In this document: positions 1 to 64,000 of the stretch, in pieces | How positions within the stretch are numbered: the first letter of the stretch is position 1 | Layout: every line of letters starts with the position of its first letter | Assembly: GCF_014931565.1 (NCBI RefSeq) | Contig: NZ_CP063353.1 | Coordinates: 3,224,001-3,288,000, forward strand | Origin: Clostridium sp. 'deep sea' | GTDB taxonomy: Bacteria; Bacillota; UBA994; PWPR01 | Direction of reading: 5' to 3' | DNA: 64,000 bases | Program-made: the position numbers and the translations under genes | The notes under the pieces: generated by a model | Databases searched by the model: none | Told to the model about the DNA's origin: nothing | Seen by the model: the letters and a program-made list of their open reading frames with translations, nothing else

Positions 1-2
1 TA

Positions 3-2288
3 ACTGTAGCTATTTTTATTTTTATTATGTTATCTGCTATTCTTATATCTTGTGGAACTAGCATGTTTATAGATTTAAATAATTCCCTTGATTATTTCAT
101 GGGAAAGGCTGATGCTCCACATTTTTCTCAGTATCATTCAGGTATAATCGACCAAGAAGCTATTGATCGTTGGAGTAAAGCTAATCCTATGGTTAAGGTA
201 TATCAAACTAGTGAAATGATTAATATCGAAGGAAAAAAAATCTTTTTTAATCAAGTAGAGTATTCTCAGGATAATTCAGTTATGGATAATGCTTTTGTAA
301 CTCAAAATGAACACTTCGATTTTTTATTAGATTTAGATAATAAGATGGTAACTGTTAATAATGGTGAAATTGCAGTACCAATATTTTATATGCAAAGATA
401 TGATTTAGAAATAGGAGATACTCTTTATATAAAGGATAAAAATACAGAAATAACATTTACTATAACTGATTTTGTTAGGGATGTACAAATGAATCCCTCA
501 ATTCTCAGTTCTAAGAGGTTTGTTATTAGTGAATCAGATTTTCAAACCCTTAAAAAAGCATTTGGTGAAATAGAATATATTATTAGCTTCAAGATAAATG
601 ACTTAACTAAGATATCCAAATTTGCAAATCATTATGGTTCATCAAATCTTCCTCAAAAAGGACCTGCTGTTGATTATCAGTTAATAAAAATTGCAAACAG
701 TATAACAGATGGTCTAGTAGCTGCAGTAATAATTTTGATATCTTTATTGCTAAATATTATTGCCCTCTTATGTTTAAGATTTACAATTCTATCTACAATA
801 GAAGAAGATTATCGTGAAATTGGTGTTATGAAAGCCATCGGAATACGACCCTACGATATAAAGAGAATTTACATAGCAAAGTATTTCATTATTTCATTTA
901 GTGCATCTATAGTAGGCTTTATTATATCGATACTTCTTAATAAGCATTTTTCTAAAAATATAATGTTATATATAGGAACTGCACCTAAGTCTTTGTTTAA
1001 GATAATTTTACCATTATTAGCTACCTTTATTATTTTTACTATGGTAATAATTATTTGTATTATTATCCTTAGACGCTTTGATAAAATATCAGCTATTGAT
1101 GCCATTAGAATAGGTAGTACAGGAGAGACCTATAGAAGTAAAAAAGGATTATCACTATATAGGTATTCGTTTGTTAATGCTAATATATTTTTAGGATTAA
1201 GGGATGTTATTCAACGATTTAAATTATATATGCTATTATTTTTTGTTTTTATTGTATGTACATCTGTTATTATTGTACCTTTAAATTTTATTAACACGAT
1301 TCAGTCTCCTGATATTGTTAAATATATGGGATTAGGAAAATGTGATATGTTAATTTTTCTACGTCAATCTGATAATACAATTGAGACATATAATGAAATG
1401 ATTGATTATATTAAGAATGACCCAGAGGTTATGAATTTTGCACCATTTATAACCTGTAAATATAAGGTATTAAATAAGGATAGTTATGAAGAGAGCTTAA
1501 CTGTTGAAACGGGAGACTTTTCAGTATTCCCAATAGAATATACTCATGGATTAGCACCTAAGCTAGATAACGAAATTGCTCTTTCACATTTAAGTGCAAA
1601 AGAGTTGAAAAAAGGATTAGGAGATGAAATTCAATTAATGGTTAATGGTAGCTATAAAACCATGATTGTTAGTGGCATATATCAAGACATAACCAATGGT
1701 GGCAAAACAGCAAAGGCCAGTATTACTCCAAATCACAATAAGGCAGTATGGTATATTATAAACATTGAGTTCGACGGAGATATCATTGAAAAGATTAATG
1801 AATATAAAGAACTTTTTCCTGAAGCAAAGATTAATGACGTAATGAGTTATTTACAACAGACCTTTGGTAATACGATTGACCAACTCAAATTAGTAACCGT
1901 ATTAGCTATTGTGTTAGCAATTCTTGTTTCAATATTAATCACTTCACTATTTTTAAAAATGCTTATTGCCAAGGACTCAGCTCAAATAGCTATTATGAGG
2001 GCTATAGGGCTAGCCTCAAATGATATTAAAATACAATATATAACTAGATCATTAATAGTCTTAAACTTAGGAGTTATTATTGGAACAATAGTATCAAACA
2101 TCTTAGGTGAAAGAATATTAAGCATGGTACTTTCTATTGTAGGTGCATCTAACATAAAATTTGTTATCAATCCGCTTGAAGCTTATGTGTTTACTCCAAT
2201 AATTTTAATGGTTATTGTAACAATTACAACACTTATTAGTATTGGTAATATAAAACGTATTTCGATGTCTGACATTAGTCATGAATAA
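3..2288 (+). CDS. ABC transporter permease, FtsX/MacB type (5' end outside window)
   Basis: Permease of an ABC exporter of the FtsX/MacB class, a group that includes antimicrobial-peptide and lipoprotein transporters. The frame is open to the left window edge and already encodes a hydrophobic stretch before the first Met at 27, so the gene starts upstream. About 760 residues remain. Two FtsX units are visible. The first has membrane helices at about residues 230-360 and the conserved cytoplasmic turn EIGVMKAIG. The second is at about 620-740 with the matching turn QIAIMRAIG. Large extracytoplasmic domains lie between them. The stop is 13 nt before the ATPase start. The ATPase, response regulator and kinase that follow suggest a drug- or peptide-responsive efflux module. 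The substrate is unknown. Confidence 0.88.
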   Translation, partial: TVAIFIFIMLSAILISCGTSMFIDLNNSLDYFMGKADAPHFSQYHSGIIDQEAIDRWSKANPMVKVYQTSEMINIEGKKIFFNQVEYSQDNSVMDNAFVTQNEHFDFLLDLDNKMVTVNNGEIAVPIFYMQRYDLEIGDTLYIKDKNTEITFTITDFVRDVQMNPSILSSKRFVISESDFQTLKKAFGEIEYIISFKINDLTKISKFANHYGSSNLPQKGPAVDYQLIKIANSITDGLVAAVIILISLLLNIIALLCLRFTILSTIEEDYREIGVMKAIGIRPYDIKRIYIAKYFIISFSASIVGFIISILLNKHFSKNIMLYIGTAPKSLFKIILPLLATFIIFTMVIIICIIILRRFDKISAIDAIRIGSTGETYRSKKGLSLYRYSFVNANIFLGLRDVIQRFKLYMLLFFVFIVCTSVIIVPLNFINTIQSPDIVKYMGLGKCDMLIFLRQSDNTIETYNEMIDYIKNDPEVMNFAPFITCKYKVLNKDSYEESLTVETGDFSVFPIEYTHGLAPKLDNEIALSHLSAKELKKGLGDEIQLMVNGSYKTMIVSGIYQDITNGGKTAKASITPNHNKAVWYIINIEFDGDIIEKINEYKELFPEAKINDVMSYLQQTFGNTIDQLKLVTVLAIVLAILVSILITSLFLKMLIAKDSAQIAIMRAIGLASNDIKIQYITRSLIVLNLGVIIGTIVSNILGERILSMVLSIVGASNIKFVINPLEAYVFTPIILMVIVTITTLISIGNIKRISMSDISHE

Positions 2289-2301
2289 CGGAGGAGATAA
2301 A

Positions 2302-3066
2302 ATGAGTGATATATTAAAAGTAAGAAATCTATGTAAAACCTATGTGATTAATAAAAGACAGAAGCATGTACTTAAAAATGTTAATCTAGAGATAAAAGAA
2401 GGGGAATTTGTAGCAATTATGGGTCCCTCAGGTTCAGGAAAATCTACATTACTATATAATATAAGTGGAATGGATAAAATGACATCAGGAAGTGTTGTTT
2501 TTGATGGTAAAAATATAGATGATTTATCAGAAAAAGAACTATCTAAATTACGATTGCATAAGATGGGATTCATATTTCAACAAAATAATCTATTAAAAAA
2601 CTTAAGCTTAATTGATAATATAATAGTATCAGCATATATGGCTAGAGAGCGGAAAAAGAAGGAAATTAATTATAATGCAATAGAATTAATGAAGAAAACA
2701 GCTATTATTGAGTTAGCTGATAATGATATTACTCAAGCATCAGGAGGACAATTACAAAGAGTAGCTATTTGTAGAGCTTTAATAAATGAACCAAAGATAG
2801 TTTTTGGAGATGAACCTACAGGAGCATTAAATTCAAAATCTTCTGAGGAAATTATGGATATTCTTAATGGAATTAATGAAAGTGGAACAACGGTTATGTT
2901 GGTTACTCATAATGTAAAAGTTGCATCAAAAACAGAACGTGTATTATATATGATAGATGGTAAGATTGAAAATGAATGTGTTTTAGGTAAGTATGATAAG
3001 GAAAAGAATGATAGTAAATATAGGGAGTCCAAAATATCCCAATGGCTGTTGGATATGGGTTGGTAA
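2302..3066 (+). CDS. ABC transporter ATP-binding protein (MacB/LolD-like)
   Basis: ATPase partner of the upstream permease, 254 residues, cytoplasmic and membrane-associated. Walker A GPSGSGKST is at residues 41-49, the Q-loop is in FIFQQNN, the signature is ASGGQ, Walker B ends in GDEPTGALN and the switch His is in VTHN. These are typical of the MacB/LolD/FtsE ATPase class. I chose ATG 2302 over the in-frame ATG at 2281 because GGAGGA at 2290-2295 is correctly spaced only for 2302, and the family normally starts a few residues before the first strand. It is followed after 17 nt by the response regulator gene, consistent with one operon. Confidence 0.92.
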   Translation: MSDILKVRNLCKTYVINKRQKHVLKNVNLEIKEGEFVAIMGPSGSGKSTLLYNISGMDKMTSGSVVFDGKNIDDLSEKELSKLRLHKMGFIFQQNNLLKNLSLIDNIIVSAYMARERKKKEINYNAIELMKKTAIIELADNDITQASGGQLQRVAICRALINEPKIVFGDEPTGALNSKSSEEIMDILNGINESGTTVMLVTHNVKVASKTERVLYMIDGKIENECVLGKYDKEKNDSKYRESKISQWLLDMGW

Positions 3067-3083
3067 ATAATAGGGGGTACAGA

Positions 3084-3764
3084 GTGGAGCAAATATTATT
3101 AGTTGAAGATGAGAAGGAATTAGCCTTAGTTACTAAAGATTATTTTAAAAAAGCGGGGTACGAAGTAAAAGTAATAAACGATGGTAAAGAAGCTCTAGAC
3201 TACTTAATGCTAAACAATGTTAAACTACTTATATTAGACATAATGTTACCAGGGGTAGATGGATTAACTATTTGTGAAGAAGTTAGAAAGAAGTCCAATA
3301 TCCCTATAATTATCATAAGTGCTAAAACAGGAGAGGATGCAAGAATTATCGGTCTGGAGCTAGGTGCTGATGATTACATTGAAAAGCCATATTCGGTTAA
3401 GGAACTTTTTGTTAGAGTAAAATCTCAGTTTAAGAGAGCATATGAGATGAATATAGAAATGGACAAATTAGTTGATGGAGACTTGATTATTGATATAAAT
3501 GCAAGGCAAGCGTTTTTAAAAGGGGAGAGATTCTTACTAACTACAAAGGAATACAATCTACTTAAAGTATTGGTTAAAAACAAAGGGCGTGTTATAAAAA
3601 AAGAAAAACTTTTTAACATGGTATGGGGAACTGACAGTTTTAGTGAGTTTTCTACCTTAACAGTTCATATTAATAAATTAAGAGAAAAGATTGAAAAGAA
3701 TTCTAAAGATCCTAAATCTATTGTGACAGTATGGGGTGTTGGATATCGTTATGAGGGAGTTTAA
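3084..3764 (+). CDS. two-component response regulator, OmpR/PhoB family
   Basis: DNA-binding response regulator of 226 residues. The receiver domain (about 1-115) shows the acidic pair E8-D9, phospho-acceptor D52 in LDIMLPG, and the K of the EKPYS turn. A winged-helix Trans_reg_C domain follows (about 130-225). The start is GTG 3084, preceded by GGGGG at 3073-3077; an upstream in-frame ATG at 3042 would overlap the ATPase gene and add residues not found in the family. It overlaps the kinase gene by one base (TAATG), indicating translational coupling. It most likely controls the adjacent ABC exporter in response to the exporter's substrate, which is an inference from context. Confidence 0.93.
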   Translation: MEQILLVEDEKELALVTKDYFKKAGYEVKVINDGKEALDYLMLNNVKLLILDIMLPGVDGLTICEEVRKKSNIPIIIISAKTGEDARIIGLELGADDYIEKPYSVKELFVRVKSQFKRAYEMNIEMDKLVDGDLIIDINARQAFLKGERFLLTTKEYNLLKVLVKNKGRVIKKEKLFNMVWGTDSFSEFSTLTVHINKLREKIEKNSKDPKSIVTVWGVGYRYEGV

Positions 3765-5044
3765 TGAAAAGGAAACTTTTAGTTATAACATTACTTTGGT
3801 TAATTGCTTTATTGATTGTTATTTTTTTTACTATGAGAGCTCCTGATAATATTGATGGTATTAATAAAGTAACCATAAACAGAATACATCAAAACTTAAC
3901 AGATGACTTAGAAAAAAATATTAAATTCATTAATGATTTAACAGAAGAAGATTTATATTCATTGGTAAGTGTAGAAATCATTGACTATCAGCATAAGACT
4001 TATAATGAAATAAATAAATTTTTTTATGATGGAGCTATTGATAATAAAGTAGTTTTTAAACCGATTGAAGGAACAGATTATATAGTCAAGTATTATATTG
4101 AAGATCATAACTGTAATAACCTTGAGGTTCTTTGGTTTTCTTTAGTTATAACTGGAGCATATCTATACTTGATGATCTATACTTTAATGCTTCATAAAAA
4201 TATAATTGAGCCTATGAAAAAAATATCTGGTATAACAGAACAACTAGCAAGAGGTTATTTAGGCGAGGTAAATCTTCAATACAAGAATAGGTATCTAAAA
4301 GATTTTATATGGGGATTAGATATGTTTAGAGTACAACTATCATATGAAAGAGTTAAAAATGCAGAGCTAGAAAAGAATCAAAAAACATTAGTAGCTGGTT
4401 TATCCCATGATATTAAGACACCCTTATCTTCAATAAAGAATTATGCCATAGCCTTAAAAGAAAATATTTATGAAGAAAAGAAAGACAGAAATAAAGCTTT
4501 GGAAATAATACTGGACAAAGCAGAAGTAATAGAAAAACTCACAAATAAATTATTGAATACCTCATCAAAGGAGATAAGAAACATTGAAGTAAAAACAAAA
4601 GAAATATACATGCTTGAAGTACATAAAAGATTAGATAAAATTATCACACAAAAAACAGATTTACTACATATAGATTACGTTAAGCCTAAACTAAAAGAGA
4701 ACTTATTGCTAATAGTTGACCTAGAACGATTACAGGAAGTATTTGATAACATTATTGAAAATGCCATAAAATATGGAGACTTAGAAACTATTAAAGTTAG
4801 TTATAGTACTGAAGAAAATCATCAATTAATAGAGATTTATAATACTGGATCTCCTGTACCTAAAACAGAAATAAAATATATTTTTAATAGCTATTATAGG
4901 GGGTCTAATATAAGTGATAAACCAGGTTATGGACTAGGGCTATATATATCTAAACAAGTTATGAAAAATATGCAAGGAGATATATATGCAAAAAACAGAA
5001 CAGATGGTGTAAGCTTTATCATTGTTATTAAGCAAGTAAGATAA
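3764..5044 (+). CDS. sensor histidine kinase
   Basis: Membrane sensor kinase of 426 residues, cognate to the preceding regulator. It has a membrane helix at about 4-23, an extracytoplasmic sensor of about 100 residues, a second helix at about 123-143, a HAMP-like linker, a HisKA domain with phospho-acceptor H215 in LSHDIKTP, and a HATPase_c domain with N-box NIIENAIKYG and G-box GYGLGLYIS. It is the last gene of the ABC/two-component cluster. The ligand cannot be read from the sequence. VanS- or BceS-like detection of a cell-wall-active compound is possible, but the sensor domain here is longer than in BceS-type intramembrane kinases. Confidence 0.92.
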   Translation: MKRKLLVITLLWLIALLIVIFFTMRAPDNIDGINKVTINRIHQNLTDDLEKNIKFINDLTEEDLYSLVSVEIIDYQHKTYNEINKFFYDGAIDNKVVFKPIEGTDYIVKYYIEDHNCNNLEVLWFSLVITGAYLYLMIYTLMLHKNIIEPMKKISGITEQLARGYLGEVNLQYKNRYLKDFIWGLDMFRVQLSYERVKNAELEKNQKTLVAGLSHDIKTPLSSIKNYAIALKENIYEEKKDRNKALEIILDKAEVIEKLTNKLLNTSSKEIRNIEVKTKEIYMLEVHKRLDKIITQKTDLLHIDYVKPKLKENLLLIVDLERLQEVFDNIIENAIKYGDLETIKVSYSTEENHQLIEIYNTGSPVPKTEIKYIFNSYYRGSNISDKPGYGLGLYISKQVMKNMQGDIYAKNRTDGVSFIIVIKQVR

Positions 5045-5067
5045 TTTTGGGATCAATAAAGTGAATT

Positions 5068-5097
5068 AAATAACCTAATTATAAATAGGATTTATTT
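5068..5097 (+). terminator. possible terminator after kinase gene
   Basis: An imperfect inverted repeat (AAATAA-CCTA with TAGG-AT-TTATTT) lies 24 bases after the kinase stop. It is AT-rich with only a short T tract, so this call is weak. Confidence 0.35.
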
Positions 5098-5258
5098 GGT
5101 GAGATTTAAAATATAACAATAAAATTTCTAACGCCTTAGCATATTTTTAATAATTTAAAGATGTGAAGAAATTCTAAATAAGAAATTAATTAGCCACATT
5201 TTAACAATATAATATCACTAACTGTAAAATAATAACTTTTATTAAAGGGTATATTAGT

Positions 5259-5716
5259 ATGACATTACCAAAAAGAAAAAAGAATAGACTGAACAATTAT
5301 AATTATAATAGAAATGGCTATTATTTTATTACAATCTGCACTAAAAACCATAAATGTATTTTTAGTGATGTATCAGATAATAATTTAATACTTAATGAGT
5401 ATGGAATGGTTGTAGAGAAACACATAAATAAAATAAACAAACTATATGTCAGTGTAAAAATAGATAACTATATAATAATGCCTAACCATATACATATGAT
5501 ACTTATCTTGTGTAGGGAACGCATTGTATGCGTTCAGCAGTAGACAGTACAAAGTCACAAATATCAAAAATAATTCAATTCTTTAAATCTGCTATTACAA
5601 AAGAGATACGAGCTTATTACCAGAGTAATACCTTAAAACAGAACGGGATGCATAAAATGCCTCCCCTGCAATATCAAAAAATTTGGAACTACATAAACAC
5701 AAATCAACAAAAGTAA
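5259..5716 (+). pseudogene. degenerate RAYT (IS200-like REP-associated tyrosine transposase)
   Basis: Decayed copy of the transposase gene found intact at 8042-8611. The first 90 or so codons match closely, including the HUH motif PNHIHMI. Relative to the intact copy, one base is lost near 5537, giving an immediate TAG stop at 5541-5543. The rest reads in another frame from about 5528. A deletion of roughly 57 bases then removes the SFHDHIILNEK segment before the likely catalytic Tyr. A further point change creates the stop at 5716 where the intact gene continues. About 50 bases upstream are also similar to the region before 8042 (shared TATAATATCACTAA), so the two copies are duplicates of one element. 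It cannot encode an active enzyme. Confidence 0.85.
5511..5536 (+). repeat. REP-like palindrome inside the RAYT pseudogene
   Basis: GTAG head (5512-5515) followed by a perfect 8-bp palindrome GAACGCAT-TGT-ATGCGTTC (5517-5535). The same position in the intact RAYT gene has one mismatch. It lies within the reading frame, in the variable stretch after the HUH motif. Confidence 0.8.
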
Positions 5717-6182
5717 TTACTAGATTGTTAAAAAATATCTTGTGCTAGCAATGTTATTAAAGGTACATAGTATAAAGATTATAATACATATGAAAATGGC
5801 CTTGTGTAGGGTACGCATTGCATGCGTACCGTCGGTATAGTACAGAGTTCCAAATACAATAATAATTTAATCATCGATAACCAAAAAAGACCATTACACC
5901 AGAGGTTTACCTAAAAGCAAACCGAAACTCATAAAACGCTTACTTTACGTTATGGTTCTACACCCACCTTATATGCTTGCCTGAATGAATATTGTTTAAA
6001 GTAAATCCAGTTTAGAAACAGTATTTTTTTACTATTATCTTGTAGTTAATATATTAATGGTATAATAATAATATAAAGTTTTAATTAGAATATTTGACCT
6101 ATATCAATAACCTAATAAACTGAGATTTTAAATGTATCTACTACTTTAAAGTGAAAATTGAAAAGCTAAAAATGGAGGACTT
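5717..6182. other. intergenic region with one REP unit
   Basis: No gene is supported. It contains a GTAG-headed REP (about 5805-5833, GTACGCAT-TGC-ATGCGTAC) followed by a diverged version of the spacer seen in the array at 8607-9100. The remainder is AT-rich sequence leading to the serine hydrolase gene. Confidence 0.7.
5805..5833 (+). repeat. REP element (GTAG-headed palindrome)
   Basis: TGTAGG followed by the perfect palindrome GTACGCAT-TGC-ATGCGTAC. It is nearly identical to the elements at 8607, 8750, 8893 and 9064. A GTAG tetranucleotide 5' of the hairpin is the feature known to be recognised by RAYT transposases in E. coli. Confidence 0.85.
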
Positions 6183-7910
6183 ATGAAATATAATAATGAA
6201 ATGATCCACAAAATAGAAACTAGTCTGCAAGGTGAGTATATTGTAAAAGGCGATCAACTTAGTACGATAGAAAGCATGATGGAAGAAACCCATACAACTG
6301 CATTATCAGTTGCAGTAATAGAAAACTCAGAATTAACATGGAGTAAAGGTTATGGTATTACCGATAAAGTGTCAAAGTCACCGGTGAATGCAAACACTGT
6401 TTTTCAAGCGGCATCTATTAGTAAACCGATAACAGCACTAGCTGTTATGAAGTTGGTTGAAGAAGGTAAACTGGATTTAGATGTTAATGTCAACAGCTAT
6501 TTAAAGTCTTGGAAATTGCCTGAAAATGAATATACTATAAATGCACCAGTGACTCTAAGAAACTTATTATCACATACAGCAGGAACTAGCGTATCGGGAT
6601 TTATAGGCTACAATAATACTTCGCATATTCCACCGCTTATAGATGTACTTAATGGTGCAGGAGATGCAAACTCAGCAAAGATAGAAGTGAATATGAAACC
6701 TAACACTAAATACCGCTATTCTGGTGGGGGTACAACTATTGTTCAACAAGTCTTAATTGATTTATTGAATCAACCATTTGCAGAAATAATGAAAACACTG
6801 GTATTAAAACCATTAGGTATGACACATAGTTTTTATAAGAACTCACTGTTGAGTGATGAAGAAGCTAAACATATTGCAGCTGGTCACGATAGTGATGGTA
6901 ATCAAGTACTGGGAAAATATCATGTATACCCTGAAATGGCAGCAGCAGGTTTATGGACTACTGTAGAAGATTTAGCGAAGTATGTGATTGAAGTGCAAAA
7001 ATCGTTAAAAAATCAATCTAATAAAATACTAAGTAAAGATTTTATTGATTTAATGGTAACCCCAGTACTGCATGGAGAATATAACATTGGATTAGCAAAT
7101 ATTAATATTCTTAATGAGCACTTGCTGGGTCATACTGGCAGTAATATTGGCTATAAATGCAGTATGTTATTTCATAAAGAAGCTGGATACGGTGTAATCA
7201 TGATGACTAACTCAGATTTAGGCCACAAAATAAAATTGCCACTATTACGAAGCATTGCAGCTTTAAATAATTGGCAGAGCCTATTGCGTCCAGAGCTAGA
7301 AATACAGGATATGCCTAAAGATATAACAACATTGTTTTGTCATAAGTATAAAATAGATATAGATAAAAGCCTTAATATCTTTTCAGAAGAAAATAGCTTA
7401 TACTACCAATCTTTTAAACAAGATAAATGTGAACTTAATTTTGTAGGTAATAATACCTTAATCGATAAACATCGAAAAGTGCTAATTAAGTATGATCATC
7501 TTAAAAAGCAATTTTTTATGAATGATAAAAAAATTACAGTGATGAATAGTAATGAAAACTTGGCACTTGATTTAATAAAGCTTGGAAGCATAAAAGAAGC
7601 AATTCACTGTTATAAAGAAATCATAGCTAAAAGTCCAGAAGTTAAACTATCTTTAGAAAAAAAATTGGTGAACTTAGCACTAGATTTAGGTGAAAGAGGA
7701 GATCGGGACACTGCAATAGTCATATTAAAAGTTGCACTTGAACTATCTCCTCAGTCAGCAATTTGTTGGGATATACTTGGTGACTTCTATTTTGAAACTA
7801 ATCAGTTTGAATTAGCTATTCAAGCCATGCAGAAATCATTAAAATATGACCCCAAAAATAACAATGCAAAAAAAATCATAGAAGACGCAAAGCAGAAAAT
7901 TGCAAATTAA
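6183..7910 (+). CDS. serine hydrolase (beta-lactamase/PBP class C fold) with C-terminal TPR
   Basis: 575 residues. The N-terminal two-thirds is a class C beta-lactamase-like serine hydrolase: nucleophile motif S78-I-S-K81, a YSG triad in YRYSGGG where family members usually have Y-x-N, and a third-box HTG in LLGHTGSN. The last 110 residues or so form tetratricopeptide-type helices (repeats ending ...KSPE, ...LSPQ, ...YDPKN). There is no signal peptide or membrane segment, unusual for this family, whose targets are usually in the envelope. Start ATG 6183 follows GGAGGA. It stands alone, with RAYT copies on each side and its own terminator downstream. The substrate is unknown; an esterase or D-amino-peptidase is possible. 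Confidence 0.85.
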   Translation: MKYNNEMIHKIETSLQGEYIVKGDQLSTIESMMEETHTTALSVAVIENSELTWSKGYGITDKVSKSPVNANTVFQAASISKPITALAVMKLVEEGKLDLDVNVNSYLKSWKLPENEYTINAPVTLRNLLSHTAGTSVSGFIGYNNTSHIPPLIDVLNGAGDANSAKIEVNMKPNTKYRYSGGGTTIVQQVLIDLLNQPFAEIMKTLVLKPLGMTHSFYKNSLLSDEEAKHIAAGHDSDGNQVLGKYHVYPEMAAAGLWTTVEDLAKYVIEVQKSLKNQSNKILSKDFIDLMVTPVLHGEYNIGLANINILNEHLLGHTGSNIGYKCSMLFHKEAGYGVIMMTNSDLGHKIKLPLLRSIAALNNWQSLLRPELEIQDMPKDITTLFCHKYKIDIDKSLNIFSEENSLYYQSFKQDKCELNFVGNNTLIDKHRKVLIKYDHLKKQFFMNDKKITVMNSNENLALDLIKLGSIKEAIHCYKEIIAKSPEVKLSLEKKLVNLALDLGERGDRDTAIVILKVALELSPQSAICWDILGDFYFETNQFELAIQAMQKSLKYDPKNNNAKKIIEDAKQKIAN

Positions 7911-7932
7911 AAAATAGTTAACGAAAATATCA

Positions 7933-7960
7933 GCTGAGAACAATAATGTTCTCAGCTTTT
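7933..7960 (+). terminator. rho-independent terminator of serine hydrolase gene
   Basis: Perfect 9-bp stem GCTGAGAAC / GTTCTCAGC with loop AATAAT, followed by TTTT, 22 bases after the stop codon. Confidence 0.88.
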
Positions 7961-8041
7961 AAATTATTATTTTATGTGTAATGAATACATCATCATGATA
8001 TAATATCACTAAATGTAAAAAGATAACTTAAGGTTGAGTAA

Positions 8042-8611
8042 ATGACATTACCAAAAAGAAAAAAGAATAGATTGAACAATTATAATTATAATAGAAATGG
8101 CTATTATTTTATTACAATCTGCGCAAAAAATCATCAATGTATTTTCAGTAATGTAACAGATAATAATTTAATACTTAACAAATATGGAATGATTGTAGCG
8201 AAACACATCAATAGAATAGACAAACTATCTAACAGTGTAAAGATAGTTAAGTATATTATCATGCCTAATCACATACATATGATACTTGCCTTGTGTAGGG
8301 AAAGCATTGTATGCGTTCCGCAGGTAGACAGTACAAAGTCACAAATATCAAAAATAATTCAATCCTTTAAATCTGCTATTACAAAAGAGATATGGGCTTA
8401 TTACCAGAGTAATACCTTAAAACAAAACGGGATGCATAAAAATTCTGCCCTACATACCATATGGCAGAAATCGTTTCATGATCACATTATTCTTAATGAA
8501 AAACAGTACCAAAAAATTTGGAACTACATAGATACTAATCAACAAAAGTGGTTATTAGATTGTTACAATCCAAGTAATTTAAAACCTAATGATAAGAAGC
8601 ACCCCATGTAG
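8042..8611 (+). CDS. RAYT: IS200/IS605-like REP-associated tyrosine transposase
   Basis: Y1 (HUH) single-strand transposase of 189 residues. RAYTs act on REP hairpins. The HUH motif is in MPNHIHMIL and a candidate catalytic Tyr is in NEKQYQKIW, preceded by the family-typical SFHDHII segment. A GTAG-headed REP-like palindrome (8294-8320) lies inside the frame between the HUH motif and the C-terminal helices. The stop codon TAG (8609-8611) is itself the TAG of the next REP's GTAG head. There is no terminal-repeat pair of a classical insertion sequence; the gene is instead followed by a REP array. A decayed duplicate is at 5259-5716. The surrounding REPs suggest this enzyme is or was active here. 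Confidence 0.9.
   Translation: MTLPKRKKNRLNNYNYNRNGYYFITICAKNHQCIFSNVTDNNLILNKYGMIVAKHINRIDKLSNSVKIVKYIIMPNHIHMILALCRESIVCVPQVDSTKSQISKIIQSFKSAITKEIWAYYQSNTLKQNGMHKNSALHTIWQKSFHDHIILNEKQYQKIWNYIDTNQQKWLLDCYNPSNLKPNDKKHPM
8294..8320 (+). repeat. REP-like palindrome embedded in intact RAYT gene
   Basis: TGTAGGG followed by an imperfect palindrome (AAAGCAT-TGT-ATGCGTT with one mismatch). It is translated as part of the protein (about RESIVCV), at the same place as the perfect REP in the pseudogene copy. Confidence 0.75.
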
Positions 8612-9096
8612 GGTATGCATTGCATGCGTACCGCCGGTATAGTATAGAATTACGTATAATTTAATCATGATATCAAGATTAGATAACAAAAAAAGCCCAT
8701 TGCCACATTAAGGTCTTATAACTAATTTAAATATAAGAAAATCACCTCATGTAGGGTACGCATTGCATGCGTACCGTCGGTATAGTATAGAATTACGTAT
8801 AATTTAATCATGATATCAAGATTAGATAACAAAAAAAGCCCATTGCCACATTAAGGTCTTATAACTAATTTAAATATAAGAAAATCACCTTATGTAGGGT
8901 ACGCATTGCATGTGTACCGCCGGTATAGTATAGAATTACGATTATAAATTATAATTTAATCATTGATATCAAGATTACATAACAAAGAAAACCCATTGCC
9001 AGAGTATTACCTTATAACAAAACGGTACACGTCCCCTATGTTAATGTAAAAGAAAATCACCTCATGTAGGGTACGCATTGCATGCGTACCGCCGCT
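8607..9096 (+). repeat. tandem REP array with ~143-bp units
   Basis: Four GTAG-headed REPs start at about 8607, 8750, 8893 and 9064, each TGTAGGGTA(C/T)GCATTGCATG(C/T)GTACCG(C/T)CG. The first two units (8607-8749, 8750-8892) are almost identical over about 143 bp including the spacer. The third (8893-9063) is diverged and about 28 bp longer. The fourth is only the REP head. No reading frame is supported. The array starts at the RAYT stop codon and ends about 60 bases before the next gene. Confidence 0.9.
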
Positions 9097-9155
9097 ATAG
9101 CGCAGAGTTCAATAATATTAATAGTTCAGTTTAAAAGGAAATGAGGAAAAAAAGT

Positions 9156-10229
9156 ATGCAGATAATAAACAACTTAAAAAACAAACTAGCATATCCCAAG
9201 GCAATATTAGCAATTTTAGTTTTTGTAATAATTATCACTATTGTTGCATTAGTTTATTCAAATAATCAAAATGTTTTAATTGAAAATGGTGTTGCAGAAG
9301 AGTATTTAGCCCGTCAATATAATCCACAGATTCGTAGTGCTTTATTTAATGAAGTTATTAATAATGAGCAGTTAAGTTTGTTAGATTCGTTAAACAGTGA
9401 GCTTTATAATACTCAATTAGCGTTTAAAACCCGATTATTTATTCGCTCAAAGGATATGAGCCGTAAGTGGAAAAAGCTCTTTAGCTTTAAACAGTATAAC
9501 TTAGCTTCACTGTTAACAGACAAACATGAGGTTATTGTAAAAAGCACAAATAGCTATTTAACTTTTCTTAAAAATAAAGTTGAATTAACTGCAACCGAAA
9601 AACAGTGGTTAAAATCCTATTACCAAGTTTGGCAAAAAGCTGACAAAAACATTAATGAGAATGAGCTTGATTACACTAATTTAAGTTATACATCGCATAG
9701 TACAACTTTTTACGGAAAAATTAATAGTGGCCCCTGGATTAAAGATATTGAGTTAGATAACCCAAATGCTGATTTATTAGCACAACATGCCCACAGTTTA
9801 GTTAAAGATTTAATAAGCCTGCCACGTACTTTAACGAGTTTTTTAGGCAGAAGAGGCAAAATATCCGAAATAAATATCTCAGAAGATGTTTTACCAGATA
9901 AATTTTATAGTGGTGAAAGTGTAAATAATTTTACAGAGCTCATGCGAAACCATAACTTTAAGAGAGTGAGTGAACAAGAAAATTTTAAACCAAAGTTTTA
10001 TATAAACATCTTTCAAAATCAAGATGGTAATAGAAATAATCCTTTTATCCTAGAAATAGGAGAAAAGTATCTTAGGGTATCTAAAACTATACACTTCGAT
10101 ATTTATCAAAAACTAAGAAAAACAGATTTGTGGAAAGAATGGCTGTATAAAGTTGAAGTAGATGGCATGTATGAATGTAGTGAACAGTTACTTAAAGACA
10201 TAACTCAATTTGTTATAAACAATAAATAG
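9156..10229 (+). CDS. uncharacterised membrane-anchored protein
   Basis: A 357-residue protein I do not recognise. It has a short basic N-terminus, one membrane helix (about residues 14-34, PKAILAILVFVIIITIVAL), then about 320 mostly polar residues without cysteines that could form a disulphide scaffold or a recognisable catalytic motif. This suggests a type II-anchored extracytoplasmic domain. I prefer ATG 9156 because GAGGA at 9143-9147 is well placed for it; an in-frame ATG at 9141 would have a ribosome site only about two bases away. It lies between the REP array and trmB and shows no operon partner other than possibly trmB, 79 bases downstream. Confidence 0.75.
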   Translation: MQIINNLKNKLAYPKAILAILVFVIIITIVALVYSNNQNVLIENGVAEEYLARQYNPQIRSALFNEVINNEQLSLLDSLNSELYNTQLAFKTRLFIRSKDMSRKWKKLFSFKQYNLASLLTDKHEVIVKSTNSYLTFLKNKVELTATEKQWLKSYYQVWQKADKNINENELDYTNLSYTSHSTTFYGKINSGPWIKDIELDNPNADLLAQHAHSLVKDLISLPRTLTSFLGRRGKISEINISEDVLPDKFYSGESVNNFTELMRNHNFKRVSEQENFKPKFYINIFQNQDGNRNNPFILEIGEKYLRVSKTIHFDIYQKLRKTDLWKEWLYKVEVDGMYECSEQLLKDITQFVINNK

Positions 10230-10308
10230 AATAGTAACAAGTAGCACATGCACTCACTACATTTTTCTGTTAAAATAAAAAGGAAAATGAAATAAGGTGG
10301 GTCACAAA

Positions 10309-10956
10309 ATGCGTTTACGTGGTATAAAAAATCAGCAAGAAAAAATAGGAAAACACCCATTAGTTATAGATAACCCCACAGATATGAAGGGTCAGTGGCA
10401 ACAGTATTTCAATAACGATAACCCCCTATGGCTCGAAATTGGCATGGGTTTTGGAGGTTTTATTGCAGGCATGATGCACAAATATGCTAATGTTAATTTT
10501 ATTGGCTTTGAAAAATACAGCAAGGTGGTTGTTAGGGCTATTAAACGTTTTAATGACGAGGGCATAAACAATGTTGCTTTAGTAAGAGAGGATGCCGTTA
10601 AATTATTAGATATTTTTGAAGAACATGAAATAGATAGACTCTTTCTGAACTTTTCGGACCCTTGGCCTAAAAAACGCTATGCTAAACGTCGTTTAACTTA
10701 CCATACTTTTTTAGAGCTATATGATAAAATACTTAAGCCAAATGGTGAAATACACTTTAAAACAGATAACGTAGCTTTATTTGATTTTACTATAGAAGAA
10801 ATGACAGAGCATAACTGGCAGGTTATATTTAAAACCTATGATTTACACCATAGCGAGCAAGCAGCAGATAATGTAAAGACCGAGTATGAACAAAAATTTT
10901 CCGAAAAAGGTCAAACTATTTGTAAGTTAATTGCTAAGCGCAACAATGTAAAATAA
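10309..10956 (+). CDS. trmB: tRNA (guanine-N7-)-methyltransferase TrmB
   Basis: SAM-dependent methyltransferase that makes m7G46 in the tRNA variable loop, cytoplasmic, 215 residues (usual length). The SAM-binding motif is LEIGMGFGGF, an acidic strand end is in GFEKY, and the family hallmark DPWPKKRYAKRR is intact. Start ATG 10309 is preceded by AAGGTGG at 10294-10300; a GTG at 10297 would lie inside that ribosome site. It is followed by a strong terminator, so it is separate from the purine operon. Confidence 0.95.
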   Translation: MRLRGIKNQQEKIGKHPLVIDNPTDMKGQWQQYFNNDNPLWLEIGMGFGGFIAGMMHKYANVNFIGFEKYSKVVVRAIKRFNDEGINNVALVREDAVKLLDIFEEHEIDRLFLNFSDPWPKKRYAKRRLTYHTFLELYDKILKPNGEIHFKTDNVALFDFTIEEMTEHNWQVIFKTYDLHHSEQAADNVKTEYEQKFSEKGQTICKLIAKRNNVK

Positions 10957-11000
10957 CTATTAAAAATATTTAACAAAGCAAATATTAATTATAGCTAGCT

Positions 11001-11035
11001 AAAACAACCAAGATTCCTTTGGTTGTTTTTTTAGT
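11001..11035 (+). terminator. terminator of trmB
   Basis: Stem AAAACAACCAA / TTGGTTGTTTT with a 7-nt loop, running into a T tract. It starts 44 bases after the trmB stop. Confidence 0.88.
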
Positions 11036-11185
11036 TAGCAAAAGCAAGTTAATACTTAATATTCAGCTAGCTTAACTTAGTATGTTTATTAAAAGATTAA
11101 AAAGAGAATAGTAACTATAATGAGTAAAAAACATAAATCGAATAATTAAGGGTTATTATAGCGCTTTAAAGCCTTGGAACACAGC

Positions 11186-11231
11186 AAAACACGAACATTA
11201 CAAAAATATAAAAAAATAAAGTTCGTGTTTT
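11186..11231. promoter_or_regulatory. PurR operator: two inverted PurBoxes (may double as a terminator hairpin)
   Basis: AAACACGAACATT at 11187-11199 and its inverted partner with GTTCGTGTTT at 11221-11230 resemble the Bacillus PurBox (core CGAAC). The pair is in opposite orientation with about 17 bases between boxes, as in PurR operators. The second box ends four bases before the -35 of the purE promoter. In RNA the same bases form an 11-bp stem followed by six Ts, so it could also terminate leftover upstream transcription. purR is not in this window. Confidence 0.72.
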
Positions 11232-11234
11232 TTA

Positions 11235-11263
11235 TTGACTATGAAATTTAAGTTTTTTATAAT
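11235..11263 (+). promoter_or_regulatory. sigma-A-type promoter of the purine operon
   Basis: TTGACT (11235-11240), 17-bp spacer, TATAAT (11258-11263). It is 38 bases upstream of the purE start, directly after the PurBox pair, so a repressor bound there could block polymerase. Confidence 0.88.
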
Positions 11264-11300
11264 TAACATGTAATTATTAAATGTTGTAGGAGGGCAATAA

Positions 11301-11819
11301 ATGAGTAATAAAATTGGCATTATTTTAGGTAGTGATTCCGATTTGCCAGAAATGAAGAAATGTTGTGATGTCCTAAGTAAACATGATATAAGTTATGAAA
11401 TTTTAGTTTCTTCAGCCCACAGATTACCCCATAACACTGCTCAGTGGGCACAGTCTGCCGCTGATCGTGGTATCGATGTTATTATTGCAGCTGCAGGTAT
11501 GGCTGCTCATTTACCAGGTGTTGTTGCTGCTCACACCCACTTACCAGTTATTGGAGTTCCATTAAAATCTAAAGTTTTAGATGGTGTTGATGCTCTGTAT
11601 TCTATAGTGCAAATGCCACCTGGGGTTCCAGTTGCTACAGTTGCTATTGGTGGTTCTAGGAATGCAGCTTACTTAGCAATGCAGATTTTAGCTATTAAGT
11701 ATCCAGAGATATCTAAAAAAGTAAAACAGCATAAGTTAGATACAGCAACAAAAGCTATGGAAAAAAATGAAAAACTACAACGAATAGGTGTTGAAGCCTA
11801 CGTAGAAGGAATGAACTAA
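11301..11819 (+). CDS. purE: N5-carboxyaminoimidazole ribonucleotide mutase PurE
   Basis: Converts N5-CAIR to CAIR in de novo IMP synthesis; 172 residues. GSDSD near the N-terminus, SAHR and the AAHLPG loop followed by VPVATVAIG are class I PurE features. Class I enzymes normally need PurK, yet no purK follows. In B. subtilis the order is purE-purK-purB, whereas here purB starts one base after the purE stop. First gene of the operon, ATG 11301 with GGAGGG upstream. purK may be elsewhere in the genome, or this enzyme may act directly on carboxylated AIR as class II enzymes do. Confidence 0.95.
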
Positions 11820-11820
11820 G

Positions 11821-13128
11821 ATGATAGAAAGATATACCAGACCAGAGATCAAGCAAATTTGGACTCTTCAAAATAAGTTTAAAACATGGTTAGATATTGA
11901 AATTTATGCCTGTGAGGCATGGTCTGAATTAGGACATATACCCCAAGAAGATGTAAACAAAATAAGAGAAAAAGCTACTTTTACAGTAGCTAGAATTTTA
12001 GAGATAGAACAACAGACTCGTCACGACGTACCCGCTGTTATCTGAGCTTTTACCCGCTGTGTATCTGAGTCGTTAGGTGAAGAAAAAAATTGGGTTCACT
12101 ATGGACTAACTTCAACAGATGTTGTAGATATGGCTTTATCTAGTAGAATTGTTGAGGCAGTAGATATTATTATTAATGACTTAAATAATTTAACTGAGGT
12201 TGTAGCTGTACAAGCCAAAAAGCATAAAAAAACTGTTATGATGGGCAGAACACATGGTGTACATGCTGAACTAACTACCTTAGGTTTAAAATTTGCCTTA
12301 TGGTATGCCGAACTTAAGCGTAATATTAAACGTTTAGAAAACGCTCGTGAAACAATAGCCTATGGCAAAATGTCTGGTGCAGTTGGCACCTTTGCCAATA
12401 TACCTCCCTTTGTAGAGGAATATGTGTGTGAAAAAATGGGTTTAAAACCTGCCCCTATTTCTACCCAAACATTGCAAAGAGATCGACATGCAGAGTTGAT
12501 GACTACCTTAGCAATAATTGGTGGTTCACTGGAGAAATTTGCTACCGAAGTGCGTAGTTTGCAAAAAACCGAGTGCCGAGAAGTAGAAGAGCCTTTCCGT
12601 AAAAACCAAAAAGGCTCATCAGCAATGCCTCACAAACGTAACCCCATTCGTTGTGAGCGTATAACAGGAATGGCTCGAATTTTAAGGGGTTACGCCTCAT
12701 CAGCTATTGAAAACATGGCCCTTTGGCATGAAAGAGATATATCTCATTCATCAGTAGAGCGCATCATTATTCCAGACGCAACTGCTTTAGTTAACTATAT
12801 GGTAAACCTATTTACCACAATCGTTAAGGATCTTCATGTTTATCCAGAAAATATGCGTCGCAATATTGCCATTAGTCAGGGTTTAACCTCATCACAAAGA
12901 ATTCTATTAAACCTAATTAATAAAGGTTTAAGTCGTGAAGAGGCTTATGATATGGTTCAGCGTAATGCCATGGTTTCTTGGCAAGAGCAAATACCGTTTA
13001 AGCAGTTACTTGAAAAAGATGAAGATATTATGAAACACTTTACAACTGCTGAGTTAAACGCATTTTTTGAAGATGCTTATCACTTAAAAAATGTAGATAC
13101 AATTTTTGAACGTGTAGGATTAAACTAA
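11821..13128 (+). pseudogene. purB: adenylosuccinate lyase PurB interrupted by an in-frame TGA
   Basis: Adenylosuccinate lyase acts twice in purine synthesis (SAICAR to AICAR, adenylosuccinate to AMP). The frame begins at ATG 11821 and ends at 13128, but TGA at 12043-12045 interrupts it after 74 codons. Both sides align to PurB: ...TRHDV before, [13 protein letters not shown] and later the lyase signature [10 protein letters not shown] after. The frame is unchanged across the stop. The total of 435 codons exceeds the usual 431 or so by four, matching a 12-base insertion. The insert looks copied from nearby: ACCCGCTGT-TATCTGAG (12030-12046) nearly repeats ACCCGCTGTGTATCTGAG (12052-12069). No ribosome site precedes later ATGs such as 12130. 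It is either a real lesion, strain variation, readthrough or a sequencing or assembly artefact. Confidence 0.85.
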
Positions 13129-13148
13129 AGGAATCGGAGGATAAATTT

Positions 13149-13862
13149 ATGAACAAATTAGAGCAATTATATGAAGGTAAAGCAAAAAAGGTTTTTAAAA
13201 CAGATTCACCAGACGTATATTGGATTCAGTATAAAGATGATGCAACAGCATTTAATGCTCAAAAGCGTGGAACTATTGCTGGTAAAGGTGTCGTAAATAA
13301 TAAAATGTCTGCATACTGGTTCTTATTACTCGAAGAAAAGGGTATCCCTACTCATTTTAATGAGTTAATTAATGACAGTGAAATGTTAGTTAAGGCTGTT
13401 GAAATTGTTAAAACTGAGGTTATTGTTCGCAATATTGCTGCCGGTAGTATGAGCCGCAGACTTGGTATAACAGAAGGAACAAAACTAAGTCAGCCCGTAT
13501 TAGAGTTTTGTTATAAATCCGATGAACTAGGTGATCCAATTATAAATCGTGATCACATTCACATAATGAATTTAGCAACAGATAAAGAGATTGAAACTAT
13601 TTCTCAATACGCTTTACAGATTAATGAAATTTTAAAAGCAGAACTATTAAAATCTAATATAACTTTAGTAGATTTTAAACTAGAGTTTGGTCGCTTTAAT
13701 GGCGAAATTATTTTAGCAGATGAAATCTCGCCAGATACTTGTCGTTTTTGGGATGCAACAACTCAAAAAAAATTAGATAAAGATCGTTTCCGTAGAGATT
13801 TAGGTGGAGTTGAAGAGGCTTATCAAGAGGTATTAGCTAGAGTTACAGGAGGAAAGAACTAA
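13149..13862 (+). CDS. purC: SAICAR synthetase PurC
   Basis: Phosphoribosylaminoimidazole-succinocarboxamide synthase: CAIR + aspartate + ATP to SAICAR. 237 residues, full length. [10 protein letters not shown] at the N-terminus, the [12 protein letters not shown] segment and DFKLEFGR...[12 protein letters not shown] are family hallmarks. ATG 13149 follows AATCGGAGG. It overlaps purS by one base (TAATG), so translation is coupled. Confidence 0.97.
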
Positions 13863-14110
13863 TGTTTACAGCAAGAATATTTGTAACACTTAAGCAGGGG
13901 GTATTAGACGCCCAAGGAACAGCTGTTAAAAACTCTTTGCACACTATGGGATACAACACCGTAACAGATATCCGAGTAGGAAAATATTTAGTGGTTTCAT
14001 TAGAGGCTAAAGATATTAATGTTGCCAAAGCTAAAGTTAATGAAATGTGTGATAAGCTTTTAGCTAACCCTGTAATTGAAGACTATAAAATAGAGTTTGT
14101 TGGAGCGTAA
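13862..14110 (+). CDS. purS: FGAM synthase subunit PurS
   Basis: Small 82-residue subunit of the three-part FGAM synthase (PurSQL), needed for complex assembly and ammonia transfer between PurQ and PurL. It has the typical start [19 protein letters not shown] and length. It overlaps purC by one base and is two bases from purQ. Its presence goes with the short PurL found downstream. Confidence 0.96.
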
Positions 14111-14112
14111 TT

Positions 14113-14811
14113 ATGAAGGCAGGAATAGTAGTATTTCCAGGCTCTAACTGTGATTCGGACGCAATGCATGTTTGCAAAGAGGTTATGGGCTGGGAAACAG
14201 ATTATATTTGGCACGCAGATAAAGAGTTTTCCAAAAAATACGATTTAATAGTTATTCCAGGTGGATTTTCATACGGTGATTATCTGCGCTCGGGTGCTAT
14301 TGCTCGTTTTGCTAATATTATGCAAGAGGTTGCTGATCATGCTGCTCGTGGTGGTTACGTATTAGGAATCTGTAATGGTTTTCAAATTTTAACAGAAGCC
14401 AATTTATTACCAGGTGCTTTATTGCGTAATAATCACTTGCAGTTTAGATGTGAACATGTTTGGTTAAAAATTGAAAATAACAATTCACCATTTACCTGTG
14501 CCGCAGAAGAAGGCCAACTTATCAATGTACCTATTGCTCATATGGATGGTAACTACTATGCAGATGAAAGTACAGTTAAAGAGCTTGAGAAAAACGGTCA
14601 AATTCTATTACGTTATGTAAATAAAAATGGTGAAGTTACTAAAGAGGCAAACCCAAATGGCGCTATCTACAATATTGCTGGTATTTGCAATAAAAAAGGC
14701 AATGTTTGCGGAATGATGCCTCACCCAGAGCGAGCTTCTGAAATAGCTTTAGGCTCAGCTGATGGCAAAGTAATATTTGACTCAATCTTAAAGCACTGGG
14801 GTGAAAGATAA
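14113..14811 (+). CDS. purQ: FGAM synthase glutaminase subunit PurQ
   Basis: Class I glutamine amidotransferase, 232 residues, that supplies ammonia to PurL. The nucleophile Cys is in GICNGFQ, the His-Glu pair is in MPHPERA, and the oxyanion loop is in [11 protein letters not shown]. It overlaps purL by one base (TAATG), as usual for this operon. Confidence 0.97.
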
Positions 14812-17042
14812 TGAAAACAATAGATATAGAGGCCAAAAAAGTTTGGCGTGATATGGGTTTAAATGATGCAGATTATAAACGTATTTGCGATTTATTAGGT
14901 CGTAAACCAACCTATGAAGAGGTGGGTATATTCTCTGTAATGTGGTCTGAGCATTGTAGTTACAAACACTCTCGACCAGAGCTAAAAAAGCTGCCAACTA
15001 AAGGTGAGCAGGTTATTCAAGGACCAGGTGAAAACGCCGGTATTGTAGATATTGGTGATAACCAAGCTATTGTATTTAAGATGGAGAGTCATAATCACCC
15101 ATCTGCAATCGAACCCTATCAGGGAGCAGCAACAGGGGTAGGCGGAATTGTTAGAGATGTATTTACCATGGGTGCACGTCCTATAGCCTCCTTAAATAGC
15201 CTAAGGTTTGGTAATATAGCAGATGCCCATGTACGATTTTTATTAAGTGGAGTTGTAGCTGGTATTGCTGGTTATGGCAATTGTTTAGGTATTCCAACTG
15301 TAGCTGGCGAGGTATTTTTTGACGATAGCTACCAAGGAAACCCCCTTGTTAACGCTATGGCAGTTGGTTTAGTTAACCATGAAGATATTCGGTTAGGTGC
15401 TGCCTCTGGTGTTGGCAATGCTGTTATGCTTATTGGTGCTAAAACTGGTCGCGATGGAATCCATGGTGCAACCTTCGCTTCTGAGGAACTTAGTGATGAA
15501 TCAGAAGATAAACGTCCATCAGTTCAAGTTGGCGACCCCTTTATGGAGAAGCTTTTAATCGAAGCTTGTTTAGAGCTGATAGCGGCTGGGGTTGTGGTAG
15601 GAATGCAAGACTTAGGTGCTGCCGGACTAACCTCATCTGCCAGTGAAATGGCTAGCAGAGAGAATAATGGAATAGACTTAGATGTAAGTAAAGTACCACT
15701 ACGTGAAACAGGAATGACTCCTTACGAAATAATGTTATCTGAGTCACAGGAGCGCATGTTAGTTATTGTTGAACCTCACCGTATTGCAGAGGTTGAAGCT
15801 ATATTAACAAAATGGGGTTTAGATGCAACAGTTGTTGGTCAGGTTACCGATGACGGTCATTTACGAGTACGTTATGAAGATAAGGTAGTTGCAGATATTC
15901 CTGCTACATTGTTAGCAGATGAAGCTCCTAGTATTAATGCTGAATATAAAAGACCTGCCTACCTCGATGAAAAGCAAAAGTGGAGTGTTGAAGAAATAAA
16001 AGAGCCAAGTGACTTACAACAGGCCTTTTTAGAGGTCTTACAAAGCCCTAATGTTGCCAGTAAAGAATGGGTTTATCGTCAGTATGACCATATGGTAAGA
16101 ACTAACACTATTGTATTACCTGGCTCGGATGCTGCGGTAATTAGAATAAAGGGTACAAATAAAGGCGTTGCCTTAACAGCAGATTGTAATCCTCGTCATG
16201 TTTACCTTGACCCTTATGAGGGTGGAAAAGCTGCGGTTGTAGAGGCTGCCCGAAATGTAGCTTGTACAGGTGCATTGCCTTTAGCCATAACTAACTGCTT
16301 AAACTTTGGAAACCCAGAAAAACCAGAAATTTTCTACACATTTAAAGAGTCTTTACGTGGTATGGGAGATGCTTGTAAGGTTTTAAATACTCCTGTAACC
16401 GGTGGTAATGTAAGCTTTTATAATGAGATAAATGGTAACGCAGTATTCCCAACCCCTTCAATTGGAATGGTTGGTTTAATAAAAGATGTTAAAAATGTTG
16501 TAACAGCAAAGTTCAAAAATGAAAATGATGTTATTTTGTTAATAGGTGATTACGGTCACGAATTAGGTGGCAGTGAGTATTTAAAGACTGTCTTTGATTT
16601 AACAACAGGTATGCCACCCGTTGTTGATTTAAACACCGAACAGAAGTTACAACAGCTCCTAATTAAAGCGGCAGAGTTAAACTTATTAAATTCTGCTCAT
16701 GATATTTCCGATGGTGGATTAGCTTGTTGTATAGCTGAAAAGGCAATTGCCGGTAAATTAGGAGTTAATGTTAACATTGAATTAACAGGAAAACGTAATG
16801 ACGTAATTCTCTTTAATGAAAGCCACTCCCGGGTAGTTGTAAGCTGTGATCCAGCAAAGCTAAACGAAGTTAAGGCTTTAGCTGCCAAATATGGTATGCC
16901 AGTTTATAACCTAGGTACTGTAGGTGGAGAGACATTTAAGCTCACCGTAAATAACGCCCAAATTAGTTTACCCCTTAGCGATGTTACACGTAGTTGGAGG
17001 GAGGCTATTGCATGCTATATGAACCAAACACAGACAAACTAG
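14811..17042 (+). CDS. purL: FGAM synthase catalytic subunit PurL
   Basis: ATP-dependent conversion of FGAR to FGAM, 743 residues, the short PurL type that works with PurS and PurQ. Visible marks are [11 protein letters not shown] near the N-terminus, the ATP-binding [23 protein letters not shown] stretch (here shortened to its key motifs ESHNHPS and GAATGVGG), and two AIRS-like halves. It overlaps the purF start by 31 bases. Confidence 0.97.
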
Positions 17043-18412
17043 CTGAAGAGTGTGGTGTATTTGGCATTTATGGTAAAAACATTGATTTAGCAAGCAAGGC
17101 TTACTTTGGTATTTTTTCATTACAACATCGTGGTCAAGAGAGTGCCGGAATTGCAGTAAGTGATGGAGAAGATTTAATTTCTTTTAAAGGACAAGGCTTA
17201 GTTTCAGATGTTTTTACAGAGGATGTTTTAGCAAGTTTAAGACGAAAAAAAGATATTGTAGCAGTAGCACACTCGCGCTATTCAACTGCTGGGGGTAAAG
17301 GCATTATTAATGCCCAGCCCCTAGTAGCTAGGTATTTAAATGGTGGAATGGCTTTAGCGCATAATGGTAATTTAGTAAATGCAGGCTCCATAAGAAGAGA
17401 GCTAGAGCAAGAGGGATATTTTTTTCAAACAGACAGCGATACCGAGTGCATCTTAAATATTGTTGCCAGATACCGTTGTAAAGGTCCCGAATATGCTTTA
17501 CAACAGGTGGTTAATAGAGTAAAAGGTGCCTATAGTGTTACCATGATATTTGATAATAAACTAATAGGTTTACGTGACCCCGATGGCATTAGGCCATTAT
17601 GTTTAGGTAAATTAGGAGAGGCTTATGTATTAGCCTCCGAGAGTTGTGCTTTAACAACCATAGGTGCTGAGCTTATCCGAGATGTTGAGCCTGGTGAATT
17701 AGTTATTATAGATGAAAACGGCATTACTAGTAAAAAAATAGCTCAAAAAAAGAATAAAGGCGGCCTTTGCATATTTGAGTATATTTATTTCGCTCGCCCA
17801 GACTCAACTATTAATGGTAAAAGTGTTTATAAAACACGAGAAGAAATGGGCAGAGTTTTAGCAAAACAGTACCCTGTTGAGGCCGATATTGTTACCCCTG
17901 TACCAGACTCAGGGCGTTCAGCAGCCGTAGGGTTTGCCGAAGAATCTGGAATTAAGTTTACCGAAGGTTTAATTAAAAACAGGTATGTTGCTCGTACTTT
18001 TATTGCTCCAGACCAAGAGCAAAGAGAGTTAAAAGTAAGGCTAAAGCTAAGCCCTATACCTGAGGTGTTTGAGGGTAAAAGAGTGGTTTTGGTAGACGAC
18101 TCAATTGTGCGTGGTACAACAATAAAATCATTAATTAATATAATTAAATCTGCAGGGGCTAAAGAGGTTCATGTTAGAGTTTCTTCACCACCATATATTA
18201 GTCCATGTTTTTATGGTATTGATATACCTAATGATGAAGATTTAATAGCAGCTAGTTATACCCCAGAACAAATTTGTGAGTACATTGGAGCAGATAGCCT
18301 CAATTATATCAATATTGAGGGTTTAATGAAGGCTGTAAAAGGGCAAGCTACTGATTATTGTACTGCCTGCTTTACAGGAAACTATTTTGCAGGGAGGATA
18401 GGCGATGATTAA
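17012..18412 (+). CDS. purF: amidophosphoribosyltransferase PurF
   Basis: First committed step: PRPP + glutamine to phosphoribosylamine. 466 residues from ATG 17012, chosen because GGAGGG (16997-17002) is well spaced; an in-frame TTG at 16994 is inside that site. The N-terminal 13 residues look like a propeptide before the catalytic Cys14 (EECGVFG), as in the B. subtilis enzyme. The PRPP loop is [12 protein letters not shown]. Cysteines in GLCIFEY, SPCFYG and YCTAC fit the [4Fe-4S] ligands of the Bacillus-type enzyme. Confidence 0.96.
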
Positions 18413-19448
18413 TAATAAAAAGCTGTCGTATAAAGATGCAGGTGTAGATGTAGATGCTGGTAATCAAGCAGTAAATCAAATTAAGGATATTGTAAAACAA
18501 ACTTTTAGACCTGAGGTGTTAACTGAGTTAGGTGGTTTTGGTGGTACTTTTGCCTTAAATATTGCCAAACATAAAACCCCAGTATTGGTCTCTGGCACTG
18601 ATGGAGTGGGCACTAAATTAAAGCTAGCCTTTGCCTGCAACAAACACGATACAGTTGGCATAGATTTAGTTGCCATGTGTGTCAATGATATCTTGGCACA
18701 GGGTGCAGAGCCATTGTTTTTCCTAGATTACATTGCCACCGGAAAATTAAATCCTAATAAAGTTACAGATTTAGTAACTGGTATTGCCGAGGGTTGTAAA
18801 CAAGCAGGTTGTGCTTTAGTAGGTGGAGAGACTGCCGAAATGCCTGGCTTTTATGGTAAAGACGAATACGACATGGCCGGTTTTGTTGTTGGAGTTGTTG
18901 ACAAAGAAAACATGTTACCAAATAATCAAATAGCAGATGGACATGTGTTAATAGGTTTAGCAAGCAGTGGTGTTCATAGTAATGGATTTTCTTTGGTGCG
19001 TAAGGTAGTTTTTGATGTAGCTGAGCTTAAAGTTGATTCCTATGTACCTGAACTTGGTAAAAGCATAGGAGAGGCTTTATTAGAACCTACCAGAATTTAC
19101 GTTAAAGATATACTCCCGTTACTTGAGCGTAACTTAATAGATGGCTTGGCCCATATTACCGGTGGTGGAGTTACCGAAAATACCCCCCGTATGTTGCCTA
19201 ACAATTTACAAGCAAATATCACAAAAGGTAGTTGGCCAGTTTTACCAATATTTAATTACCTACAGCAAACAGGTAATATTGCTGAACAAGAAATGTACAG
19301 AACATATAATATGGGCATTGGTTTAGTATTAGCAGTAAACAAAAATCAGGTAGACACTGTTCTTGCTGAACTCAATAAAGAAAAACAGCAAGCATATGTA
19401 ATTGGTAATGTCAGTACTGGAACATTAGGAGTTCAGTATAGTGAGTAA
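18405..19448 (+). CDS. purM: AIR synthase PurM
   Basis: Phosphoribosylformylglycinamidine cyclo-ligase, FGAM + ATP to AIR; 347 residues. Family motifs are SGTDGVGTKLKLA, VGGETAEMPGFY and HITGGGVTEN. It overlaps purF by 8 bases and purN by 8 bases, so the genes are tightly coupled. Confidence 0.97.
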   Translation: MINNKKLSYKDAGVDVDAGNQAVNQIKDIVKQTFRPEVLTELGGFGGTFALNIAKHKTPVLVSGTDGVGTKLKLAFACNKHDTVGIDLVAMCVNDILAQGAEPLFFLDYIATGKLNPNKVTDLVTGIAEGCKQAGCALVGGETAEMPGFYGKDEYDMAGFVVGVVDKENMLPNNQIADGHVLIGLASSGVHSNGFSLVRKVVFDVAELKVDSYVPELGKSIGEALLEPTRIYVKDILPLLERNLIDGLAHITGGGVTENTPRMLPNNLQANITKGSWPVLPIFNYLQQTGNIAEQEMYRTYNMGIGLVLAVNKNQVDTVLAELNKEKQQAYVIGNVSTGTLGVQYSE

Positions 19449-20097
19449 AAAAATTCGTTTAGCTGTATTTGTATCTGGTGGAGGTACTAATTTACAAACA
19501 ATAATAGATGCCTGTGCTGCCAACGAGATAAACGCTGAGGTTGCCTTTGTATTAAGCTCCCGAAAAAAAGCCTTTGCCATTGAGCGTGCAAAAAAGGCAG
19601 GCATTAATTATGCAGTGTATTCTCCTAAAAAATATAATAGTAGCCAAGAGTTTAGTGAGGCTATCATGGCTGAGCTACAAAAACATAACATAGACCTAGT
19701 TGTATTAGCTGGGTTTATGAGTATTTTAAGCCCAGATTTTATTAAAAAATACGCTAACAGAATAATGAATACCCATCCATCACTACTGCCATCGTTTGGT
19801 GGTAAAGGCTGTTATGGAATTAGGGTACACCAAAGGGTATTAGAGTATGGTGTTAAATGTACTGGTGCTACAATTATGTTTATTAACGAGAATGTAGATA
19901 CAGGACCTATAATTTTACAAGAAGCTATTCCTGTATTAAATGATGATAGTGCGGAGTCATTACAGCAACGAGTTTTAAAGCTTGAACATAACTTGTACAA
20001 AAAGGCCATTGGCTTGTTTGCTGATAATAGGTTGAAAATTGAGGGTAGAGTAGTAAAGATTTTACCTAAAAATGAGGGGGATTGTAACAATGATTAA
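19441..20097 (+). CDS. purN: GAR transformylase PurN
   Basis: Transfers a formyl group from 10-formyl-THF to GAR; 218 residues. FVSGGGTNLQ at the N-terminus, catalytic Asn and His in NTHPSLLPSF, and the Asp in ENVDTGPII are intact. GTG start at 19441, overlapping purM by 8 bases. Confidence 0.96.
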   Translation: MSKKIRLAVFVSGGGTNLQTIIDACAANEINAEVAFVLSSRKKAFAIERAKKAGINYAVYSPKKYNSSQEFSEAIMAELQKHNIDLVVLAGFMSILSPDFIKKYANRIMNTHPSLLPSFGGKGCYGIRVHQRVLEYGVKCTGATIMFINENVDTGPIILQEAIPVLNDDSAESLQQRVLKLEHNLYKKAIGLFADNRLKIEGRVVKILPKNEGDCNND

Positions 20098-21616
20098 GAG
20101 AGCGTTACTAAGTGTTTATGATAAAACAAACATTATTGAGTTCGCTAAAAAACTACATGATATGGGTGTTGAACTAATATCTTCAGGTGGAACATACCGC
20201 AAAATTAGTGGTGCAGGAATACCAGTTTTAGCAGTTGAAGATGTAACAAAATCTCCTGAAATGTTAGATGGTAGAGTTAAAACACTTCACCCAAGTATTC
20301 ACGGTGGAATTTTAGCTAAACGAGATAATAAACAACACATGAGTACTATTAATCAACATAATATTGAACAAATTGATATGGTTGTTTGTAATCTATATCC
20401 ATTTGCCGAAACCATAGCTAAGCCTAATGTAACTTTAGACTTAGCTATTGAAAACATAGATATAGGTGGACCTTCAATGTTAAGGTCAGCTGCCAAGAAT
20501 TTTGCAGATGTAATCGTAATTATAGACCCCAATGACTATAACAATATAGCAGAGGCTTTAGCTAAAGATGCTGGCTTAAGTTTTAGTGATCGTAAGGCTT
20601 TAGCGGCTAAAGCCTTTGCCCATACCGCTCACTATGATTCTTTAATAACAAATTACTTAGGTGAGGTAAAATTTCCCCTGGAGATTAATTTTGCAGCCAC
20701 TAAACAAGCAGAATTACGTTATGGCGAAAACTCTCATCAGCAGGCGGCAGTATATACAACAAACTCCCAAAATGCCAGTATTTTAAACTGTAAACAACAC
20801 CAAGGCAAAGCCTTATCCTATAACAATATTAATGATGCTGATGCTGCATTAAGAATGGTGCTTGAGTTTAATAAACCTGCTGCAGTGGCAGTAAAACACA
20901 CAAATCCATGCGGTGCCGCAGTGGCAGATGATATATTAACTGCCTATAAAAGAGCCCATGATGCCGACCCTGTTTCAATATATGGTGGAATAGTGGCCCT
21001 TAATAGAAAAGTAGAAGAGAACTTAGCAAAAGAATTAACTAAATTATTTTTAGATATAGTTATAGCTCCAGAGTTTAGTGAAGAGGCTTTAAAAGTATTT
21101 AAAAAGAAAAAAAATCTACGAATTTTAGAGGTGCAAAACATGGCTAAAGGTGCCGACCAAGCACCCGAGGTTCGCAGAATTTTAGGCGGATATTTAGTAC
21201 AAGATGGTGACTACCTTAAAACAGAAGATGAAGACTGGCAGGTAGTTACAAATAGTAAACCTACCGATCAACACTATCAAGATTTTATATTTGCCTGGAA
21301 ACTTATTAAACACGTTAAATCTAACTCTATAGTGGTAGTTAAAAATGGACAAACTTTGGGTGTGGGCTGTGGTCAGGTTAACCGAATTGATGCCGCAAAA
21401 TATGCCTTTAAACGTGCTGGAGAAAATTGCAAAGGTGCTATCTTAGCCTCAGATGGTTTATTTCCATTTCCTGATGTAGTAGAGGAATCTGCTAAACATG
21501 AAATAGCAGCAATTATTCAGCCAGGTGGTTCTATAAGAGATAAATTATCTATTGAAAAGGCTAACGAAAATAACATTCCGATGATCTTTACAGGTATTCG
21601 TCACTTTAAACACTAA
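20090..21616 (+). CDS. purH: bifunctional AICAR transformylase/IMP cyclohydrolase PurH
   Basis: Last two steps to IMP; 508 residues. N-terminal MGS-like cyclohydrolase domain (LLSVYDKTNI, SSGGTYRKI, GGPSMLRSAAKN) and C-terminal transformylase domain with KHTNPCGAA and ASDGLFPFPD. ATG 20090 with GAGGGG at 20075-20080; it overlaps purN by 8 bases in an ATGATTAA junction. An upstream in-frame ATG at 20072 has no ribosome site. Confidence 0.97.
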   Translation: MIKRALLSVYDKTNIIEFAKKLHDMGVELISSGGTYRKISGAGIPVLAVEDVTKSPEMLDGRVKTLHPSIHGGILAKRDNKQHMSTINQHNIEQIDMVVCNLYPFAETIAKPNVTLDLAIENIDIGGPSMLRSAAKNFADVIVIIDPNDYNNIAEALAKDAGLSFSDRKALAAKAFAHTAHYDSLITNYLGEVKFPLEINFAATKQAELRYGENSHQQAAVYTTNSQNASILNCKQHQGKALSYNNINDADAALRMVLEFNKPAAVAVKHTNPCGAAVADDILTAYKRAHDADPVSIYGGIVALNRKVEENLAKELTKLFLDIVIAPEFSEEALKVFKKKKNLRILEVQNMAKGADQAPEVRRILGGYLVQDGDYLKTEDEDWQVVTNSKPTDQHYQDFIFAWKLIKHVKSNSIVVVKNGQTLGVGCGQVNRIDAAKYAFKRAGENCKGAILASDGLFPFPDVVEESAKHEIAAIIQPGGSIRDKLSIEKANENNIPMIFTGIRHFKH

Positions 21617-21627
21617 GGGGTGAAAGT

Positions 21628-22887
21628 ATGAAGATATTACTAATTGGTAGTGGTGGTAGAGAGCATACCCTAGCGTGGAAAATTGTTCAGTCTCCACTAG
21701 TAAAAAAACTCTATGTAGCACCAGGCAATGCTGGCACGGCTCAAATAGCCACCAATGTTGACATTAAAGCGACTAATAAAGAGGCTTTATTAGAGTTTGC
21801 TTTACAGCATAAAATTGACCTAACTGTAGTTGGTCCCGAGCAGCCATTGGCTGATGGTATAGTAGATATTTTTAAAAGCCAAGGGCTTAAAGTATATGGG
21901 CCCAATAAACAGGCAGCCCAGATTGAGGCGAGCAAGACTTTTGCAAAAAATCTCATGAGAAAATATAGTATTCCAACGGCTGATTACAGAGCTTTTACAA
22001 ACTATTGTGAAGCAAAAAAATATCTAATAAATCAAGAGTTCCCTATAGTAATTAAAGCAGATGGACTGGCAGCAGGCAAGGGTGTTATTATAGCAAAAAC
22101 TCTCAATGAAGCGTTAGCTAGCTTAAAAGAAATAATGCAGAACAAGGCCTTTGGCAGTGCTGGATGTGAGGTTGTAATAGAGCAGTTTTTACAAGGACAG
22201 GAGTTATCTTTATTAGCCTTTACAGATGGTGAAACAGTACTGCCTATGGTAACAGCCCAAGACCATAAACAAGCCTATGATAACGATAAAGGGCCAAATA
22301 CAGGTGGTATGGGTACTTTTTCACCTGCAAAGCTTTTAACAGCAGAGCAATACAATGATGTTGTAGAAAATATTATGGTAAAAACTGTACAAGCACTTAA
22401 GAGCGAAGGCATAACCTATAATGGGGTATTATATGGCGGATTAATGTTAACAAAAGATGGAGTTAAAGTCATTGAATTTAACTGCCGTTTTGGTGACCCA
22501 GAGGCTCAAGTAGTTATACCGCGATTAAAAACTGATATTGTAGAAATTATGTTAGCAAGCCTTAATAACGAGCTTGGTAGTATTAACCTTACTTGGTCCA
22601 AAAAAACGGCTGTATGTGTAATTTTAGCATCTGGGGGCTATCCTACCAAATATGAAAAGGGTTTTGTTATTAGTGGTTTAAACCAAGACTTAAAAGACAC
22701 CTTAATACTACATGCTGGTACAAAATTAGCAGGCACAAAAGTGGTAACTAACGGTGGTAGAGTATTGGGTATTACTGCCTTAGCAGATAACAAAGATGAG
22801 GCTATTAAAAAAGCCTATAAAGCAGTTGAAAAAATACATTTTGAAGGTGTGTTTTATCGTACAGATATTGCTCAAAGAAAGAGTTAA
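21628..22887 (+). CDS. purD: GAR synthetase PurD
   Basis: Phosphoribosylamine-glycine ligase, ATP-grasp enzyme, 419 residues. N-terminal GSGGREHTLAWK, ATP-grasp loop KADGLAAGKGV, and GGMGTFSPA plus EFNCRFGDPE of the active site are present. It is the last gene of the purine operon, 11 bases after purH, and is followed by a strong terminator. Confidence 0.97.
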   Translation: MKILLIGSGGREHTLAWKIVQSPLVKKLYVAPGNAGTAQIATNVDIKATNKEALLEFALQHKIDLTVVGPEQPLADGIVDIFKSQGLKVYGPNKQAAQIEASKTFAKNLMRKYSIPTADYRAFTNYCEAKKYLINQEFPIVIKADGLAAGKGVIIAKTLNEALASLKEIMQNKAFGSAGCEVVIEQFLQGQELSLLAFTDGETVLPMVTAQDHKQAYDNDKGPNTGGMGTFSPAKLLTAEQYNDVVENIMVKTVQALKSEGITYNGVLYGGLMLTKDGVKVIEFNCRFGDPEAQVVIPRLKTDIVEIMLASLNNELGSINLTWSKKTAVCVILASGGYPTKYEKGFVISGLNQDLKDTLILHAGTKLAGTKVVTNGGRVLGITALADNKDEAIKKAYKAVEKIHFEGVFYRTDIAQRKS

Positions 22888-22909
22888 TTATTTATATAAA
22901 ATTAATAAG

Positions 22910-22943
22910 TTCCAAATTTGCATTTTGCAAGTTTGGAATTTTT
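22910..22943 (+). terminator. terminator of the purine operon
   Basis: 13-bp stem TTCCAAATTTGCA / TGCAAGTTTGGAA (one G-U pair), loop TTT, then TTTTT. It starts 23 bases after the purD stop. Confidence 0.92.
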
Positions 22944-23028
22944 GTTTAAAAGTAAAAGGGCTTACCTTTTGGGATATCAAAACCTAGTTTTATTTTAGTT
23001 GTTATTGATTCGTAAATATTGTACGTCA

Positions 23029-23055
23029 GTAGGGAATCACCTTTGTGTGATTCCG
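23029..23055 (+). repeat. REP-like GTAG-headed palindrome
   Basis: GTAG (23029-23032) followed by GGAATCAC-CTTTGT-GTGATTCC. It sits between the convergent purD and vanW genes. The stem differs from the RAYT-linked REPs, but the GTAGGG head and CTTTGTG loop are like those at 55195. Confidence 0.7.
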
Positions 23056-23111
23056 CTATGGACAGTTATGTAAAGTTTTACTGTCAAACAATTTGTAATT
23101 AACTTTAACTA

Positions 23112-23936
23112 CTAGTTTAAAATTTTCTCTCTTGGTATAAACTTATGGTCATATAACACCTTGGCATAGTTCTCCACTATTAATTCTCTTGAGATAATAT
23201 TATTATGGCTATCTTTAGTTATTTTATAAACCTTATTATGTCTATAATAATCGTTGCCTAGTTTCTCAAAATAATGTTCTTCCTCAACTACTTCATAATT
23301 ATATACTATTGCAGATTCACTCCTAAGTTCGCCTACTAAATAACCGTTATTAATATATGTAACTAACTGAAATGTTTGACTTGTATTGTTAACAAATTGG
23401 TAGTCAAGATAGTTATACATAATTGAAGTACCCGTACCAAATGGAACTTTTCTGCCACTATCTGGAAATATATCAGCATGAAAATGGCGATGTTTTTCTA
23501 CTATTTGTAAAGGACTGTGTAAAACTAGCCAATGAATTAAATTGGAAAACTGACATATGCCACCACCAGTACCCTTAGTGATTTTGTTAAACTTTATAAA
23601 CAGACCTTCTTTATAACCCTTTGATTTGGAGCATTTGCCTACCAAACGCCAAAACGAAAATACCTCTTTAGGTTTTATTAATATTCCATTAACTTTAGGA
23701 GTAGATATAGCTAAATTATGAGCTTTATTCTCTTGAAGCTGCATATCAACATCTCCTAATTGTCTACGAATAAGAGACTTATGCTGGTAAACAACTGTAG
23801 GCAGGTGTTCTTTTAAATATATATGAGAGTATTTTCTACAGCTGAAAACCCACTTTATTCTTCTCACCAAAACCCCTTTAAAAACCGAAATATTATACGT
23901 TATGGGGTGTAGTTCACAAAATAATTTTTTCTTCAT
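23112..23936 (-). CDS. VanW family protein (copy 1)
   Basis: 274-residue VanW-domain protein. VanW was first seen in vanB-type vancomycin-resistance clusters; its biochemical role is not established. Family marks are the FSFW(R)LVG stretch, GGGICQFSNLIHW, and PFGTGTSIMYNY. There is no clear signal peptide. Start on the complement of 23934-23936, with an AGGAG-type site just upstream. A paralogue at 38639-39472 shares most of its length, and the two flank the duplicated opp operons. No van resistance genes are near. Confidence 0.88.
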   Translation of the reverse strand: MKKKLFCELHPITYNISVFKGVLVRRIKWVFSCRKYSHIYLKEHLPTVVYQHKSLIRRQLGDVDMQLQENKAHNLAISTPKVNGILIKPKEVFSFWRLVGKCSKSKGYKEGLFIKFNKITKGTGGGICQFSNLIHWLVLHSPLQIVEKHRHFHADIFPDSGRKVPFGTGTSIMYNYLDYQFVNNTSQTFQLVTYINNGYLVGELRSESAIVYNYEVVEEEHYFEKLGNDYYRHNKVYKITKDSHNNIISRELIVENYAKVLYDHKFIPREKILN

Positions 23937-24575
23937 GATTATATCTCCTAACTAAAACTATCCAGATATTTATTCATTTATTGCTATAAATTATATCACA
24001 AAATGTAAAAATTTAATAAAATACTCTTTTAAATTACTATTCACTTATACGCAATATTAATGAAAATAAAGAATGTTAATATAATAGCTGATACTATGCA
24101 TAATATCCAATAAAAAACTTAAAATATAGTAGCAATAATATATTATTCATTGTTTAATATTTTTACATATAAAATACTAATTTACAATATATAGTGAAAT
24201 ATAATTGTAATAAATATCAACATTATTAGAAATAAAGTGTAAAATTAAACTTTTTTACTCTTAAAATGTAACTAACTGTAAAAAGAATCTTTATATACCT
24301 CGAATTTTGTTGTATAATATATATATTGTTCATATGCACTATATAATATATATTTAAAGATAATTTTAATAAATTTAAGCAAAAAACAGTCACTTTAAAA
24401 AAGCAACTGTTTTGCATTATAATCCTTTTATTTTTTTTAAATTAAATTGTCAGAATATTTTGTTATGTATGACAATTTAGTAAATTTAGATTATTAAATA
24501 TCGCAGGCGTCTAGTTAATAAATAGCCTAAACTTAGCATATATATAGGTGATAGTTATGTACAAGTTGTAACTTT
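23937..24575. other. AT-rich intergenic region
   Basis: No gene is supported; short frames here are low-complexity. It holds a minus-strand terminator (24379-24412) and a 9-bp inverted repeat AAATTGTCA / TGACAATTT (24444-24452, 24470-24478), possibly a hairpin or operator. Confidence 0.6.
24379..24412 (-). terminator. minus-strand terminator downstream of small membrane protein gene
   Basis: Read on the minus strand, AACAGTTGCTTT-TTT-AAAGTGACTGTT forms a 12-bp stem (two G-U pairs) followed by Ts. Confidence 0.65.
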
Positions 24576-24938
24576 TTATATAACTGCCATAAAAATAGCA
24601 AACACAAAGCCACTTATGCCAATTACTAAAAAGTGTTTGTATTGATACTTTTTACTGTATCTTTCTTGAGTAAACTCATAGATATTCATAGGTTTAACTA
24701 GTTCTGGGTCGTCAGTATCTCCAGATTGTTTTCTTTTATGAATAAAGTTTTTGTACCAGAAATAATTTAGACCTTTAAATAGTCCACCGTTTTTGACAGC
24801 AATAGCAAGTCCAATAAATAAATGTATTAATCCAACTATAAAAAAAATATTAGATAAATTGCTAAAAAAATTGGCAGCTGGATTAGATAAGACATATAAA
24901 GCAGCAAGAATGGTAGACGAGGGAAGTGTGTATTTCAT
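24576..24938 (-). CDS. small membrane protein, possibly DUF3899-like
   Basis: 120-residue protein with two N-terminal membrane helices (about residues 5-50), a basic and acidic cytoplasmic stretch (HKRKQSGDTDDPE) and a C-terminal helix (VIGISGFVFAIFMAVI). From memory it resembles DUF3899 proteins, of unknown function. The start at 24938 is supported by AAAGGAG on the minus strand; a longer frame from 25013 lacks such a site. It is divergent from oppA1, so the 160-bp gap probably holds both promoters. Confidence 0.65.
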   Translation of the reverse strand: MKYTLPSSTILAALYVLSNPAANFFSNLSNIFFIVGLIHLFIGLAIAVKNGGLFKGLNYFWYKNFIHKRKQSGDTDDPELVKPMNIYEFTQERYSKKYQYKHFLVIGISGFVFAIFMAVI

Positions 24939-25046
24939 TATATTCTCCTTTATTAGCTTTGTATTTAATATAACAGAATTACATAAGTAGCTCAACATTA
25001 ATCCAAAGTACATAAAAATAAAGACTACTATGGATATTTATTTTGG

Positions 25047-25070
25047 TTTAATCGAGTAAACTCGATTGAA
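25047..25070 (+). promoter_or_regulatory. inverted repeat in oppA1 leader
   Basis: AATCGAG-TAAA-CTCGATT, extendable to 10 bp with flanking U-G and U-A pairs, ends 28 bases before the oppA1 start. It may be an operator or an RNA hairpin; there is no T tract. Confidence 0.5.
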
Positions 25071-25098
25071 ATATGTAGAACTTTAAGGAGGTTTATTC

Positions 25099-26841
25099 TT
25101 GAAAAAACTTTATCCACTATTGTTGATTGTATTAATGTTTACATTGATTGTAACAGGCTGTGTAAAAGATGTTGCAACTGATCCAGACGATCCAAATAAT
25201 GACGGGCCACGTGTTTTAAGAATTACAGGTGCAAAAATAACAACTCTTAATCAGCACATTTATGAAACTAATGCTGAAAGTGCTGTTATGGGTAAAATCT
25301 ATGGTAACTTGTTAGAGGCAATTTACGATAAGCCAAACGAAACTTACAAAATTATTGGAAACCATGCTGTGGATCTTCCAACAAGAAGTGAAGATGGCTT
25401 AACCTGGACCTTTAAGGTTAGAGATGGTTTAACATGGGATGATGGTACCCCAATTACTGCTGAAACTTATGAGCAATCATATAAAATTTTATTAGATCCT
25501 AAATTAGCAAATACCAGAACTGCCAGCTTTACTGAAGATGTTAGCATCTTAAATGCCTTAAAATACTTCAAAGGTGAAATTGCTGATTGGTCTGAAGTAG
25601 GTATTAAAGCTCTTGATAAAAATACCCTAGAGCTAAAACTAGAGTTTGCTATTCCAGAAATAGATTTTTACATGAATTTCTGGGCTGGAGGTCCTACATC
25701 TCCTATACATACAGAACTCTTTAATCAATGTTACTTAAATGAAGAAAAAACTGAAAATAACTATGGAACAACATTTGAAACTACCCCTTCATCAGGACCT
25801 TACGAGCTAGTTGAGTGGGTTAGAGACCAATACCGAAGATATGAAAAGCGTGAAAACTACCCAGTAGCCCAATATTATGTTCCTACTACTGTTGAAGAGC
25901 GAGTAGTAGAAGATGCTTCTACAAGATTACAATTATTCGAAAATGGCGAAACAGACTATTTAAGCTTAACTGGTGATGACTACGATAAATATGCTGAAGA
26001 TCCACGCATTAAGTTTAGTACTTCATCTACTGTGTGGAGTTTATTTATTAACATGAAGTCAGAGGATAAACCATTTTTAACAGATATAAACTTTAGAAAA
26101 GCTATGTATTTTGCTATGCCTCGTGAAACAATTGCCAATGATATTTTAAAAACTGCGGTACCCGCTCCTTATGTTGTTTCTACTTCAATCATTGCTGATG
26201 CTGATAACGGTATTTTATATCGTGATACAGAGCAAGGCAAAGCAGTTATGCCTAAAAACAACGGATATGATGTAGCATTTGCGAAAGAATGTATGCAACA
26301 GGCATTTGCAGAGCATGGAAAAATGGAAGTAGAACTTTCCTACTCAGATTCATCTGATAATATGAAACGAATTGTTGAGTTTTTAGAGCTTGAATTAGAG
26401 CAGGTGTTTGGTACCGATGTAATTGATGTTGTATTAAAGGCTGTTCCATGGCAGACAAAATATGAAGACATGGAAAATGCAAATTATGATATTGCATTTG
26501 GTGCTTGGGGTGGAAGTAGATTTAACCCTTGGTCTAATATGATTGTTTATACAAAAGACTGGCCTATTAAAATGGATCAATTTATGAGTGACGAGTTTGA
26601 TGCTTTATATGAGAGAACTGTTAAAGGTGATTTAATATTTAAGCCAACAGAAAGACTTAACGCTTTAGCTGAAATGGAGCAAATGTTGTTCGAAAATATT
26701 CCATTTGTTCCTACATTCCAAAGTAAAACAGCGTGGATATTCTCTAATAGGGTTCATTTAATTACAGGTGGTAAATATGATCCTGCAGTAGGATTTGCTA
26801 TTTATCAATCTGAGTTAGATCCGCTAGTTGAAGGCGAATAA
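25099..26841 (+). CDS. oppA: oligopeptide ABC transporter substrate-binding lipoprotein (copy 1)
   Basis: SBP_bac_5 family peptide-binding lipoprotein of 580 residues, anchored outside the membrane. The signal peptide ends in a lipobox LIVTGC (Cys21 region). Family stretches such as WTFKVRDGLTWDDGTPITAETY and the late PFVPTFQSKTAWIF are present. TTG start with AAGGAGG ahead. First gene of a five-gene opp operon, separated from oppB by a hairpin (26848-26879). The paralogue at 32200 is about half identical by eye. Di- or oligopeptide import is likely; the exact substrate is unknown. Confidence 0.93.
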   Translation: MKKLYPLLLIVLMFTLIVTGCVKDVATDPDDPNNDGPRVLRITGAKITTLNQHIYETNAESAVMGKIYGNLLEAIYDKPNETYKIIGNHAVDLPTRSEDGLTWTFKVRDGLTWDDGTPITAETYEQSYKILLDPKLANTRTASFTEDVSILNALKYFKGEIADWSEVGIKALDKNTLELKLEFAIPEIDFYMNFWAGGPTSPIHTELFNQCYLNEEKTENNYGTTFETTPSSGPYELVEWVRDQYRRYEKRENYPVAQYYVPTTVEERVVEDASTRLQLFENGETDYLSLTGDDYDKYAEDPRIKFSTSSTVWSLFINMKSEDKPFLTDINFRKAMYFAMPRETIANDILKTAVPAPYVVSTSIIADADNGILYRDTEQGKAVMPKNNGYDVAFAKECMQQAFAEHGKMEVELSYSDSSDNMKRIVEFLELELEQVFGTDVIDVVLKAVPWQTKYEDMENANYDIAFGAWGGSRFNPWSNMIVYTKDWPIKMDQFMSDEFDALYERTVKGDLIFKPTERLNALAEMEQMLFENIPFVPTFQSKTAWIFSNRVHLITGGKYDPAVGFAIYQSELDPLVEGE

Positions 26842-26847
26842 ATTCAA

Positions 26848-26879
26848 TAAGAGTGTTCATCGTAAGATGAACACTCTTA
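26848..26879 (+). promoter_or_regulatory. intercistronic hairpin oppA1-oppB1
   Basis: Perfect stem AAGAGTGTTCATC / GATGAACACTCTT closed by a GTAA (GNRA-type) loop, 7 bases after the oppA stop. There is no proper T tract. The equivalent place in the second opp operon has the same hairpin with a compensatory pair change, supporting an RNA role such as mRNA protection or partial attenuation. Confidence 0.82.
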
Positions 26880-26913
26880 ATATTGAAAACATCATATTGG
26901 AGGAACAGTAAAA

Positions 26914-27861
26914 ATGGTTAGGTATACACTACAGAGATTACTACTCATAGTAATAACTTTATTTCTTGTTGTATCCATTGCCTTTGTTACAATAAGAATG
27001 ATGCCAGGTAGTTTTATCAAAAACAGAATGATGCCAGCAGAAATACGCAAAATCATTGAAGACAAATATCATATAAATGATCCACTAATTGTTCAATACA
27101 AGTACTTTTTAACAAATGTATTAAAAGGAGATTTCGGAGTTAGTTTAGGAATACAGCCTAAGGTACCCGTTTTCGATATCTTAAGAAGCAAAATACCTAT
27201 TACTTTACAGCTAAACTTATTTTCATTAGCAATAATAATACCGTTTGCAACATTGTTTGGGATAACGACGGCGCTGAAAAAAAACCAATTCTATGACCAC
27301 TTTATAAATGTATTAGTAGTAGTAATGATTTCAGTACCATCTTTTGTATTTGCATCTTTGTTGCAATACAATTTGGCGTTTAAACTTGGCTGGTTTCCAA
27401 TTTTAATAACAACAGAAAAAACACTAACTCTAAGTAAATTACATTCCATGATATTACCTATATTAGCACTCTCTTTTGGTGCAATAGCAGGGTTAACCCG
27501 TTATATTAGAGCTGAGCTAGCTGAGAATTTAAATTCGGAATTTATGCTTTTAGCGAAAGCAAAAGGTTTAAAACAGATACAAGCAGTATTTCGTCATGCT
27601 ATTAGAAACTCATTTATTCCTTTAGCAAATATGATCATTCCTTTATTTATGGGTATTTTAGGAGGCTCTTTGGTTATTGAAAAGATCTTTGGAATACCAG
27701 GAACAGGGCCTTTAATGATATCTGCTATTAATGCCCATGATCATCCAGTTGCCATAGCTGTATTACTATTTTACTCAGGGATAGGTTTAATCTCTATCTT
27801 ACTGGTGGACTTATCATACGGCATAATTGATCCTAGAATACGAATAGGAGGAAAGAGATAA
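26914..27861 (+). CDS. oppB: oligopeptide ABC transporter permease OppB (copy 1)
   Basis: BPD_transp_1 permease of 315 residues with six predicted helices. The EAA-type coupling loop is ELAENLNSEFMLLAKAKGLKQIQ, whose core A-KAKG is standard. Start ATG 26914 after TTGGAGGAA. It overlaps oppC by one base (TAATG). It pairs with OppC to form the pore. Confidence 0.94.
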   Translation: MVRYTLQRLLLIVITLFLVVSIAFVTIRMMPGSFIKNRMMPAEIRKIIEDKYHINDPLIVQYKYFLTNVLKGDFGVSLGIQPKVPVFDILRSKIPITLQLNLFSLAIIIPFATLFGITTALKKNQFYDHFINVLVVVMISVPSFVFASLLQYNLAFKLGWFPILITTEKTLTLSKLHSMILPILALSFGAIAGLTRYIRAELAENLNSEFMLLAKAKGLKQIQAVFRHAIRNSFIPLANMIIPLFMGILGGSLVIEKIFGIPGTGPLMISAINAHDHPVAIAVLLFYSGIGLISILLVDLSYGIIDPRIRIGGKR

Positions 27862-28988
27862 TGAGCACCTATAATCAACTTCCTCCAAATTTAAATAATC
27901 CGTTTAAATTTGCCTACGATAAAAAACAGCAATTAAAAGATGACAAATTTGAGACTGAACCAATTGGCTTCTTTAAAGATGCCATGATCCGTTTTGTAAA
28001 AAACAAGGCCTCTGTAGTAGCTTTTTTTATAATCTCTTTTATTATAATAATGTCTTTTGTAGGTCCATACATGAATGAGTTTAGTTTTAAAGAGCAAAAC
28101 GTTAAATTAACCTATATGCCAGCCAGAATTCCCGGTTTAGAAAACTTAGGAATTTTTAATGGAACTAAAATTCAACGTGTCAGATTTACCAGTATTGAAG
28201 AAAAGTATAAAGAGTCCTTAGTTGAAGTAGTAAAGATATATGAACTAAGTGGTATAAAAATGGCGGACATAAAATACGATGTCTATGCTTACAGAAATGC
28301 TAAAGACCGATACTATCTCTTTGGCACAGATTATTTAGGCAGAGACCAATGGACTCGACTATGGAGAGGGGTTAGAGTATCTCTCTTAATTGCTGTAATA
28401 GCAATGGGTGTAAATATTTTTATTGGGGTAGTGTATGGAGCAATATCTGGTTATTATGGTGGCACTGTAGATTTAGTAATGCAACGTTTTATTGAAATAC
28501 TTGGTGGTGTTCCTACAATAGTAGTTATTATTTTGTTTATTTTATACTATGGCTCGGGCATTGTTCCCATAGCAATAGCGCTTTGTTTGAAGGGTTGGAT
28601 CGGCATGAGTAGAATGATTCGTGCCCAGTTTTATAAATATAAAAGAATGGAATATGTATTGGCATCAAGGACTTTGGGTGCTAAAGATATGACCTTAATA
28701 TTTAGGCATATACTGCCAAATGCTATTGGTATTTTAATAACCATGGCTGCTTTAGCAATACCCGGTGCAATCTTTAATGAGGCTATTTTAGCTTATTTAG
28801 GATTAGGAATTCAGGCTCCAGAGCCCTCAATTGGTGTATTATTAGCAGACGGCCAAAAAGTTTTAATGGATCACCCTCACTTAACTTTGTTTCCTGCCAT
28901 TTTAATATCGGTGTTAATGGTTTCCTTTAACCTGTTGGGTAATGGTTTAAGAGACGCGTTTGATCCAACGTTACGTGGAATTGAATAG
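27861..28988 (+). CDS. oppC: oligopeptide ABC transporter permease OppC (copy 1)
   Basis: Permease of 375 residues with an OppC_N-type N-terminal helix (about 50-75), a longer than usual extracytoplasmic insert (about 80-155), then the BPD_transp_1 domain with GTDYLGRDQWTRLWRG and the coupling loop YVLASRTLGAKD. Translationally coupled to oppB and followed 16 bases later by the fused ATPase gene. Confidence 0.94.
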   Translation: MSTYNQLPPNLNNPFKFAYDKKQQLKDDKFETEPIGFFKDAMIRFVKNKASVVAFFIISFIIIMSFVGPYMNEFSFKEQNVKLTYMPARIPGLENLGIFNGTKIQRVRFTSIEEKYKESLVEVVKIYELSGIKMADIKYDVYAYRNAKDRYYLFGTDYLGRDQWTRLWRGVRVSLLIAVIAMGVNIFIGVVYGAISGYYGGTVDLVMQRFIEILGGVPTIVVIILFILYYGSGIVPIAIALCLKGWIGMSRMIRAQFYKYKRMEYVLASRTLGAKDMTLIFRHILPNAIGILITMAALAIPGAIFNEAILAYLGLGIQAPEPSIGVLLADGQKVLMDHPHLTLFPAILISVLMVSFNLLGNGLRDAFDPTLRGIE

Positions 28989-29004
28989 GAAATGAGGTGG
29001 TAAA

Positions 29005-30996
29005 ATGAGTTATGCAATAGAAGTAAATAATATATATGTAACGTTTAACACTTACGGTGGTAAGGTGCATGCTGTACGAGATGTATCTTTTAAGGTGAAA
29101 CAGGGTGAAACTTTAGCAATTGTAGGTGAATCTGGCTCCGGAAAGTCTGTAACAGCTAAAACTATAATGGGTATATTAAGTAAAAACTCTAATATAGAAG
29201 CAGGATCAATTATCTATGAAGGTAAAAATATCTTAGAATATACGGATAATGAAATGAGTAATATTCGTGGTTCAGAAATAGGTATGATATTTCAAGACCC
29301 CATGTCTTCGCTTAATCCGGTTATGAAAATTGGTAAACAAATCACTGAGGCTTTAAGACTTAAATCAAAAATGAGTAAAGCTGAGGCCAAAGAAAAAGCC
29401 TTAAAACTGATGACAGATGTTGGAATTGACCAAGTTGAAAAACGATATAATCAGTATCCATTTCAGTTTTCGGGAGGTATGAGGCAAAGAATAGTAATAG
29501 CAGCTACCTTAGCTTGTGATCCCAAAGTTTTAATTTGTGATGAACCAACAACTGCTTTAGATGTAACTGTACAGTCAAAAATTTTAGACTTAATTAAGGA
29601 ACTACAAAGAAAACGCAATATTGCGGTAATATTTATTACCCATGACCTTGGAGTAGTAGCGAATGTAGCAGATAATGTAGCAGTTATGTATGCTGGAAGA
29701 ATTGTTGAAAAGGGTTCTGTTAGGGACATTTTTTATAACCCTAAATCTCCATATGCAATGGCTTTATTGGCTTCAATGCCAGACCTAGAAACTGATACGG
29801 AGCGGGAGTTATACGCCATACCGGGTACCCCCCCTAACATGTTGTTTCCACCTAAAGGTGATGCTTTTGCTAACAGAAATCAATTTGCCTTAAACGTAGA
29901 CTTTGAAGAGCAACCACCAGAGTTTAAGATTAGCGATACTCATGTAGCAAGCACTTGGTTGTTACATCCAGATGCTCCAGAGGTTAAACCACAAGACTTT
30001 GTTATTGCCCATAAAGAGAAAGAAGAAGCCTCTTATAGCAAAGCCTCTCATATTGATTATAAAAATAAAGTTTTACAGGTTAAAGGTCTTAAACAGCATT
30101 TTACTAGTGGCTGGGGTAAAAGAAAACTAGTAGTTAAAGCAGTAGATGATATTAGCTTTGATATTTATAAAGGTGAAACCTTTGGTTTAGTAGGTGAGTC
30201 TGGTTGTGGTAAAACTACTACTGGCAGAGCAATAATTAGATTATACGAGCCTACCGCTGGTAAAGTTATCTTTAGAGGCAAAAATATTGCTCAAAAAATG
30301 CGAGATAAAGAACGTAGAGATTCTACTAGAGGTATTGAAATGATATTTCAAGACCCAATTACCTCACTTAACCCCAGAATGACTGTTAAAGAGATTATTG
30401 GTGAAGGTTTACGTATTAATAAACTCTGCAAGTCAGAGGCTGAAATGATGGATATTATTTATGAAATGCTGGATGTTGTAGGTTTAACAAGAGAACATGC
30501 CTCACGATATCCCCATGAGTTCTCCGGAGGTCAACGCCAAAGAATAGGAGTAGCTAGAGCTTTAATAACAAATCCCGAACTAGTAATTGCTGATGAACCT
30601 GTTTCAGCACTTGATGTATCAGTACAGGCTCAGGTTTTAAACCTAATGAATAGCATAAAAAAGAGATTAGGATTAACAATTTTGTTTATTGCCCATGACC
30701 TATCTGTTGTAAAATACTTTTCAGATAGAATTGGCGTAATGTATTATGGTAAATTGGTAGAGGTTGCTGAGTCAGAGGAGCTATACAGAAACCCCTTACA
30801 TCCTTATACTGTATCATTATTATCAGCAATACCTCATCCTAATCCAGAGTATGAAAAAACAAGAAAACTAATTAAATATCATCCTTCAATGCATAATTAT
30901 AAGGATAAAAAAGTAGAACTAGTTGAAATCAAACAAGGACATTTTGTACGCTGTTGCCAAGACGAAATGAAAAGATATTTAGCAAAACTAAAGTAG
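29005..30996 (+). CDS. fused oligopeptide transporter ATPase OppD-OppF (copy 1)
   Basis: 663-residue protein carrying two full ABC ATPase domains in one chain, replacing the usual separate OppD and OppF. Domain 1 has Walker A GESGSGKS at 41-48, signature FSGGMRQR and Walker [12 protein letters not shown]. Domain 2 has GESGCGKT at 397-404, signature FSGGQRQR and [11 protein letters not shown]. Each domain ends in an oligo_HPY-type tail ([10 protein letters not shown] and [16 protein letters not shown]). The total equals OppD plus OppF, and both sites look active. Confidence 0.93.
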
Positions 30997-31002
30997 ATTG
31001 GA

Positions 31003-31548
31003 ATGAAAATTGGTATGAAAAAAATAGGACTGATTACCCTTGTAATAGTAATAACATTGGCTGTGTTTTCAGCTCTCTACATGCAAACTAAGCTATATAA
31101 GGGGGAGCCCTACTTTTATGCCCCTCATGAGTTTAAAGGTGAAGTGCTAAAACGAATTAACCAAAATGATATGTTTTACTCACCAATATGGTGTATGTTA
31201 TTAGCAGTTGGCCTTATGTTAGGATATAACTTGTTTAAGGTTTTAATTGGTACCCATTCATACTATAGCACACCACTTTATCTGTTAATGGTTTTGCTGT
31301 ATATGATATCAATAATTGCCCTGTTTAAAGCCTATTATGTAATAGGTCAAGCAATGATCCTAACGAGCAAAACAGGCGAGTTTTTAATGGGATTCTTTGA
31401 GATAATGGGGCCTTTTATTTTCATATTTTTGCTGTGTGGCATAAATGAAATAATTAAGTTTTATAACCTACATTATAAAAAAATTGATGATTGCCAAGAT
31501 CGACAACGCTTTAACGTTTTAAAAAACATTTTAAAGAATAAAAATTAA
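31003..31548 (+). CDS. uncharacterised membrane protein of the opp operon (copy 1)
   Basis: 181-residue protein with about four membrane helices (roughly 8-27, 64-84, 93-117, 127-147) and a basic C-terminus ending in NVLKNILK. I do not recognise a family. It starts six bases after the fused ATPase gene, is the last gene before the terminator, and has an equally long paralogue at the same place in the second opp operon. That conservation suggests a transporter-linked role, but the function is unknown. Confidence 0.8.
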   Translation: MKIGMKKIGLITLVIVITLAVFSALYMQTKLYKGEPYFYAPHEFKGEVLKRINQNDMFYSPIWCMLLAVGLMLGYNLFKVLIGTHSYYSTPLYLLMVLLYMISIIALFKAYYVIGQAMILTSKTGEFLMGFFEIMGPFIFIFLLCGINEIIKFYNLHYKKIDDCQDRQRFNVLKNILKNKN

Positions 31549-31600
31549 AAGAGCTACTGTTAAAATCTTTTAGCTTTTGTTATATAGTAATTTAAATAAT

Positions 31601-31632
31601 AAAAAAAGACGTTTGATTTAACGTCTTTTTTT
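31601..31632 (+). terminator. terminator of opp operon 1
   Basis: Stem AAAAAAAGACGTT / AACGTCTTTTTTT with loop TGATTT, ending in a T tract; 52 bases after the last gene. Confidence 0.9.
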
Positions 31633-31740
31633 GTGTTTAAAGCACTTAAATAGTTAACAATTGCACTAGTTTTTAAATGGTAATTTTTTAGTATATAGTT
31701 ATTAATTTAACAATAAAAAGAAATTATATGGATGTATTTT

Positions 31741-31754
31741 GTATACATGTATAC
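31741..31754. promoter_or_regulatory. 14-bp perfect palindrome
   Basis: GTATACATGTATAC is a perfect dyad, of the kind bound by dimeric repressors, about 445 bases before oppA2. In such AT-rich DNA it could be chance. Confidence 0.3.
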
Positions 31755-32199
31755 ATATTGAGTTAGTTTAGTTAACAGCGTGACTAATTAGTAAACTACC
31801 TATATATATACCTAAATATAGTATTTTATATCGTTTTTAAGCTTATATTCTTATTTGTTATATTAAAAAAGTATAATATGGTTATATAATTAATAAATAT
31901 CTTGCCAGCAAAATTATTATAATTACAGTATATACAAAGGTTTTTAGTGTAGTATAATTATTTTCAATCAATTTGAACTACATAAAATTACATATATCAT
32001 ATTAATTAAATATAATAATCAAATTAAACAACTACTTTACTCAAGTAATTAACAAAATATATATAATTTTTTTATACATTTTGGATGTTAAATAAAAACA
32101 TAATTGTTTAAAAATATAATAAATAAAATTATTTATTAGTAGTTTAATATTAAGCTCTGCTTGATATTGAAATAAAAAAAATTTGAGGAGGCAGTTATC

Positions 32200-33915
32200 T
32201 TGAAAAAGGTATGTTCGTTATTGTTAATTGCTTTAGTGTTGATGGTTGCAGTTACAGGTTGTACTAGTAGCGCCAACACTGATGTAAAGGGTAAGTTAAT
32301 TTTTAGAAAAACAAATAGCAGTATTGGTACACTCAATCAACAAGTGTATAACAATACAGCTGAGAGTCGTGTATTAACCTTAATAAATGGTAATTTACTT
32401 GACTTAGTATTAGATGCAGAAAACAAAACATATAAGTTTGCTCCTATGCATGCAGAGGCTTTGCCAACAAGAAATGATGATGGTACAGTATGGACTTTTA
32501 AACTCAGAAACAACAATGAGTGGAGTGATGGAACACCAATTACTGCGCACACTTATGAGTATACTTACAAAGTTCTAATGGATCCAAAACTAGCTAACCG
32601 TCGTGGTGATGTCTTAATTGACGAGTTTAAGGTTATAAATGGTGAAAAGTACTTAGCTGGTGAATGTGAATGGTCTGAGGTTGGAGTTAAAGCTACTGAT
32701 GACAATACACTCGTAGTTACAATTGAGCAAAAAGTTACTGATTTTGACTTTATGTCTGCTTTTGCTGGTGGTGGTGCTACTTCTCCAATTAAAGAAGAAT
32801 TATATGAGCAATGTTTTAATTCAGATAGAACAGAAAATACATATGGAACTTCTGTAGAGACTACACCTTCATCTGGTCCTTATAAATTAGTTGAGTGGAC
32901 ACGTGATAAGTACAGAGAATATGTTAAAAATGAAAACTACGGTGGAGCTCAACACTTTGTTCCAGAAATAATTACTGAGCAAGTAAGTGAAGACAATAAT
33001 ACCATAGTTCAATTATTCGAAACTGGAGAGACTGATTATTGTACTATATCTGGTAGTGATTTTGATAAATATGAAGATCACCCAGGGTTAATTTACGCTA
33101 GTTCAACCTCTATTAGAAACATGTATATAAATACTAAATCAGATAAAAAATTCTTAGATGACATTAACTTTAGAAGAGCTATGTTCTATGCTATGCCTAG
33201 AGAAAAAATTGCTAAGGATATTTATAAAACACATATTCCAGCAAACTACTATATTTCTTCAGCTAAGGTAGCAAACCTAGAGACTAAAGTTTTTTATCGC
33301 GATACAAAACAGGCTAAGGCTAATATCTCTGAAAACTATAGCCTTGATTTAGATTACGCTAAAAGCTGTTTTGATAAAGCATATGCTGCTAACGGAAACA
33401 AAAAGATGGAAGTTGAAATTTTATACTTCGAAGACTCTAATAATATGAAGGTTATGGCAGAAGTAATTGAAGAAGAATTTGAAGTACTCTTTGGTTCAGA
33501 CAGACTAGATATTAAGTTAAAAGGTATGCCTTGGAGAGTATGTTACGAGCAATTAAGAGCCAAAAACTTTGATATGGGCTTTGGTGGCTGGGCTGGCAGT
33601 AGACTAAATCCATACAGTGGTATGAAAGTTTATACATCTAGTTATGCACGTAAACACGGTACATTTGCAAATGCTGAGTATGACAAATTATATGAAGAAA
33701 TCATGGAACCCACAATCGATGCAGAAACTCGTTTAGATAAACTAGCTCAAATGGAAAAAATCATGTTAGATAGTTGCACTCACATTCCACTTTATGAAAG
33801 TAGAACTCCATATCTATTCTCAGATAGAGTTCACTTACTGGTAGATGAGTATGTTCCAGGGGTTGGATTTGCAGAATATGAAGCAAATTTAGATCCAATG
33901 GACATAGGGGAATAA
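32200..33915 (+). CDS. oppA: oligopeptide ABC transporter substrate-binding lipoprotein (copy 2)
   Basis: 571-residue SBP_bac_5 lipoprotein; signal peptide with lipobox AVTGC. TTG start after GAGGAGG, the same unusual start as copy 1. It shares long stretches with copy 1 (WTFKLR, SDGTPITAHTYEYTYK, ETTPSSGPYKLVEW), but the pocket region differs, so the two may bind different peptides. It is followed by a hairpin before oppB2. Confidence 0.93.
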   Translation: MKKVCSLLLIALVLMVAVTGCTSSANTDVKGKLIFRKTNSSIGTLNQQVYNNTAESRVLTLINGNLLDLVLDAENKTYKFAPMHAEALPTRNDDGTVWTFKLRNNNEWSDGTPITAHTYEYTYKVLMDPKLANRRGDVLIDEFKVINGEKYLAGECEWSEVGVKATDDNTLVVTIEQKVTDFDFMSAFAGGGATSPIKEELYEQCFNSDRTENTYGTSVETTPSSGPYKLVEWTRDKYREYVKNENYGGAQHFVPEIITEQVSEDNNTIVQLFETGETDYCTISGSDFDKYEDHPGLIYASSTSIRNMYINTKSDKKFLDDINFRRAMFYAMPREKIAKDIYKTHIPANYYISSAKVANLETKVFYRDTKQAKANISENYSLDLDYAKSCFDKAYAANGNKKMEVEILYFEDSNNMKVMAEVIEEEFEVLFGSDRLDIKLKGMPWRVCYEQLRAKNFDMGFGGWAGSRLNPYSGMKVYTSSYARKHGTFANAEYDKLYEEIMEPTIDAETRLDKLAQMEKIMLDSCTHIPLYESRTPYLFSDRVHLLVDEYVPGVGFAEYEANLDPMDIGE

Positions 33916-33926
33916 GTAATAAATAA

Positions 33927-33956
33927 TAGAGTGTTTATCGTAAGATAAACACTCTA
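33927..33956 (+). promoter_or_regulatory. intercistronic hairpin oppA2-oppB2
   Basis: Perfect 13-bp stem TAGAGTGTTTATC / GATAAACACTCTA with a GTAA loop. Compared with 26848-26879, the C-G pair in TTCATC/GATGAA has become T-A in TTTATC/GATAAA, a compensatory change keeping the stem intact. Confidence 0.82.
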
Positions 33957-33991
33957 ACTTGATTCAATTTGTAAAAATAGGAGGATAGAAA

Positions 33992-34939
33992 ATGCTTAGA
34001 TATGCTATGCAAAGAATCGTACTTATTTTTATTACTTTATTTCTAATTGTTACTATATCATTTCTTACTATTAGAATGATGCCCGGATCTTTTATGAACA
34101 CAGATGAAATGCCTGATGGCATGGTAAAAATAGTAGAGGAAAAATACCACTTGCATGAACCCCTTATTGTGCAGTATGGTTATTATTTAAAAGACATGCT
34201 TAGAGGAGATTTTGGAGTTAGTTTAGCAATGCAACCCCAAAGACCGGTAGTTGATATGGTATCAGAAAAACTGCCTATAACATTACAGTTAAATGTATTT
34301 TCACTTTTTATTATTCTACCGTTTGCTACTCTTTTTGGAGTAACAACAGCGTTAAAAAAGAATACCTTATATGATCATATAATGAATGTACTGATTGTAA
34401 TTGCAATTTCTGTTCCGAGCTTTGTATTTGCTTCATTAATGAAGTATACATTGGCATTTAAACTGGGCTGGTTTCCAATAGTTTTAGATAAAAGTACTGT
34501 TTTAACCTTAAAGAAGTTTCACTCTATGATATTACCTATAATTGCCTTATCTTTAGGTAGTATTGCTAGTTTAACTCGTTATGTACGTGCTGAGTTGGCT
34601 GAGAGCATGAATGCAGACTATATGCAGTTAGCAAAAGCAAAAGGATTAAATAAGTACCAGGCTATTTTTAGACACGCTATGAGAAACTCATTTATACCTC
34701 TTGCCAATATGGTTATTCCTTTATTTATGGGAATATTAGGTGGTTCTTTGGTAATAGAGAATATTTTCGCTATACCTGGTACAGGGCCATTATTGGTTAG
34801 CTCAATTTTTACCCAAGATTATCCAGTATCTATGGCTGTGCTATTATTCTATTCGATCATTAGTTTAGTTACAATTTTGGTAGTAGATTTATCGTATGGA
34901 GTTATAGACCCAAGAATTAGAATGGGAGGTAAACGCTAA
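33992..34939 (+). CDS. oppB: oligopeptide ABC transporter permease OppB (copy 2)
   Basis: 315-residue permease, same length as copy 1 and highly similar throughout (for example AIFRHAMRNSFIPLANMVIP and the KAKGLNKYQ coupling loop). ATG 33992 after AGGAGG. It overlaps oppC2 by one base. Confidence 0.94.
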   Translation: MLRYAMQRIVLIFITLFLIVTISFLTIRMMPGSFMNTDEMPDGMVKIVEEKYHLHEPLIVQYGYYLKDMLRGDFGVSLAMQPQRPVVDMVSEKLPITLQLNVFSLFIILPFATLFGVTTALKKNTLYDHIMNVLIVIAISVPSFVFASLMKYTLAFKLGWFPIVLDKSTVLTLKKFHSMILPIIALSLGSIASLTRYVRAELAESMNADYMQLAKAKGLNKYQAIFRHAMRNSFIPLANMVIPLFMGILGGSLVIENIFAIPGTGPLLVSSIFTQDYPVSMAVLLFYSIISLVTILVVDLSYGVIDPRIRMGGKR

Positions 34940-36060
34940 TGAGTAAAGACCTCAAGAAATATACAGATGACCAATTTACCTTTGCCCACTCTGCTCAACA
35001 AGAGCTCAAAGACGATAAGTTCGAAACAGAGCCAGTAGGTTTTTTTAAGGATGCTGGTATCAGGTTTAGAAAAAATAAAGCTTCAATTATAGCAGCGGGA
35101 ATTATAATTGTCATTGTTATGATGGCTTTAATAGGACCAAGTATGACTAAATACAGCTTTAGAGAACAGAGAATAGACTTAGCTTATTTACCAGCCCGAA
35201 TACCTGGGATAGAGAAACTTGGTATATTTGATGGTACAAGAGAAAAGCGAGTTAGAGCTTCGAAAATTGATACAGAATATAAAGATAGTATTATTAAAGT
35301 TGTAAAAGAGTATGAGATGTACGGCGTAAAAATGGCAGATATTAAATTCGATGATTATGCCTACCGTGGCGTTAAAGATAAATATTTTTTATTTGGTACA
35401 GATTATGTTGGACGAGACCAATGGACCAGAATTTGGCGTGGAACACGTGTGTCATTGCTAATTGCTTTAATTTCAATGCTGGTTAATATTTTCATTGGTG
35501 TAGTATATGGTGCTATATCAGGCTACTATGGTGGTACAGTTGACCTTGTTATGCAACGTTTTACGGAGGTGTTAAACGGTGTACCACGAACAGTAGTAAT
35601 GATTTTATTTATCCTTTATTTTGGTGCTGGTATTTTGCCAATAGCTTTAGCACTATGTCTAAAGGGATGGATTGGCATGAGCCGCATGATTCGTGCTCAG
35701 TTTTACAGATATAAACGAATGGAATATGTATTAGCATCAAGAACTTTGGGTGCTAAAGATATGACCTTAATATTTAGACATATTTTGCCTAATGCAATTG
35801 GTATTTTAATTACTAAAGCGGCTTTAGCTATTCCTTCAGCTATTTTTAGTGAGTCGTTTTTGGCTTATTTGGGTTTAGGTGTACAGGCTCCTGAGCCATC
35901 AATTGGGGTATTGTTAGCGGAGGGGCAAAAGGTTTTAGTTCAATTTCCACATTTAACATTGTTCCCTGCACTAGTAATATCATTGCTCATGATTTCGTTT
36001 AACCTCTTTGGTAATGGATTACGTGATGCGTTTGATCCTACCCAACGTGGTATAGAGTAG
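34939..36060 (+). CDS. oppC: oligopeptide ABC transporter permease OppC (copy 2)
   Basis: 373-residue permease with the same extracytoplasmic insert (about 80-155) as copy 1, then GTDYVGRDQWTRIWRG and the YVLASRTLGAKD coupling loop. The C-terminal half is almost identical to copy 1, including LCLKGWIGMSRMIRAQFY, so the duplication is recent or maintained by selection or gene conversion. Confidence 0.94.
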   Translation: MSKDLKKYTDDQFTFAHSAQQELKDDKFETEPVGFFKDAGIRFRKNKASIIAAGIIIVIVMMALIGPSMTKYSFREQRIDLAYLPARIPGIEKLGIFDGTREKRVRASKIDTEYKDSIIKVVKEYEMYGVKMADIKFDDYAYRGVKDKYFLFGTDYVGRDQWTRIWRGTRVSLLIALISMLVNIFIGVVYGAISGYYGGTVDLVMQRFTEVLNGVPRTVVMILFILYFGAGILPIALALCLKGWIGMSRMIRAQFYRYKRMEYVLASRTLGAKDMTLIFRHILPNAIGILITKAALAIPSAIFSESFLAYLGLGVQAPEPSIGVLLAEGQKVLVQFPHLTLFPALVISLLMISFNLFGNGLRDAFDPTQRGIE

Positions 36061-36076
36061 AAAAGAGGTGAAAATA

Positions 36077-38059
36077 ATGAGTAATTATGCTATAGAAGTA
36101 AAGAACTTATATGTAACATTTAATACATTTAGTGGCAAAGTGCATGCTGTTCGAGACGTTTCGTTTAATGTGAAAAATGGTGAAACATTAGCCATAGTAG
36201 GTGAATCTGGTTCAGGCAAATCAGTTACAGCTAAAACAATAATGGGGCTACTAACCAAAAATGCTAATATTGAAAGTGGCTCAGTTTTATATGAAGGAAA
36301 AAATCTTTTAGAGCAAACCGAAAAAGAGATGTGTAACATTAGGGGCTCTGAGATTGGCATGATCTTTCAAGATCCACTAGCGTCTTTAAATCCAGTAATG
36401 AAAATAGGTAAACAGATTACGGAGGCCTTAAGAATAAAACAAAGAATTGCCAAAGATGAGGCTAAAGAAATAGCCATTCAACTTATGAAAGACGTAGGTA
36501 TTCCTTATGCAGAAAAAAGATATGAACAATATCCATTTCAGTTTTCGGGGGGTATGCGTCAACGTATTGTTATAGCTACAACATTAGCTATGGATCCTAA
36601 AGTCTTAATCTGTGATGAGCCTACTACGGCTTTAGATGTAACTGTACAATCTAAAATTCTTGAGTTAATAAAAGAAATTCAACGAAAAAGAAATATAGCA
36701 GTAATATTTATTACCCACGACCTTGGTGTTGTTGCCAATGTTGCAGATACAGTAGCTGTAATGTATGCCGGAAAGATTGTAGAAAAAGGTACAGTAGAAG
36801 ATATATTCTATAATGCTAAAACGCCATATGCCATGGCTTTAATGGCTTCAATGCCAGATTTAGAGACTGACACTCAGCGTGAGCTATATGCTATACCGGG
36901 TACGCCACCTAATATGTTGTTTCCTCCTAAAGGTGATGCTTTTGCAGCCCGAAACCAGTTTGCCTTAAAACTAGACTTTGAGGAGCAACCACCTGAATTT
37001 AAAGTTTCTAATACCCATGTTGCTAGCACTTGGTTAATGCATCCTAAGGCGCCAAGTGTAACTAAAAAAGACTTTATAAATAATAATGAGAGTTATCAAA
37101 GTGGTGAGTTTGGAAAAGGATCAACAATTGATTACAATAATAAGGTTCTTGAGGTAAAGGGATTAAAACAATACTTTACTAGTGGTACAGGTAAACGCAA
37201 AATTACAGTTAAAGCAGTAGATGATGTTAGCTTTGATATTTTTAAAGGCGAAACATTTGGTTTAGTAGGCGAATCTGGTTGTGGTAAAACTACCACAGGT
37301 AGAGGGATAATTAGACTTTACCAGCCTACAGCTGGAGAGGTTATTTTTAGAGGTAAAAATATTGCAGCTAAAATGTCGGACAAAGAGCGCAGAAACGCTA
37401 CCCGTGGTATTGAGATGATTTTTCAAGACCCCGTAGCATCATTAAACCCTCGTATGACTGTAAAAGAGATTATAGGCGAAGGTTTACGAATTAATAGATT
37501 ATGTACTTCTGAAGAAGAGATGATGGACATGATTTATAAAATGCTTGATGTAGTAGGTTTAACAAAAGAGCATGCCTCAAGATATCCACATGAATTCTCG
37601 GGTGGGCAAAGACAGCGTATTGGTGTTGCCAGAGCTTTAATAACTAATCCAGAGGTAGTTATTGCAGACGAGCCAGTTTCTGCTCTTGATGTATCGGTGC
37701 AAGCTCAGGTTTTAAATCTAATGAATCGTATTAAGAAAAAGCTAGGTTTATCAATCTTATTTATTGCCCATGACTTATCTGTAGTAAAGTATTTTTCGGA
37801 TAGAATTGGGGTAATGTATTATGGAAAATTAGTAGAGGTTGCTGATGCTAATGAGCTCTATAAAAATCCTTTACATCCATACACAAAATCATTATTATCA
37901 GCTATACCTCATCCTAATCCAGAGTATGAGAAAAAGCGTAAACACATTAATTATAGTGCATCTATGCATAAGTATGGTAAAAATGAGGAAGTTAGCTTAG
38001 TAGAAGTTTCTAAAGGACACTTTGTTAGATGTTCAAAAGCAGAGAGACAAAAATACTAA
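36077..38059 (+). CDS. fused oligopeptide transporter ATPase OppD-OppF (copy 2)
   Basis: 660-residue two-domain ATPase like copy 1, with two Walker A ([16 protein letters not shown]), two signatures ([16 protein letters not shown]) and two Walker B motifs. ATG 36077 is favoured by AGAGGTG at 36064-36070; an in-frame GTG at 36068 overlaps that site. The stop overlaps the next start (TAATG). Confidence 0.93.
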   Translation: MSNYAIEVKNLYVTFNTFSGKVHAVRDVSFNVKNGETLAIVGESGSGKSVTAKTIMGLLTKNANIESGSVLYEGKNLLEQTEKEMCNIRGSEIGMIFQDPLASLNPVMKIGKQITEALRIKQRIAKDEAKEIAIQLMKDVGIPYAEKRYEQYPFQFSGGMRQRIVIATTLAMDPKVLICDEPTTALDVTVQSKILELIKEIQRKRNIAVIFITHDLGVVANVADTVAVMYAGKIVEKGTVEDIFYNAKTPYAMALMASMPDLETDTQRELYAIPGTPPNMLFPPKGDAFAARNQFALKLDFEEQPPEFKVSNTHVASTWLMHPKAPSVTKKDFINNNESYQSGEFGKGSTIDYNNKVLEVKGLKQYFTSGTGKRKITVKAVDDVSFDIFKGETFGLVGESGCGKTTTGRGIIRLYQPTAGEVIFRGKNIAAKMSDKERRNATRGIEMIFQDPVASLNPRMTVKEIIGEGLRINRLCTSEEEMMDMIYKMLDVVGLTKEHASRYPHEFSGGQRQRIGVARALITNPEVVIADEPVSALDVSVQAQVLNLMNRIKKKLGLSILFIAHDLSVVKYFSDRIGVMYYGKLVEVADANELYKNPLHPYTKSLLSAIPHPNPEYEKKRKHINYSASMHKYGKNEEVSLVEVSKGHFVRCSKAERQKY

Positions 38060-38604
38060 TGCCTAAAGTGTTTAAAAAAAGAGGTTTAGTAATACTTATA
38101 GTACTTATTCTTTTAGGGATTTTTGCGGCACTATATATGCAATTAAATCTTTACAAAGGTGATAACCTAAGAACTTGGTCATCCTATGAATTAAGAATGG
38201 GTAAGGGTGAAATAGTCAAGCAAAAAGAAAGGCTATTTTTACCGCTTTATACTATGTTACTAGCCTTAATAGGCTATGTTGGATACTCTATATTTGAGCT
38301 TTTTGTAGGAGTTCACTCCTACTACAAAACTTCAAGATTTTTATTGATGATAGCAACTTATGCAGTAGCAGCTGTATATTTATTTAAAGGTTATTATGTG
38401 ATTGCCCTAGCTCAGTCTATAACAGGCAAAACAGCCGAATATGTTATTGGCTTTAATAAACTTATGGGACCTGTTGCAGTTGTTATACTCTTAATGGGAA
38501 TAAACTATTTCATAAAAAAAAGAAACCTTAAACAAAGAGAAAATATCTCAATTGATAATGAACGTTATAATGTATTAAAAGCAATACTAAATAAAAAAAG
38601 ATAA
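38059..38604 (+). CDS. uncharacterised membrane protein of the opp operon (copy 2)
   Basis: 181 residues, about four helices, paralogue of 31003-31548 (shared ALYMQ, LYKG, HSYY, YYVI, TGK.E and N-V-LK-IL segments) but more diverged than the transporter genes. The start at 38059 overlaps the oppDF2 stop by one base and gives the same length as copy 1. No known family; probably associated with the Opp system. Confidence 0.8.
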   Translation: MPKVFKKRGLVILIVLILLGIFAALYMQLNLYKGDNLRTWSSYELRMGKGEIVKQKERLFLPLYTMLLALIGYVGYSIFELFVGVHSYYKTSRFLLMIATYAVAAVYLFKGYYVIALAQSITGKTAEYVIGFNKLMGPVAVVILLMGINYFIKKRNLKQRENISIDNERYNVLKAILNKKR

Positions 38605-38605
38605 A

Positions 38606-38635
38606 AAACAGGACTCGATCTTTCGAGTCCTGTTT
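38606..38635. terminator. bidirectional terminator between opp operon 2 and vanW copy 2
   Basis: 13-bp stem AAACAGGACTCGA / TCGAGTCCTGTTT with loop TCTT, between convergent stops at 38604 and 38639. A-rich on one side and T-rich on the other, so it can serve both strands. Confidence 0.88.
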
Positions 38636-38638
38636 AAA

Positions 38639-39472
38639 TTACTCTATAATCTTAATTTTATCTTTTGCTATAAACTTGCTATCATACATAACTAACGAGT
38701 TATTCTCTAAAATAAACTCTTCGCTTACTATATTGCCGGTAGTTTTGTTAATGGCTTTTTTAAAAATCTTATTGTGTCTGTAATACTTATTTTTTAACTT
38801 CATAAAGTAATGCTCTTTTTCTACAACATGATAACTTAAATTTAACTCTTGATCACTGCGTAGCTCTCCACATAAATGCTTATCTGTAGTGTAGGTTATT
38901 AACTGAAAGCTTTTATCGGTATTATTTATAAACTGATAGTCTTTATAGTTATACATAATGGAGGTGCCTGTGCCAAAGGGTATTTGTCTGCCATAATCCG
39001 GAAACATATCTAGCTGGTTATGGTGATGATGTTCTATTATTTGTAAGGGGCTATGTAGAATCATCCAGTGAATTAAGTTTGTAAATTGACACATACCTCC
39101 AGCAATGCCTTTACTAATATTATTGCCTTTAATAATTAAGCCTTCTTTATAACCTTTTTTAGCTGTACAGTTACCTACTAGTTTCCAAAAAGAAAATATT
39201 TGATTTGGTTTTATAACAATGCCAGTTATGCTTGGAGTGGCTAAAGCTAAATTAACTGCTTTATTTTCTTGCAGTTGCATATCCACATTACCTAATTTTC
39301 GCCTTATAAGTGATTTATGTTTATAAACAATTTGTGGTAATTTTTCAGTGTTATAATTGTTAGCATACAGTTTGCTTTTGGATAACCAAAGCAGTTTTCT
39401 TAAAAAGATACCTTTATACTGTGATATTTTATAGGTGATAGGATGTAATTGACAAAATAATTTTCGTGGCAT
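38639..39472 (-). CDS. VanW family protein (copy 2)
   Basis: 277-residue paralogue of the protein at 23112-23936, with the same marks (FSFWKLVGNC, GGMCQFTNLIHW, PFGTGTSIMYNYKDYQF). Function of VanW is unknown; a role in envelope stress or glycopeptide response is only suggested by its history. It faces away from the downstream phosphatase gene's promoter and shares a terminator with opp operon 2. Confidence 0.88.
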   Translation of the reverse strand: MPRKLFCQLHPITYKISQYKGIFLRKLLWLSKSKLYANNYNTEKLPQIVYKHKSLIRRKLGNVDMQLQENKAVNLALATPSITGIVIKPNQIFSFWKLVGNCTAKKGYKEGLIIKGNNISKGIAGGMCQFTNLIHWMILHSPLQIIEHHHHNQLDMFPDYGRQIPFGTGTSIMYNYKDYQFINNTDKSFQLITYTTDKHLCGELRSDQELNLSYHVVEKEHYFMKLKNKYYRHNKIFKKAINKTTGNIVSEEFILENNSLVMYDSKFIAKDKIKIIE

Positions 39473-39599
39473 AGTTATACTAACCTCTTATAGTTATTAA
39501 TAATTAGCAAAATATACTTAAATTGTAACATTATAATTGATTATACGCTAGAATTTCTTTTAGCAATTAGCATACAAAGCTTATATAGTCAGTGTATAG

Positions 39600-39640
39600 A
39601 GACAAAAAAACACGAGCGAACCCATTTTTGAGTATGCCGT
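39600..39640 (-). terminator. probable terminator of phosphatase gene (minus strand)
   Basis: Read on the minus strand, GCACGGCATACTC...GGGTTCGCTCGTG forms an imperfect stem followed by seven Ts. It lies about 30 bases after the stop at 39672. Confidence 0.5.
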
Positions 39641-39671
39641 GCTTTACAAGTTAAAGAAATTTAGCTGATTA

Positions 39672-40229
39672 TTACTTACTAAACTCTACTACCGTACAAT
39701 TATCTATAATATAACTAAAAAACTCTTCGTCAGTAATTTCTCTATTAAAGTACCTATTAACAGCTTTACTTACAAAGCCATGAGCAACAATTAATACCTT
39801 TTTTTCTTTATGTTTTTCACTTATTCTATCTAATGCTGCAAATACCCTATCTTGAACCTCTTGAGCAGATTCTCCCTCATGAATGGCTTGGGTAAACGAT
39901 GAATTAAGGCCCTGTTTCCAACGTTCAGGGTATTTAGCTTGGCTTTCTTCTCTTGTAAGTCCTTCATATAAACCAACACATATTTCACGCAAATCACTAT
40001 CGGTTTCAAGGGGTAAATTTAAGTACTTGTTTATAATATTAGCAGTTTGCTGGGCTCTTTTTTGAGATGAAGCTACAATAATATCAATATCTAAATTTTT
40101 TAGAATTTCACCAACTTGTTGTGCTTGCTGTTTTCCAAGTTCACTCAACTCAACATCTAAGCTTCCAGCATATCTTTTTTGAGCGTTATATATAGATTGG
40201 CCATGTCGAACAAAATATAATTTTTTCAT
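39672..40229 (-). CDS. histidine phosphatase family protein (phosphoglycerate mutase-like)
   Basis: 185-residue histidine phosphatase with catalytic RHG (residues 8-10) in YFVRHGQSIYN and the second His in IVAHGFV. The closest known groups are alpha-ribazole phosphatase (CobC) and PhoE/GpmB-like phosphatases. The nearby B12-dependent lysine pathway would make a cobalamin role attractive, but there is no direct evidence. Monocistronic, with AGGTG upstream of its start on the minus strand. Confidence 0.88.
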   Translation of the reverse strand: MKKLYFVRHGQSIYNAQKRYAGSLDVELSELGKQQAQQVGEILKNLDIDIIVASSQKRAQQTANIINKYLNLPLETDSDLREICVGLYEGLTREESQAKYPERWKQGLNSSFTQAIHEGESAQEVQDRVFAALDRISEKHKEKKVLIVAHGFVSKAVNRYFNREITDEEFFSYIIDNCTVVEFSK

Positions 40230-40428
40230 AGTTCACCTCTTATTTATTTTGCTTTAATTCTAACATATTTGCATAAATATATTGAGAGAAATACCTAAAA
40301 TATTAGCTGAAAATTTTAGTTGCTAAAAATCTCTAAAACATTTATTAAATGAAAATTATTATTCATAGAATGATTATATAATATGTGATAAGCTAAACAT
40401 ATAAAATAAAAGAATCGAGGAGGATAAA

Positions 40429-41211
40429 GTGAATAACATTTTTATTCAACCACGTGTAGAAACTTATACAGAGTACTTAAACTTAGCCAACACTAGCGGG
40501 TTGTCATTTGAACTCGGTGACTTTGCATCTCCTGCTGTGTTAAATGATATAACAGAATATAATTACCGAAAAGATTTTTATAAACATCATTTAAAACAAT
40601 TTAGCAGCAATATTAGTTTACATGGAGCCTTTTTTGATATTATTGTTGCCAGTACTGATTTAGCTATTAAAAGAGCTTCGCGTGAAAAGGTTCGTATTGG
40701 TTTAGAAACCGCCAAAGAATTAGGCGCAAGTTCTATTGTTTTTCACTCTGGTTTTAACTCAATTATTAAAAATCCAAAATATAAAGATAATTGGTTACAA
40801 GCTGCTTTGTTTTGGAGCCAAATGGCCAATGAATATGAGCTAGAAATTTTGCTAGAAAATGTTTGGGATTTAAATCCGCAAAATCTTTCAGAATTGTTAA
40901 CGAATATTAATTTAGACAATGTTAATATATGCCTTGATATTGCTCATATAAATGTCTTTTCTCAAGAGACAATTGAAAACTGGTTTAACGTGTTAGGAGA
41001 TAAAATAACCTATATACACTATAGCGATAATAAAAGTGATTATGATGCCCACTTAGCCATTGGCGAAGGAGATATAGACTGGCATATAGTAAACAATTGT
41101 ATAAAAAAACTAAGCCATAAACCCAGAGTTGTTTTGGAAGTAAGTGGTTGTGCAGAGATTAATAAATCATTAAAATATTTAACTAAAAACAAAATATATC
41201 CATATAATTAA
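40429..41211 (+). CDS. sugar phosphate isomerase/epimerase-like TIM-barrel protein
   Basis: 260-residue AP-endonuclease-2/xylose-isomerase-like TIM barrel. Likely metal ligands are seen: His in LHGAF, His in FHSGF, Glu in LLENVWD, Asp and His in LDIAHI, His in YIHYSDN and Glu in GEGDIDW. Members act as isomerases, epimerases or endonucleases, so the substrate is open. GTG start at 40429 after GAGGAGG. It stands alone between the phosphatase gene and the lysine operon leader. Confidence 0.82.
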   Translation: MNNIFIQPRVETYTEYLNLANTSGLSFELGDFASPAVLNDITEYNYRKDFYKHHLKQFSSNISLHGAFFDIIVASTDLAIKRASREKVRIGLETAKELGASSIVFHSGFNSIIKNPKYKDNWLQAALFWSQMANEYELEILLENVWDLNPQNLSELLTNINLDNVNICLDIAHINVFSQETIENWFNVLGDKITYIHYSDNKSDYDAHLAIGEGDIDWHIVNNCIKKLSHKPRVVLEVSGCAEINKSLKYLTKNKIYPYN

Positions 41212-41258
41212 GTAGCTCACAATAAATTAAACGAACTGCTAAAAATAATAAAAAAAAC

Positions 41259-41287
41259 TTGCAGGATTCAGGTAAATACTGTAGAAT
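41259..41287 (+). promoter_or_regulatory. promoter of the lysine fermentation operon
   Basis: TTGCAG (41259-41264), 17-bp spacer, TAGAAT (41282-41287). The predicted start near 41294 is about 25 bases before the first aptamer. Confidence 0.78.
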
Positions 41288-41315
41288 TTATAGTAGGTAA
41301 AAACTTAATATTGCG

Positions 41316-41488
41316 TATATAGAGGAGCAGTTTATTAGGTAGTTTAAGAGTGGAAAGGTACGTAATGCCAATATCTTAAATGAAGGTATAAATTGCCGAA
41401 AGGTATTATTTATTACGGAGTAATACACTTGGGAGTTAGGTGCACATAATTTAACTACTGTCATATCCAAATGATATGAGGCGCTATT
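41316..41488 (+). promoter_or_regulatory. lysine riboswitch (L box), copy 1
   Basis: Conserved L-box blocks in order: AGAGGAGC (41321-41328; consensus AGAGGUGC, one change), TTGCCGAA (41393-41400), CTTGGGAGTTA, ACTGTCA (41457-41463), a CATATC/GATATG stem and GGCGCTAT (41480-41487). The basal-stem 3' strand CTAT is also the start of terminator 1. Confidence 0.88.
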
Positions 41489-41516
41489 CAGTAATTTCAG
41501 CTGAATGGTGCTTTTT
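41481..41516 (+). terminator. terminator of lysine riboswitch 1
   Basis: 11-bp stem GCGCTATTCAG / CTGAATGGTGC (two G-U pairs) with loop TAATTTCAG, then TTTTT. Its 5' arm includes the aptamer's basal-stem 3' strand, so folding of the lysine-bound aptamer should prevent it. Confidence 0.88.
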
Positions 41517-41579
41517 GTTTTAAAGTTACAATGGTAGCTTACATAAAAATAAAAACATCGCTAAATAATTTAATAATGT

Positions 41580-41750
41580 ACATAGAGGTGCAATTTTCAT
41601 GGTAGTTAGTAACTGTTAAGAGTAGAAACACTCGTATTACTAATAAAGGGGAAAGTTGCCGAAAGATACCATTAGTTTTCTTAATACTATCTTGGTAGTT
41701 ATGCCTACATAACATAACTACTGTCATATCAAAGTATATGATGCGCTATT
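41580..41750 (+). promoter_or_regulatory. lysine riboswitch (L box), copy 2
   Basis: Very close to the L-box consensus: ATAGAGGTGC (41582-41591), AGTAA, GGGGAAAGTTGCCGAA (41648-41663), CTTGGTAGTTATG pairing with CATAACTACTGTCA (41713-41726), a CATAT/ATATG-type stem and GCGCTAT (41743-41749). It lies 63 bases after terminator 1. Confidence 0.93.
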
Positions 41751-41785
41751 CGGTGTGTATTTTTTCATGCTGAATAGCGTTTTTT
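41744..41785 (+). terminator. terminator of lysine riboswitch 2
   Basis: 14-bp stem CGCTATTCGGTGTG / CATGCTGAATAGCG, loop TATTTTTT, then six Ts. The 5' arm overlaps the aptamer basal stem as in copy 1. Confidence 0.93.
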
Positions 41786-41801
41786 ACTAAACTATGATAT
41801 G

Positions 41802-41845
41802 AAGCGCTATTCAGTGAAATAATACTGAATAGCGCTTGTTTCTTT
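41802..41845 (+). terminator. third, aptamer-less terminator before kdd
   Basis: Perfect 14-bp stem AAGCGCTATTCAGT / ACTGAATAGCGCTT with loop GAAATAAT, then GTTTCTTT. The bases just before it (ACTATGATATGAAGCGCTATTCAG) match the 3' end of the two riboswitches, so it looks like the remnant of a third copy. Confidence 0.82.
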
Positions 41846-41920
41846 ATGTATTGTTAAGTTATGAGGCAACAATTTGCTTTAGCAGATTGCTTAATTTAGC
41901 TATTAAATGGAGGGGTAAGA

Positions 41921-42955
41921 ATGAAAGCATGCAAATTTGGAACTCATCGAGTATTAGAACCTAAGGGAGTTTTGCCACAACCGGCTTGGAAAATCGATAA
42001 TACTATGGATCTTTATGATAATGAAATATTAATAAATGTAAAGACCCTAAATATTGATTCAGCTAGTTTTACTCAAATAAAACAACAAGCCAATGGCAAC
42101 GAACAAGAAATTGCCAAAATTATGTTAGATACTGTAGCTAAAAGAGGAAAACACCATAACCCAGTAACAGGCTCTGGTGGTATGTTAATTGGTACTGTCG
42201 AGAAGATTGGTAATAAGCTACAGGGTAAAACCGACCTAAAGATTGGAGACAAACTTGCAACATTAGTTTCATTATCTTTAACTCCATTACAAATTACTAA
42301 AATAAAGAAAATAAAAGTAGATACAGATCAAGTAGATATCGAAGGCAAAGCTATTCTTTTTGAGAGTGGAATATATGCCAAATTACCTACCGATATGCCT
42401 GAAAAACTAGCTTTATCAGTATTAGATGTTGCTGGTGCACCTGCTCAGGTTGCTCGATTAGTACAGTCTAATCAAAGCGTATTAGTAGTTGGAGCAGCAG
42501 GCAAATCTGGTTTGTTATGTTTACACGAAGCTAAAAAAAGAGTTGGTATTGCAGGTAAAGTAGTAGCTTTGTGTTATAGCCAAGCTGGTGCTGATGAAGT
42601 AGCTAAACTTAATTTAGCAGATGAAATCATCATTTGTGATGCTACCAATGCAGTAGCTATGATGAATGAAGTTGCTAGAGTTACCAATAACGAAATGATT
42701 GACGTTACTATAAATTGCGTAAATGTACCCAATACAGAAATGGGTTCAATTATGGCGACTAAAGAAGATGGCACAATTTATTTCTTTAGTATGGCTACAT
42801 CTTTTACAGCTGCCGCTTTGGGAGCTGAGGGTGTAGGTAGAGATGTACAAATGATTATTGGAAATGGTTATTGTAAAAACCATGCTGACATTGCTATTCA
42901 AGTATTACGAGAAAATAAAGAGCTACGTAAACTTTACGAAAAGCGTTATGCCTAA
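41921..42955 (+). CDS. kdd: L-erythro-3,5-diaminohexanoate dehydrogenase Kdd
   Basis: NAD(P)-dependent oxidative deamination of 3,5-diaminohexanoate to 5-amino-3-oxohexanoate, step 3 of lysine fermentation. 344 residues, of the usual length. A Rossmann nucleotide-binding loop is visible in VLVVGAAGKSGLLCLHEA. First gene after the riboswitch leader, ATG 41921 after GGAGGGG. It overlaps kamB by one base (TAATG). Confidence 0.93.
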   Translation: MKACKFGTHRVLEPKGVLPQPAWKIDNTMDLYDNEILINVKTLNIDSASFTQIKQQANGNEQEIAKIMLDTVAKRGKHHNPVTGSGGMLIGTVEKIGNKLQGKTDLKIGDKLATLVSLSLTPLQITKIKKIKVDTDQVDIEGKAILFESGIYAKLPTDMPEKLALSVLDVAGAPAQVARLVQSNQSVLVVGAAGKSGLLCLHEAKKRVGIAGKVVALCYSQAGADEVAKLNLADEIIICDATNAVAMMNEVARVTNNEMIDVTINCVNVPNTEMGSIMATKEDGTIYFFSMATSFTAAALGAEGVGRDVQMIIGNGYCKNHADIAIQVLRENKELRKLYEKRYA

Positions 42956-43977
42956 TGAAATTTATTGACCTTTTACCTCGCACAAACAATATAACAATAG
43001 CAATATCAGGGCTTAATAAAAATGCAGGAAAAACGGTAGTTCTTAATAAGTTAATTGACGACGCGGTTGCCATAGGTAAAACACTTGCCATTACCTCAAT
43101 AGGCTATGATGGTGAAAAAACTGACATGTTGGATGGCCACCAAAAACCTCAGATATATGTACCATCAGGTACTATTGTGGCAACCGCATCCTCTTTAATA
43201 GAAAAAACAAATTTAGATTTAGAAATTATAGCAGCTACAGGACAATATACACCGTTAGGTGAGGTGTATATTGTGCGTTATCATCAACACGGTTATTGTG
43301 AAATTGTAGGTCCCTCATCCTTAAACGGGTTAATTAAAGCCAAAGATATCATGTGTAAATACGCAGATATTGTAATTGTGGATGGTGCTTTAAATAGAAT
43401 CTCACAAATGTCACCCAAGCTTTGTGATGCAGCATTTTTTGCTGTTGGTGGTAACGATAATATTGGTAACTTAGTAACAAAAGTCAGAGACCAATTTAAA
43501 CTATTTAATATTCCAAAAGTGTCTCATGACATAAAAAATATAGTTTATGAGTTAATAAAAGAAAATCAATGTGCTTTAATATCACAAAAAAATGTTGTTA
43601 CAAAAATAGAAAATCAAGATGTACTTAATAAGGGTGTTAATAAGAATCACTATGTTTTTTATAATGGGGCAATTACCTTTTCGGTATTAAAAGCGCTTAA
43701 TAGCAAATACAAAGCAATAATTATTCCAGATACAAGCAATGTATTTGTACCACCTAAATTACTTCATAGTTTAACAAATAAGGGTCTTAAACTATATGTA
43801 GGTAATAAAATGCCACTAACGGCAATTACCTTAAATCCTCAAAACACTAAACAAAGTCCCTTAGATATTCTTAAACTGGGTTGTAGAGTAAGTGCTGTAT
43901 GTCCTACCTTACCAGTTGTAGATGTAGTAACATCTCTATATTTTAAAGGAGGTGCGCTTTTTGGAAAATTGGACTAA
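42955..43977 (+). CDS. kamB: KamB, P-loop protein of lysine 5,6-aminomutase operons (putative reactivase subunit)
   Basis: 340 residues. It has an N-terminal P-loop SGLNKNAGKT (about residues 20-28) like small GTPase/ATPase chaperones, and an acidic strand VIVDGALNR. It sits directly between kdd and kamC, as in other lysine-fermenting Clostridia and Fusobacteria. From memory, current family naming links KamB with KamC to reactivation of the B12-dependent 5,6-aminomutase. The assignment rests mainly on position and the P-loop. kamC starts inside its last 17 bases. Confidence 0.78.
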   Translation: MKFIDLLPRTNNITIAISGLNKNAGKTVVLNKLIDDAVAIGKTLAITSIGYDGEKTDMLDGHQKPQIYVPSGTIVATASSLIEKTNLDLEIIAATGQYTPLGEVYIVRYHQHGYCEIVGPSSLNGLIKAKDIMCKYADIVIVDGALNRISQMSPKLCDAAFFAVGGNDNIGNLVTKVRDQFKLFNIPKVSHDIKNIVYELIKENQCALISQKNVVTKIENQDVLNKGVNKNHYVFYNGAITFSVLKALNSKYKAIIIPDTSNVFVPPKLLHSLTNKGLKLYVGNKMPLTAITLNPQNTKQSPLDILKLGCRVSAVCPTLPVVDVVTSLYFKGGALFGKLD

Positions 43978-45574
43978 AAACTTAGTAACCCAAGACTTTA
44001 ATTATGTTTATTCACTTATAAAACCCTTATCGCCATATGGCAAAGAACTGCATAGAAATTTTGAGGTTTTTAAGAGAGGTGAAGAAGCTAAACTTATTAA
44101 ATTCTTAAACAAAGTTAATTTGGTAAGCCAGTTTCTTAAAATAAACACCAAAAATGCTATAGACATAAAAAGATTATTAAAACAGTTAAATAATATAGAT
44201 AATAATCTTGAGCAAATGGAAATTGGTGTAGTTACAGATATAGCACTTTTTAACATAAATAGGTGCTGTAGTACCCTAAATAGAATTACCAAAATAATCA
44301 GTAATAGTTATTTAGCGCAGTTGTTTAAGCTAAATCTTGAATCACTAAATAGTATTATTGAAATACTTAAAGGTGGAAATAAAGTAGATGGTACATTTTA
44401 TTTAGCAGATTCATTTAGCCCACGTTTAGCTGAAGTAAGACATAATTTAAGAAACTGTGAGCGAAGTCTTATAAAAGAAACCCAAAGTAACAACTACTTT
44501 GTGCAAGACCTTTTAGCTAGAACGGTATCATCAACATTTACTATTAGTAAACATGAGGCTGATTTAATTGAAAAACTAAAAAACATAAATGATGTTTATA
44601 TTGTTTCTGAGAATGAATACACCATAAAATACTCTATTCGGGATAACGATACTTTACTAAAGCTTAAAGCTCAAAAACAAGCCATTGAATACACTTTACA
44701 ATCTGAGCTTCTATTTATTAAACAAAAGCTCAGAAAACAAATATGTCCTCACATTCAAGGCTTAAAAGATCTATTAAAATGTATTGGCCAGATTGATGTA
44801 TTTATTGCCAGGGCTGTAGTAGCAAACGAGTTAAAATGTACCTTACCACAATTAGTGAATTACAACGTAATTAAAATTACAAACGGTCGGCATCCTGTTT
44901 TAGAAGAAAAATTAGCAGTTAAAAAAGCCAAATTCACACCCCGATCAATTGAACTAAAAGCAGGTGTTAACCTTATAACAGGAATTAATATGGGCGGTAA
45001 AACTGTTACTTTAAGGTTAGTGCAATTACTTACAACTATGGTTCATGCAGGCATGCCTGTGCCAGTGGATAACATGCAATTAAGTCTGAGGGATTATGTT
45101 CATTTTTCTAAAAGTGATGAAGACTCTATTCTAACTGGCTTGAGTCATTTTGGTCAAGAAATAAACCAAATTAATGAGATATTAACTCATCAAAATGAAT
45201 ATGGTTTAGTGTTAATAGATGAAATTGCCCACGGAACTGCGCCAATAGCGGGGGAGAGTTTAGCAATTGCTGTCTTAGAGAAATTACATGATAGCAATAA
45301 TATTGTAATTGTAACTACCCACTATACCGCAATAGGTGAAAAAATACCGGTATATGAGTGGCAAACAAAGGGTCTAAACTATGAAAAATGGTATAAAAAA
45401 GGCGCTTACAATACTGATGTTAAAGCTTTAAGCAATTGTATTGATTATAGCCTTGTGAGAGTAGATAAAAAACAACAGGAGTTTAGCAAAGCTTTAAAAA
45501 TTGCAGAGTTACTAGGTATGGATAAAGATATACTAAAACGAGCGGAGCAGCTTATTTTAGATAGCAGGAAATAA
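43961..45574 (+). CDS. kamC: KamC, MutS-related ATPase (putative aminomutase reactivase)
   Basis: 537 residues. The C-terminal third is a MutS-type ATPase domain: Walker A GINMGGKT at 341-348, Walker B in VLIDEIAHGTAP, and a switch His in TTHYTAIG. The first 300 residues are helical (MutS core/lever-like), and no mismatch-recognition domain is seen, so DNA repair is unlikely. Its place in kam operons points to a role in maintaining the adenosylcobalamin enzyme KamDE. TTG 43961 is chosen because AAAGGAGG (43945-43952) fits it; the in-frame GTG at 43952 overlaps that site. Confidence 0.8.
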   Translation: MENWTKNLVTQDFNYVYSLIKPLSPYGKELHRNFEVFKRGEEAKLIKFLNKVNLVSQFLKINTKNAIDIKRLLKQLNNIDNNLEQMEIGVVTDIALFNINRCCSTLNRITKIISNSYLAQLFKLNLESLNSIIEILKGGNKVDGTFYLADSFSPRLAEVRHNLRNCERSLIKETQSNNYFVQDLLARTVSSTFTISKHEADLIEKLKNINDVYIVSENEYTIKYSIRDNDTLLKLKAQKQAIEYTLQSELLFIKQKLRKQICPHIQGLKDLLKCIGQIDVFIARAVVANELKCTLPQLVNYNVIKITNGRHPVLEEKLAVKKAKFTPRSIELKAGVNLITGINMGGKTVTLRLVQLLTTMVHAGMPVPVDNMQLSLRDYVHFSKSDEDSILTGLSHFGQEINQINEILTHQNEYGLVLIDEIAHGTAPIAGESLAIAVLEKLHDSNNIVIVTTHYTAIGEKIPVYEWQTKGLNYEKWYKKGAYNTDVKALSNCIDYSLVRVDKKQQEFSKALKIAELLGMDKDILKRAEQLILDSRK

Positions 45575-45599
45575 AGTCGCTAATAAAGGGAGGATCGTA

Positions 45600-47168
45600 G
45601 TGAATAAATTAAATTTAGACATGAGCTTAGTTGAGAGAGCTCGTAATGCTGCTGAAAAAATTGCAGGTAGCGTTCAAGAAATGGTAGACCAACATACAAC
45701 AATTACTGTAGAAAGAACAGTAGCTCGCCTAATGGGTATAGATGGTATTGATTCTTTTGATGTTCCGCTACCAAATGTGGTAGTAGATCATGTACACCAG
45801 CAGAATAAAATAAGTAGAGGTATTGCTTGGTGGATTGGAAATGCAATGGTTTACTACGGATTAACTCCGCAACAAGTAGCAGAAAAAGTTGCGCTTGGTG
45901 AAATAGATTTAGTCAAAGTGCCACTGCAAGACGAAGCTGAAATCGATCAAGCACTAGATTTAAACACTTGTATGGCTATGCAAAAGATTAAAGAAAATCG
46001 CAATAAGAGAGATGAACTTTGCAAAATATATCCACCAGGAAAAACCCCACAGCAATATGTAATAGTAGCAACCGGAAATATCTATGAAGATATTACTCAG
46101 GCACGTTCTGCGGTACGTCAAGGTGCAGATATTATTGCAGTTATCAGAACAACAGGACAAAGTTTATTAGATTACGTTCCCTATGGTCCAACAACAGAGG
46201 GTTTTGGTGGAACCTACGCAACCCAAGCTAATTTTGCAATTATGCGTGAAGCCCTAGATGAAGTTGGAGCAGAGGTTGGTAGGTATATCCAATTAGTAAA
46301 TTATTGCTCTGGTTTATGTATGCCAGAGATAGCTGTTATGGGGGCTTTTGAGCGTTTAGATATGATGCTTAACGATAGCATGTATGGCATTTTATTCCGT
46401 GATATCAATATGAAAAGAACCTTTGTTGATCAATACTTTTCACGTATGATTAACGCCTATGCTGGGGTAGTTATTAATACAGGTGAAGATAACTATTTAA
46501 CAACTGCTGATGCCTTTGAAGAGGGCCATACTGTTACAGCGTCTCAGTTAATTAATGAACAGTTAGCCTTATTATCGGGTTTACCCCATGAGCAAATGGG
46601 ACTAGGTCATGCCTTTGAAATGAATCCAAACATCGAGAATGGTTTGCTTTACGAAATAGCCCAGGCTCAGCTATCACGTGAACTCTTTCCTAACTGTCCC
46701 TTAAAGTATATGCCTCCCACAAAATATATGACAGGAGACATCTTTAAAGGTCAAGTGCAAGATGCCTTATTTAACCTAGTTTCAGTTTTAACAGGTCAAG
46801 GAATACATTTATTGGGAATGTTAACAGAGGCTATTCATACACCATTTATGCAAGACCGAGCTATAGCTCTGCAGAACTCAAAGTATGTAATGAATACTGC
46901 AAGAGATCTGGGAGATGAAATTAGCTTTAAAGATGGTGGCATTATTCAAACAAGAGCAAAACAGGTTATTTTTGAGGCCTGTGAAATGCTTGAGGATATT
47001 GAGAGTATAGGTATAGAAGAGGCTTTATCTCGTGGTATGTTTGCAAATGTTAAACGCACCCCAGAGGGTGGTAAAGGATTATCTGGTGTTATTAAAAGAG
47101 CTAACAACTATTGTAATCCATTTATAAAGCTACTGCAAGAAGAGTTACAGCTTAAGGGGGAATACTAA
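45600..47168 (+). CDS. kamD: lysine 5,6-aminomutase alpha subunit KamD
   Basis: Large subunit of the PLP- and adenosylcobalamin-dependent aminomutase that moves the amino group of beta-lysine (or D-lysine) between C6 and C5. 522 residues, full length, with the TIM-barrel core. It is paired with kamE one base later. GTG start at 45600 after GGGAGG. No membrane segments. Confidence 0.94.
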   Translation: MNKLNLDMSLVERARNAAEKIAGSVQEMVDQHTTITVERTVARLMGIDGIDSFDVPLPNVVVDHVHQQNKISRGIAWWIGNAMVYYGLTPQQVAEKVALGEIDLVKVPLQDEAEIDQALDLNTCMAMQKIKENRNKRDELCKIYPPGKTPQQYVIVATGNIYEDITQARSAVRQGADIIAVIRTTGQSLLDYVPYGPTTEGFGGTYATQANFAIMREALDEVGAEVGRYIQLVNYCSGLCMPEIAVMGAFERLDMMLNDSMYGILFRDINMKRTFVDQYFSRMINAYAGVVINTGEDNYLTTADAFEEGHTVTASQLINEQLALLSGLPHEQMGLGHAFEMNPNIENGLLYEIAQAQLSRELFPNCPLKYMPPTKYMTGDIFKGQVQDALFNLVSVLTGQGIHLLGMLTEAIHTPFMQDRAIALQNSKYVMNTARDLGDEISFKDGGIIQTRAKQVIFEACEMLEDIESIGIEEALSRGMFANVKRTPEGGKGLSGVIKRANNYCNPFIKLLQEELQLKGEY

Positions 47169-47169
47169 A

Positions 47170-47919
47170 ATGAAACTAGATTTAAGCAAAGTAATGCCCT
47201 ATGGCGATACCTTAAATGATGGAAAAGTTCAACTATCTTTTACCCTGCCTGTACCAGCTGGAGATGAAGGCAAAGAGGCTGCTAAACAAATAGTACAAAA
47301 GATGGGCATGGAAGAAGTTCAGGTTACCCATTATCATGATTTAGGCGAAAACTACAGTTTTTATGTTGTATATGGCTCAGCAAAAGCTACTGTTGATTAT
47401 ACCCAAATTAAAGTACCCAAAGTTAATGTTAAAAAAATGAGCTACTACGAAATCAATAACTTTATTAAAGAACGATTAAACAGAAAAGTAGTAGTAGTAG
47501 GAGCATGTACTGGAACAGATGCGCACACTGTTGGTTTAGATGCCATAATGAATATGAAGGGATATGCCGGGGAGTATGGTTTAGAACGTTACCCCATGAT
47601 GGAAGCCTATAACTTAGGAAGTCAGGTTCAAAACCATGACTTAATTAAAAAAGCCAAAGAAATAGATGCAGATGTAATACTAATATCCCAAGTTGTTACT
47701 CAAAAAGATGTTCATATTCATAACCTAACAGAGTTTATTGAAATGGCACAAGCCGAAGGATTAGATGACTCAACTATCTTAATCATTGGAGGCCCTCGTA
47801 TTTCACATGAATTGGCCGCAGAGCTTGGTTATGATGCAGGATTTGGTCCTGGCTCGTTACCACCTGATGTAGCTGCTTATATTGCAGTTGAACTAGATAA
47901 AAGATTAAATACTTACTAA
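47170..47919 (+). CDS. kamE: lysine 5,6-aminomutase beta subunit KamE
   Basis: B12-binding subunit of 249 residues. The cobalamin motif D-x-H-x-x-G is at D117-A-H119-T-V-G122. Lys130, 11 residues after that His, is the expected PLP-linking lysine, matching the spacing H133/K144 known in the clostridial enzyme. The C-terminal Rossmann domain ends [15 protein letters not shown]. It is encoded immediately after kamD. Confidence 0.95.
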
Positions 47920-47936
47920 AAATGGGGAGGTCAATT

Positions 47937-48323
47937 ATGAAAGATGTAATGATTAGAATGAGAATGAGTTCTCATGATGCCCACTATGCTGGTGATTTAG
48001 TAGATGGAGCCAAAATGCTACAGCTATTTGGTGATGTAGCAACCGAATTACTAATTAGAAATGATGGCGATGAAGGATTATTTGTGGCCTACGATAATGT
48101 TGAGTTTAAAGCCCCTGTTTATGCAGGAGACTATATTGAAGCAACTGGCACAATTACTAAACAAGGAAATAGCTCTAGAAAGATGGAGTTTGTTGCTAAA
48201 AAAGTAATAAGCTCTGCCAATATTGTAGAGCAACCATCAGCCTGTAATGTTTTAAAAGAGCCTATTGTAGTATGTAAAGCAAGTGGAACATGTGTTGTTC
48301 CTAAAGACTTACAAAGGGGTTAA
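47937..48323 (+). CDS. kal: 3-aminobutyryl-CoA ammonia-lyase Kal
   Basis: Removes ammonia from L-3-aminobutyryl-CoA to give crotonyl-CoA. 128 residues, hot-dog fold, matching the known small enzyme. ATG 47937 is preceded by GGGGAGG (47924-47930); an in-frame ATG at 47922 is directly before that site and would be poorly translated. Between kamE and kce, as in other kam operons. Confidence 0.9.
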
Positions 48324-48329
48324 ATTACA

Positions 48330-49151
48330 ATGGAGAAACTAATTATAACTGCTGCTATTTGTGGGGCAGAAGCCTATAAAAAAGACAATGCAAACATGCC
48401 TTTATCACCACTAGAGTTAGCAGATGCTGCTTATGGATGTTATAAAGCAGGTGCCTCAATAATTCATTTACATGTACGTGATGAAAATGGTGAACCAACT
48501 CAAAGTAAAGAAATATTTGCAGAAACAATAAAACTAATAAAAGAAAAATGTCCAGATATAATTGTTCAGCCATCAACCGGAGGAGCCGTAGGCATGACTG
48601 CAAAAGAGCGTATGCAGCCCCTTGAGTTAGATGTAGAAATGGCAACATTAACTGGAGGAACAGTTAACTTTGGAGATGGAGTTTTTTATAACTCCCCTCA
48701 GTATATAGAACAATTTGCTACTGTCATGAAAGAGCGAGCTATTAAGCCTGAAATAGAGGTCTTTGAAGTAGGTATGATTCAAAACGCTTTACGTTTAGTA
48801 AAAAAAGGGTTGCTAAAAATGCCACTTCATTTTGATTTTGTAATGGGTGTACCTGGTGCTATTCCAGGTACAGCTAAAAACCTGCTGCACTTAGTAGAGT
48901 CAATTCCTAAAGATTGCACATGGACTGTGGCTGGAATAGGTAGAGCAGAGCTTCCTTTAGCTACTATGGCTATTGTTTTAGGTGGAAATGTAAGGGTTGG
49001 ATTTGAAGACAACTTATACTACAGATATAAACAACTTGCTACCAGTAATGCTGAACTAGTAGAGAGAATTGTGCGGATAGCTAATGAATTAGATAGAGAG
49101 ATAGCTACACCTAAAGAAGCACGAAAAATTTTGGGCATAACACACAACTAA
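48330..49151 (+). CDS. kce: 3-keto-5-aminohexanoate cleavage enzyme Kce
   Basis: BKACE (DUF849) enzyme of 273 residues. It joins 5-amino-3-oxohexanoate with acetyl-CoA and releases acetoacetate and 3-aminobutyryl-CoA. The Zn-binding H-x-H is in IIHLHVRD, and the barrel ends GNVRVGFEDNLY are typical. Six bases after kal. Confidence 0.95.
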   Translation: MEKLIITAAICGAEAYKKDNANMPLSPLELADAAYGCYKAGASIIHLHVRDENGEPTQSKEIFAETIKLIKEKCPDIIVQPSTGGAVGMTAKERMQPLELDVEMATLTGGTVNFGDGVFYNSPQYIEQFATVMKERAIKPEIEVFEVGMIQNALRLVKKGLLKMPLHFDFVMGVPGAIPGTAKNLLHLVESIPKDCTWTVAGIGRAELPLATMAIVLGGNVRVGFEDNLYYRYKQLATSNAELVERIVRIANELDREIATPKEARKILGITHN

Positions 49152-49176
49152 CGTATAGTATTTAGGAGGTACGAGA

Positions 49177-50421
49177 ATGCGTGATTACAAAAATATAGAA
49201 CTTTTTAAAAATGTTACAGCCGAAGAGTGGAATGATTGGCAGTGGCAGGTTCGTAACAGAATTACGGACATAGATACTTTAAAGCAAATAATTAACCTAT
49301 CAGATAACGAAATTAAAGGTATAAAACAGTGTTTAAAAACACTACGAATGGCTATAACACCCTATTATGCAACACTTATGGATCCCGAAAATGTAAAATG
49401 CCCAGTACGCATGCAGGCTGTTCCTACAGCTAAAGAACTTAATATTAGTGACCATGATATGTTGGATCCGTTACATGAAGATGCAGACTCCCCAGCTCCA
49501 GGATTAACCCATCGTTATCCGGACCGAGTTTTATTTTTAATAACAGATCAGTGCTCTATGTACTGTAGGCACTGTACCCGTAGAAGGTATGCTGGTGGAT
49601 TAGATAAAGCTCGTCCTAAAAAAGATTTACAAAAGGCTTTTAATTATATTCGCTCAAATACAAAGGTACGTGATGTACTATTATCTGGTGGAGATGCCTT
49701 ATTAGTTAGTGATGATTATTTAGAGTACATTATTAGTGAGTTAAGAAGCATTCCTCACGTTGAAATCATTAGAATTGGTACAAGAGCGCCAGTAGTGTTG
49801 CCTCAAAGAATAACACCAGACTTAGTTAATATGCTAAAAAAGTATCACCCTGTGTGGTTAAATACCCACTTTAATCATCCAACAGAAATAACCAAACCAG
49901 CGGCAGAGGCCTTAGCATTATTAGCTAATGCTGGTATTCCACTTGGTAATCAATCTGTATTACTTAGGGGCATAAATGATTGCCCATATATCATGAAAGA
50001 ACTAGTTCATTTACTTGTTAAAAATAGAGTTCGTCCATACTATATTTATCAGTGTGATTTGTCTGCTGGCATAAGCCATTTTCGTACCTCGGTAGATAAA
50101 GGCATTGAAATAATCGAAATGTTACGAGGACATACTTCAGGTTACGCTGTACCTGTATTTGTAGTAGATGCTCCAGGTGGTGGTGGCAAGATTCCTGTAG
50201 GACCACAATATTTAATATCACGCGTAGGAAATAAAGTAATTTTACGTAACTATGAAGGAGTAATTAGTGCCTATAGCCAACCAACAGATTATGTGAATCC
50301 ATGTACATCATGTGATCATAAACAGCACTTTAATGAGTCTAGAATAGGTATTCAAAAGCTCTTTGAAGATGAAGCATTGAGCCTAGAGCCATCAAATCTT
50401 GAACGACATAAACGACACTAA
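49177..50421 (+). CDS. kamA: L-lysine 2,3-aminomutase KamA
   Basis: Radical-SAM, PLP-dependent enzyme that converts L-lysine to L-beta-lysine, the first step. 414 residues. The 4Fe-4S motif C126-x3-C130-x2-C133 is in CSMYCRHC. The PLP/zinc-binding C-terminal region includes [17 protein letters not shown] and a late CTSCDHK cysteine pair. ATG 49177 follows TAGGAGG. Placing kamA after the mutase and cleavage genes is a variation of the usual cluster order. Confidence 0.95.
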
Positions 50422-50438
50422 TAAAGGAGGAGTAGTAT

Positions 50439-51218
50439 TTGGATTATCAAAATATTAAGCTCGAAATTGAGGATCATGTTGCACTTGTAACTATCAACAG
50501 ACCCAAAGCTTTAAACGCCCTTAACTCTACAACTATAGTTGAACTAGAAGATGCTGTAGAAGTAATTGCTGCAGATGACAATATCTTTGTTTTTGTTATA
50601 ACCGGAGCAGGAAAAGCATTTGTAGCCGGAGCAGACATTAGTGAAATGAAAGAGTTTAGTTCTGAAGAAGCCCGACGATTCGCAAAACTAGGTCACCGAG
50701 TATTTAATAGAATAGCATCTTTATGTAAACCTAGTATAGCAGCCATAAATGGTTATGCTTTAGGCGGTGGTTGCGAGTTAGCGCTGGCCTGTGATATAAG
50801 AATCTCTTCAGCTAAAGCAAAATTTGGTCAGCCAGAGGTTGGTTTAGGAATAATACCTGGCTTTGGTGGCACAAACAGATTACCAGCTATTGTAGGGGCT
50901 GCTAAAGCAAAAGAATTAATATTTACAGGAGAATATATCAAGGCAGATGAGGCCTTAAAAATTGGTTTAGTTAATCAGGTATATCAGCCAGATCAACTCA
51001 TGCCTGAAACAATGAAATTAGCCCACAATATCACTAATAAAGCCCAGTTAGCAGTACGATATGCAAAAATGGCAATTGACAAAAGCCTTTATGTTGAAAA
51101 TAACACTGCTAGTCAAATTGAATCATCCACATTTGCTTTATGTTTTTCAACAGAAGATCAAAAAGAAGGAATGTTAGCCTTCACTGAAAAACGCTCACCA
51201 AAGTTTAAGAGTAAATAA
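50439..51218 (+). CDS. crt: enoyl-CoA hydratase/crotonase
   Basis: Crotonase-family hydratase of 259 residues. The oxyanion-hole loops AFVAGADISEM and ALGGGCELALACD, and the active-site Glu stretch FGQPEVGLGIIPGFGG, are present. TTG start after AAAGGAGG. It would interconvert crotonyl-CoA and 3-hydroxybutyryl-CoA, giving a second exit from the Kal product besides reduction to butyryl-CoA. Confidence 0.92.
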   Translation: MDYQNIKLEIEDHVALVTINRPKALNALNSTTIVELEDAVEVIAADDNIFVFVITGAGKAFVAGADISEMKEFSSEEARRFAKLGHRVFNRIASLCKPSIAAINGYALGGGCELALACDIRISSAKAKFGQPEVGLGIIPGFGGTNRLPAIVGAAKAKELIFTGEYIKADEALKIGLVNQVYQPDQLMPETMKLAHNITNKAQLAVRYAKMAIDKSLYVENNTASQIESSTFALCFSTEDQKEGMLAFTEKRSPKFKSK

Positions 51219-51294
51219 AACAGAACAGTTATATACCGCCTGCTAGGTAGCAGAGGTGTATAACTGTAATAATAAAATTAATTGGAGGAGAAGT

Positions 51295-52140
51295 ATGATT
51301 AATAAAATTGCTGTAATTGGTGCAGGAACAATGGGTAGAGGCATTGCTCAAATCCTTATTGCCAGTGGAATTAACACCCTTTTATGTGATATAAAAATTG
51401 AGTATGCGGAGGCTGGCAAGGCTTACATAGCTAAACGTTTTGATAAGAGTGTTGCTAAAGCAAGAATGACAGAAGAGGATAAAAATAAAGCACTGGCATT
51501 ACTAGAAACTAAATCAAACTTAAAAGAACTAAGTGACTGTGACTTAGTTATAGAGGCGGCCTCTGAGCAGATGGATATTAAAAAAGTAATATTTAAAGAG
51601 CTTGATGAAATTTGCAAACCAGAGACCATTTTGGCTACAAATACCTCATCATTGTCTATTACCGAAATTTCACAAGCTACTAATAGACCAGATAAAGTAA
51701 TAGGCATGCACTTTTTTAATCCTGTTCCTGTAATGAAATTAGTAGAAGTAATTAAAGGATTAGCAACATCACAAGATGTAAATAATAGCATTATTGAGTT
51801 AGCTAATAAACTAGGAAAAACACCAGTACCAGTAGCTGAGGCACCCGGTTTTGTTGTTAATAGAGTATTAATACCAATGATTAACGAAGCTATTGGCATC
51901 TATGCCGATGGGGTTGCTAGTGCCCAAGATATAGATACAGCTCTAAAATTAGGTGCAAATCATCCTATAGGCCCTTTAGCTTTAGGTGATTTAATTGGTT
52001 TAGATGTATGTTTAGCTATTATGGAAGTACTACACACTGAGTTTGGTGAAGATAAATACAGGCCTCATCCACTTCTTAAAAAGATGGTTCGGGGTGGATT
52101 ATTAGGGCGCAAAACAAAACATGGTTTCTACGCTTATTAA
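51295..52140 (+). CDS. hbd: 3-hydroxybutyryl-CoA dehydrogenase
   Basis: NAD-dependent dehydrogenase of 281 residues. The Rossmann motif is [13 protein letters not shown]. The catalytic His is in [15 protein letters not shown], and the C-terminal helical domain contains [19 protein letters not shown] 51295 follows GGAGGAG; a longer in-frame start at 51256 adds 13 unrelated residues. It links 3-hydroxybutyryl-CoA and acetoacetyl-CoA. Confidence 0.94.
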
Positions 52141-52159
52141 GAAAAGGTGGGTAAATACT

Positions 52160-52813
52160 TTGAGTAAAATAATATCAGCTGAGCAAGCCTTAAAACATAT
52201 AAAAGATGAAATGACAATTATGGTGGGTGGATTTTTGGCAGTTGGAACACCTGAAACATTAATAGATGGAATCGCCCAAAAAGACGTAAAAAATATAACT
52301 CTTGTATGTAATGACACCGGTTTTCCTGATAAAGGTGTAGGCAAATTGGTTTTAAATAAACAAGTTGAAAAAATATACACAAGTCATATAGGAACTAATC
52401 CAGAGACAGGGGTTCAACTAAACAGTGGTGAAACAACAGTAATCCTAACTCCCCAAGGAACACTTGCCGAGCAGATACGTGCTGGTGGAGCGGGTTTAGG
52501 TGGCTTTTTAACCCCAACTGGAGTAGGCACCGTAGTAGAGCAAGGTAAACAAAAAATGACAATAGCAGGTATCGATTATTTATTAGAGTTACCTTTAAGA
52601 GCCAATGTGGCACTAATAAAAGCCCATAAAGCAGATAAAAATGGCAACTTAGTTTATCGTAAATCAGCTCGTAACTTTAACCCACTTATGGCTACAGCAG
52701 CAGATATCGTAATTGCTGAAGTAAGTGAGATTGTAGAGGTGGGAGAGATAGACCCAGATCAAGTAATGACTCCCGGAATTTTAGTTGATTACCTTGTTAG
52801 AGAGGAGCAATAA
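52160..52813 (+). CDS. atoD: butyrate-acetoacetate CoA-transferase, alpha subunit AtoD
   Basis: CoA-transferase family I alpha subunit, 217 residues, with the family signature in [12 protein letters not shown]. It moves CoA from butyryl-CoA to the acetoacetate released by Kce. TTG 52160 is chosen: AAGGTGGG (52143-52151) is well spaced and the product then begins [11 protein letters not shown] like its homologues; an upstream ATG at 52121 lies inside hbd. atoA starts two bases later. Confidence 0.93.
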
Positions 52814-52815
52814 TA

Positions 52816-53469
52816 ATGAGTGTTAAAGAAATAATTGCTCAAAGAGTTGCCAAAGAATTAGCAAGTGGAGATGTAGTTAATCTAGGAATAGGTTTGCCAA
52901 CAATGGTTGCAGACTATATACCAGAGGGTGTAAATGTAATCTTTCAATCCGAAAATGGCTTTTTAGGTTTAGGTGGTAAACCAGCAGAAGGAAAAGAAGA
53001 TAAAGACTTAACTAATGCCGGTGCACAGCCTGTTACAATACTTCCCGGTGGCTGTTTTTTTGATAGTGCAACCTCTTTTACCCTCATAAGAGGTGGACAT
53101 GTTGATGTAACTGTATTGGGGGCCTTACAGGTAGATGAGCAAGGTAATTTAGCAAACTGGATGATACCAGGCAAAATGGTGCCAGGTATGGGAGGCGCAA
53201 TGGATTTAGTTACTGGTGCTAAGCGAGTAATTATTGCCATGACTCATAACACAAAAAAAGGTGGAGCTAAAGTACTAAAAAACTGTAAACTTCCATTAAC
53301 GGCAGCTAATCAGGTTAATCTTATAGTAACAGAGTTAGCTGTAATTGAAGTAACAAAAGAGGGACTAGTTTTAACAGAAATAAATCCAAACTATACAGTA
53401 GAACAGGTTCAAGAGTTAACAGAAGCGAAATTAATAATTTCTGATGACCTTAAAAAAATGAAACTTTAA
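52816..53469 (+). CDS. atoA: butyrate-acetoacetate CoA-transferase, beta subunit AtoA
   Basis: 217-residue beta subunit. The catalytic Glu46 lies in the S-E-N-G motif of [10 protein letters not shown], and [12 protein letters not shown] precedes it. Encoded directly after atoD. The gap to the thiolase gene is 117 bases and holds a REP-like palindrome. Confidence 0.95.
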
Positions 53470-53534
53470 CATATTTATTTATAACTTTTGTTGTAAGCGA
53501 AATATTGATATATCATTGAAAATTAAAACCATAT

Positions 53535-53560
53535 TGTAGGGGCGACTTTTGGTCGTCTGC
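53535..53560 (+). repeat. REP-like GTAG-headed palindrome between atoA and thl
   Basis: TGTAGG then GGCGAC-TTTT-GGTCGTC, an imperfect 6-bp stem with the common GTAG head. It lies inside the lysine operon and might affect the level of downstream thiolase mRNA. Confidence 0.6.
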
Positions 53561-53586
53561 GGATAAACAAAAAAGGAGAACAAACC

Positions 53587-54765
53587 ATGAAACAAGTTGT
53601 AATTGCAAGTGCAACCAGAACAGCTATTGGTAAATTTAATGGAACTTTAGCAAATGTATCAGCTGTAGAATTAGCTAAAATTGTTATAGAAGAAGCCATA
53701 AAGCGTGCGGGGATTCAAGCTACTGATGTTGAAGACGTAGTTTTAGGTAATGTTATCCAAGCTGGCTTAGGTCAAAACGTAGCTCGTCAGGCTGCTATTA
53801 AAGCCGGTATTCCTGTAGAAGTACCTGCCATGACAGTTAACAAAGTATGTGGCTCTGGTTTACAAGCAGTAATATTAGCTGCTAGATCTATCATGTTAGG
53901 TGATGCTGACATAGTAGTAGCTGGCGGAACAGAAAACATGAGTCTAGCCCCTTACCTATTACCTAAAGCTCGCTTTGGCTATAAAATGGGTAATGGAAAA
54001 TTAGTAGATAGCATGATTAATGATGGTTTATGGTGTGCAATGAATGACTACCATATGGGTATTACAGCTGAAAATCTAGCACAAAAACACAACTTAACTA
54101 GAGAAGAACAAGATATGTTTGCTGCTAATAGTCAACAAAAAGCTGAAAAAGCCCTAGCCGAAAACCGCTTTGCAGCTGAAATAGTAGATGTTGTAATCCC
54201 ACAACGTAAAGGCGATCCTATTGTATTTAATAAAGATGAATTCCCAAGGGCAGGGGTTACTGCTGATAAATTAACAAAACTACGACCAGCATTTAAAAAA
54301 GATGGTAGTGTAACAGCAGCTAACGCCTCTGGTATTAATGATGGTGCGGCAGCAGTAGTTGTTATGAGTAAAGAAAAAGCAGACGAATTAGGAATAACTC
54401 CATTAGCAACAATTAAGGCATATGCCTCAGCTGGTGTAGATCCATCAATAATGGGTTACGGACCAGTTCCAGCTGTACAAAAAGCCCTTAAAAAAGCAGG
54501 CTTAGAGTTAAGTGATATGGATTTAATTGAAGCCAACGAGGCTTTTGCAGCTCAATCATTAGCAGTAGCTAAAGATTTAAACCTAGATATGAATATTGTA
54601 AACGTTAACGGTGGTGCTATTGCCTTGGGTCACCCAATCGGCGCCAGTGGCACAAGAATTTTAGTATCATTACTACATGAAATGGAAAAACGCGACTCAA
54701 AACGCGGCTTAGCCACTTTATGTGTTGGTGGTGGTATGGGTGTTACCGTAATAGTAGAAAGATAA
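53587..54765 (+). CDS. thlA: acetyl-CoA acetyltransferase (thiolase)
   Basis: Splits acetoacetyl-CoA into two acetyl-CoA; 392 residues. The nucleophile Cys88 is in [12 protein letters not shown], the His in [10 protein letters not shown] and the second Cys in [11 protein letters not shown] 53587 after AAAGGAG. Last gene of the lysine operon. Butyryl-CoA dehydrogenase and Etf genes, also needed, are not in this window. Confidence 0.95.
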
Positions 54766-54816
54766 TGAGTTAAAAAGGACGCTCCCATAATTAAACCTAT
54801 CTTTGCGTCATACGCA

Positions 54817-54864
54817 AAAATCTTCACAAAGATATATTATACATATTATCTTTGTAAAGATTTT
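54817..54864 (+). terminator. terminator of the lysine fermentation operon
   Basis: AAAATCTTCACAAAGATA pairs with TATCTTTGTAAAGATTTT (one C-A mismatch), loop of 12 bases, ending in TTTT; about 50 bases after the thiolase stop. A small TTGCGT-CAT-ACGCAA hairpin lies just ahead. Confidence 0.75.
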
Positions 54865-55004
54865 AGCTATTCCTTAATCTAGGCTCAATTTTGTGAGCCA
54901 CGGAAATAAGATACTTTCAGTTAGTTAAGGTTATATGCCAATATTTAGGCTCTATAATAAATAGTGTGGGTGAAAAACATCCATACTATTTTTTTTGATA
55001 TAAT

Positions 55005-55460
55005 CGTAGGGCACGACCTCGTGTGACATCAAATTCAAACAACCAAAAAACAAAATACCCTACCAATCCAATAGAAAAAATAAATTATCTAAAAAACAAA
55101 ATTTGTAGGGGATGTGCCTCTGTGCCATCCTATTGTATAGTGCCTAGTAAATATATAAATTAACACAAATGTATCCATACTACCAATGTTTTTCGTAGGG
55201 GACGACCTTGTGTCGTCCTGTATATGGCATATAAAATAAAATAACCATAAAAACAAAAAACCTTACCAATCCAATAGAAAAAATAAATCACCTAAAAAGC
55301 AAAACTGGTAGGGGATGTGCCTCTGTGCCATCCCGTTGTATAGTGCCTAGTAAATATATAAATTAACACAAATGCACCCGTCCCCAGCGTTCGTTTACTT
55401 TTATAATATAATTACAAATCCACCACATCCCCAACGTGTCGTCCTGCATATGGCATCTAA
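55005..55460. repeat. tandem ~190-bp repeats with alternating REP-like palindromes
   Basis: Unit 1 (about 55005-55193) and unit 2 (about 55194-55395) share a CGTAGGG...ACGACCT palindrome, the text CCAATCCAATAGAAAAAATAAA, a second palindrome GTAGGGGATGTGCCTCTGTGCCATCC (quoted in part) and ATAGTGCCTAGTAAATATAT. A partial third copy (GTGTCGTCCTGCATATGGCAT region) is at 55434-55460. The best palindrome is GGACGAC-CTTGT-GTCGTCC (about 55200-55218). Confidence 0.85.
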
Positions 55461-55649
55461 CTTACCAAAAAAAACAAAATGAAATAATACCTTTACACAA
55501 TTGTTATGTATATATAATGCATATATACAGTATGTATATGGCTAGTATATGAGCTTTATATAATCTGTAACAATACAGTTTATTGTTATTACAATAATAT
55601 TATACTAATATACTTCTATTAACGAATTAATATTTATGCAAAATAAGTG

Positions 55650-55678
55650 TTGACAATCCTAAAATAAGTCCGTATAAT
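55650..55678 (+). promoter_or_regulatory. consensus sigma-A promoter
   Basis: TTGACA (55650-55655), exactly 17 bp, TATAAT (55673-55678): a perfect consensus match. The predicted RNA starts near 55685, over 300 bases before the next coding start. Confidence 0.9.
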
Positions 55679-55684
55679 GCCTAC

Positions 55685-55804
55685 TTAATATTGAAAATTC
55701 TTTAACACGCTAAAGTATAATTCACTTTATTATTGTGCTGTTTATTTTTTAATACATTATAAATAAAGATTTAAAGAGCGGGCTACAGAGTCTGGTTTTT
55801 TTGT
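55685..55804 (+). ncRNA. candidate small RNA or structured leader
   Basis: Between the perfect promoter and a terminator-like hairpin (CGGGCT-ACAG-AGTCTG, then GTTTTTTT at about 55778-55804) lie about 120 bases without a reading frame. An inner hairpin is visible: AACACGC and GTGCTGTT enclosing TAAAGT-loop-ACTTTA (about 55704-55742). It matches no riboswitch class I can recall. It may be a free small RNA or an attenuator for the downstream membrane cassette. Confidence 0.5.
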
Positions 55805-55993
55805 AATAGCATAATGTATAAAATTAGCTCAATTTAAATATTTATAGATAATTTACACAATGTGATATTGAATGTTCAAGATTAAAATATATTTTTACAA
55901 TTTAACATCAAAAGGAGTGATAAAAATTTAACTGAGTTATAAATAAAATTCTCTAATTATTAAATAAATAAGTTTTTGGGAAGGAGCTTACTT

Positions 55994-56767
55994 ATGAAAA
56001 CAGGTGTTGTATTTCAGTTTCTATCTTTAATAGTTATTGCTACTATCATTATTTATAAAATACAAAGAGCTCAAAATGGCCTTGTATATAACATTCGTAA
56101 TATTTCTGGCTTAGATGCAATTGAAGAGGCTGTTGGCAGGGCAACCGAGATGGGAAGAATGATTCACTTTTCACCAGGAATTGCAGATCTCTCGGGAGTT
56201 ACCGCATCTCAAACCTTTGCTGGATTAGAAACCCTTGGCATGATTGCTAAACTAACTGCCCGTTATGGTGCAAAGTTATTTGTGTCTATTTGTAGGCCAG
56301 TAATATTGCCATTTGCTGAAGAGGTTGTTAAACAAGCTTATATGTCAGAAGGTTCACTTGAGAGCTTTAACGAAGATTGTGTGCAGTATTTATCTAGTGA
56401 GCAGTTCGCTTATGCTGCGGCTGTAATGGGAATCATTCAGCGTGAAAAAGCTGCAGCCAGTATTTTACTAGGTGCGTTTTGGGCTGAATCTCTCATGATT
56501 GCTGAAGCAGGTTTTCATGCTGGTGCTATACAAGTAGCTGGCTCAGCTAATATTCACCAAATTCCGTTTTTTGTAGCCTCTTGTGACTATGTTTTAATTG
56601 GTGAAGAACTCTACGCTGCAGGAGCAATTGCCTCTGGCAACCCTGTAAAAGTAGGTAGTATAGCAGGACAAGATGTCTGTAAGTTTTTTGTAATTGCTAT
56701 TTTAGTAGTCGGTAGTTTAAGCATAACTTTTGGCAGTAATCTAATAGCTAACTTATTAAATATATAG
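55994..56767 (+). CDS. membrane protein of unknown function (DUF6754-like), cassette gene 1
   Basis: 257 residues: N-terminal membrane helix (about 4-22), a soluble domain of about 200 residues (GLDAIEEAVGRATEMGR, HFSPGIADLSG, SANIHQIPFF), and a C-terminal helix (about 228-252). From memory it resembles DUF6754, which has no assigned function. ATG 55994 after GAAGGAG; an upstream in-frame TTG at 55976 precedes the ribosome site. It heads four tightly spaced genes that all encode membrane proteins. Confidence 0.75.
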   Translation: MKTGVVFQFLSLIVIATIIIYKIQRAQNGLVYNIRNISGLDAIEEAVGRATEMGRMIHFSPGIADLSGVTASQTFAGLETLGMIAKLTARYGAKLFVSICRPVILPFAEEVVKQAYMSEGSLESFNEDCVQYLSSEQFAYAAAVMGIIQREKAAASILLGAFWAESLMIAEAGFHAGAIQVAGSANIHQIPFFVASCDYVLIGEELYAAGAIASGNPVKVGSIAGQDVCKFFVIAILVVGSLSITFGSNLIANLLNI

Positions 56768-56778
56768 GGGGAAAAACT

Positions 56779-57405
56779 ATGAAATCTCAGGCAGTAATGA
56801 TAGCGGTTACTTTTGTATTTGCTTTAATAATAATAATTGATGGTTTTTTCTCGATAGGCTTTATTAGCAAAGCCTCAACTGAAATTCAAAACTGGGGAAC
56901 AATTATTGCTTCATTCTCATTAGGATTAGCTGCCGTTAACCTTATTCGTGTGCATATTCGCCGTGTTATGCTTCACAGGGGGGAGTGGTACAACTCTATA
57001 GCATTACTCTTAGTAATGATAGCTCAATCAATAATTGGATTTGTAGATACCTCTGCTGGCAAAATTTATAACTTTGGTTTTAATAATATAATGACACCCT
57101 TAGGCTCTACAATGTTTGCCTTATTGGCTTTTTGGATTGCCTCTGCTGCCTATCGCGCTTTTACAGCTCGTTCTATTGACTCAGCTATATTACTTGTAGC
57201 TGCCACAATTGTTATGTTAGGCAATGCCCCCATAGGTGAAACACTGTGGTCGGGATTTGCAGTGATTAAGTCTTGGATTATGGACGTACCTAATATGGCT
57301 GCCCAACGTGGAATAATGATAGGTGGAGGTATTGGTGCTATAGCATTAGGCATCCGTATATTAATGGGTATAGAACGAGGCCACCTTGGTGGCGGAGAAG
57401 AGTAG
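56779..57405 (+). CDS. polytopic membrane protein, cassette gene 2
   Basis: 208 residues with about six membrane helices and a short loop rich in Arg/His (RVHIRRVMLHRGEW) near residue 60. No recognised family or catalytic motif. Eleven bases after gene 1 with a GGGGG-type site, and 14 bases before gene 3. Probably part of one membrane complex with its neighbours. Confidence 0.75.
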   Translation: MKSQAVMIAVTFVFALIIIIDGFFSIGFISKASTEIQNWGTIIASFSLGLAAVNLIRVHIRRVMLHRGEWYNSIALLLVMIAQSIIGFVDTSAGKIYNFGFNNIMTPLGSTMFALLAFWIASAAYRAFTARSIDSAILLVAATIVMLGNAPIGETLWSGFAVIKSWIMDVPNMAAQRGIMIGGGIGAIALGIRILMGIERGHLGGGEE

Positions 57406-57419
57406 GGGGATTATATATT

Positions 57420-58244
57420 ATGAAATTTTTAATGAATATAGATAGAAGAATTATATATATCTTAGTATTTTTAGCAATAGCTATTCCAATGTTAAAGCCA
57501 GTTGGTTTGCCTTTTTCCATAAACGAATCTACTCAAAATTTCTTTAATGAAGTAGATGCGTTAAAGCCAGGAGACGTTGTTGTTGTGTCATATGATTACG
57601 ACCCAAGTTCTCAGGCTCAAATTGAGCCACAGGCTAAAGCAGTATTAAAACATCTGTATAATAAAGAAGGTATTAAAATTATTAACCTGGCATTTTGGCC
57701 ATCTGGTCCTCTATTTACAGATAAGTATCTTAAAGAAATGCAAGGATCTCATAATAAAGAGTATGGCGAAGACTATGTGTCCTTGGGTTATATAGCGGGT
57801 GGAGAAACTGCAATATCTTCTTTTGCAAAAGACATTAAAAAGTGCTTTTCTGTAGACAGATTAGGAAACAAAACTAGTAGCTTAGCCATGCTAAAAAATA
57901 TCAATAGTGCCAAAGATATTTCTCTATTTATAACCTTTGGCTCAGGTACACCAGGTCTTGCTGAACATATACGCCAAGTTCAAAGTGTTTATGGAACAAA
58001 AATGGTGGCAGGTATGAGCTCTGTTTCAGTTGCAGGTTATTTACCATACTATAATGCCGGACAAATTAAAGGTTACTTAAATGGTTTAAGGGGTGCCGCT
58101 GAGTATGAGACTCTTTTAAAAGAGCCTGGGGCAGCTACTTCAGCAATGGATTCATTATCTTTTGCCCACATGATAGTTATAGTATTTATTATACTGGGCA
58201 ATATTGCTTACTTTACTAATCCACAAAGAAAAATAAGGGGGTAA
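57420..58244 (+). CDS. membrane-anchored alpha/beta protein, cassette gene 3
   Basis: 274 residues: N-terminal helix (about 11-29), an alpha/beta domain outside or inside the membrane (DALKPGDVVVVSYDYDPSS, LGYIAGGE, FGSGTPGLAEHIRQ, MSSVSVAGYLPYY), and a C-terminal helix (about 247-265). The helix-domain-helix layout mirrors gene 1. No known function. Six bases before gene 4. Confidence 0.75.
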   Translation: MKFLMNIDRRIIYILVFLAIAIPMLKPVGLPFSINESTQNFFNEVDALKPGDVVVVSYDYDPSSQAQIEPQAKAVLKHLYNKEGIKIINLAFWPSGPLFTDKYLKEMQGSHNKEYGEDYVSLGYIAGGETAISSFAKDIKKCFSVDRLGNKTSSLAMLKNINSAKDISLFITFGSGTPGLAEHIRQVQSVYGTKMVAGMSSVSVAGYLPYYNAGQIKGYLNGLRGAAEYETLLKEPGAATSAMDSLSFAHMIVIVFIILGNIAYFTNPQRKIRG

Positions 58245-58250
58245 AAGTAT

Positions 58251-58838
58251 ATGCTTGGAACATGGTTAGCTGCCATAGGTACATTAGGGCTTATGTCATT
58301 TACAATTAAAGAAAATCCTTTTTACAGATTTGTTGAACATGTTTATGTAGGGATAGGTGCAGCACATTCACTTGTTATGGGCTGGGAGTCTTTAAAAACA
58401 ACTGCTTTTACTCCTATTGCTACAGGTAACTATCTTAAACTGATACCTGTTATTATTGGACTGCTGCTTTATACTAGATTTGCAAAGGGAGCAATATGGA
58501 TGTCACGTTATCCCCTAGCTATACTAGTTGGTATTGGTACAGGTTTAACTATAAAGGGTACAATTGGGGCTCAAATAATAAATCAAATACAAGCAACCAT
58601 ACTGCCATTAAATAGTATTAATAATGTTATTATTGTATTTGGTGTGATAACAGTGTTAATGTTCTTTTACTTTACTCGTAAAAACGACAATAAAATATTT
58701 AATGCCAGTAGCAAAGTTGGTCGTTATGTTATGATGATAGCTTTTGGCGCTTTATTTGGTAATGCTGTTATGGGTAGAATGAGCTTAATGATAGGTAGAG
58801 TTCAGTTTTTATTAGGAGATTGGTTAGGCTTACTTTAA
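58251..58838 (+). CDS. polytopic membrane protein, cassette gene 4
   Basis: 195 residues with about five or six membrane helices; a conserved-looking N-terminal segment NPFYRFVEHVYVGIGAAHSLVMGW. No recognised family. It ends the four-gene cassette and is followed by a strong terminator. With gene 2 it could form the membrane core that holds the two anchored domains of genes 1 and 3, which is inference only. Confidence 0.75.
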   Translation: MLGTWLAAIGTLGLMSFTIKENPFYRFVEHVYVGIGAAHSLVMGWESLKTTAFTPIATGNYLKLIPVIIGLLLYTRFAKGAIWMSRYPLAILVGIGTGLTIKGTIGAQIINQIQATILPLNSINNVIIVFGVITVLMFFYFTRKNDNKIFNASSKVGRYVMMIAFGALFGNAVMGRMSLMIGRVQFLLGDWLGLL

Positions 58839-58850
58839 TAATTATTGTAT

Positions 58851-58886
58851 AAGAGACTATGCTCAATTTTTAGCATAGTCTTTTTT
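58851..58886 (+). terminator. terminator of the four-gene membrane cassette
   Basis: AGACTATGCT / AGCATAGTCT stem, extendable by three pairs, with loop CAATTTTT, then TTTTT; 13 bases after the stop. Confidence 0.9.
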
Positions 58887-58920
58887 GACTCTATAAACTT
58901 TCTTAAAGTTTAGTCTTTAA

Positions 58921-58951
58921 TTGTTATAAACTACCTAAATAGTGGTATATA
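58921..58951 (+). promoter_or_regulatory. shared promoter motif, copy 1 (CPBP gene)
   Basis: TTGTTA (58921-58926), 19-bp spacer ending TAGTGG, then TATATA (58946-58951) and AC. The same layout is found at 61148 and 62506. Confidence 0.55.
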
Positions 58952-59063
58952 ACATTATATAATTACATATATATTACATTTAATGCAATTGTGAACTAAA
59001 GTATTTGTTTTGTAGTAAGTGATTAGTTATAAGTAGTTATAAACTAAAGACTGGAGAAAATAA

Positions 59064-60077
59064 ATGAAATGTAAATTTAGTACTATTGAAAAAAAACAAT
59101 TAAAGATATTTTTTATAGTAGCCTTTTTAGTTCCTATGTTATTAGGGGTGCTAATGGGCTACAGCTATTATCAAGGAAATAAAGTACATCTTTTTGCATT
59201 AACCTTTATGTTATATCCCGCAGCTGGTGTAATATTAGCTATTTATTTTACCAAAGATAAAGACGCCGTTATTCCCCAAAAAGCATATGCAACTCATTTA
59301 GTAACAACAGTATTACTTACCGTAATAACCATAGTGAATATTTTTAAACCTTCAGCAAATTTAGATTCACTTAGCCAAGTAATTATTTTAGTAGCTAGTG
59401 CACTATTTTTAATATTTGTTCATCATGAAAATCCAGAAATAAAAAAGAAATATAATCTTAATTTTAGGGGTCATGTCCATAAAAAACCTTGGATATACAT
59501 GTTGTTATTTGTATTATTATATATTACAAGAATTGTTTTTATAGCAGTATTTGATGGTGACTTAGAATCCATAAACACGCTATTTAGTATTCAAACATTG
59601 TTAGGTACTTTAAATTTAACTATTGCTTTTGTGTTTAGCTTTATCATGTTTTTTGGTGAGGAATATGGCTGGAGGTACTTTTTACAACCTTTTCTGCAAA
59701 AGAGAATGGGTAAACGTTTAGGTATAATTACTTTAGGTGTTATTTGGGGATTATGGCATCTGCCAATTATTATGTTTTTGTATAGTACCGAAACATGGTG
59801 TTTAGGTATAATTGGTCAACTTAGTACTTGCATTAGCTTAGCAATATTTTTTGGTTATGCTTACATGAAAACCAAAAACATATGGGTGCCTATTTTTATG
59901 CATTTCTTTAATAATAATTTTATAGCAGTACTAGTTGGAAATGTTGATTTTAAATACACTCTCCAGCTAAAAGACGTTGTTATTTTATTAATATCAAACG
60001 CAATTATATACGCTTCATTTATATTTGCAAAAGAATATAAAGCCAATAATACAACTAATCATAATGCTTCGTTATAA
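59064..60077 (+). CDS. CPBP family intramembrane metalloprotease (1)
   Basis: 337 residues, about eight helices. CPBP (Abi) motifs: EEYGWR (E-E-x-x-x-R), then GLWHLP and a third-motif His in MHFFNNNF, the metal ligands of Rce1-like proteases. Members cleave prenylated or other membrane proteins, or give bacteriocin self-immunity; the target here is unknown. ATG 59064 after CTGGAGA. Not closely similar to the next gene, so the two are separate members rather than a recent duplicate. Confidence 0.88.
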   Translation: MKCKFSTIEKKQLKIFFIVAFLVPMLLGVLMGYSYYQGNKVHLFALTFMLYPAAGVILAIYFTKDKDAVIPQKAYATHLVTTVLLTVITIVNIFKPSANLDSLSQVIILVASALFLIFVHHENPEIKKKYNLNFRGHVHKKPWIYMLLFVLLYITRIVFIAVFDGDLESINTLFSIQTLLGTLNLTIAFVFSFIMFFGEEYGWRYFLQPFLQKRMGKRLGIITLGVIWGLWHLPIIMFLYSTETWCLGIIGQLSTCISLAIFFGYAYMKTKNIWVPIFMHFFNNNFIAVLVGNVDFKYTLQLKDVVILLISNAIIYASFIFAKEYKANNTTNHNASL

Positions 60078-60254
60078 AATTACAAGCAGTATCTAAAACA
60101 TAAAAGTGTTTTAGTAAAGTAACTAATTCTTTTAGCACATATAAATAACTATGATAATTATATGCTTATTTATGTAATGTATAATTGACATAATTTAAAT
60201 TATATAATACCCTTAGTAAAAATTGTTTTCTAAAAATTACGAAAGGATTTGATT

Positions 60255-61079
60255 ATGAATAAACAGTTTAGTTTAAATGTCAAAAAAACATTGGGCTATT
60301 TTTTACTGATGATTTTTTTATTACAAGGTTTTAGTATAATAACCTTTTCAGTACTAAAAGGTCATCCGCAAAATGGAAATTTAATTTTATTAATAGATAT
60401 AGCTATCAGGTTAGCGGTCGCAGTCATTATAGTATTGCTTGTTAAAAAAAATGAAGGATTTTTAGGTATTAAATTAGTTGGTTATATTAATAAAAAATGG
60501 ATATTGGCAACAGCAGTATTTACTTTTGGATTACATATTTTAAACACCCAACTAACGAACTTCTTTTTACATATATTTCCTTTATCAGATAAATTAATAA
60601 GATTAGCTGAGCATTACGATAGTAATTCATCATTAGTAACAATAATACTTAGATTAATTTTAATAGCACCAATAACCGAAGAGCTAATATATAGAGGTAT
60701 ATTTGTGAATGGTTTAAGTAAGTTATATTCTAAAAAAACAACATTCATCCTTACAGCTGTTTTATTTGCAATTTCGCATGGAACTGCCCATCAAATTGCA
60801 CTTGCTTTTATTACAGGTATATTTTTAGCTTGGCTTTATCTTAAAACTGAATCATTACTATTAACTATAGGTGTACATATGGCAATGAATGGTTTACTGC
60901 CTTTTATAAGTCTATTGGGCATACATATAGAAGGATATACTAATGTAAACTTTGCTGTACCATCCTATCATGTTTGGTGGTGGGATATGGTCGGAATTGT
61001 GTGTTTAGTTTTAGGTGTTATATTATACAGAAATTGTAATAATAAAATTAATAATGCTGAAATAAACACAAACTTATAA
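60255..61079 (+). CDS. CPBP family intramembrane metalloprotease (2)
   Basis: 274 residues, about seven helices. Motifs are TEELIYRG (E-E-x-x-x-R), FAISHGTAH and HMAMNG. Start ATG 60255 after GAAAGGA; an in-frame TTG at 60249 is too close to the ribosome site. It has its own terminator downstream. It lacks the shared promoter motif that precedes the genes at 59064, 61237 and 62595. Confidence 0.87.
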   Translation: MNKQFSLNVKKTLGYFLLMIFLLQGFSIITFSVLKGHPQNGNLILLIDIAIRLAVAVIIVLLVKKNEGFLGIKLVGYINKKWILATAVFTFGLHILNTQLTNFFLHIFPLSDKLIRLAEHYDSNSSLVTIILRLILIAPITEELIYRGIFVNGLSKLYSKKTTFILTAVLFAISHGTAHQIALAFITGIFLAWLYLKTESLLLTIGVHMAMNGLLPFISLLGIHIEGYTNVNFAVPSYHVWWWDMVGIVCLVLGVILYRNCNNKINNAEINTNL

Positions 61080-61090
61080 AATGCTAACAA

Positions 61091-61140
61091 AAAAGAACTA
61101 TCGTATTTTGTAGTAATACTTAAACGGTAGTTCTTTTATG
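61091..61140 (+). terminator. terminator after CPBP gene 2
   Basis: 14-bp stem AAAAGAACTATCGT / ACGGTAGTTCTTTT (one G-U pair), 12 bases after the stop. Confidence 0.85.
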
Positions 61141-61147
61141 TTAGACA

Positions 61148-61178
61148 TTGTTTAAAATTACATTTATAGTGGTATATA
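61148..61178 (+). promoter_or_regulatory. shared promoter motif, copy 2 (S41 peptidase gene)
   Basis: TTGTTT (61148-61153), 19-bp spacer ending TAGTGG, TATATA (61173-61178), AC. The 14-mer TAGTGGTATATAAC is identical to copy 1. Confidence 0.55.
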
Positions 61179-61236
61179 ACAGTAATGTATTTACATATTT
61201 TTTTAATACATAATTTATATCATAAAAGGAGAACTA

Positions 61237-62439
61237 ATGAAGAAAAAATACATATCACTAATAATGGTTGTAACATTGCTAACTATGTTAACAGCTTGTT
61301 CTACAACTACTACTGCTCTAAAATATACTACCGAGCAAAAACAAGAAGACTTTTTATTTGCATATAACGTGTTAGCAAATGAGTACCCCTTATTTGCAGT
61401 TAAACAGCGCCAGCATAAAGTACAATGGTTAGCTAATAAAGACACATATCTTAAGAGAATAACAGAGACCAAAAATGATAAACAGTTTTATAAAGAATTA
61501 GCTTTAATTATAGCTGAAATAAAAGATGGACATACCAATGTCGTTTCGCCTACTTTTTATTACTATGTACAAGATTTATTAAAAAATTCAGAAGTAAATA
61601 GTGATAAATTTGTTAATGAATTTTTAGTAGAGCCATTAAATGACTCCCAAGAAGACTATAAATACTGGAATGAAGTTTTTGGCAACCCCAAAAAAGTAAC
61701 TCAAAAAGACATTAAAAACAATACCAAAAAAAGCGTAGATTTTAGTAGTTACCATAATGGAGACACAATATATATTAAGTTTAGTTCCTTTTCAGTCTCA
61801 GAAGAAGGCTGTCAGCAAGTATATGATTATATTGTAGAAAACAAAAATTGCTCAAATATAATTATAGATATAAGAGATAACTCTGGTGGCAGTGATTTGC
61901 AATGGATAAACAATATAGTATCACCACTAAATAATAATACATATCAAAATAATAAATATATGGCTTTACGTGGGGGAGAGATTAGTGAAAAATACACAAA
62001 AATTCTTGGTGGAAATAAAATAGCTATCTGCGAACGCCCAGAGTTACCAAATTACCCCCCAGAAATATCAACAGATTTTAAGTATTTACTTAAAACAGAG
62101 CAAAAAATTGTACCCCAAAAACCTATTGGCTTTACCGGAGATATATATGTACTTACTAACAAAAAAGTTTTTTCAGCTGGTGAAGGGTTTGCTACATTTT
62201 GCAAACGAACAGGCTTTGCAACATTAGTAGGAGAAAGAACTGGTGGTGATGGTGGTAGTACATCTCCTATTTTTGTTAAGCTACCTAATAGCGGTTTATT
62301 ACTAAGAATGCGTTTGCAAATGACCCTTAACCCCGATGGTTCAGCCAATGCAGAATACGGAACAGCACCAGATATTGAGGTAAAAGCAGAGCATGCGCTC
62401 ACAGAAACCTTAAAAATAATTGAGGGTAAAACTGAATAA
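61237..62439 (+). CDS. S41 family peptidase, lipoprotein
   Basis: 400-residue tail-specific-protease-like (S41/CtpA) lipoprotein. Signal peptide with lipobox LTAC, Cys21. The catalytic Ser313 lies in VFSAGEGFA, the strand DIRDNSGG (211-218) shapes the active site, and VGERTGGDGG follows. A DGHT turn is at 97-100. No PDZ domain is evident. Own promoter and terminator. The 3' end is almost identical in DNA to the next gene although the rest is only moderately alike. Confidence 0.87.
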   Translation: MKKKYISLIMVVTLLTMLTACSTTTTALKYTTEQKQEDFLFAYNVLANEYPLFAVKQRQHKVQWLANKDTYLKRITETKNDKQFYKELALIIAEIKDGHTNVVSPTFYYYVQDLLKNSEVNSDKFVNEFLVEPLNDSQEDYKYWNEVFGNPKKVTQKDIKNNTKKSVDFSSYHNGDTIYIKFSSFSVSEEGCQQVYDYIVENKNCSNIIIDIRDNSGGSDLQWINNIVSPLNNNTYQNNKYMALRGGEISEKYTKILGGNKIAICERPELPNYPPEISTDFKYLLKTEQKIVPQKPIGFTGDIYVLTNKKVFSAGEGFATFCKRTGFATLVGERTGGDGGSTSPIFVKLPNSGLLLRMRLQMTLNPDGSANAEYGTAPDIEVKAEHALTETLKIIEGKTE

Positions 62440-62460
62440 TACCTATTATTATAATATACT

Positions 62461-62497
62461 AAAGCTATTGCTTTTACTTTAAGTAATAGTTTTTTTA
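62461..62497 (+). terminator. terminator after first S41 peptidase gene
   Basis: AAAGCTATTGCTT / AAGTAATAGTTTT stem with G-U pairs, loop TTTACTT, then Ts; 22 bases after the stop. Confidence 0.82.
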
Positions 62498-62505
62498 TTC
62501 CATAT

Positions 62506-62536
62506 TTGTTTCAAACAACAATTATGGTGGTATATT
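62506..62536 (+). promoter_or_regulatory. shared promoter motif, copy 3 (second S41 gene)
   Basis: TTGTTT (62506-62511), 19-bp spacer ending TGGTGG, TATATT (62531-62536), AC. Same spacing as copies 1 and 2. Confidence 0.55.
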
Positions 62537-62594
62537 ACTATAGTTGATTTATATGTTTCTGCTAAATTTGTAGCAAGTTTAAGGAGAAAATTGT

Positions 62595-63803
62595 ATGATT
62601 AAAAAAATAAAATTACTAGTTCCTACTGCAATACTAATATTTTTACTTATTTTATCCACAACAGTACAGCCTATAGGTAATTATAGCTCTCAACAAAAGC
62701 AAGAAGATTTTTTATTTGTATACAACTTACTAGCCAAAGAATATCCTTTTTTTTCAATGTTAGAACGTAAATACAACATAAAGTGGCTGGCTAATAAAGA
62801 TACATATCTTGAGAGAATAAAAGCTACTAAAAATGATACTCAATTTTACACTGAGTTAAAGAATATTTTATGTGAGTTATATGATGGACACACTCATATT
62901 GTTTCTCCAAAATTTTATCACTATTTAAAAGAACTAGCTAATGATTTAGAGTTAGATTCTGATAAATACAATAATGAATTTTTAGTAAAGCCATTAAATA
63001 GTGCCCAAAGGCATTATGAATTTTGGACTAAAAAATTTGGTTACACACCAAAATCTTTTGAGCAAGAGAGCAACAACGTAAACAAAAAAAATTATATTTT
63101 TCAGAAATACCACAATGGAGAAACTATTTATCTTAAAATAAAATCTTTTAAAATGTCACATAAAGAATGTCAACAAGTATATGATTACATAATAAACAAT
63201 AAAGATTGTTCTTCTATTATTATAGATATTAGAGATAATAAAGGAGGCAATAGTGGTCAATGGCTTTATAATATTGTTTTTCCTTTAAATACTAAATCTC
63301 AAAAACATAACATGTATTATGCTTTACGTGGTGGTAAGTTAAGCGAAAAATTTGCTAAGATATTTGGCACAAAATACAAAGTAGAAATGTCTCAGCGTCC
63401 AATTTTACCAAACTATCCACCTGAATTAACAACTAATTTTAAATTCATCTTAAATAGAGAAGAAAAAATTAGCCCGAAAGATCCCATTGATTTTATTGGA
63501 AAAATATATGTGCTTATAAATAATAAAGTATATTCATCTGCAGAAAGTTTGGCACTTTTTTGTAAAAATACTGGTTTTGCAACTTTAGTAGGTGAACGAA
63601 CAAAAGGAGATGGTGGAGGTTTTTCACCTATTTTAGTAAAGTTACCTAATAGCGGTTTATTATTAAGAATGCGTTTGCAAATGGTCCTTAACCGCGATGG
63701 TTCAGCCAATGCAGAATACGGAACAGCACCAGATATTGAGGTAAAAGCAGCAGAAGCTTTAACAGAAACCTTAAAAATAATTGAACAAAAAACCAATAAA
63801 TAG
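62595..63803 (+). CDS. S41 family peptidase (paralogue)
   Basis: 402 residues, paralogue of the preceding gene. N-terminal hydrophobic segment (about 6-21) but no lipobox Cys, so it is probably secreted or membrane-anchored. Catalytic Ser314 in VYSSAESLA, DIRDNKGG and VGERTKGDGG are present. It shares about half its residues with the upstream protein overall, and nearly all in the last 35. ATG 62595 after AAGGAG. Confidence 0.86.
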   Translation: MIKKIKLLVPTAILIFLLILSTTVQPIGNYSSQQKQEDFLFVYNLLAKEYPFFSMLERKYNIKWLANKDTYLERIKATKNDTQFYTELKNILCELYDGHTHIVSPKFYHYLKELANDLELDSDKYNNEFLVKPLNSAQRHYEFWTKKFGYTPKSFEQESNNVNKKNYIFQKYHNGETIYLKIKSFKMSHKECQQVYDYIINNKDCSSIIIDIRDNKGGNSGQWLYNIVFPLNTKSQKHNMYYALRGGKLSEKFAKIFGTKYKVEMSQRPILPNYPPELTTNFKFILNREEKISPKDPIDFIGKIYVLINNKVYSSAESLALFCKNTGFATLVGERTKGDGGGFSPILVKLPNSGLLLRMRLQMVLNRDGSANAEYGTAPDIEVKAAEALTETLKIIEQKTNK

Positions 63804-63842
63804 TATGATTAAATAGCTTAGAATAAAAAGAGGAGACTCAAT

Positions 63843-64000
63843 ATGAAAAAGTTAATTGCTACTTTCGTATTATTAAGTCTAGTATTGATAGGCTGTGAAG
63901 TTCAGCAAGCTAATCAAACACTTGACCCTAATAATACAAATGAACATATTTTAGTTGGAACAGATTTGTATTCAATATACCAAAACAATTGGAAACAAAG
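63843..64000 (+). CDS. lipoprotein of unknown function (3' end outside window)
   Basis: The first 52 codons of a gene running off the right edge. A signal peptide with lipobox LIGC (Cys18) is clear. Start ATG 63843 after AGAGGAG. It lies 40 bases after the second S41 gene and may be co-transcribed with it. The rest is not visible, so no function is offered. Confidence 0.75.
   Translation, partial: MKKLIATFVLLSLVLIGCEVQQANQTLDPNNTNEHILVGTDLYSIYQNNWKQ

What the first reader, a model, noticed from the sequence alone, without database searches (positions are those of the whole stretch)
41259..41785. Tandem lysine riboswitches wired as lysine-ON switches ahead of a lysine-degradation operon
Seen: two L-box aptamers in series, each with its own terminator, behind one promoter and ahead of kdd-kamBCDE-kal-kce-kamA. 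In both, the 3' strand of the aptamer basal stem (GCGCTAT) is the 5' arm of the terminator with no separate antiterminator. A lysine-bound aptamer should therefore block termination and turn on catabolism, opposite to the usual lysC-type OFF switch. Known: lysine elements near kam genes have been proposed before, from memory. Inference: two in series should give a steeper response or a lower leak. Copy 1 has one change in the AGAGGUGC block, so the two may differ in affinity.
Basis: partly seen in the sequence, partly recalled or inferred. Interest (0 to 1): 0.82.

Follow-up and report, generated by a model that had tools for sequence, protein, structure and literature searches.

The report
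Tandem lysine-ON riboswitches before lysine-fermentation operon
Upstream of the genes this bacterium uses to ferment lysine lie two RNA lysine sensors, each built to stop transcription unless lysine is present, followed by a third stop signal that has lost its own sensor; ON-type lysine sensors before such genes are already known, so this is an unusual variant rather than a new kind of system.

Summary
Two full-length lysine aptamers (RF00168; 41312-41494, 41575-41756) precede kdd-kamBCDE-kal-kce-kamA. In each, the P1 3' strand lies inside the 5' arm of a strong terminator, leaving no room for an antiterminator; without ligand the terminator wins. Among 95 lysine riboswitches surveyed, this ON anatomy occurs in all 8 aptamers at lysine-fermentation loci (6 genomes) and none of 87 elsewhere, including this genome's own permease riboswitch. 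Lysine-ON control of catabolism is well supported but was not measured. It is not new: ON lysine riboswitches before kal/kce, and double lysine riboswitches, are published. Folding suggests it may still obey lysine: with aptamer 2 bound, a released terminator 3' arm captures its 5' arm before its own 3' arm emerges. That relay is a computed hypothesis (about one in three). Verdict: a new variant of a known kind.

The parts
41259..41287 (+). possible promoter, TTGCAG-17-TAGAAT
   Evidence: read by eye only; promoter-like matches in the region are at chance level; position not supported by a clear counterpart in G001
41312..41494 (+). lysine aptamer A1; P1 41319-41322 with 41484-41487; L2-L3 loop complementarity CGUAAU 41361-41366 with AUUACG 41412-41417
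   Evidence: RF00168, 78.7 bits, full length; pairs; loop complementarity reached in 38 of 2000 shuffles
41479..41514 (+). terminator T1, 5' arm overlaps A1 P1 3' strand; U-tract follows
41575..41756 (+). lysine aptamer A2; P1 41582-41585 with 41746-41749
   Evidence: RF00168, 87.5 bits, full length; pairs
41743..41780 (+). terminator T2, 5' arm overlaps A2 P1 3' strand; 3' arm 41765-41779
41795..41801 (+). remnant of an aptamer 3' end (P5 3' strand TGATATGA, running into the P1 3' strand inside T3)
   Evidence: 40-nt exact block 41795-41834 shared with the end of G001 aptamer 2 plus its terminator; alignment
41802..41837 (+). third terminator-like hairpin T3, without an aptamer of its own
   Evidence: conserved block; folding of its capture by the T2 3' arm 41770-41779
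41921..42955 (+). kdd, L-erythro-3,5-diaminohexanoate dehydrogenase
   Evidence: NF052381, 284 bits, cut-off 200
42955..43977 (+). kamB, lysine 5,6-aminomutase reactivase subunit
   Evidence: NF052386 above cut-off
43952..45574 (+). kamC, lysine 5,6-aminomutase reactivase ATPase
   Evidence: NF052383 above cut-off
45600..47168 (+). kamD, lysine 5,6-aminomutase alpha
   Evidence: NF052384 above cut-off
47170..47919 (+). kamE, lysine 5,6-aminomutase beta
   Evidence: NF052385 above cut-off
47922..48323 (+). kal, 3-aminobutyryl-CoA ammonia lyase
   Evidence: NF052388 above cut-off
48330..49151 (+). kce, 3-keto-5-aminohexanoate cleavage enzyme
   Evidence: NF052387 above cut-off
49177..50421 (+). 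kamA, lysine 2,3-aminomutase
   Evidence: TIGR03820 above cut-off

Best explanation
The leader is a serial lysine-ON attenuator. In low lysine, each aptamer's weak 4-bp P1 gives way to the terminator; T1 and then T2 form and transcription stops before the lysine-fermentation genes. When lysine binds an aptamer during transcription, P1 is locked, the 5' arm of the terminator is sequestered and polymerase reads on. Both gates must be passed, so the operon is induced when lysine is plentiful. A third hairpin, T3, left over from a unit that lost its aptamer, stands between the switches and kdd. Shown: the aptamers, the terminators, the overlap, the operon, the mutual exclusion in folding, and the association of this anatomy with lysine-fermentation genes. 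Inferred: lysine binding, direction and steepness of the response, promoter, and what T3 does.
For: Two full-length RF00168 hits. P1 3' strand inside the terminator 5' arm in both units. Without ligand the P1 3' strand is in the terminator with P 1.00 once the stem is out; holding the aptamer fold costs 1-5 kcal/mol before the terminator 3' arm is made and 12-14 after, as expected of a kinetic switch. ON anatomy in 8/8 aptamers of lysine-fermentation loci in 6 genomes and 0/87 elsewhere. P1 and terminator sequences change together between families. The genome's permease riboswitch has its terminator 48 nt downstream of P1, the OFF layout. Published statements that lysine riboswitches activate catabolic genes (PMC5584792) and that some lysine riboswitches have ON logic (PMC2258182).
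Against: No measurement of lysine binding or termination. P1 is only 4 bp in both copies, shorter than in G320 and G445. Bit scores are lower than for most biosynthetic lysine riboswitches. If T3 terminates constitutively it would reduce expression even with lysine.
Confidence: 0.86

Rival explanations
1. Extension of the main explanation: T3 is a third gate slaved to the same aptamers. With A2 bound, the T2 3' arm is free (and with A1 bound the T1 3' arm is free) and pairs with the T3 5' arm, preventing T3. With the aptamers empty, T2 is intact and any polymerase that leaked past T2 meets T3.
For: With A2 held in the bound fold, T2 3' arm pairs with T3 5' arm at P 0.96-0.99 for RNA ends 41816-41833; unbound, T2 stays formed and T3 forms; the anti-T3 hairpin is -20.6 against -21.3 for T3, and the barrier out of the simple anti-T3 helix is about 7.5 kcal/mol. 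The released T1 3' arm can do the same in the full leader. Shuffled segments never reach capture of 0.9 (0 of 100). T3 is held unchanged over 40 nt against G001.
Against: At full T3 length the equilibrium goes to T3 (P 0.84 with A2 bound). The complementarity follows automatically from repeated units, so it need not be selected. Found in one genome only. In the full leader the free ensemble also predicts T1 arm capture of T3 without ligand, which would blur the control.
Confidence: 0.33
2. T3 is a constant attenuator: it terminates a fixed fraction of transcripts that pass T2, or is simply a stable 5' hairpin of the mRNA, with no link to lysine.
For: Perfect stem, -21.3 kcal/mol, with a mediocre U-tract; terminator score 1.9 to 20 depending on where the stem is taken to end, against 29 and 27 for T1 and T2 cores.
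Against: The released 3' arms of T1 and T2 are complementary to its 5' arm and are made earlier.
Confidence: 0.45
3. A2 can close in two ways, with its own 3' half (blocking T2) or with the remnant 3' half before T3 (blocking T3 around an intact T2 hairpin), so one aptamer gates two terminators in turn.
For: Remnant GATATGA pairs perfectly with the A2 P5 5' strand; the two states are near equal in energy, -74.3 and -73.0.
Against: Needs a long loop containing T2, and only polymerases that already passed an intact T2 could use it.
Confidence: 0.1
4. The riboswitches are ordinary lysine-OFF switches.
For: Most lysine riboswitches in the survey have the OFF layout.
Against: No separate antiterminator fits: P1 and terminator overlap, and the terminator forms without ligand. 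The logic would be perverse for a degradation operon.
Confidence: 0.04

Closest known systems
Lysine riboswitches before lysine catabolic genes: Clostridium sticklandii kal-kce, Fusobacterium nucleatum kal, Thermoanaerobacter pspF3-kal-kce (PMC5584792)
   Same: Same aptamer family, same pathway, said there to be positively regulated by lysine; G320 found here has the same kind of order, riboswitch, sigma54-type activator, permease, kal, kce.
   Different: Those are described as one riboswitch; here two units in series precede kdd and the whole kam operon, with a third terminator that has no aptamer.
Tandem pseudo-cooperative lysine riboswitches, 14 doublets listed in PMC9481103
   Same: Two complete lysine riboswitches in series, each with its own terminator.
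   Different: That text does not give their genes or logic; here both are ON type, and an extra sensor-less terminator follows.
B. subtilis pbuE adenine riboswitch (PMC7707468)
   Same: Works alike: ligand-locked P1 resists invasion by a terminator that shares its strand.
   Different: Different aptamer, ligand and gene; single copy. An analogy of mechanism, not kinship.
lysC-type lysine-OFF riboswitch
   Same: Same aptamer family; this genome has one of OFF layout before an APC permease.
   Different: OFF switches have a spacer that can form an antiterminator and a terminator downstream of P1; absent in the two units here.

Membership tests
Lysine riboswitch (RF00168) | match to the covariance model over its whole length above the gathering score | tested here: met
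   78.7 and 87.5 bits against 30, model positions 1-182
Lysine riboswitch (RF00168) | conserved junction blocks AGAGGnGC, GCCGAA, ACUGUCA, GCGCUA | tested here: met
   present in both copies
Lysine riboswitch (RF00168) | L2-L3 loop-loop pairing | tested here: inconclusive
   A1 6 bp, 38 of 2000 shuffles as good; A2 5 bp, 285 of 2000
Lysine riboswitch (RF00168) | binds lysine selectively | not testable with these tools
   needs in-line probing or calorimetry
ON-type transcriptional riboswitch | P1 3' strand is part of the terminator 5' arm, no separate antiterminator | tested here: met
   both copies
ON-type transcriptional riboswitch | ligand lowers termination | not testable with these tools
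   needs single-round transcription
OFF-type (lysC-like) lysine riboswitch | antiterminator region between aptamer and a terminator lying downstream of P1 | tested here: not met
   terminator begins at or before the P1 3' strand
Tandem pseudo-cooperative riboswitch | two complete aptamers of one class, each with its own expression platform, no gene between | tested here: met
Tandem pseudo-cooperative riboswitch | steeper dose response than one unit | not testable with these tools
   needs reporter or transcription assays

The most novel reading that the evidence does not exclude
The leader is a three-gate relay run by two aptamers: bound aptamers free terminator 3' arms, which then act as antiterminators for the next, sensor-less terminator, so that an orphan terminator left behind by loss of its aptamer stays under lysine control.
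Probability: 0.33. Interest if true: 0.66.

Novelty: new variant of a known kind. Interest (0 to 1): 0.5.

Why it matters
It gives a natural contrast within one genome of the same sensor laid out as OFF before a permease and as ON, twice, before lysine fermentation, and a survey-level rule that the expression platform follows the role of the gene. The sensor-less third terminator makes it testable how riboswitch arrays gain and lose units without losing control, and whether a strand released by one switch can run the next terminator. The array is also a candidate lysine-inducible control element.

Tried and rejected
Affinity difference from AGAGGAGC in copy 1: rejected, a common variant. OFF logic: rejected on anatomy. 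Tandem riboswitches as a general feature of kam operons: rejected; in this survey lysine riboswitches lie in the lysine-fermentation loci of six genomes only, and only this genus has two. Weak P1-overlapping hairpins of -7.6 to -9.9 kcal/mol in L012, L015, L132 and L157 were not counted as ON terminators, since each has a stronger hairpin downstream. The first gene contexts were wrong for minus-strand loci because whole-genome loci are not oriented; redone. Rodionov et al. 2003, the likely first report of ON lysine elements, is not held, so it is known here only through papers that cite it. A search for one aptamer with tandem terminators found no paper, which is weak evidence of absence.

Full report
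Observation. The window is 3224001-3288000 of a single-contig 3.83 Mb genome. cmscan with Rfam 15 gives two complete lysine aptamers, A1 41312-41494 and A2 41575-41756, and no other RNA family at gathering score. A pattern scan finds three strong terminator-like hairpins after them, T1, T2 and T3, and one weak one; 0.6 are expected in shuffles. The genes that follow are kdd, kamB, kamC, kamD, kamE, kal, kce and kamA, each above its NCBIfam cut-off.

Anatomy. In both units the P1 3' strand (CTAT in GCGCTATTC) is inside the 5' arm of the terminator, so P1 and the terminator cannot coexist. P1 has 4 standard pairs in each copy. Partition-function folding puts the P1 3' strand in the terminator with probability 1.00 once the stem is out. 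Holding the aptamer fold then costs 12-14 kcal/mol, but only 1-5 kcal/mol when the P1 3' strand has just been made. This is what a kinetic ON switch of the pbuE type looks like, in which ligand-locked P1 resists strand invasion (PMC7707468). No separate antiterminator fits.

Survey. Lysine riboswitches were collected from 61 genomes of the relatives set, from the genomes behind 60 loci that encode a Kdd relative, and from 65 genomes with matches to lysine 5,6-aminomutase; 95 distinct ones were examined. A strong terminator whose 5' arm takes up the P1 3' strand is present in all 8 aptamers in lysine-fermentation loci (this window 2, G001 2, G043, G144, G320, G445) and in none of the other 87, most of which precede dapB, lysA, nhaC-like, permease, asd, lysC or dapA genes. 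Fisher P is 1.3e-9 counted by locus; the genomes are related and the 95 are not independent, so this is a guide only. P1 sequences differ between families (CTAT, CTTTAA, CTGG, CTATTTATG) and the terminator 3' arm changes with them. The third lysine riboswitch of this genome, before an APC permease, has its terminator 48 nt downstream of P1. The organism thus appears to repress uptake and induce fermentation with the same kind of sensor.

The third hairpin. T3 (41802-41837) follows the 3' end of an aptamer (P5 3' and P1 3' strands) that has no body. Positions 41795-41834 are identical over 40 nt to the end of aptamer 2 and its terminator in same-genus G001, where the same sequence is the regulated terminator; other exact matches between the two leaders, apart from this repeat, are at most 14 nt, and kdd is 73.6% identical in nucleotides. 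A1, A2 and G001 A1 are 70-75% identical to one another and 68-69% to G001 A2. The simplest history is that the first unit was duplicated in this lineage and the old second aptamer was lost, leaving its terminator; the margins are small and gene conversion is not excluded.

Does T3 spoil the ON logic? Its terminator score is 1.9 to 20 depending on where the stem is taken to end, against 29 and 27 for T1 and T2 cores and 10 for the G001 counterpart. If constitutive, it would lower expression even with lysine. Folding offers another outcome. With A2 held in its bound fold, the released T2 3' arm (41770-41779) pairs with the T3 5' arm (41805-41814) at P 0.96-0.99 for RNA ends 41816 to 41833; unbound, T2 stays intact and T3 forms. 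The anti-T3 hairpin (-20.6 kcal/mol) nearly equals T3 (-21.3) and can form first. Shuffled segments never reach a capture of 0.9 (0 of 100). In the full leader the released T1 3' arm can do the same. Against this: at full T3 length equilibrium favours T3 (P 0.84), the complementarity follows automatically from repeated units, and the full-leader model shows some capture even without ligand. I give the relay about one in three, a constant attenuator or stabilising hairpin somewhat more.

Literature. PMC5584792 states that lysine riboswitches before kal/kce genes in C. sticklandii, F. nucleatum and Thermoanaerobacter positively regulate catabolism. PMC2258182 notes lysine riboswitches with ON logic that bury pieces of terminator stems. 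PMC9481103 lists 14 double lysine riboswitches with terminators. Each ingredient is therefore known. I found no report of a tandem ON array before a kdd-kam operon or of a sensor-less third terminator, but the library lacks most subscription journals.

Limits. No binding or transcription was measured. The promoter is not established. Folding used ViennaRNA equilibrium energies with imposed aptamer pairs and ignores tertiary contacts, pausing and the polymerase footprint. Most relatives are metagenome assemblies.

Noticed in passing
window 39672-41211: A CobC-like phosphatase gene (minus strand) and a gene weakly matching the cobamide-remodelling enzyme CbiR (43.5 bits, cut-off 105) sit directly upstream of the leader; a similar CbiR-like gene precedes the leader in G001. 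This may link cobamide handling to the B12-dependent lysine 5,6-aminomutase.
   Followed up: no
L001 1501-1678 (G000:C1:1160209-1160386): A third lysine riboswitch of this genome, OFF layout, before an APC-family permease.
   Followed up: partly
L119 and L113 (G108:C38:140190-140596): Tandem lysine riboswitches before a lysC-like aspartokinase gene in a Halothermothrix-related assembly, both with OFF-type spacing.
   Followed up: partly
L139 1501-1676 and L146 6368-6542 (minus): In G043 and G144 a single ON-type lysine riboswitch lies inside the lysine-fermentation gene cluster, between a kamC-like gene and kal.
   Followed up: partly
L148 (minus strand) and L142 (minus strand): Two lysine riboswitch hits above the gathering score lack the usual GCCGAA block; L148 reads TTTCCGAA there. 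Possible aptamer variants.
   Followed up: no

Follow-up and report, generated by a model that had tools for sequence, protein, structure and literature searches.

Within the window, the whole 64,000-nucleotide stretch of the Clostridium sp. 'deep sea' genome that was analysed, four open reading frames on the forward strand make up a compact cassette at 55994-58838, with intergenic gaps of 11, 14 and 6 nt (Table 1). The reading frames confirm the four-gene arrangement proposed in a preliminary description of the sequence. An in-frame TTG at position 55976 is a possible alternative start of gene 1 that would add six residues.

Table 1. Genes and candidate expression signals of the cassette (positions in the window)
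Feature	Positions	Strand	Length	Description	Basis
Gene 1 (g1)	55994..56767	+	257 aa	DUF6754 protein; TM helix, Rossmann-like alpha/beta domain (predicted cytoplasmic), TM helix	PF20539 match, AlphaFold2 model, topology
Gene 2 (g2)	56779..57405	+	208 aa	Polytopic membrane protein, about six hydrophobic segments	No family match
Gene 3 (g3)	57420..58244	+	274 aa	TM helix, Rossmann-like alpha/beta domain (predicted extracytoplasmic), TM helix	No family match
Gene 4 (g4)	58251..58838	+	195 aa	Polytopic membrane protein	No family match
Promoter-like site	55650..55678	+		Sigma-70 type, 17-nt spacer; candidate only	12/12 match
Putative untranslated leader	55686..55993	+	~308 nt	AT-rich	No Rfam family, folding z 0.03, little sharing with paralogues
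Intrinsic terminator	58851..58888	+		Hairpin, then T run	MFE -16.3 kcal/mol, z -4.36

The g1 product is a full-length member of the DUF6754 family (PF20539; E = 1.2e-87, 293.7 bits against a gathering score of 27), with residues 6-253 aligned to positions 11-255 of the 257-position model, so that the resemblance to this domain noted earlier is now a match far over the cut-off. Nothing over the cut-off was found for g2, g3 or g4 in Pfam or NCBIfam, and a search by sequence for relatives of solved structure returned none at E < 0.1 for any of the four proteins. As originally stated, none of them carries a recognisable enzyme or transporter motif, DUF6754 in g1 being the only family assignment. 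The helix-domain-helix build proposed for g1 and g3 agrees with their AlphaFold2 models (mean pLDDT of 94.0 and 92.9, respectively) and with hydrophobicity, and the hydrophobicity and topology analysis bears out the polytopic character of g2 and g4. The 'matching architecture' of the two pairs stands in topology but not in ancestry: homology is undetectable with hhalign between g1 and g3 (probability of 3.9%) and between g2 and g4 (2.3%), and g3-g4 homology was likewise rejected (0.8%). In the predicted topology, the Rossmann-like domain of g1 would lie inside and that of g3 outside the membrane.

The g1 protein is strongly conserved, with 42-66% identity to the window protein over 15 relatives, and a set of Fe-S cysteines is absent among the conserved residues examined. 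Foldseek searches yielded no match at E <= 0.001 for the g1 model and 16 for the g3 model, mostly receptors, which we take to have been crystallised with a fused soluble protein, and one trehalose-phosphate synthase, with a TM score of about 0.3; these g3 matches can be read as generically Rossmann-like. The fold neighbours of g1 include Sir2 (Z 11.6, 3.6 A, 144 aligned residues), MthK (Z 9.8) and transhydrogenase domain III (2fsv_C, Z 9.5), and those of g3 include TrkA (Z 9.0), the CODH epsilon subunit (Z 8.9) and the transhydrogenase-type structure 1d4o (Z 7.8). On the predicted models, these matches are generic, many unrelated Rossmann-like folds tying with the Sir2, transhydrogenase, CODH and RCK ones.

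Promoter-like matches occur in the region at the frequency expected by chance (22 found against 20.9 expected). The leader matches no Rfam family, folds no better than its shuffled versions and is mostly not common to the paralogous cassettes of the same genome; on the first two results, we rejected a riboswitch in the leader, and the 'dedicated long leader' of the preliminary description finds no support as a structured or shared element. The strong terminator claimed downstream of g4 held up, with none of 200 shuffles as stable as its hairpin; it is missing from our general element scan, presumably because the rule used there treats the T run as part of the stem.

The window copy, at first read as a single cassette, is one of nine complete cassettes in this genome, seven of which form a 22.6-kb tandem array; the upstream regions of several of these paralogues are separate and mostly unrelated. 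Among the seven closer cassettes, all four genes show pN/pS ratios of 0.17 to 0.25, indicative of purifying selection. In the paralogue comparison, dN is highest in g3 (0.188, compared with 0.121-0.138 for the other three genes), and g3 is the member with the lowest identity in 19 of the 28 tandem pairs, with 2 ties. The cassettes c2 and c7 share 97-99% protein identity in g1, g2 and g4 but 82% in g3, the identity being lowest in the domain predicted to lie outside. A gene conversion between c2 and c7 that spared g3 would be a single event, unrepeated in the sister genome, where g3 is not the lowest in the nearly identical copies. The divergence of g3, which is not uniform over pairs, may be a signature of specificity.

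The preliminary description had itself proposed to check whether distant phyla keep the same gene order, and they do so on a broad scale: the order g1-g2-g3-g4 is kept in 87 complete cassettes at 69 of the 79 loci, from Bacillota to some archaea. These loci span two domains and roughly a dozen phyla, and a single genome can hold as many as nine copies. DUF6754 was detected in all 83 genomes of the Zixibacteria phylum, in 2-6 copies each. Among 41 related genomes, g1, g3, g2 and g4 are present in 16, 15, 14 and 14, respectively, and this presence set is the same for the four genes apart from fragments at contig ends. The mirror-tree correlations between the genes are 0.76-0.82, compared with means of 0.66-0.73 when partners are shuffled within genomes (values matched by 0 or 1 of 500 shuffles); by this sequence-based measure, the cassette genes keep their own partners beyond what within-genome shuffling gives. 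The order conservation, the co-inheritance of the partners and the mirror-tree signal support the proposed obligate membrane complex, and in all likelihood, g1-g4 encode the subunits of one such complex. 'Obligate' holds per genome, all 20 checked genomes with g1 also having g3, including those with a lone g1, but not per locus, considering that at three loci (L054, L071 and L109), g1 lacks neighbouring g2-g4. Independent occurrence of the four genes, which was named in advance as contrary evidence, was not seen at the genome level, and no known complex matched.

In the open-access literature searched, we found no mention of DUF6754/PF20539, nothing on the cassette in the papers on MutL/GlmL, Zixibacteria and RnfC, and no description of the four-gene system or its function. 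The occurrence of a complex throughout one phylum and in roughly a dozen more points to an uncatalogued basic task of mostly uncultured organisms.

The original reading also overlooked a set of partners. Genes that accompany the cassette in many phyla encode a long MutL-family ATPase (cl1), a protein with a barrel-sandwich hybrid domain (cl0) and a small protein (cl2). The cl1 proteins are members of the MutL family PF13941 (E = 1.6e-125; 419.9 and 398.7 bits against a gathering score of 27 for two proteins from different phyla), which we take to have the ASKHA fold; they are about 600-630 aa long, compared with about 440-490 aa for the short MutL forms, and score 225.7 and 214.2 bits with the GlmL equivalog model NF040745, below its cut-off of 475. 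Among the cl0 proteins, the RnfC_N domain exceeds its Pfam cut-off in that of L035 (30.3 against 25.6), is below it in L047, and is without a reported match in L075. Sequence searches with cl1 and cl0 returned no relatives of solved structure, even with E allowed to reach 1.

The cl0 gene is located immediately 5' of g1 in 26 of the 79 loci, and the cl1-cl0 pair immediately 3' of g4 in 5. Of seven additional Bacillota loci inspected, three (L134, L135 and L138) have compact clusters of all seven genes (g1-g4 and cl0-cl2). At 45 of the 79 loci, neither cl0 nor cl1 is encoded in the stretch examined, which in 14 of these extends 4 kb or more in each direction; in the window's own genome, the MutL genes lie away from the cassettes. 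Across other Bacillota, the long MutL is encoded in 10 of the 11 genomes with DUF6754 and in none of the 40 without it (Fisher p = 9e-10, uncorrected for relatedness), the sole exception (G205) having, at the same tsa-gene site, a cassette that has diverged strongly and lacks cl0-cl2. One genome that is 78% complete (G032) contains the cassette without a MutL match. Taken together, the cassette is quite probably tied functionally to the long MutL.

The window cassette lies 1.2 kb past an apparent lysine-fermentation cluster with tandem lysine riboswitches; it has a promoter-like site of its own, so that membership in the lysine operon is only putative. Neighbours at other loci include amidohydrolases, asparaginases, a D-aminopeptidase and a gamma-glutamyltranspeptidase. 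Of 20 neighbour proteins picked by eye, most for a peptidase or amidohydrolase look, 16 match hydrolase, amidase or peptidase families and the other four are an aldolase, a DUF4438 protein, an S-Me-THD protein and a ferredoxin-type protein. A set of 100 neighbours picked by rule contains 6 amidohydrolases (at least 2 from the same locus, L033), 4 M20 peptidases and 6 ABC_tran (PF00005) proteins encoded by scattered genes. Because the rule-picked set shows a mild excess at most, and has no baseline, we reject this neighbourhood as strong evidence and keep it as a hint.

Tentatively, we favour a role of the complex in solute transport, with amino acids or peptides as the probable solutes and the MutL ATPase serving the transporter. 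The unrelated polytopic proteins g2 and g4, flanked by the two-helix proteins g1 and g3, would form a complex in the cytoplasmic membrane that works with a cytosolic module consisting of the long MutL ATPase, the barrel-sandwich-hybrid or KOW-like protein and the small protein. In this scheme, g3 would recognise a ligand outside the cell, g2 and g4 would provide a path across the membrane, g1 could be a gate on the cytoplasmic side or a platform for docking, and the cycle might be driven or reset by MutL. None of g1-g4 matches a transporter family. Quite unlikely in its full form is an extension of this proposal, namely an ancient class of ATP-driven transport machines, new to science and common to bacteria and archaea, whose long MutL would dock through a barrel-sandwich adaptor on the four-subunit membrane complex and the extracytoplasmic Rossmann-like subunit would set the specificity, diversifying by paralogy.

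Alternatively, the cassette could encode a transmembrane sensing complex, in which g3 would bind an outside ligand, g2 and g4 would relay the signal, and g1, as a cytoplasmic nucleotide-binding-like effector, would control MutL and its clients. The predicted placement of one Rossmann-like domain on each side of the membrane, the many paralogues per genome with g3 as the most divergent member and the separate upstream regions of several cassettes are compatible with such a role. However, neither g1-g4 nor the scanned cl0-cl2 proteins contain a kinase, cyclase or DNA-binding domain, two polytopic subunits exceed the needs of a relay, and the strong conservation of g1 fits a fixed working part better than a variable effector. 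We consider sensing unlikely.

An envelope-assembly or export machine, with the actin-like (ASKHA) cytoplasmic ATPase driving a platform in the membrane for the export or placement of some envelope component, appears unlikely as well. The universality and multiple copies in the Zixibacteria phylum are what would be expected of a housekeeping envelope function, and in most of the loci looked at outside Bacillota and archaea, g1 has an N-terminal extension, which in diderms would add a signal peptide and an Ig/FnIII-like stretch reaching into the periplasm. This extension, however, matches sub-threshold models only, the cassette is also present in archaea and Bacillota with their different envelopes, and no conserved secreted or surface protein is encoded next to it in all groups.

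A membrane redox or cofactor device, with both Rossmann-like domains binding NAD(P), flavin or corrinoid and MutL acting as a reactivating chaperone, is quite improbable. It would accommodate the Sir2, transhydrogenase and CODH fold neighbours, the RnfC-type domain in one cl0 protein, the adjacent lysine-fermentation cluster and the description of MutL, in a figure legend, as a chaperone for the reactivation of glutamate mutase (PMC4682846), but the fold matches are generic, the conserved residues lack an Fe-S cysteine set, the long MutL falls short of the GlmL cut-off and there is no mutase in the seven-gene set. Finally, a selfish or phage-borne cassette without a cellular function, spreading by duplication, is extremely improbable: high copy number and tandem arrays would fit, but 16 pattern matches to viral contigs included no confirmed relative, which led us to reject a phage origin, all four genes are under purifying selection, and the cassette is universal in one phylum.

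The transporter proposed here differs from the known systems that it resembles in part. The Pfam entry for DUF6754 names the domain only, without g2-g4 or the partners. Unlike ABC transporters, the conserved gene set includes no ABC ATPase (PF00005), as judged from g1-g4 and the scanned cl0-cl2 proteins. Potassium channels with RCK domains and TrkA similarly combine membrane helices with a Rossmann-like domain, but g1-g4 show no RCK or TrkA_N sequence match, the fold similarity ties with that to many other folds, and the g3 domain is predicted to lie outside the cell. With the proton-translocating transhydrogenase, the possible likeness is that of the domain III fold, with a Z of 9.5 for g1 and 7.8 for g3. 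The cl0 protein may share the RnfC_N-like barrel-sandwich hybrid domain with RnfC and NqrA, the match being over the cut-off in one of the three proteins scanned, whereas no other Rnf or Nqr subunit is found among the seven genes, and g2 and g4 match no integral membrane Rnf/Nqr family in Pfam or NCBIfam. Lastly, cl1 belongs to the same family as the MutL/GlmL of the glutamate mutase operon, but is longer, scores far below the GlmL cut-off and is encoded beside a membrane complex rather than a B12 mutase; the long MutL proteins, whose present annotation follows the glutamate mutase analogy, thereby gain a different likely partner.

As the preliminary description had it, the cassette comprises four genes (g1-g4) on the plus strand, tightly packed with intergenic gaps of 11, 14 and 6 nt. 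The likening of g1 to DUF6754 is borne out (293.7 bits; cut-off 27); searches of Pfam and NCBIfam returned no above-cut-off family for g2, g3 and g4, and PHROGs only weak rows. When family members were scanned against Pfam, none of the 72 members of the g3 alignment had a match at E 0.01, and the matches of the 65 g4 and 73 g2 members were scattered or weak (the commonest for g2 being TMD0_ABC, in 7 members at E 1e-4 or worse). The strong terminator is real, a hairpin 3' of g4 with a folding z of -4.36. Upstream of g1 lies a candidate promoter-like site, but the proposed dedicated long leader is not structured beyond chance and matched no known RNA.

Features of the cassette, its paralogs and its neighborhood (window positions, except the last two rows, which are positions on the genome contig)
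Feature	Position	Strand	Remark
Tandem lysine riboswitch aptamers	41312-41494, 41575-41756	+	78.7 and 87.5 bits (gathering 30)
Consensus promoter-like site	55650-55678		upstream of g1
g1	55994-56767	+	full-length DUF6754 (PF20539)
g2	56779-57405	+	no family above cut-off
g3	57420-58244	+	no family above cut-off
g4	58251-58838	+	no family above cut-off
Seven-cassette tandem array	2074364-2096929	opposite to window copy	complete cassettes
Ninth cassette	2170093-2172913		more divergent

The AT-rich gap 5' of the cassette contains a 149-nt direct repeat (55028-55379; two copies, 87% identity, 203 nt from start to start) and a 49-nt unit found again at 55210 and 55436. By eye, a second Shine-Dalgarno-like site with a very short open frame seems to precede g1 in several leaders, with candidates about 90 nt upstream of g1 in the array cassettes (L029, L030 of genome G000) and at about 55913 in the window.

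A g1-profile scan of one genome per species yielded at least 583 stretches, at least 571 of them confirmed. The 79 loci analyzed come from the best 80 and for that reason are not an even sample. By their titles, these belong to Bacillota, Zixibacteria, Cloacimonadota, Eisenbacteria, Fermentibacteria, Neomarinimicrobiota, Caldithrix, Planctomycetes, Acidobacteria, Riflebacteria, Armatimonadetes and WOR-3 as well as to the archaeal Bathyarchaeota/Methanomethylicota. Within this best-match set, g1 is present in 79 loci, g2 in 74, g3 in 72 and g4 in 72, and 69 loci hold 87 complete cassettes of constant order and strand, so that the four-gene order is conserved from Bacillota to archaea. Strict adjacency fails where g1 lacks adjoining g2-g4 (L054, L071, L109), but g3 is encoded somewhere in 20 of the 20 g1 genomes checked, including these three and those of L062, where an unrelated gene follows g1-g2, and L051, which like L036 and L048 has inserted genes or longer gaps inside the cassette. 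Among 41 relatives of the window genome, g1 occurs in 16, g3 in 15, and g2 and g4 in 14 each, the differences being due to fragments at contig ends. Archaeal genome G053 (L067) has 9 listed g3 matches, with a short fragment among or beside them, and G052 (L042) has 5, so the amplification extends beyond bacteria.

DUF6754 is encoded in all 83 genomes, at 90% completeness or more, of the phylum of G044 (the Zixibacteria genome of L062), in 2-6 copies each, in 23 of 299 genomes of the window's own phylum, in 15 of 15 window-class genomes examined and in none of 14 control genomes. No relative is encoded on viral contigs. The four genes are also co-inherited: mirror-tree correlations between them are 0.76-0.82 (96 cassettes, own-genome copies added), and swapping partners within a genome lowers the mean to 0.66-0.73, only 0 or 1 of 500 shuffles attaining the observed value. 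Both the preliminary observation and its central claim stand up.

AlphaFold2 models of g1 (pLDDT 94.0, pTM 0.86) and g3 (pLDDT 92.9, pTM 0.88) agree with the helix-domain-helix architecture ascribed to both, the domain being predicted as Rossmann-like alpha/beta. Judged from these models, the fold matches are generic: for g1, Sir2 (Z 11.6, 3.6 A, 144 aligned), phosphoglycerate kinase (Z 10.6, 3.5 A, 148), MthK RCK (Z 9.8, 3.0 A, 116) and transhydrogenase domain III (Z 9.5, 3.4 A, 141); for g3, MT0777 (Z 9.2, 3.4 A, 140), TrkA (Z 9.0, 3.8 A, 139) and CODH epsilon (Z 8.9, 3.2 A, 143). Positive charges after TM1 suggest that the g1 domain is cytoplasmic, which fits the apparent signal peptide and Ig/FnIII-like stretch (sub-threshold matches only) that precede TM1 in many other phyla; positive charges at both ends of g3 point to an outside domain. 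Near-invariant residues are D118, E230 and N261 in g3 and, among others, R49, E52, E165, E171, Q189, D198 and E205 in g1.

The genome, a single contig of 3.83 Mb, holds nine complete cassettes. Array proteins are 64-77% (g1), 53-87% (g2), 47-68% (g3) and 56-85% (g4) identical to the window copy. In the seven closer cassettes (c5 and c9 being too distant to count), all four genes evolve under purifying selection (pN/pS 0.17-0.25), which is weakest in g3 (mean dN 0.188 vs 0.121-0.138). Array cassettes c2 and c7, whose upstream regions are unrelated, share 98% (g1), 97% (g2) and 99% (g4) protein identity but only 82% in g3, where DNA identity drops as low as 63-75% over some stretches of the outside domain; this single case looks like gene conversion sparing g3, a pattern not found among the nearly identical copies of a sister genome. 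By hand count, conservation is lowest in g3 for 19 of 28 tandem pairs, with a tie in 2; some pairs share a cassette, and g1 includes its N-terminal extension.

Three further families, overlooked in the preliminary description, accompany the cassette. The first, cl1, belongs to the MutL family (PF13941) and is ~600-630 aa long; cl0, of ~375-470 aa, combines a barrel-sandwich-hybrid region (RnfC_N exceeds its cut-off in 1 of 3 proteins scanned) with a sub-threshold KOW-like end; and cl2 is a small protein without family. In 26 of the 79 loci, cl0 immediately precedes g1 or is separated from it by cl2 alone, the usual order being cl2-cl1-cl0-g1-g2-g3-g4; cl1-cl0 follows g4 in 5, other arrangements occur in 3, and 45 have neither cl0 nor cl1 in the examined stretch, which ends within 4 kb in 31 of them. 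Among seven further Bacillota loci, three (L134, L135, L138) are compact clusters of the order cl2-g1-g2-g3-g4-cl1-cl0, L137 reads g1-g2-g3-g4-cl1-cl0-cl2-cl1-cl0, and L136 and L140 show g1-g4 alone within the examined stretch. That one gene set occurs in at least three arrangements argues for a functional tie and against a frozen neighborhood.

In the window genome, the nearest relative of the cl2-cl1-cl0 set stands alone at ~3124-3128 kb, and four more long MutL genes lie elsewhere. Long MutL is encoded in 15 of 15 window-class genomes, each with a longest open frame of at least 611 aa, and the 10 other genomes with above-cut-off MutL have short forms, with frames up to 490 aa; G032, 78% complete, has the cassette and no MutL match. 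Another 51 genomes from this phylum were compared: long MutL, with a best copy scoring at least 800 bits, occurs in 10 of 11 with DUF6754 vs 0 of 40 without, where the best score is 152 bits (Fisher p 9e-10, relatedness ignored). The exception, G205, carries a strongly diverged g1-g4 cassette (L139, 6510-9268; g1 E 6e-34) beside what we take to be tsaE-tsaB-rimI-tsaD (TsaD and TsaE backed by family counts), the site where its relatives carry the seven-gene cluster; cl0-cl2 are absent from it. Divergence where long MutL is missing fits the prediction of a functional tie, and decay in progress is possible. Another MutL-cl0 pair (L126, 7852-11036) and a lone cl0 (L128, 8956-10038) of the window genome lie next to genes that we take, by reading, to be for histidine degradation and for an amidohydrolase; such pairs may have clients besides the g1-g4 cassette.

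The window cassette starts 1.2 kb past an apparent lysine-fermentation cluster (~41921-54765) that is preceded by the riboswitch pair and includes 3,5-diaminohexanoate dehydrogenase (E 6.9e-118 to 7dl3) along with genes that we take, by reading, to be lysine 5,6- and 2,3-aminomutase, kal, kce, CoA transferase and thiolase. Hand-picked neighbors in other Bacillota include amidohydrolases, M20, M24 and M42 peptidases, asparaginases, D-aminopeptidase and gamma-glutamyltranspeptidase, but such hydrolases and peptidases are a minority of a rule-picked set of 100. By reading only, two adjoining membrane proteins at 59064-61079 resemble CAAX-type proteases and are followed by an S41-like peptidase (61237-62439).

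The diversified outside domain, two polytopic subunits, conserved cytoplasmic domain and ATPase-family partner make an amino-acid or peptide transporter our first, if tentative, choice; less likely readings are a sensing complex, an envelope-assembly device and a redox or cofactor device. With four core and three partner genes, this conserved membrane system exceeds the preliminary description; no account of the cassette was found in an open-access library, and the system, whose marker gene DUF6754 is universal in one phylum, is apparently undescribed.
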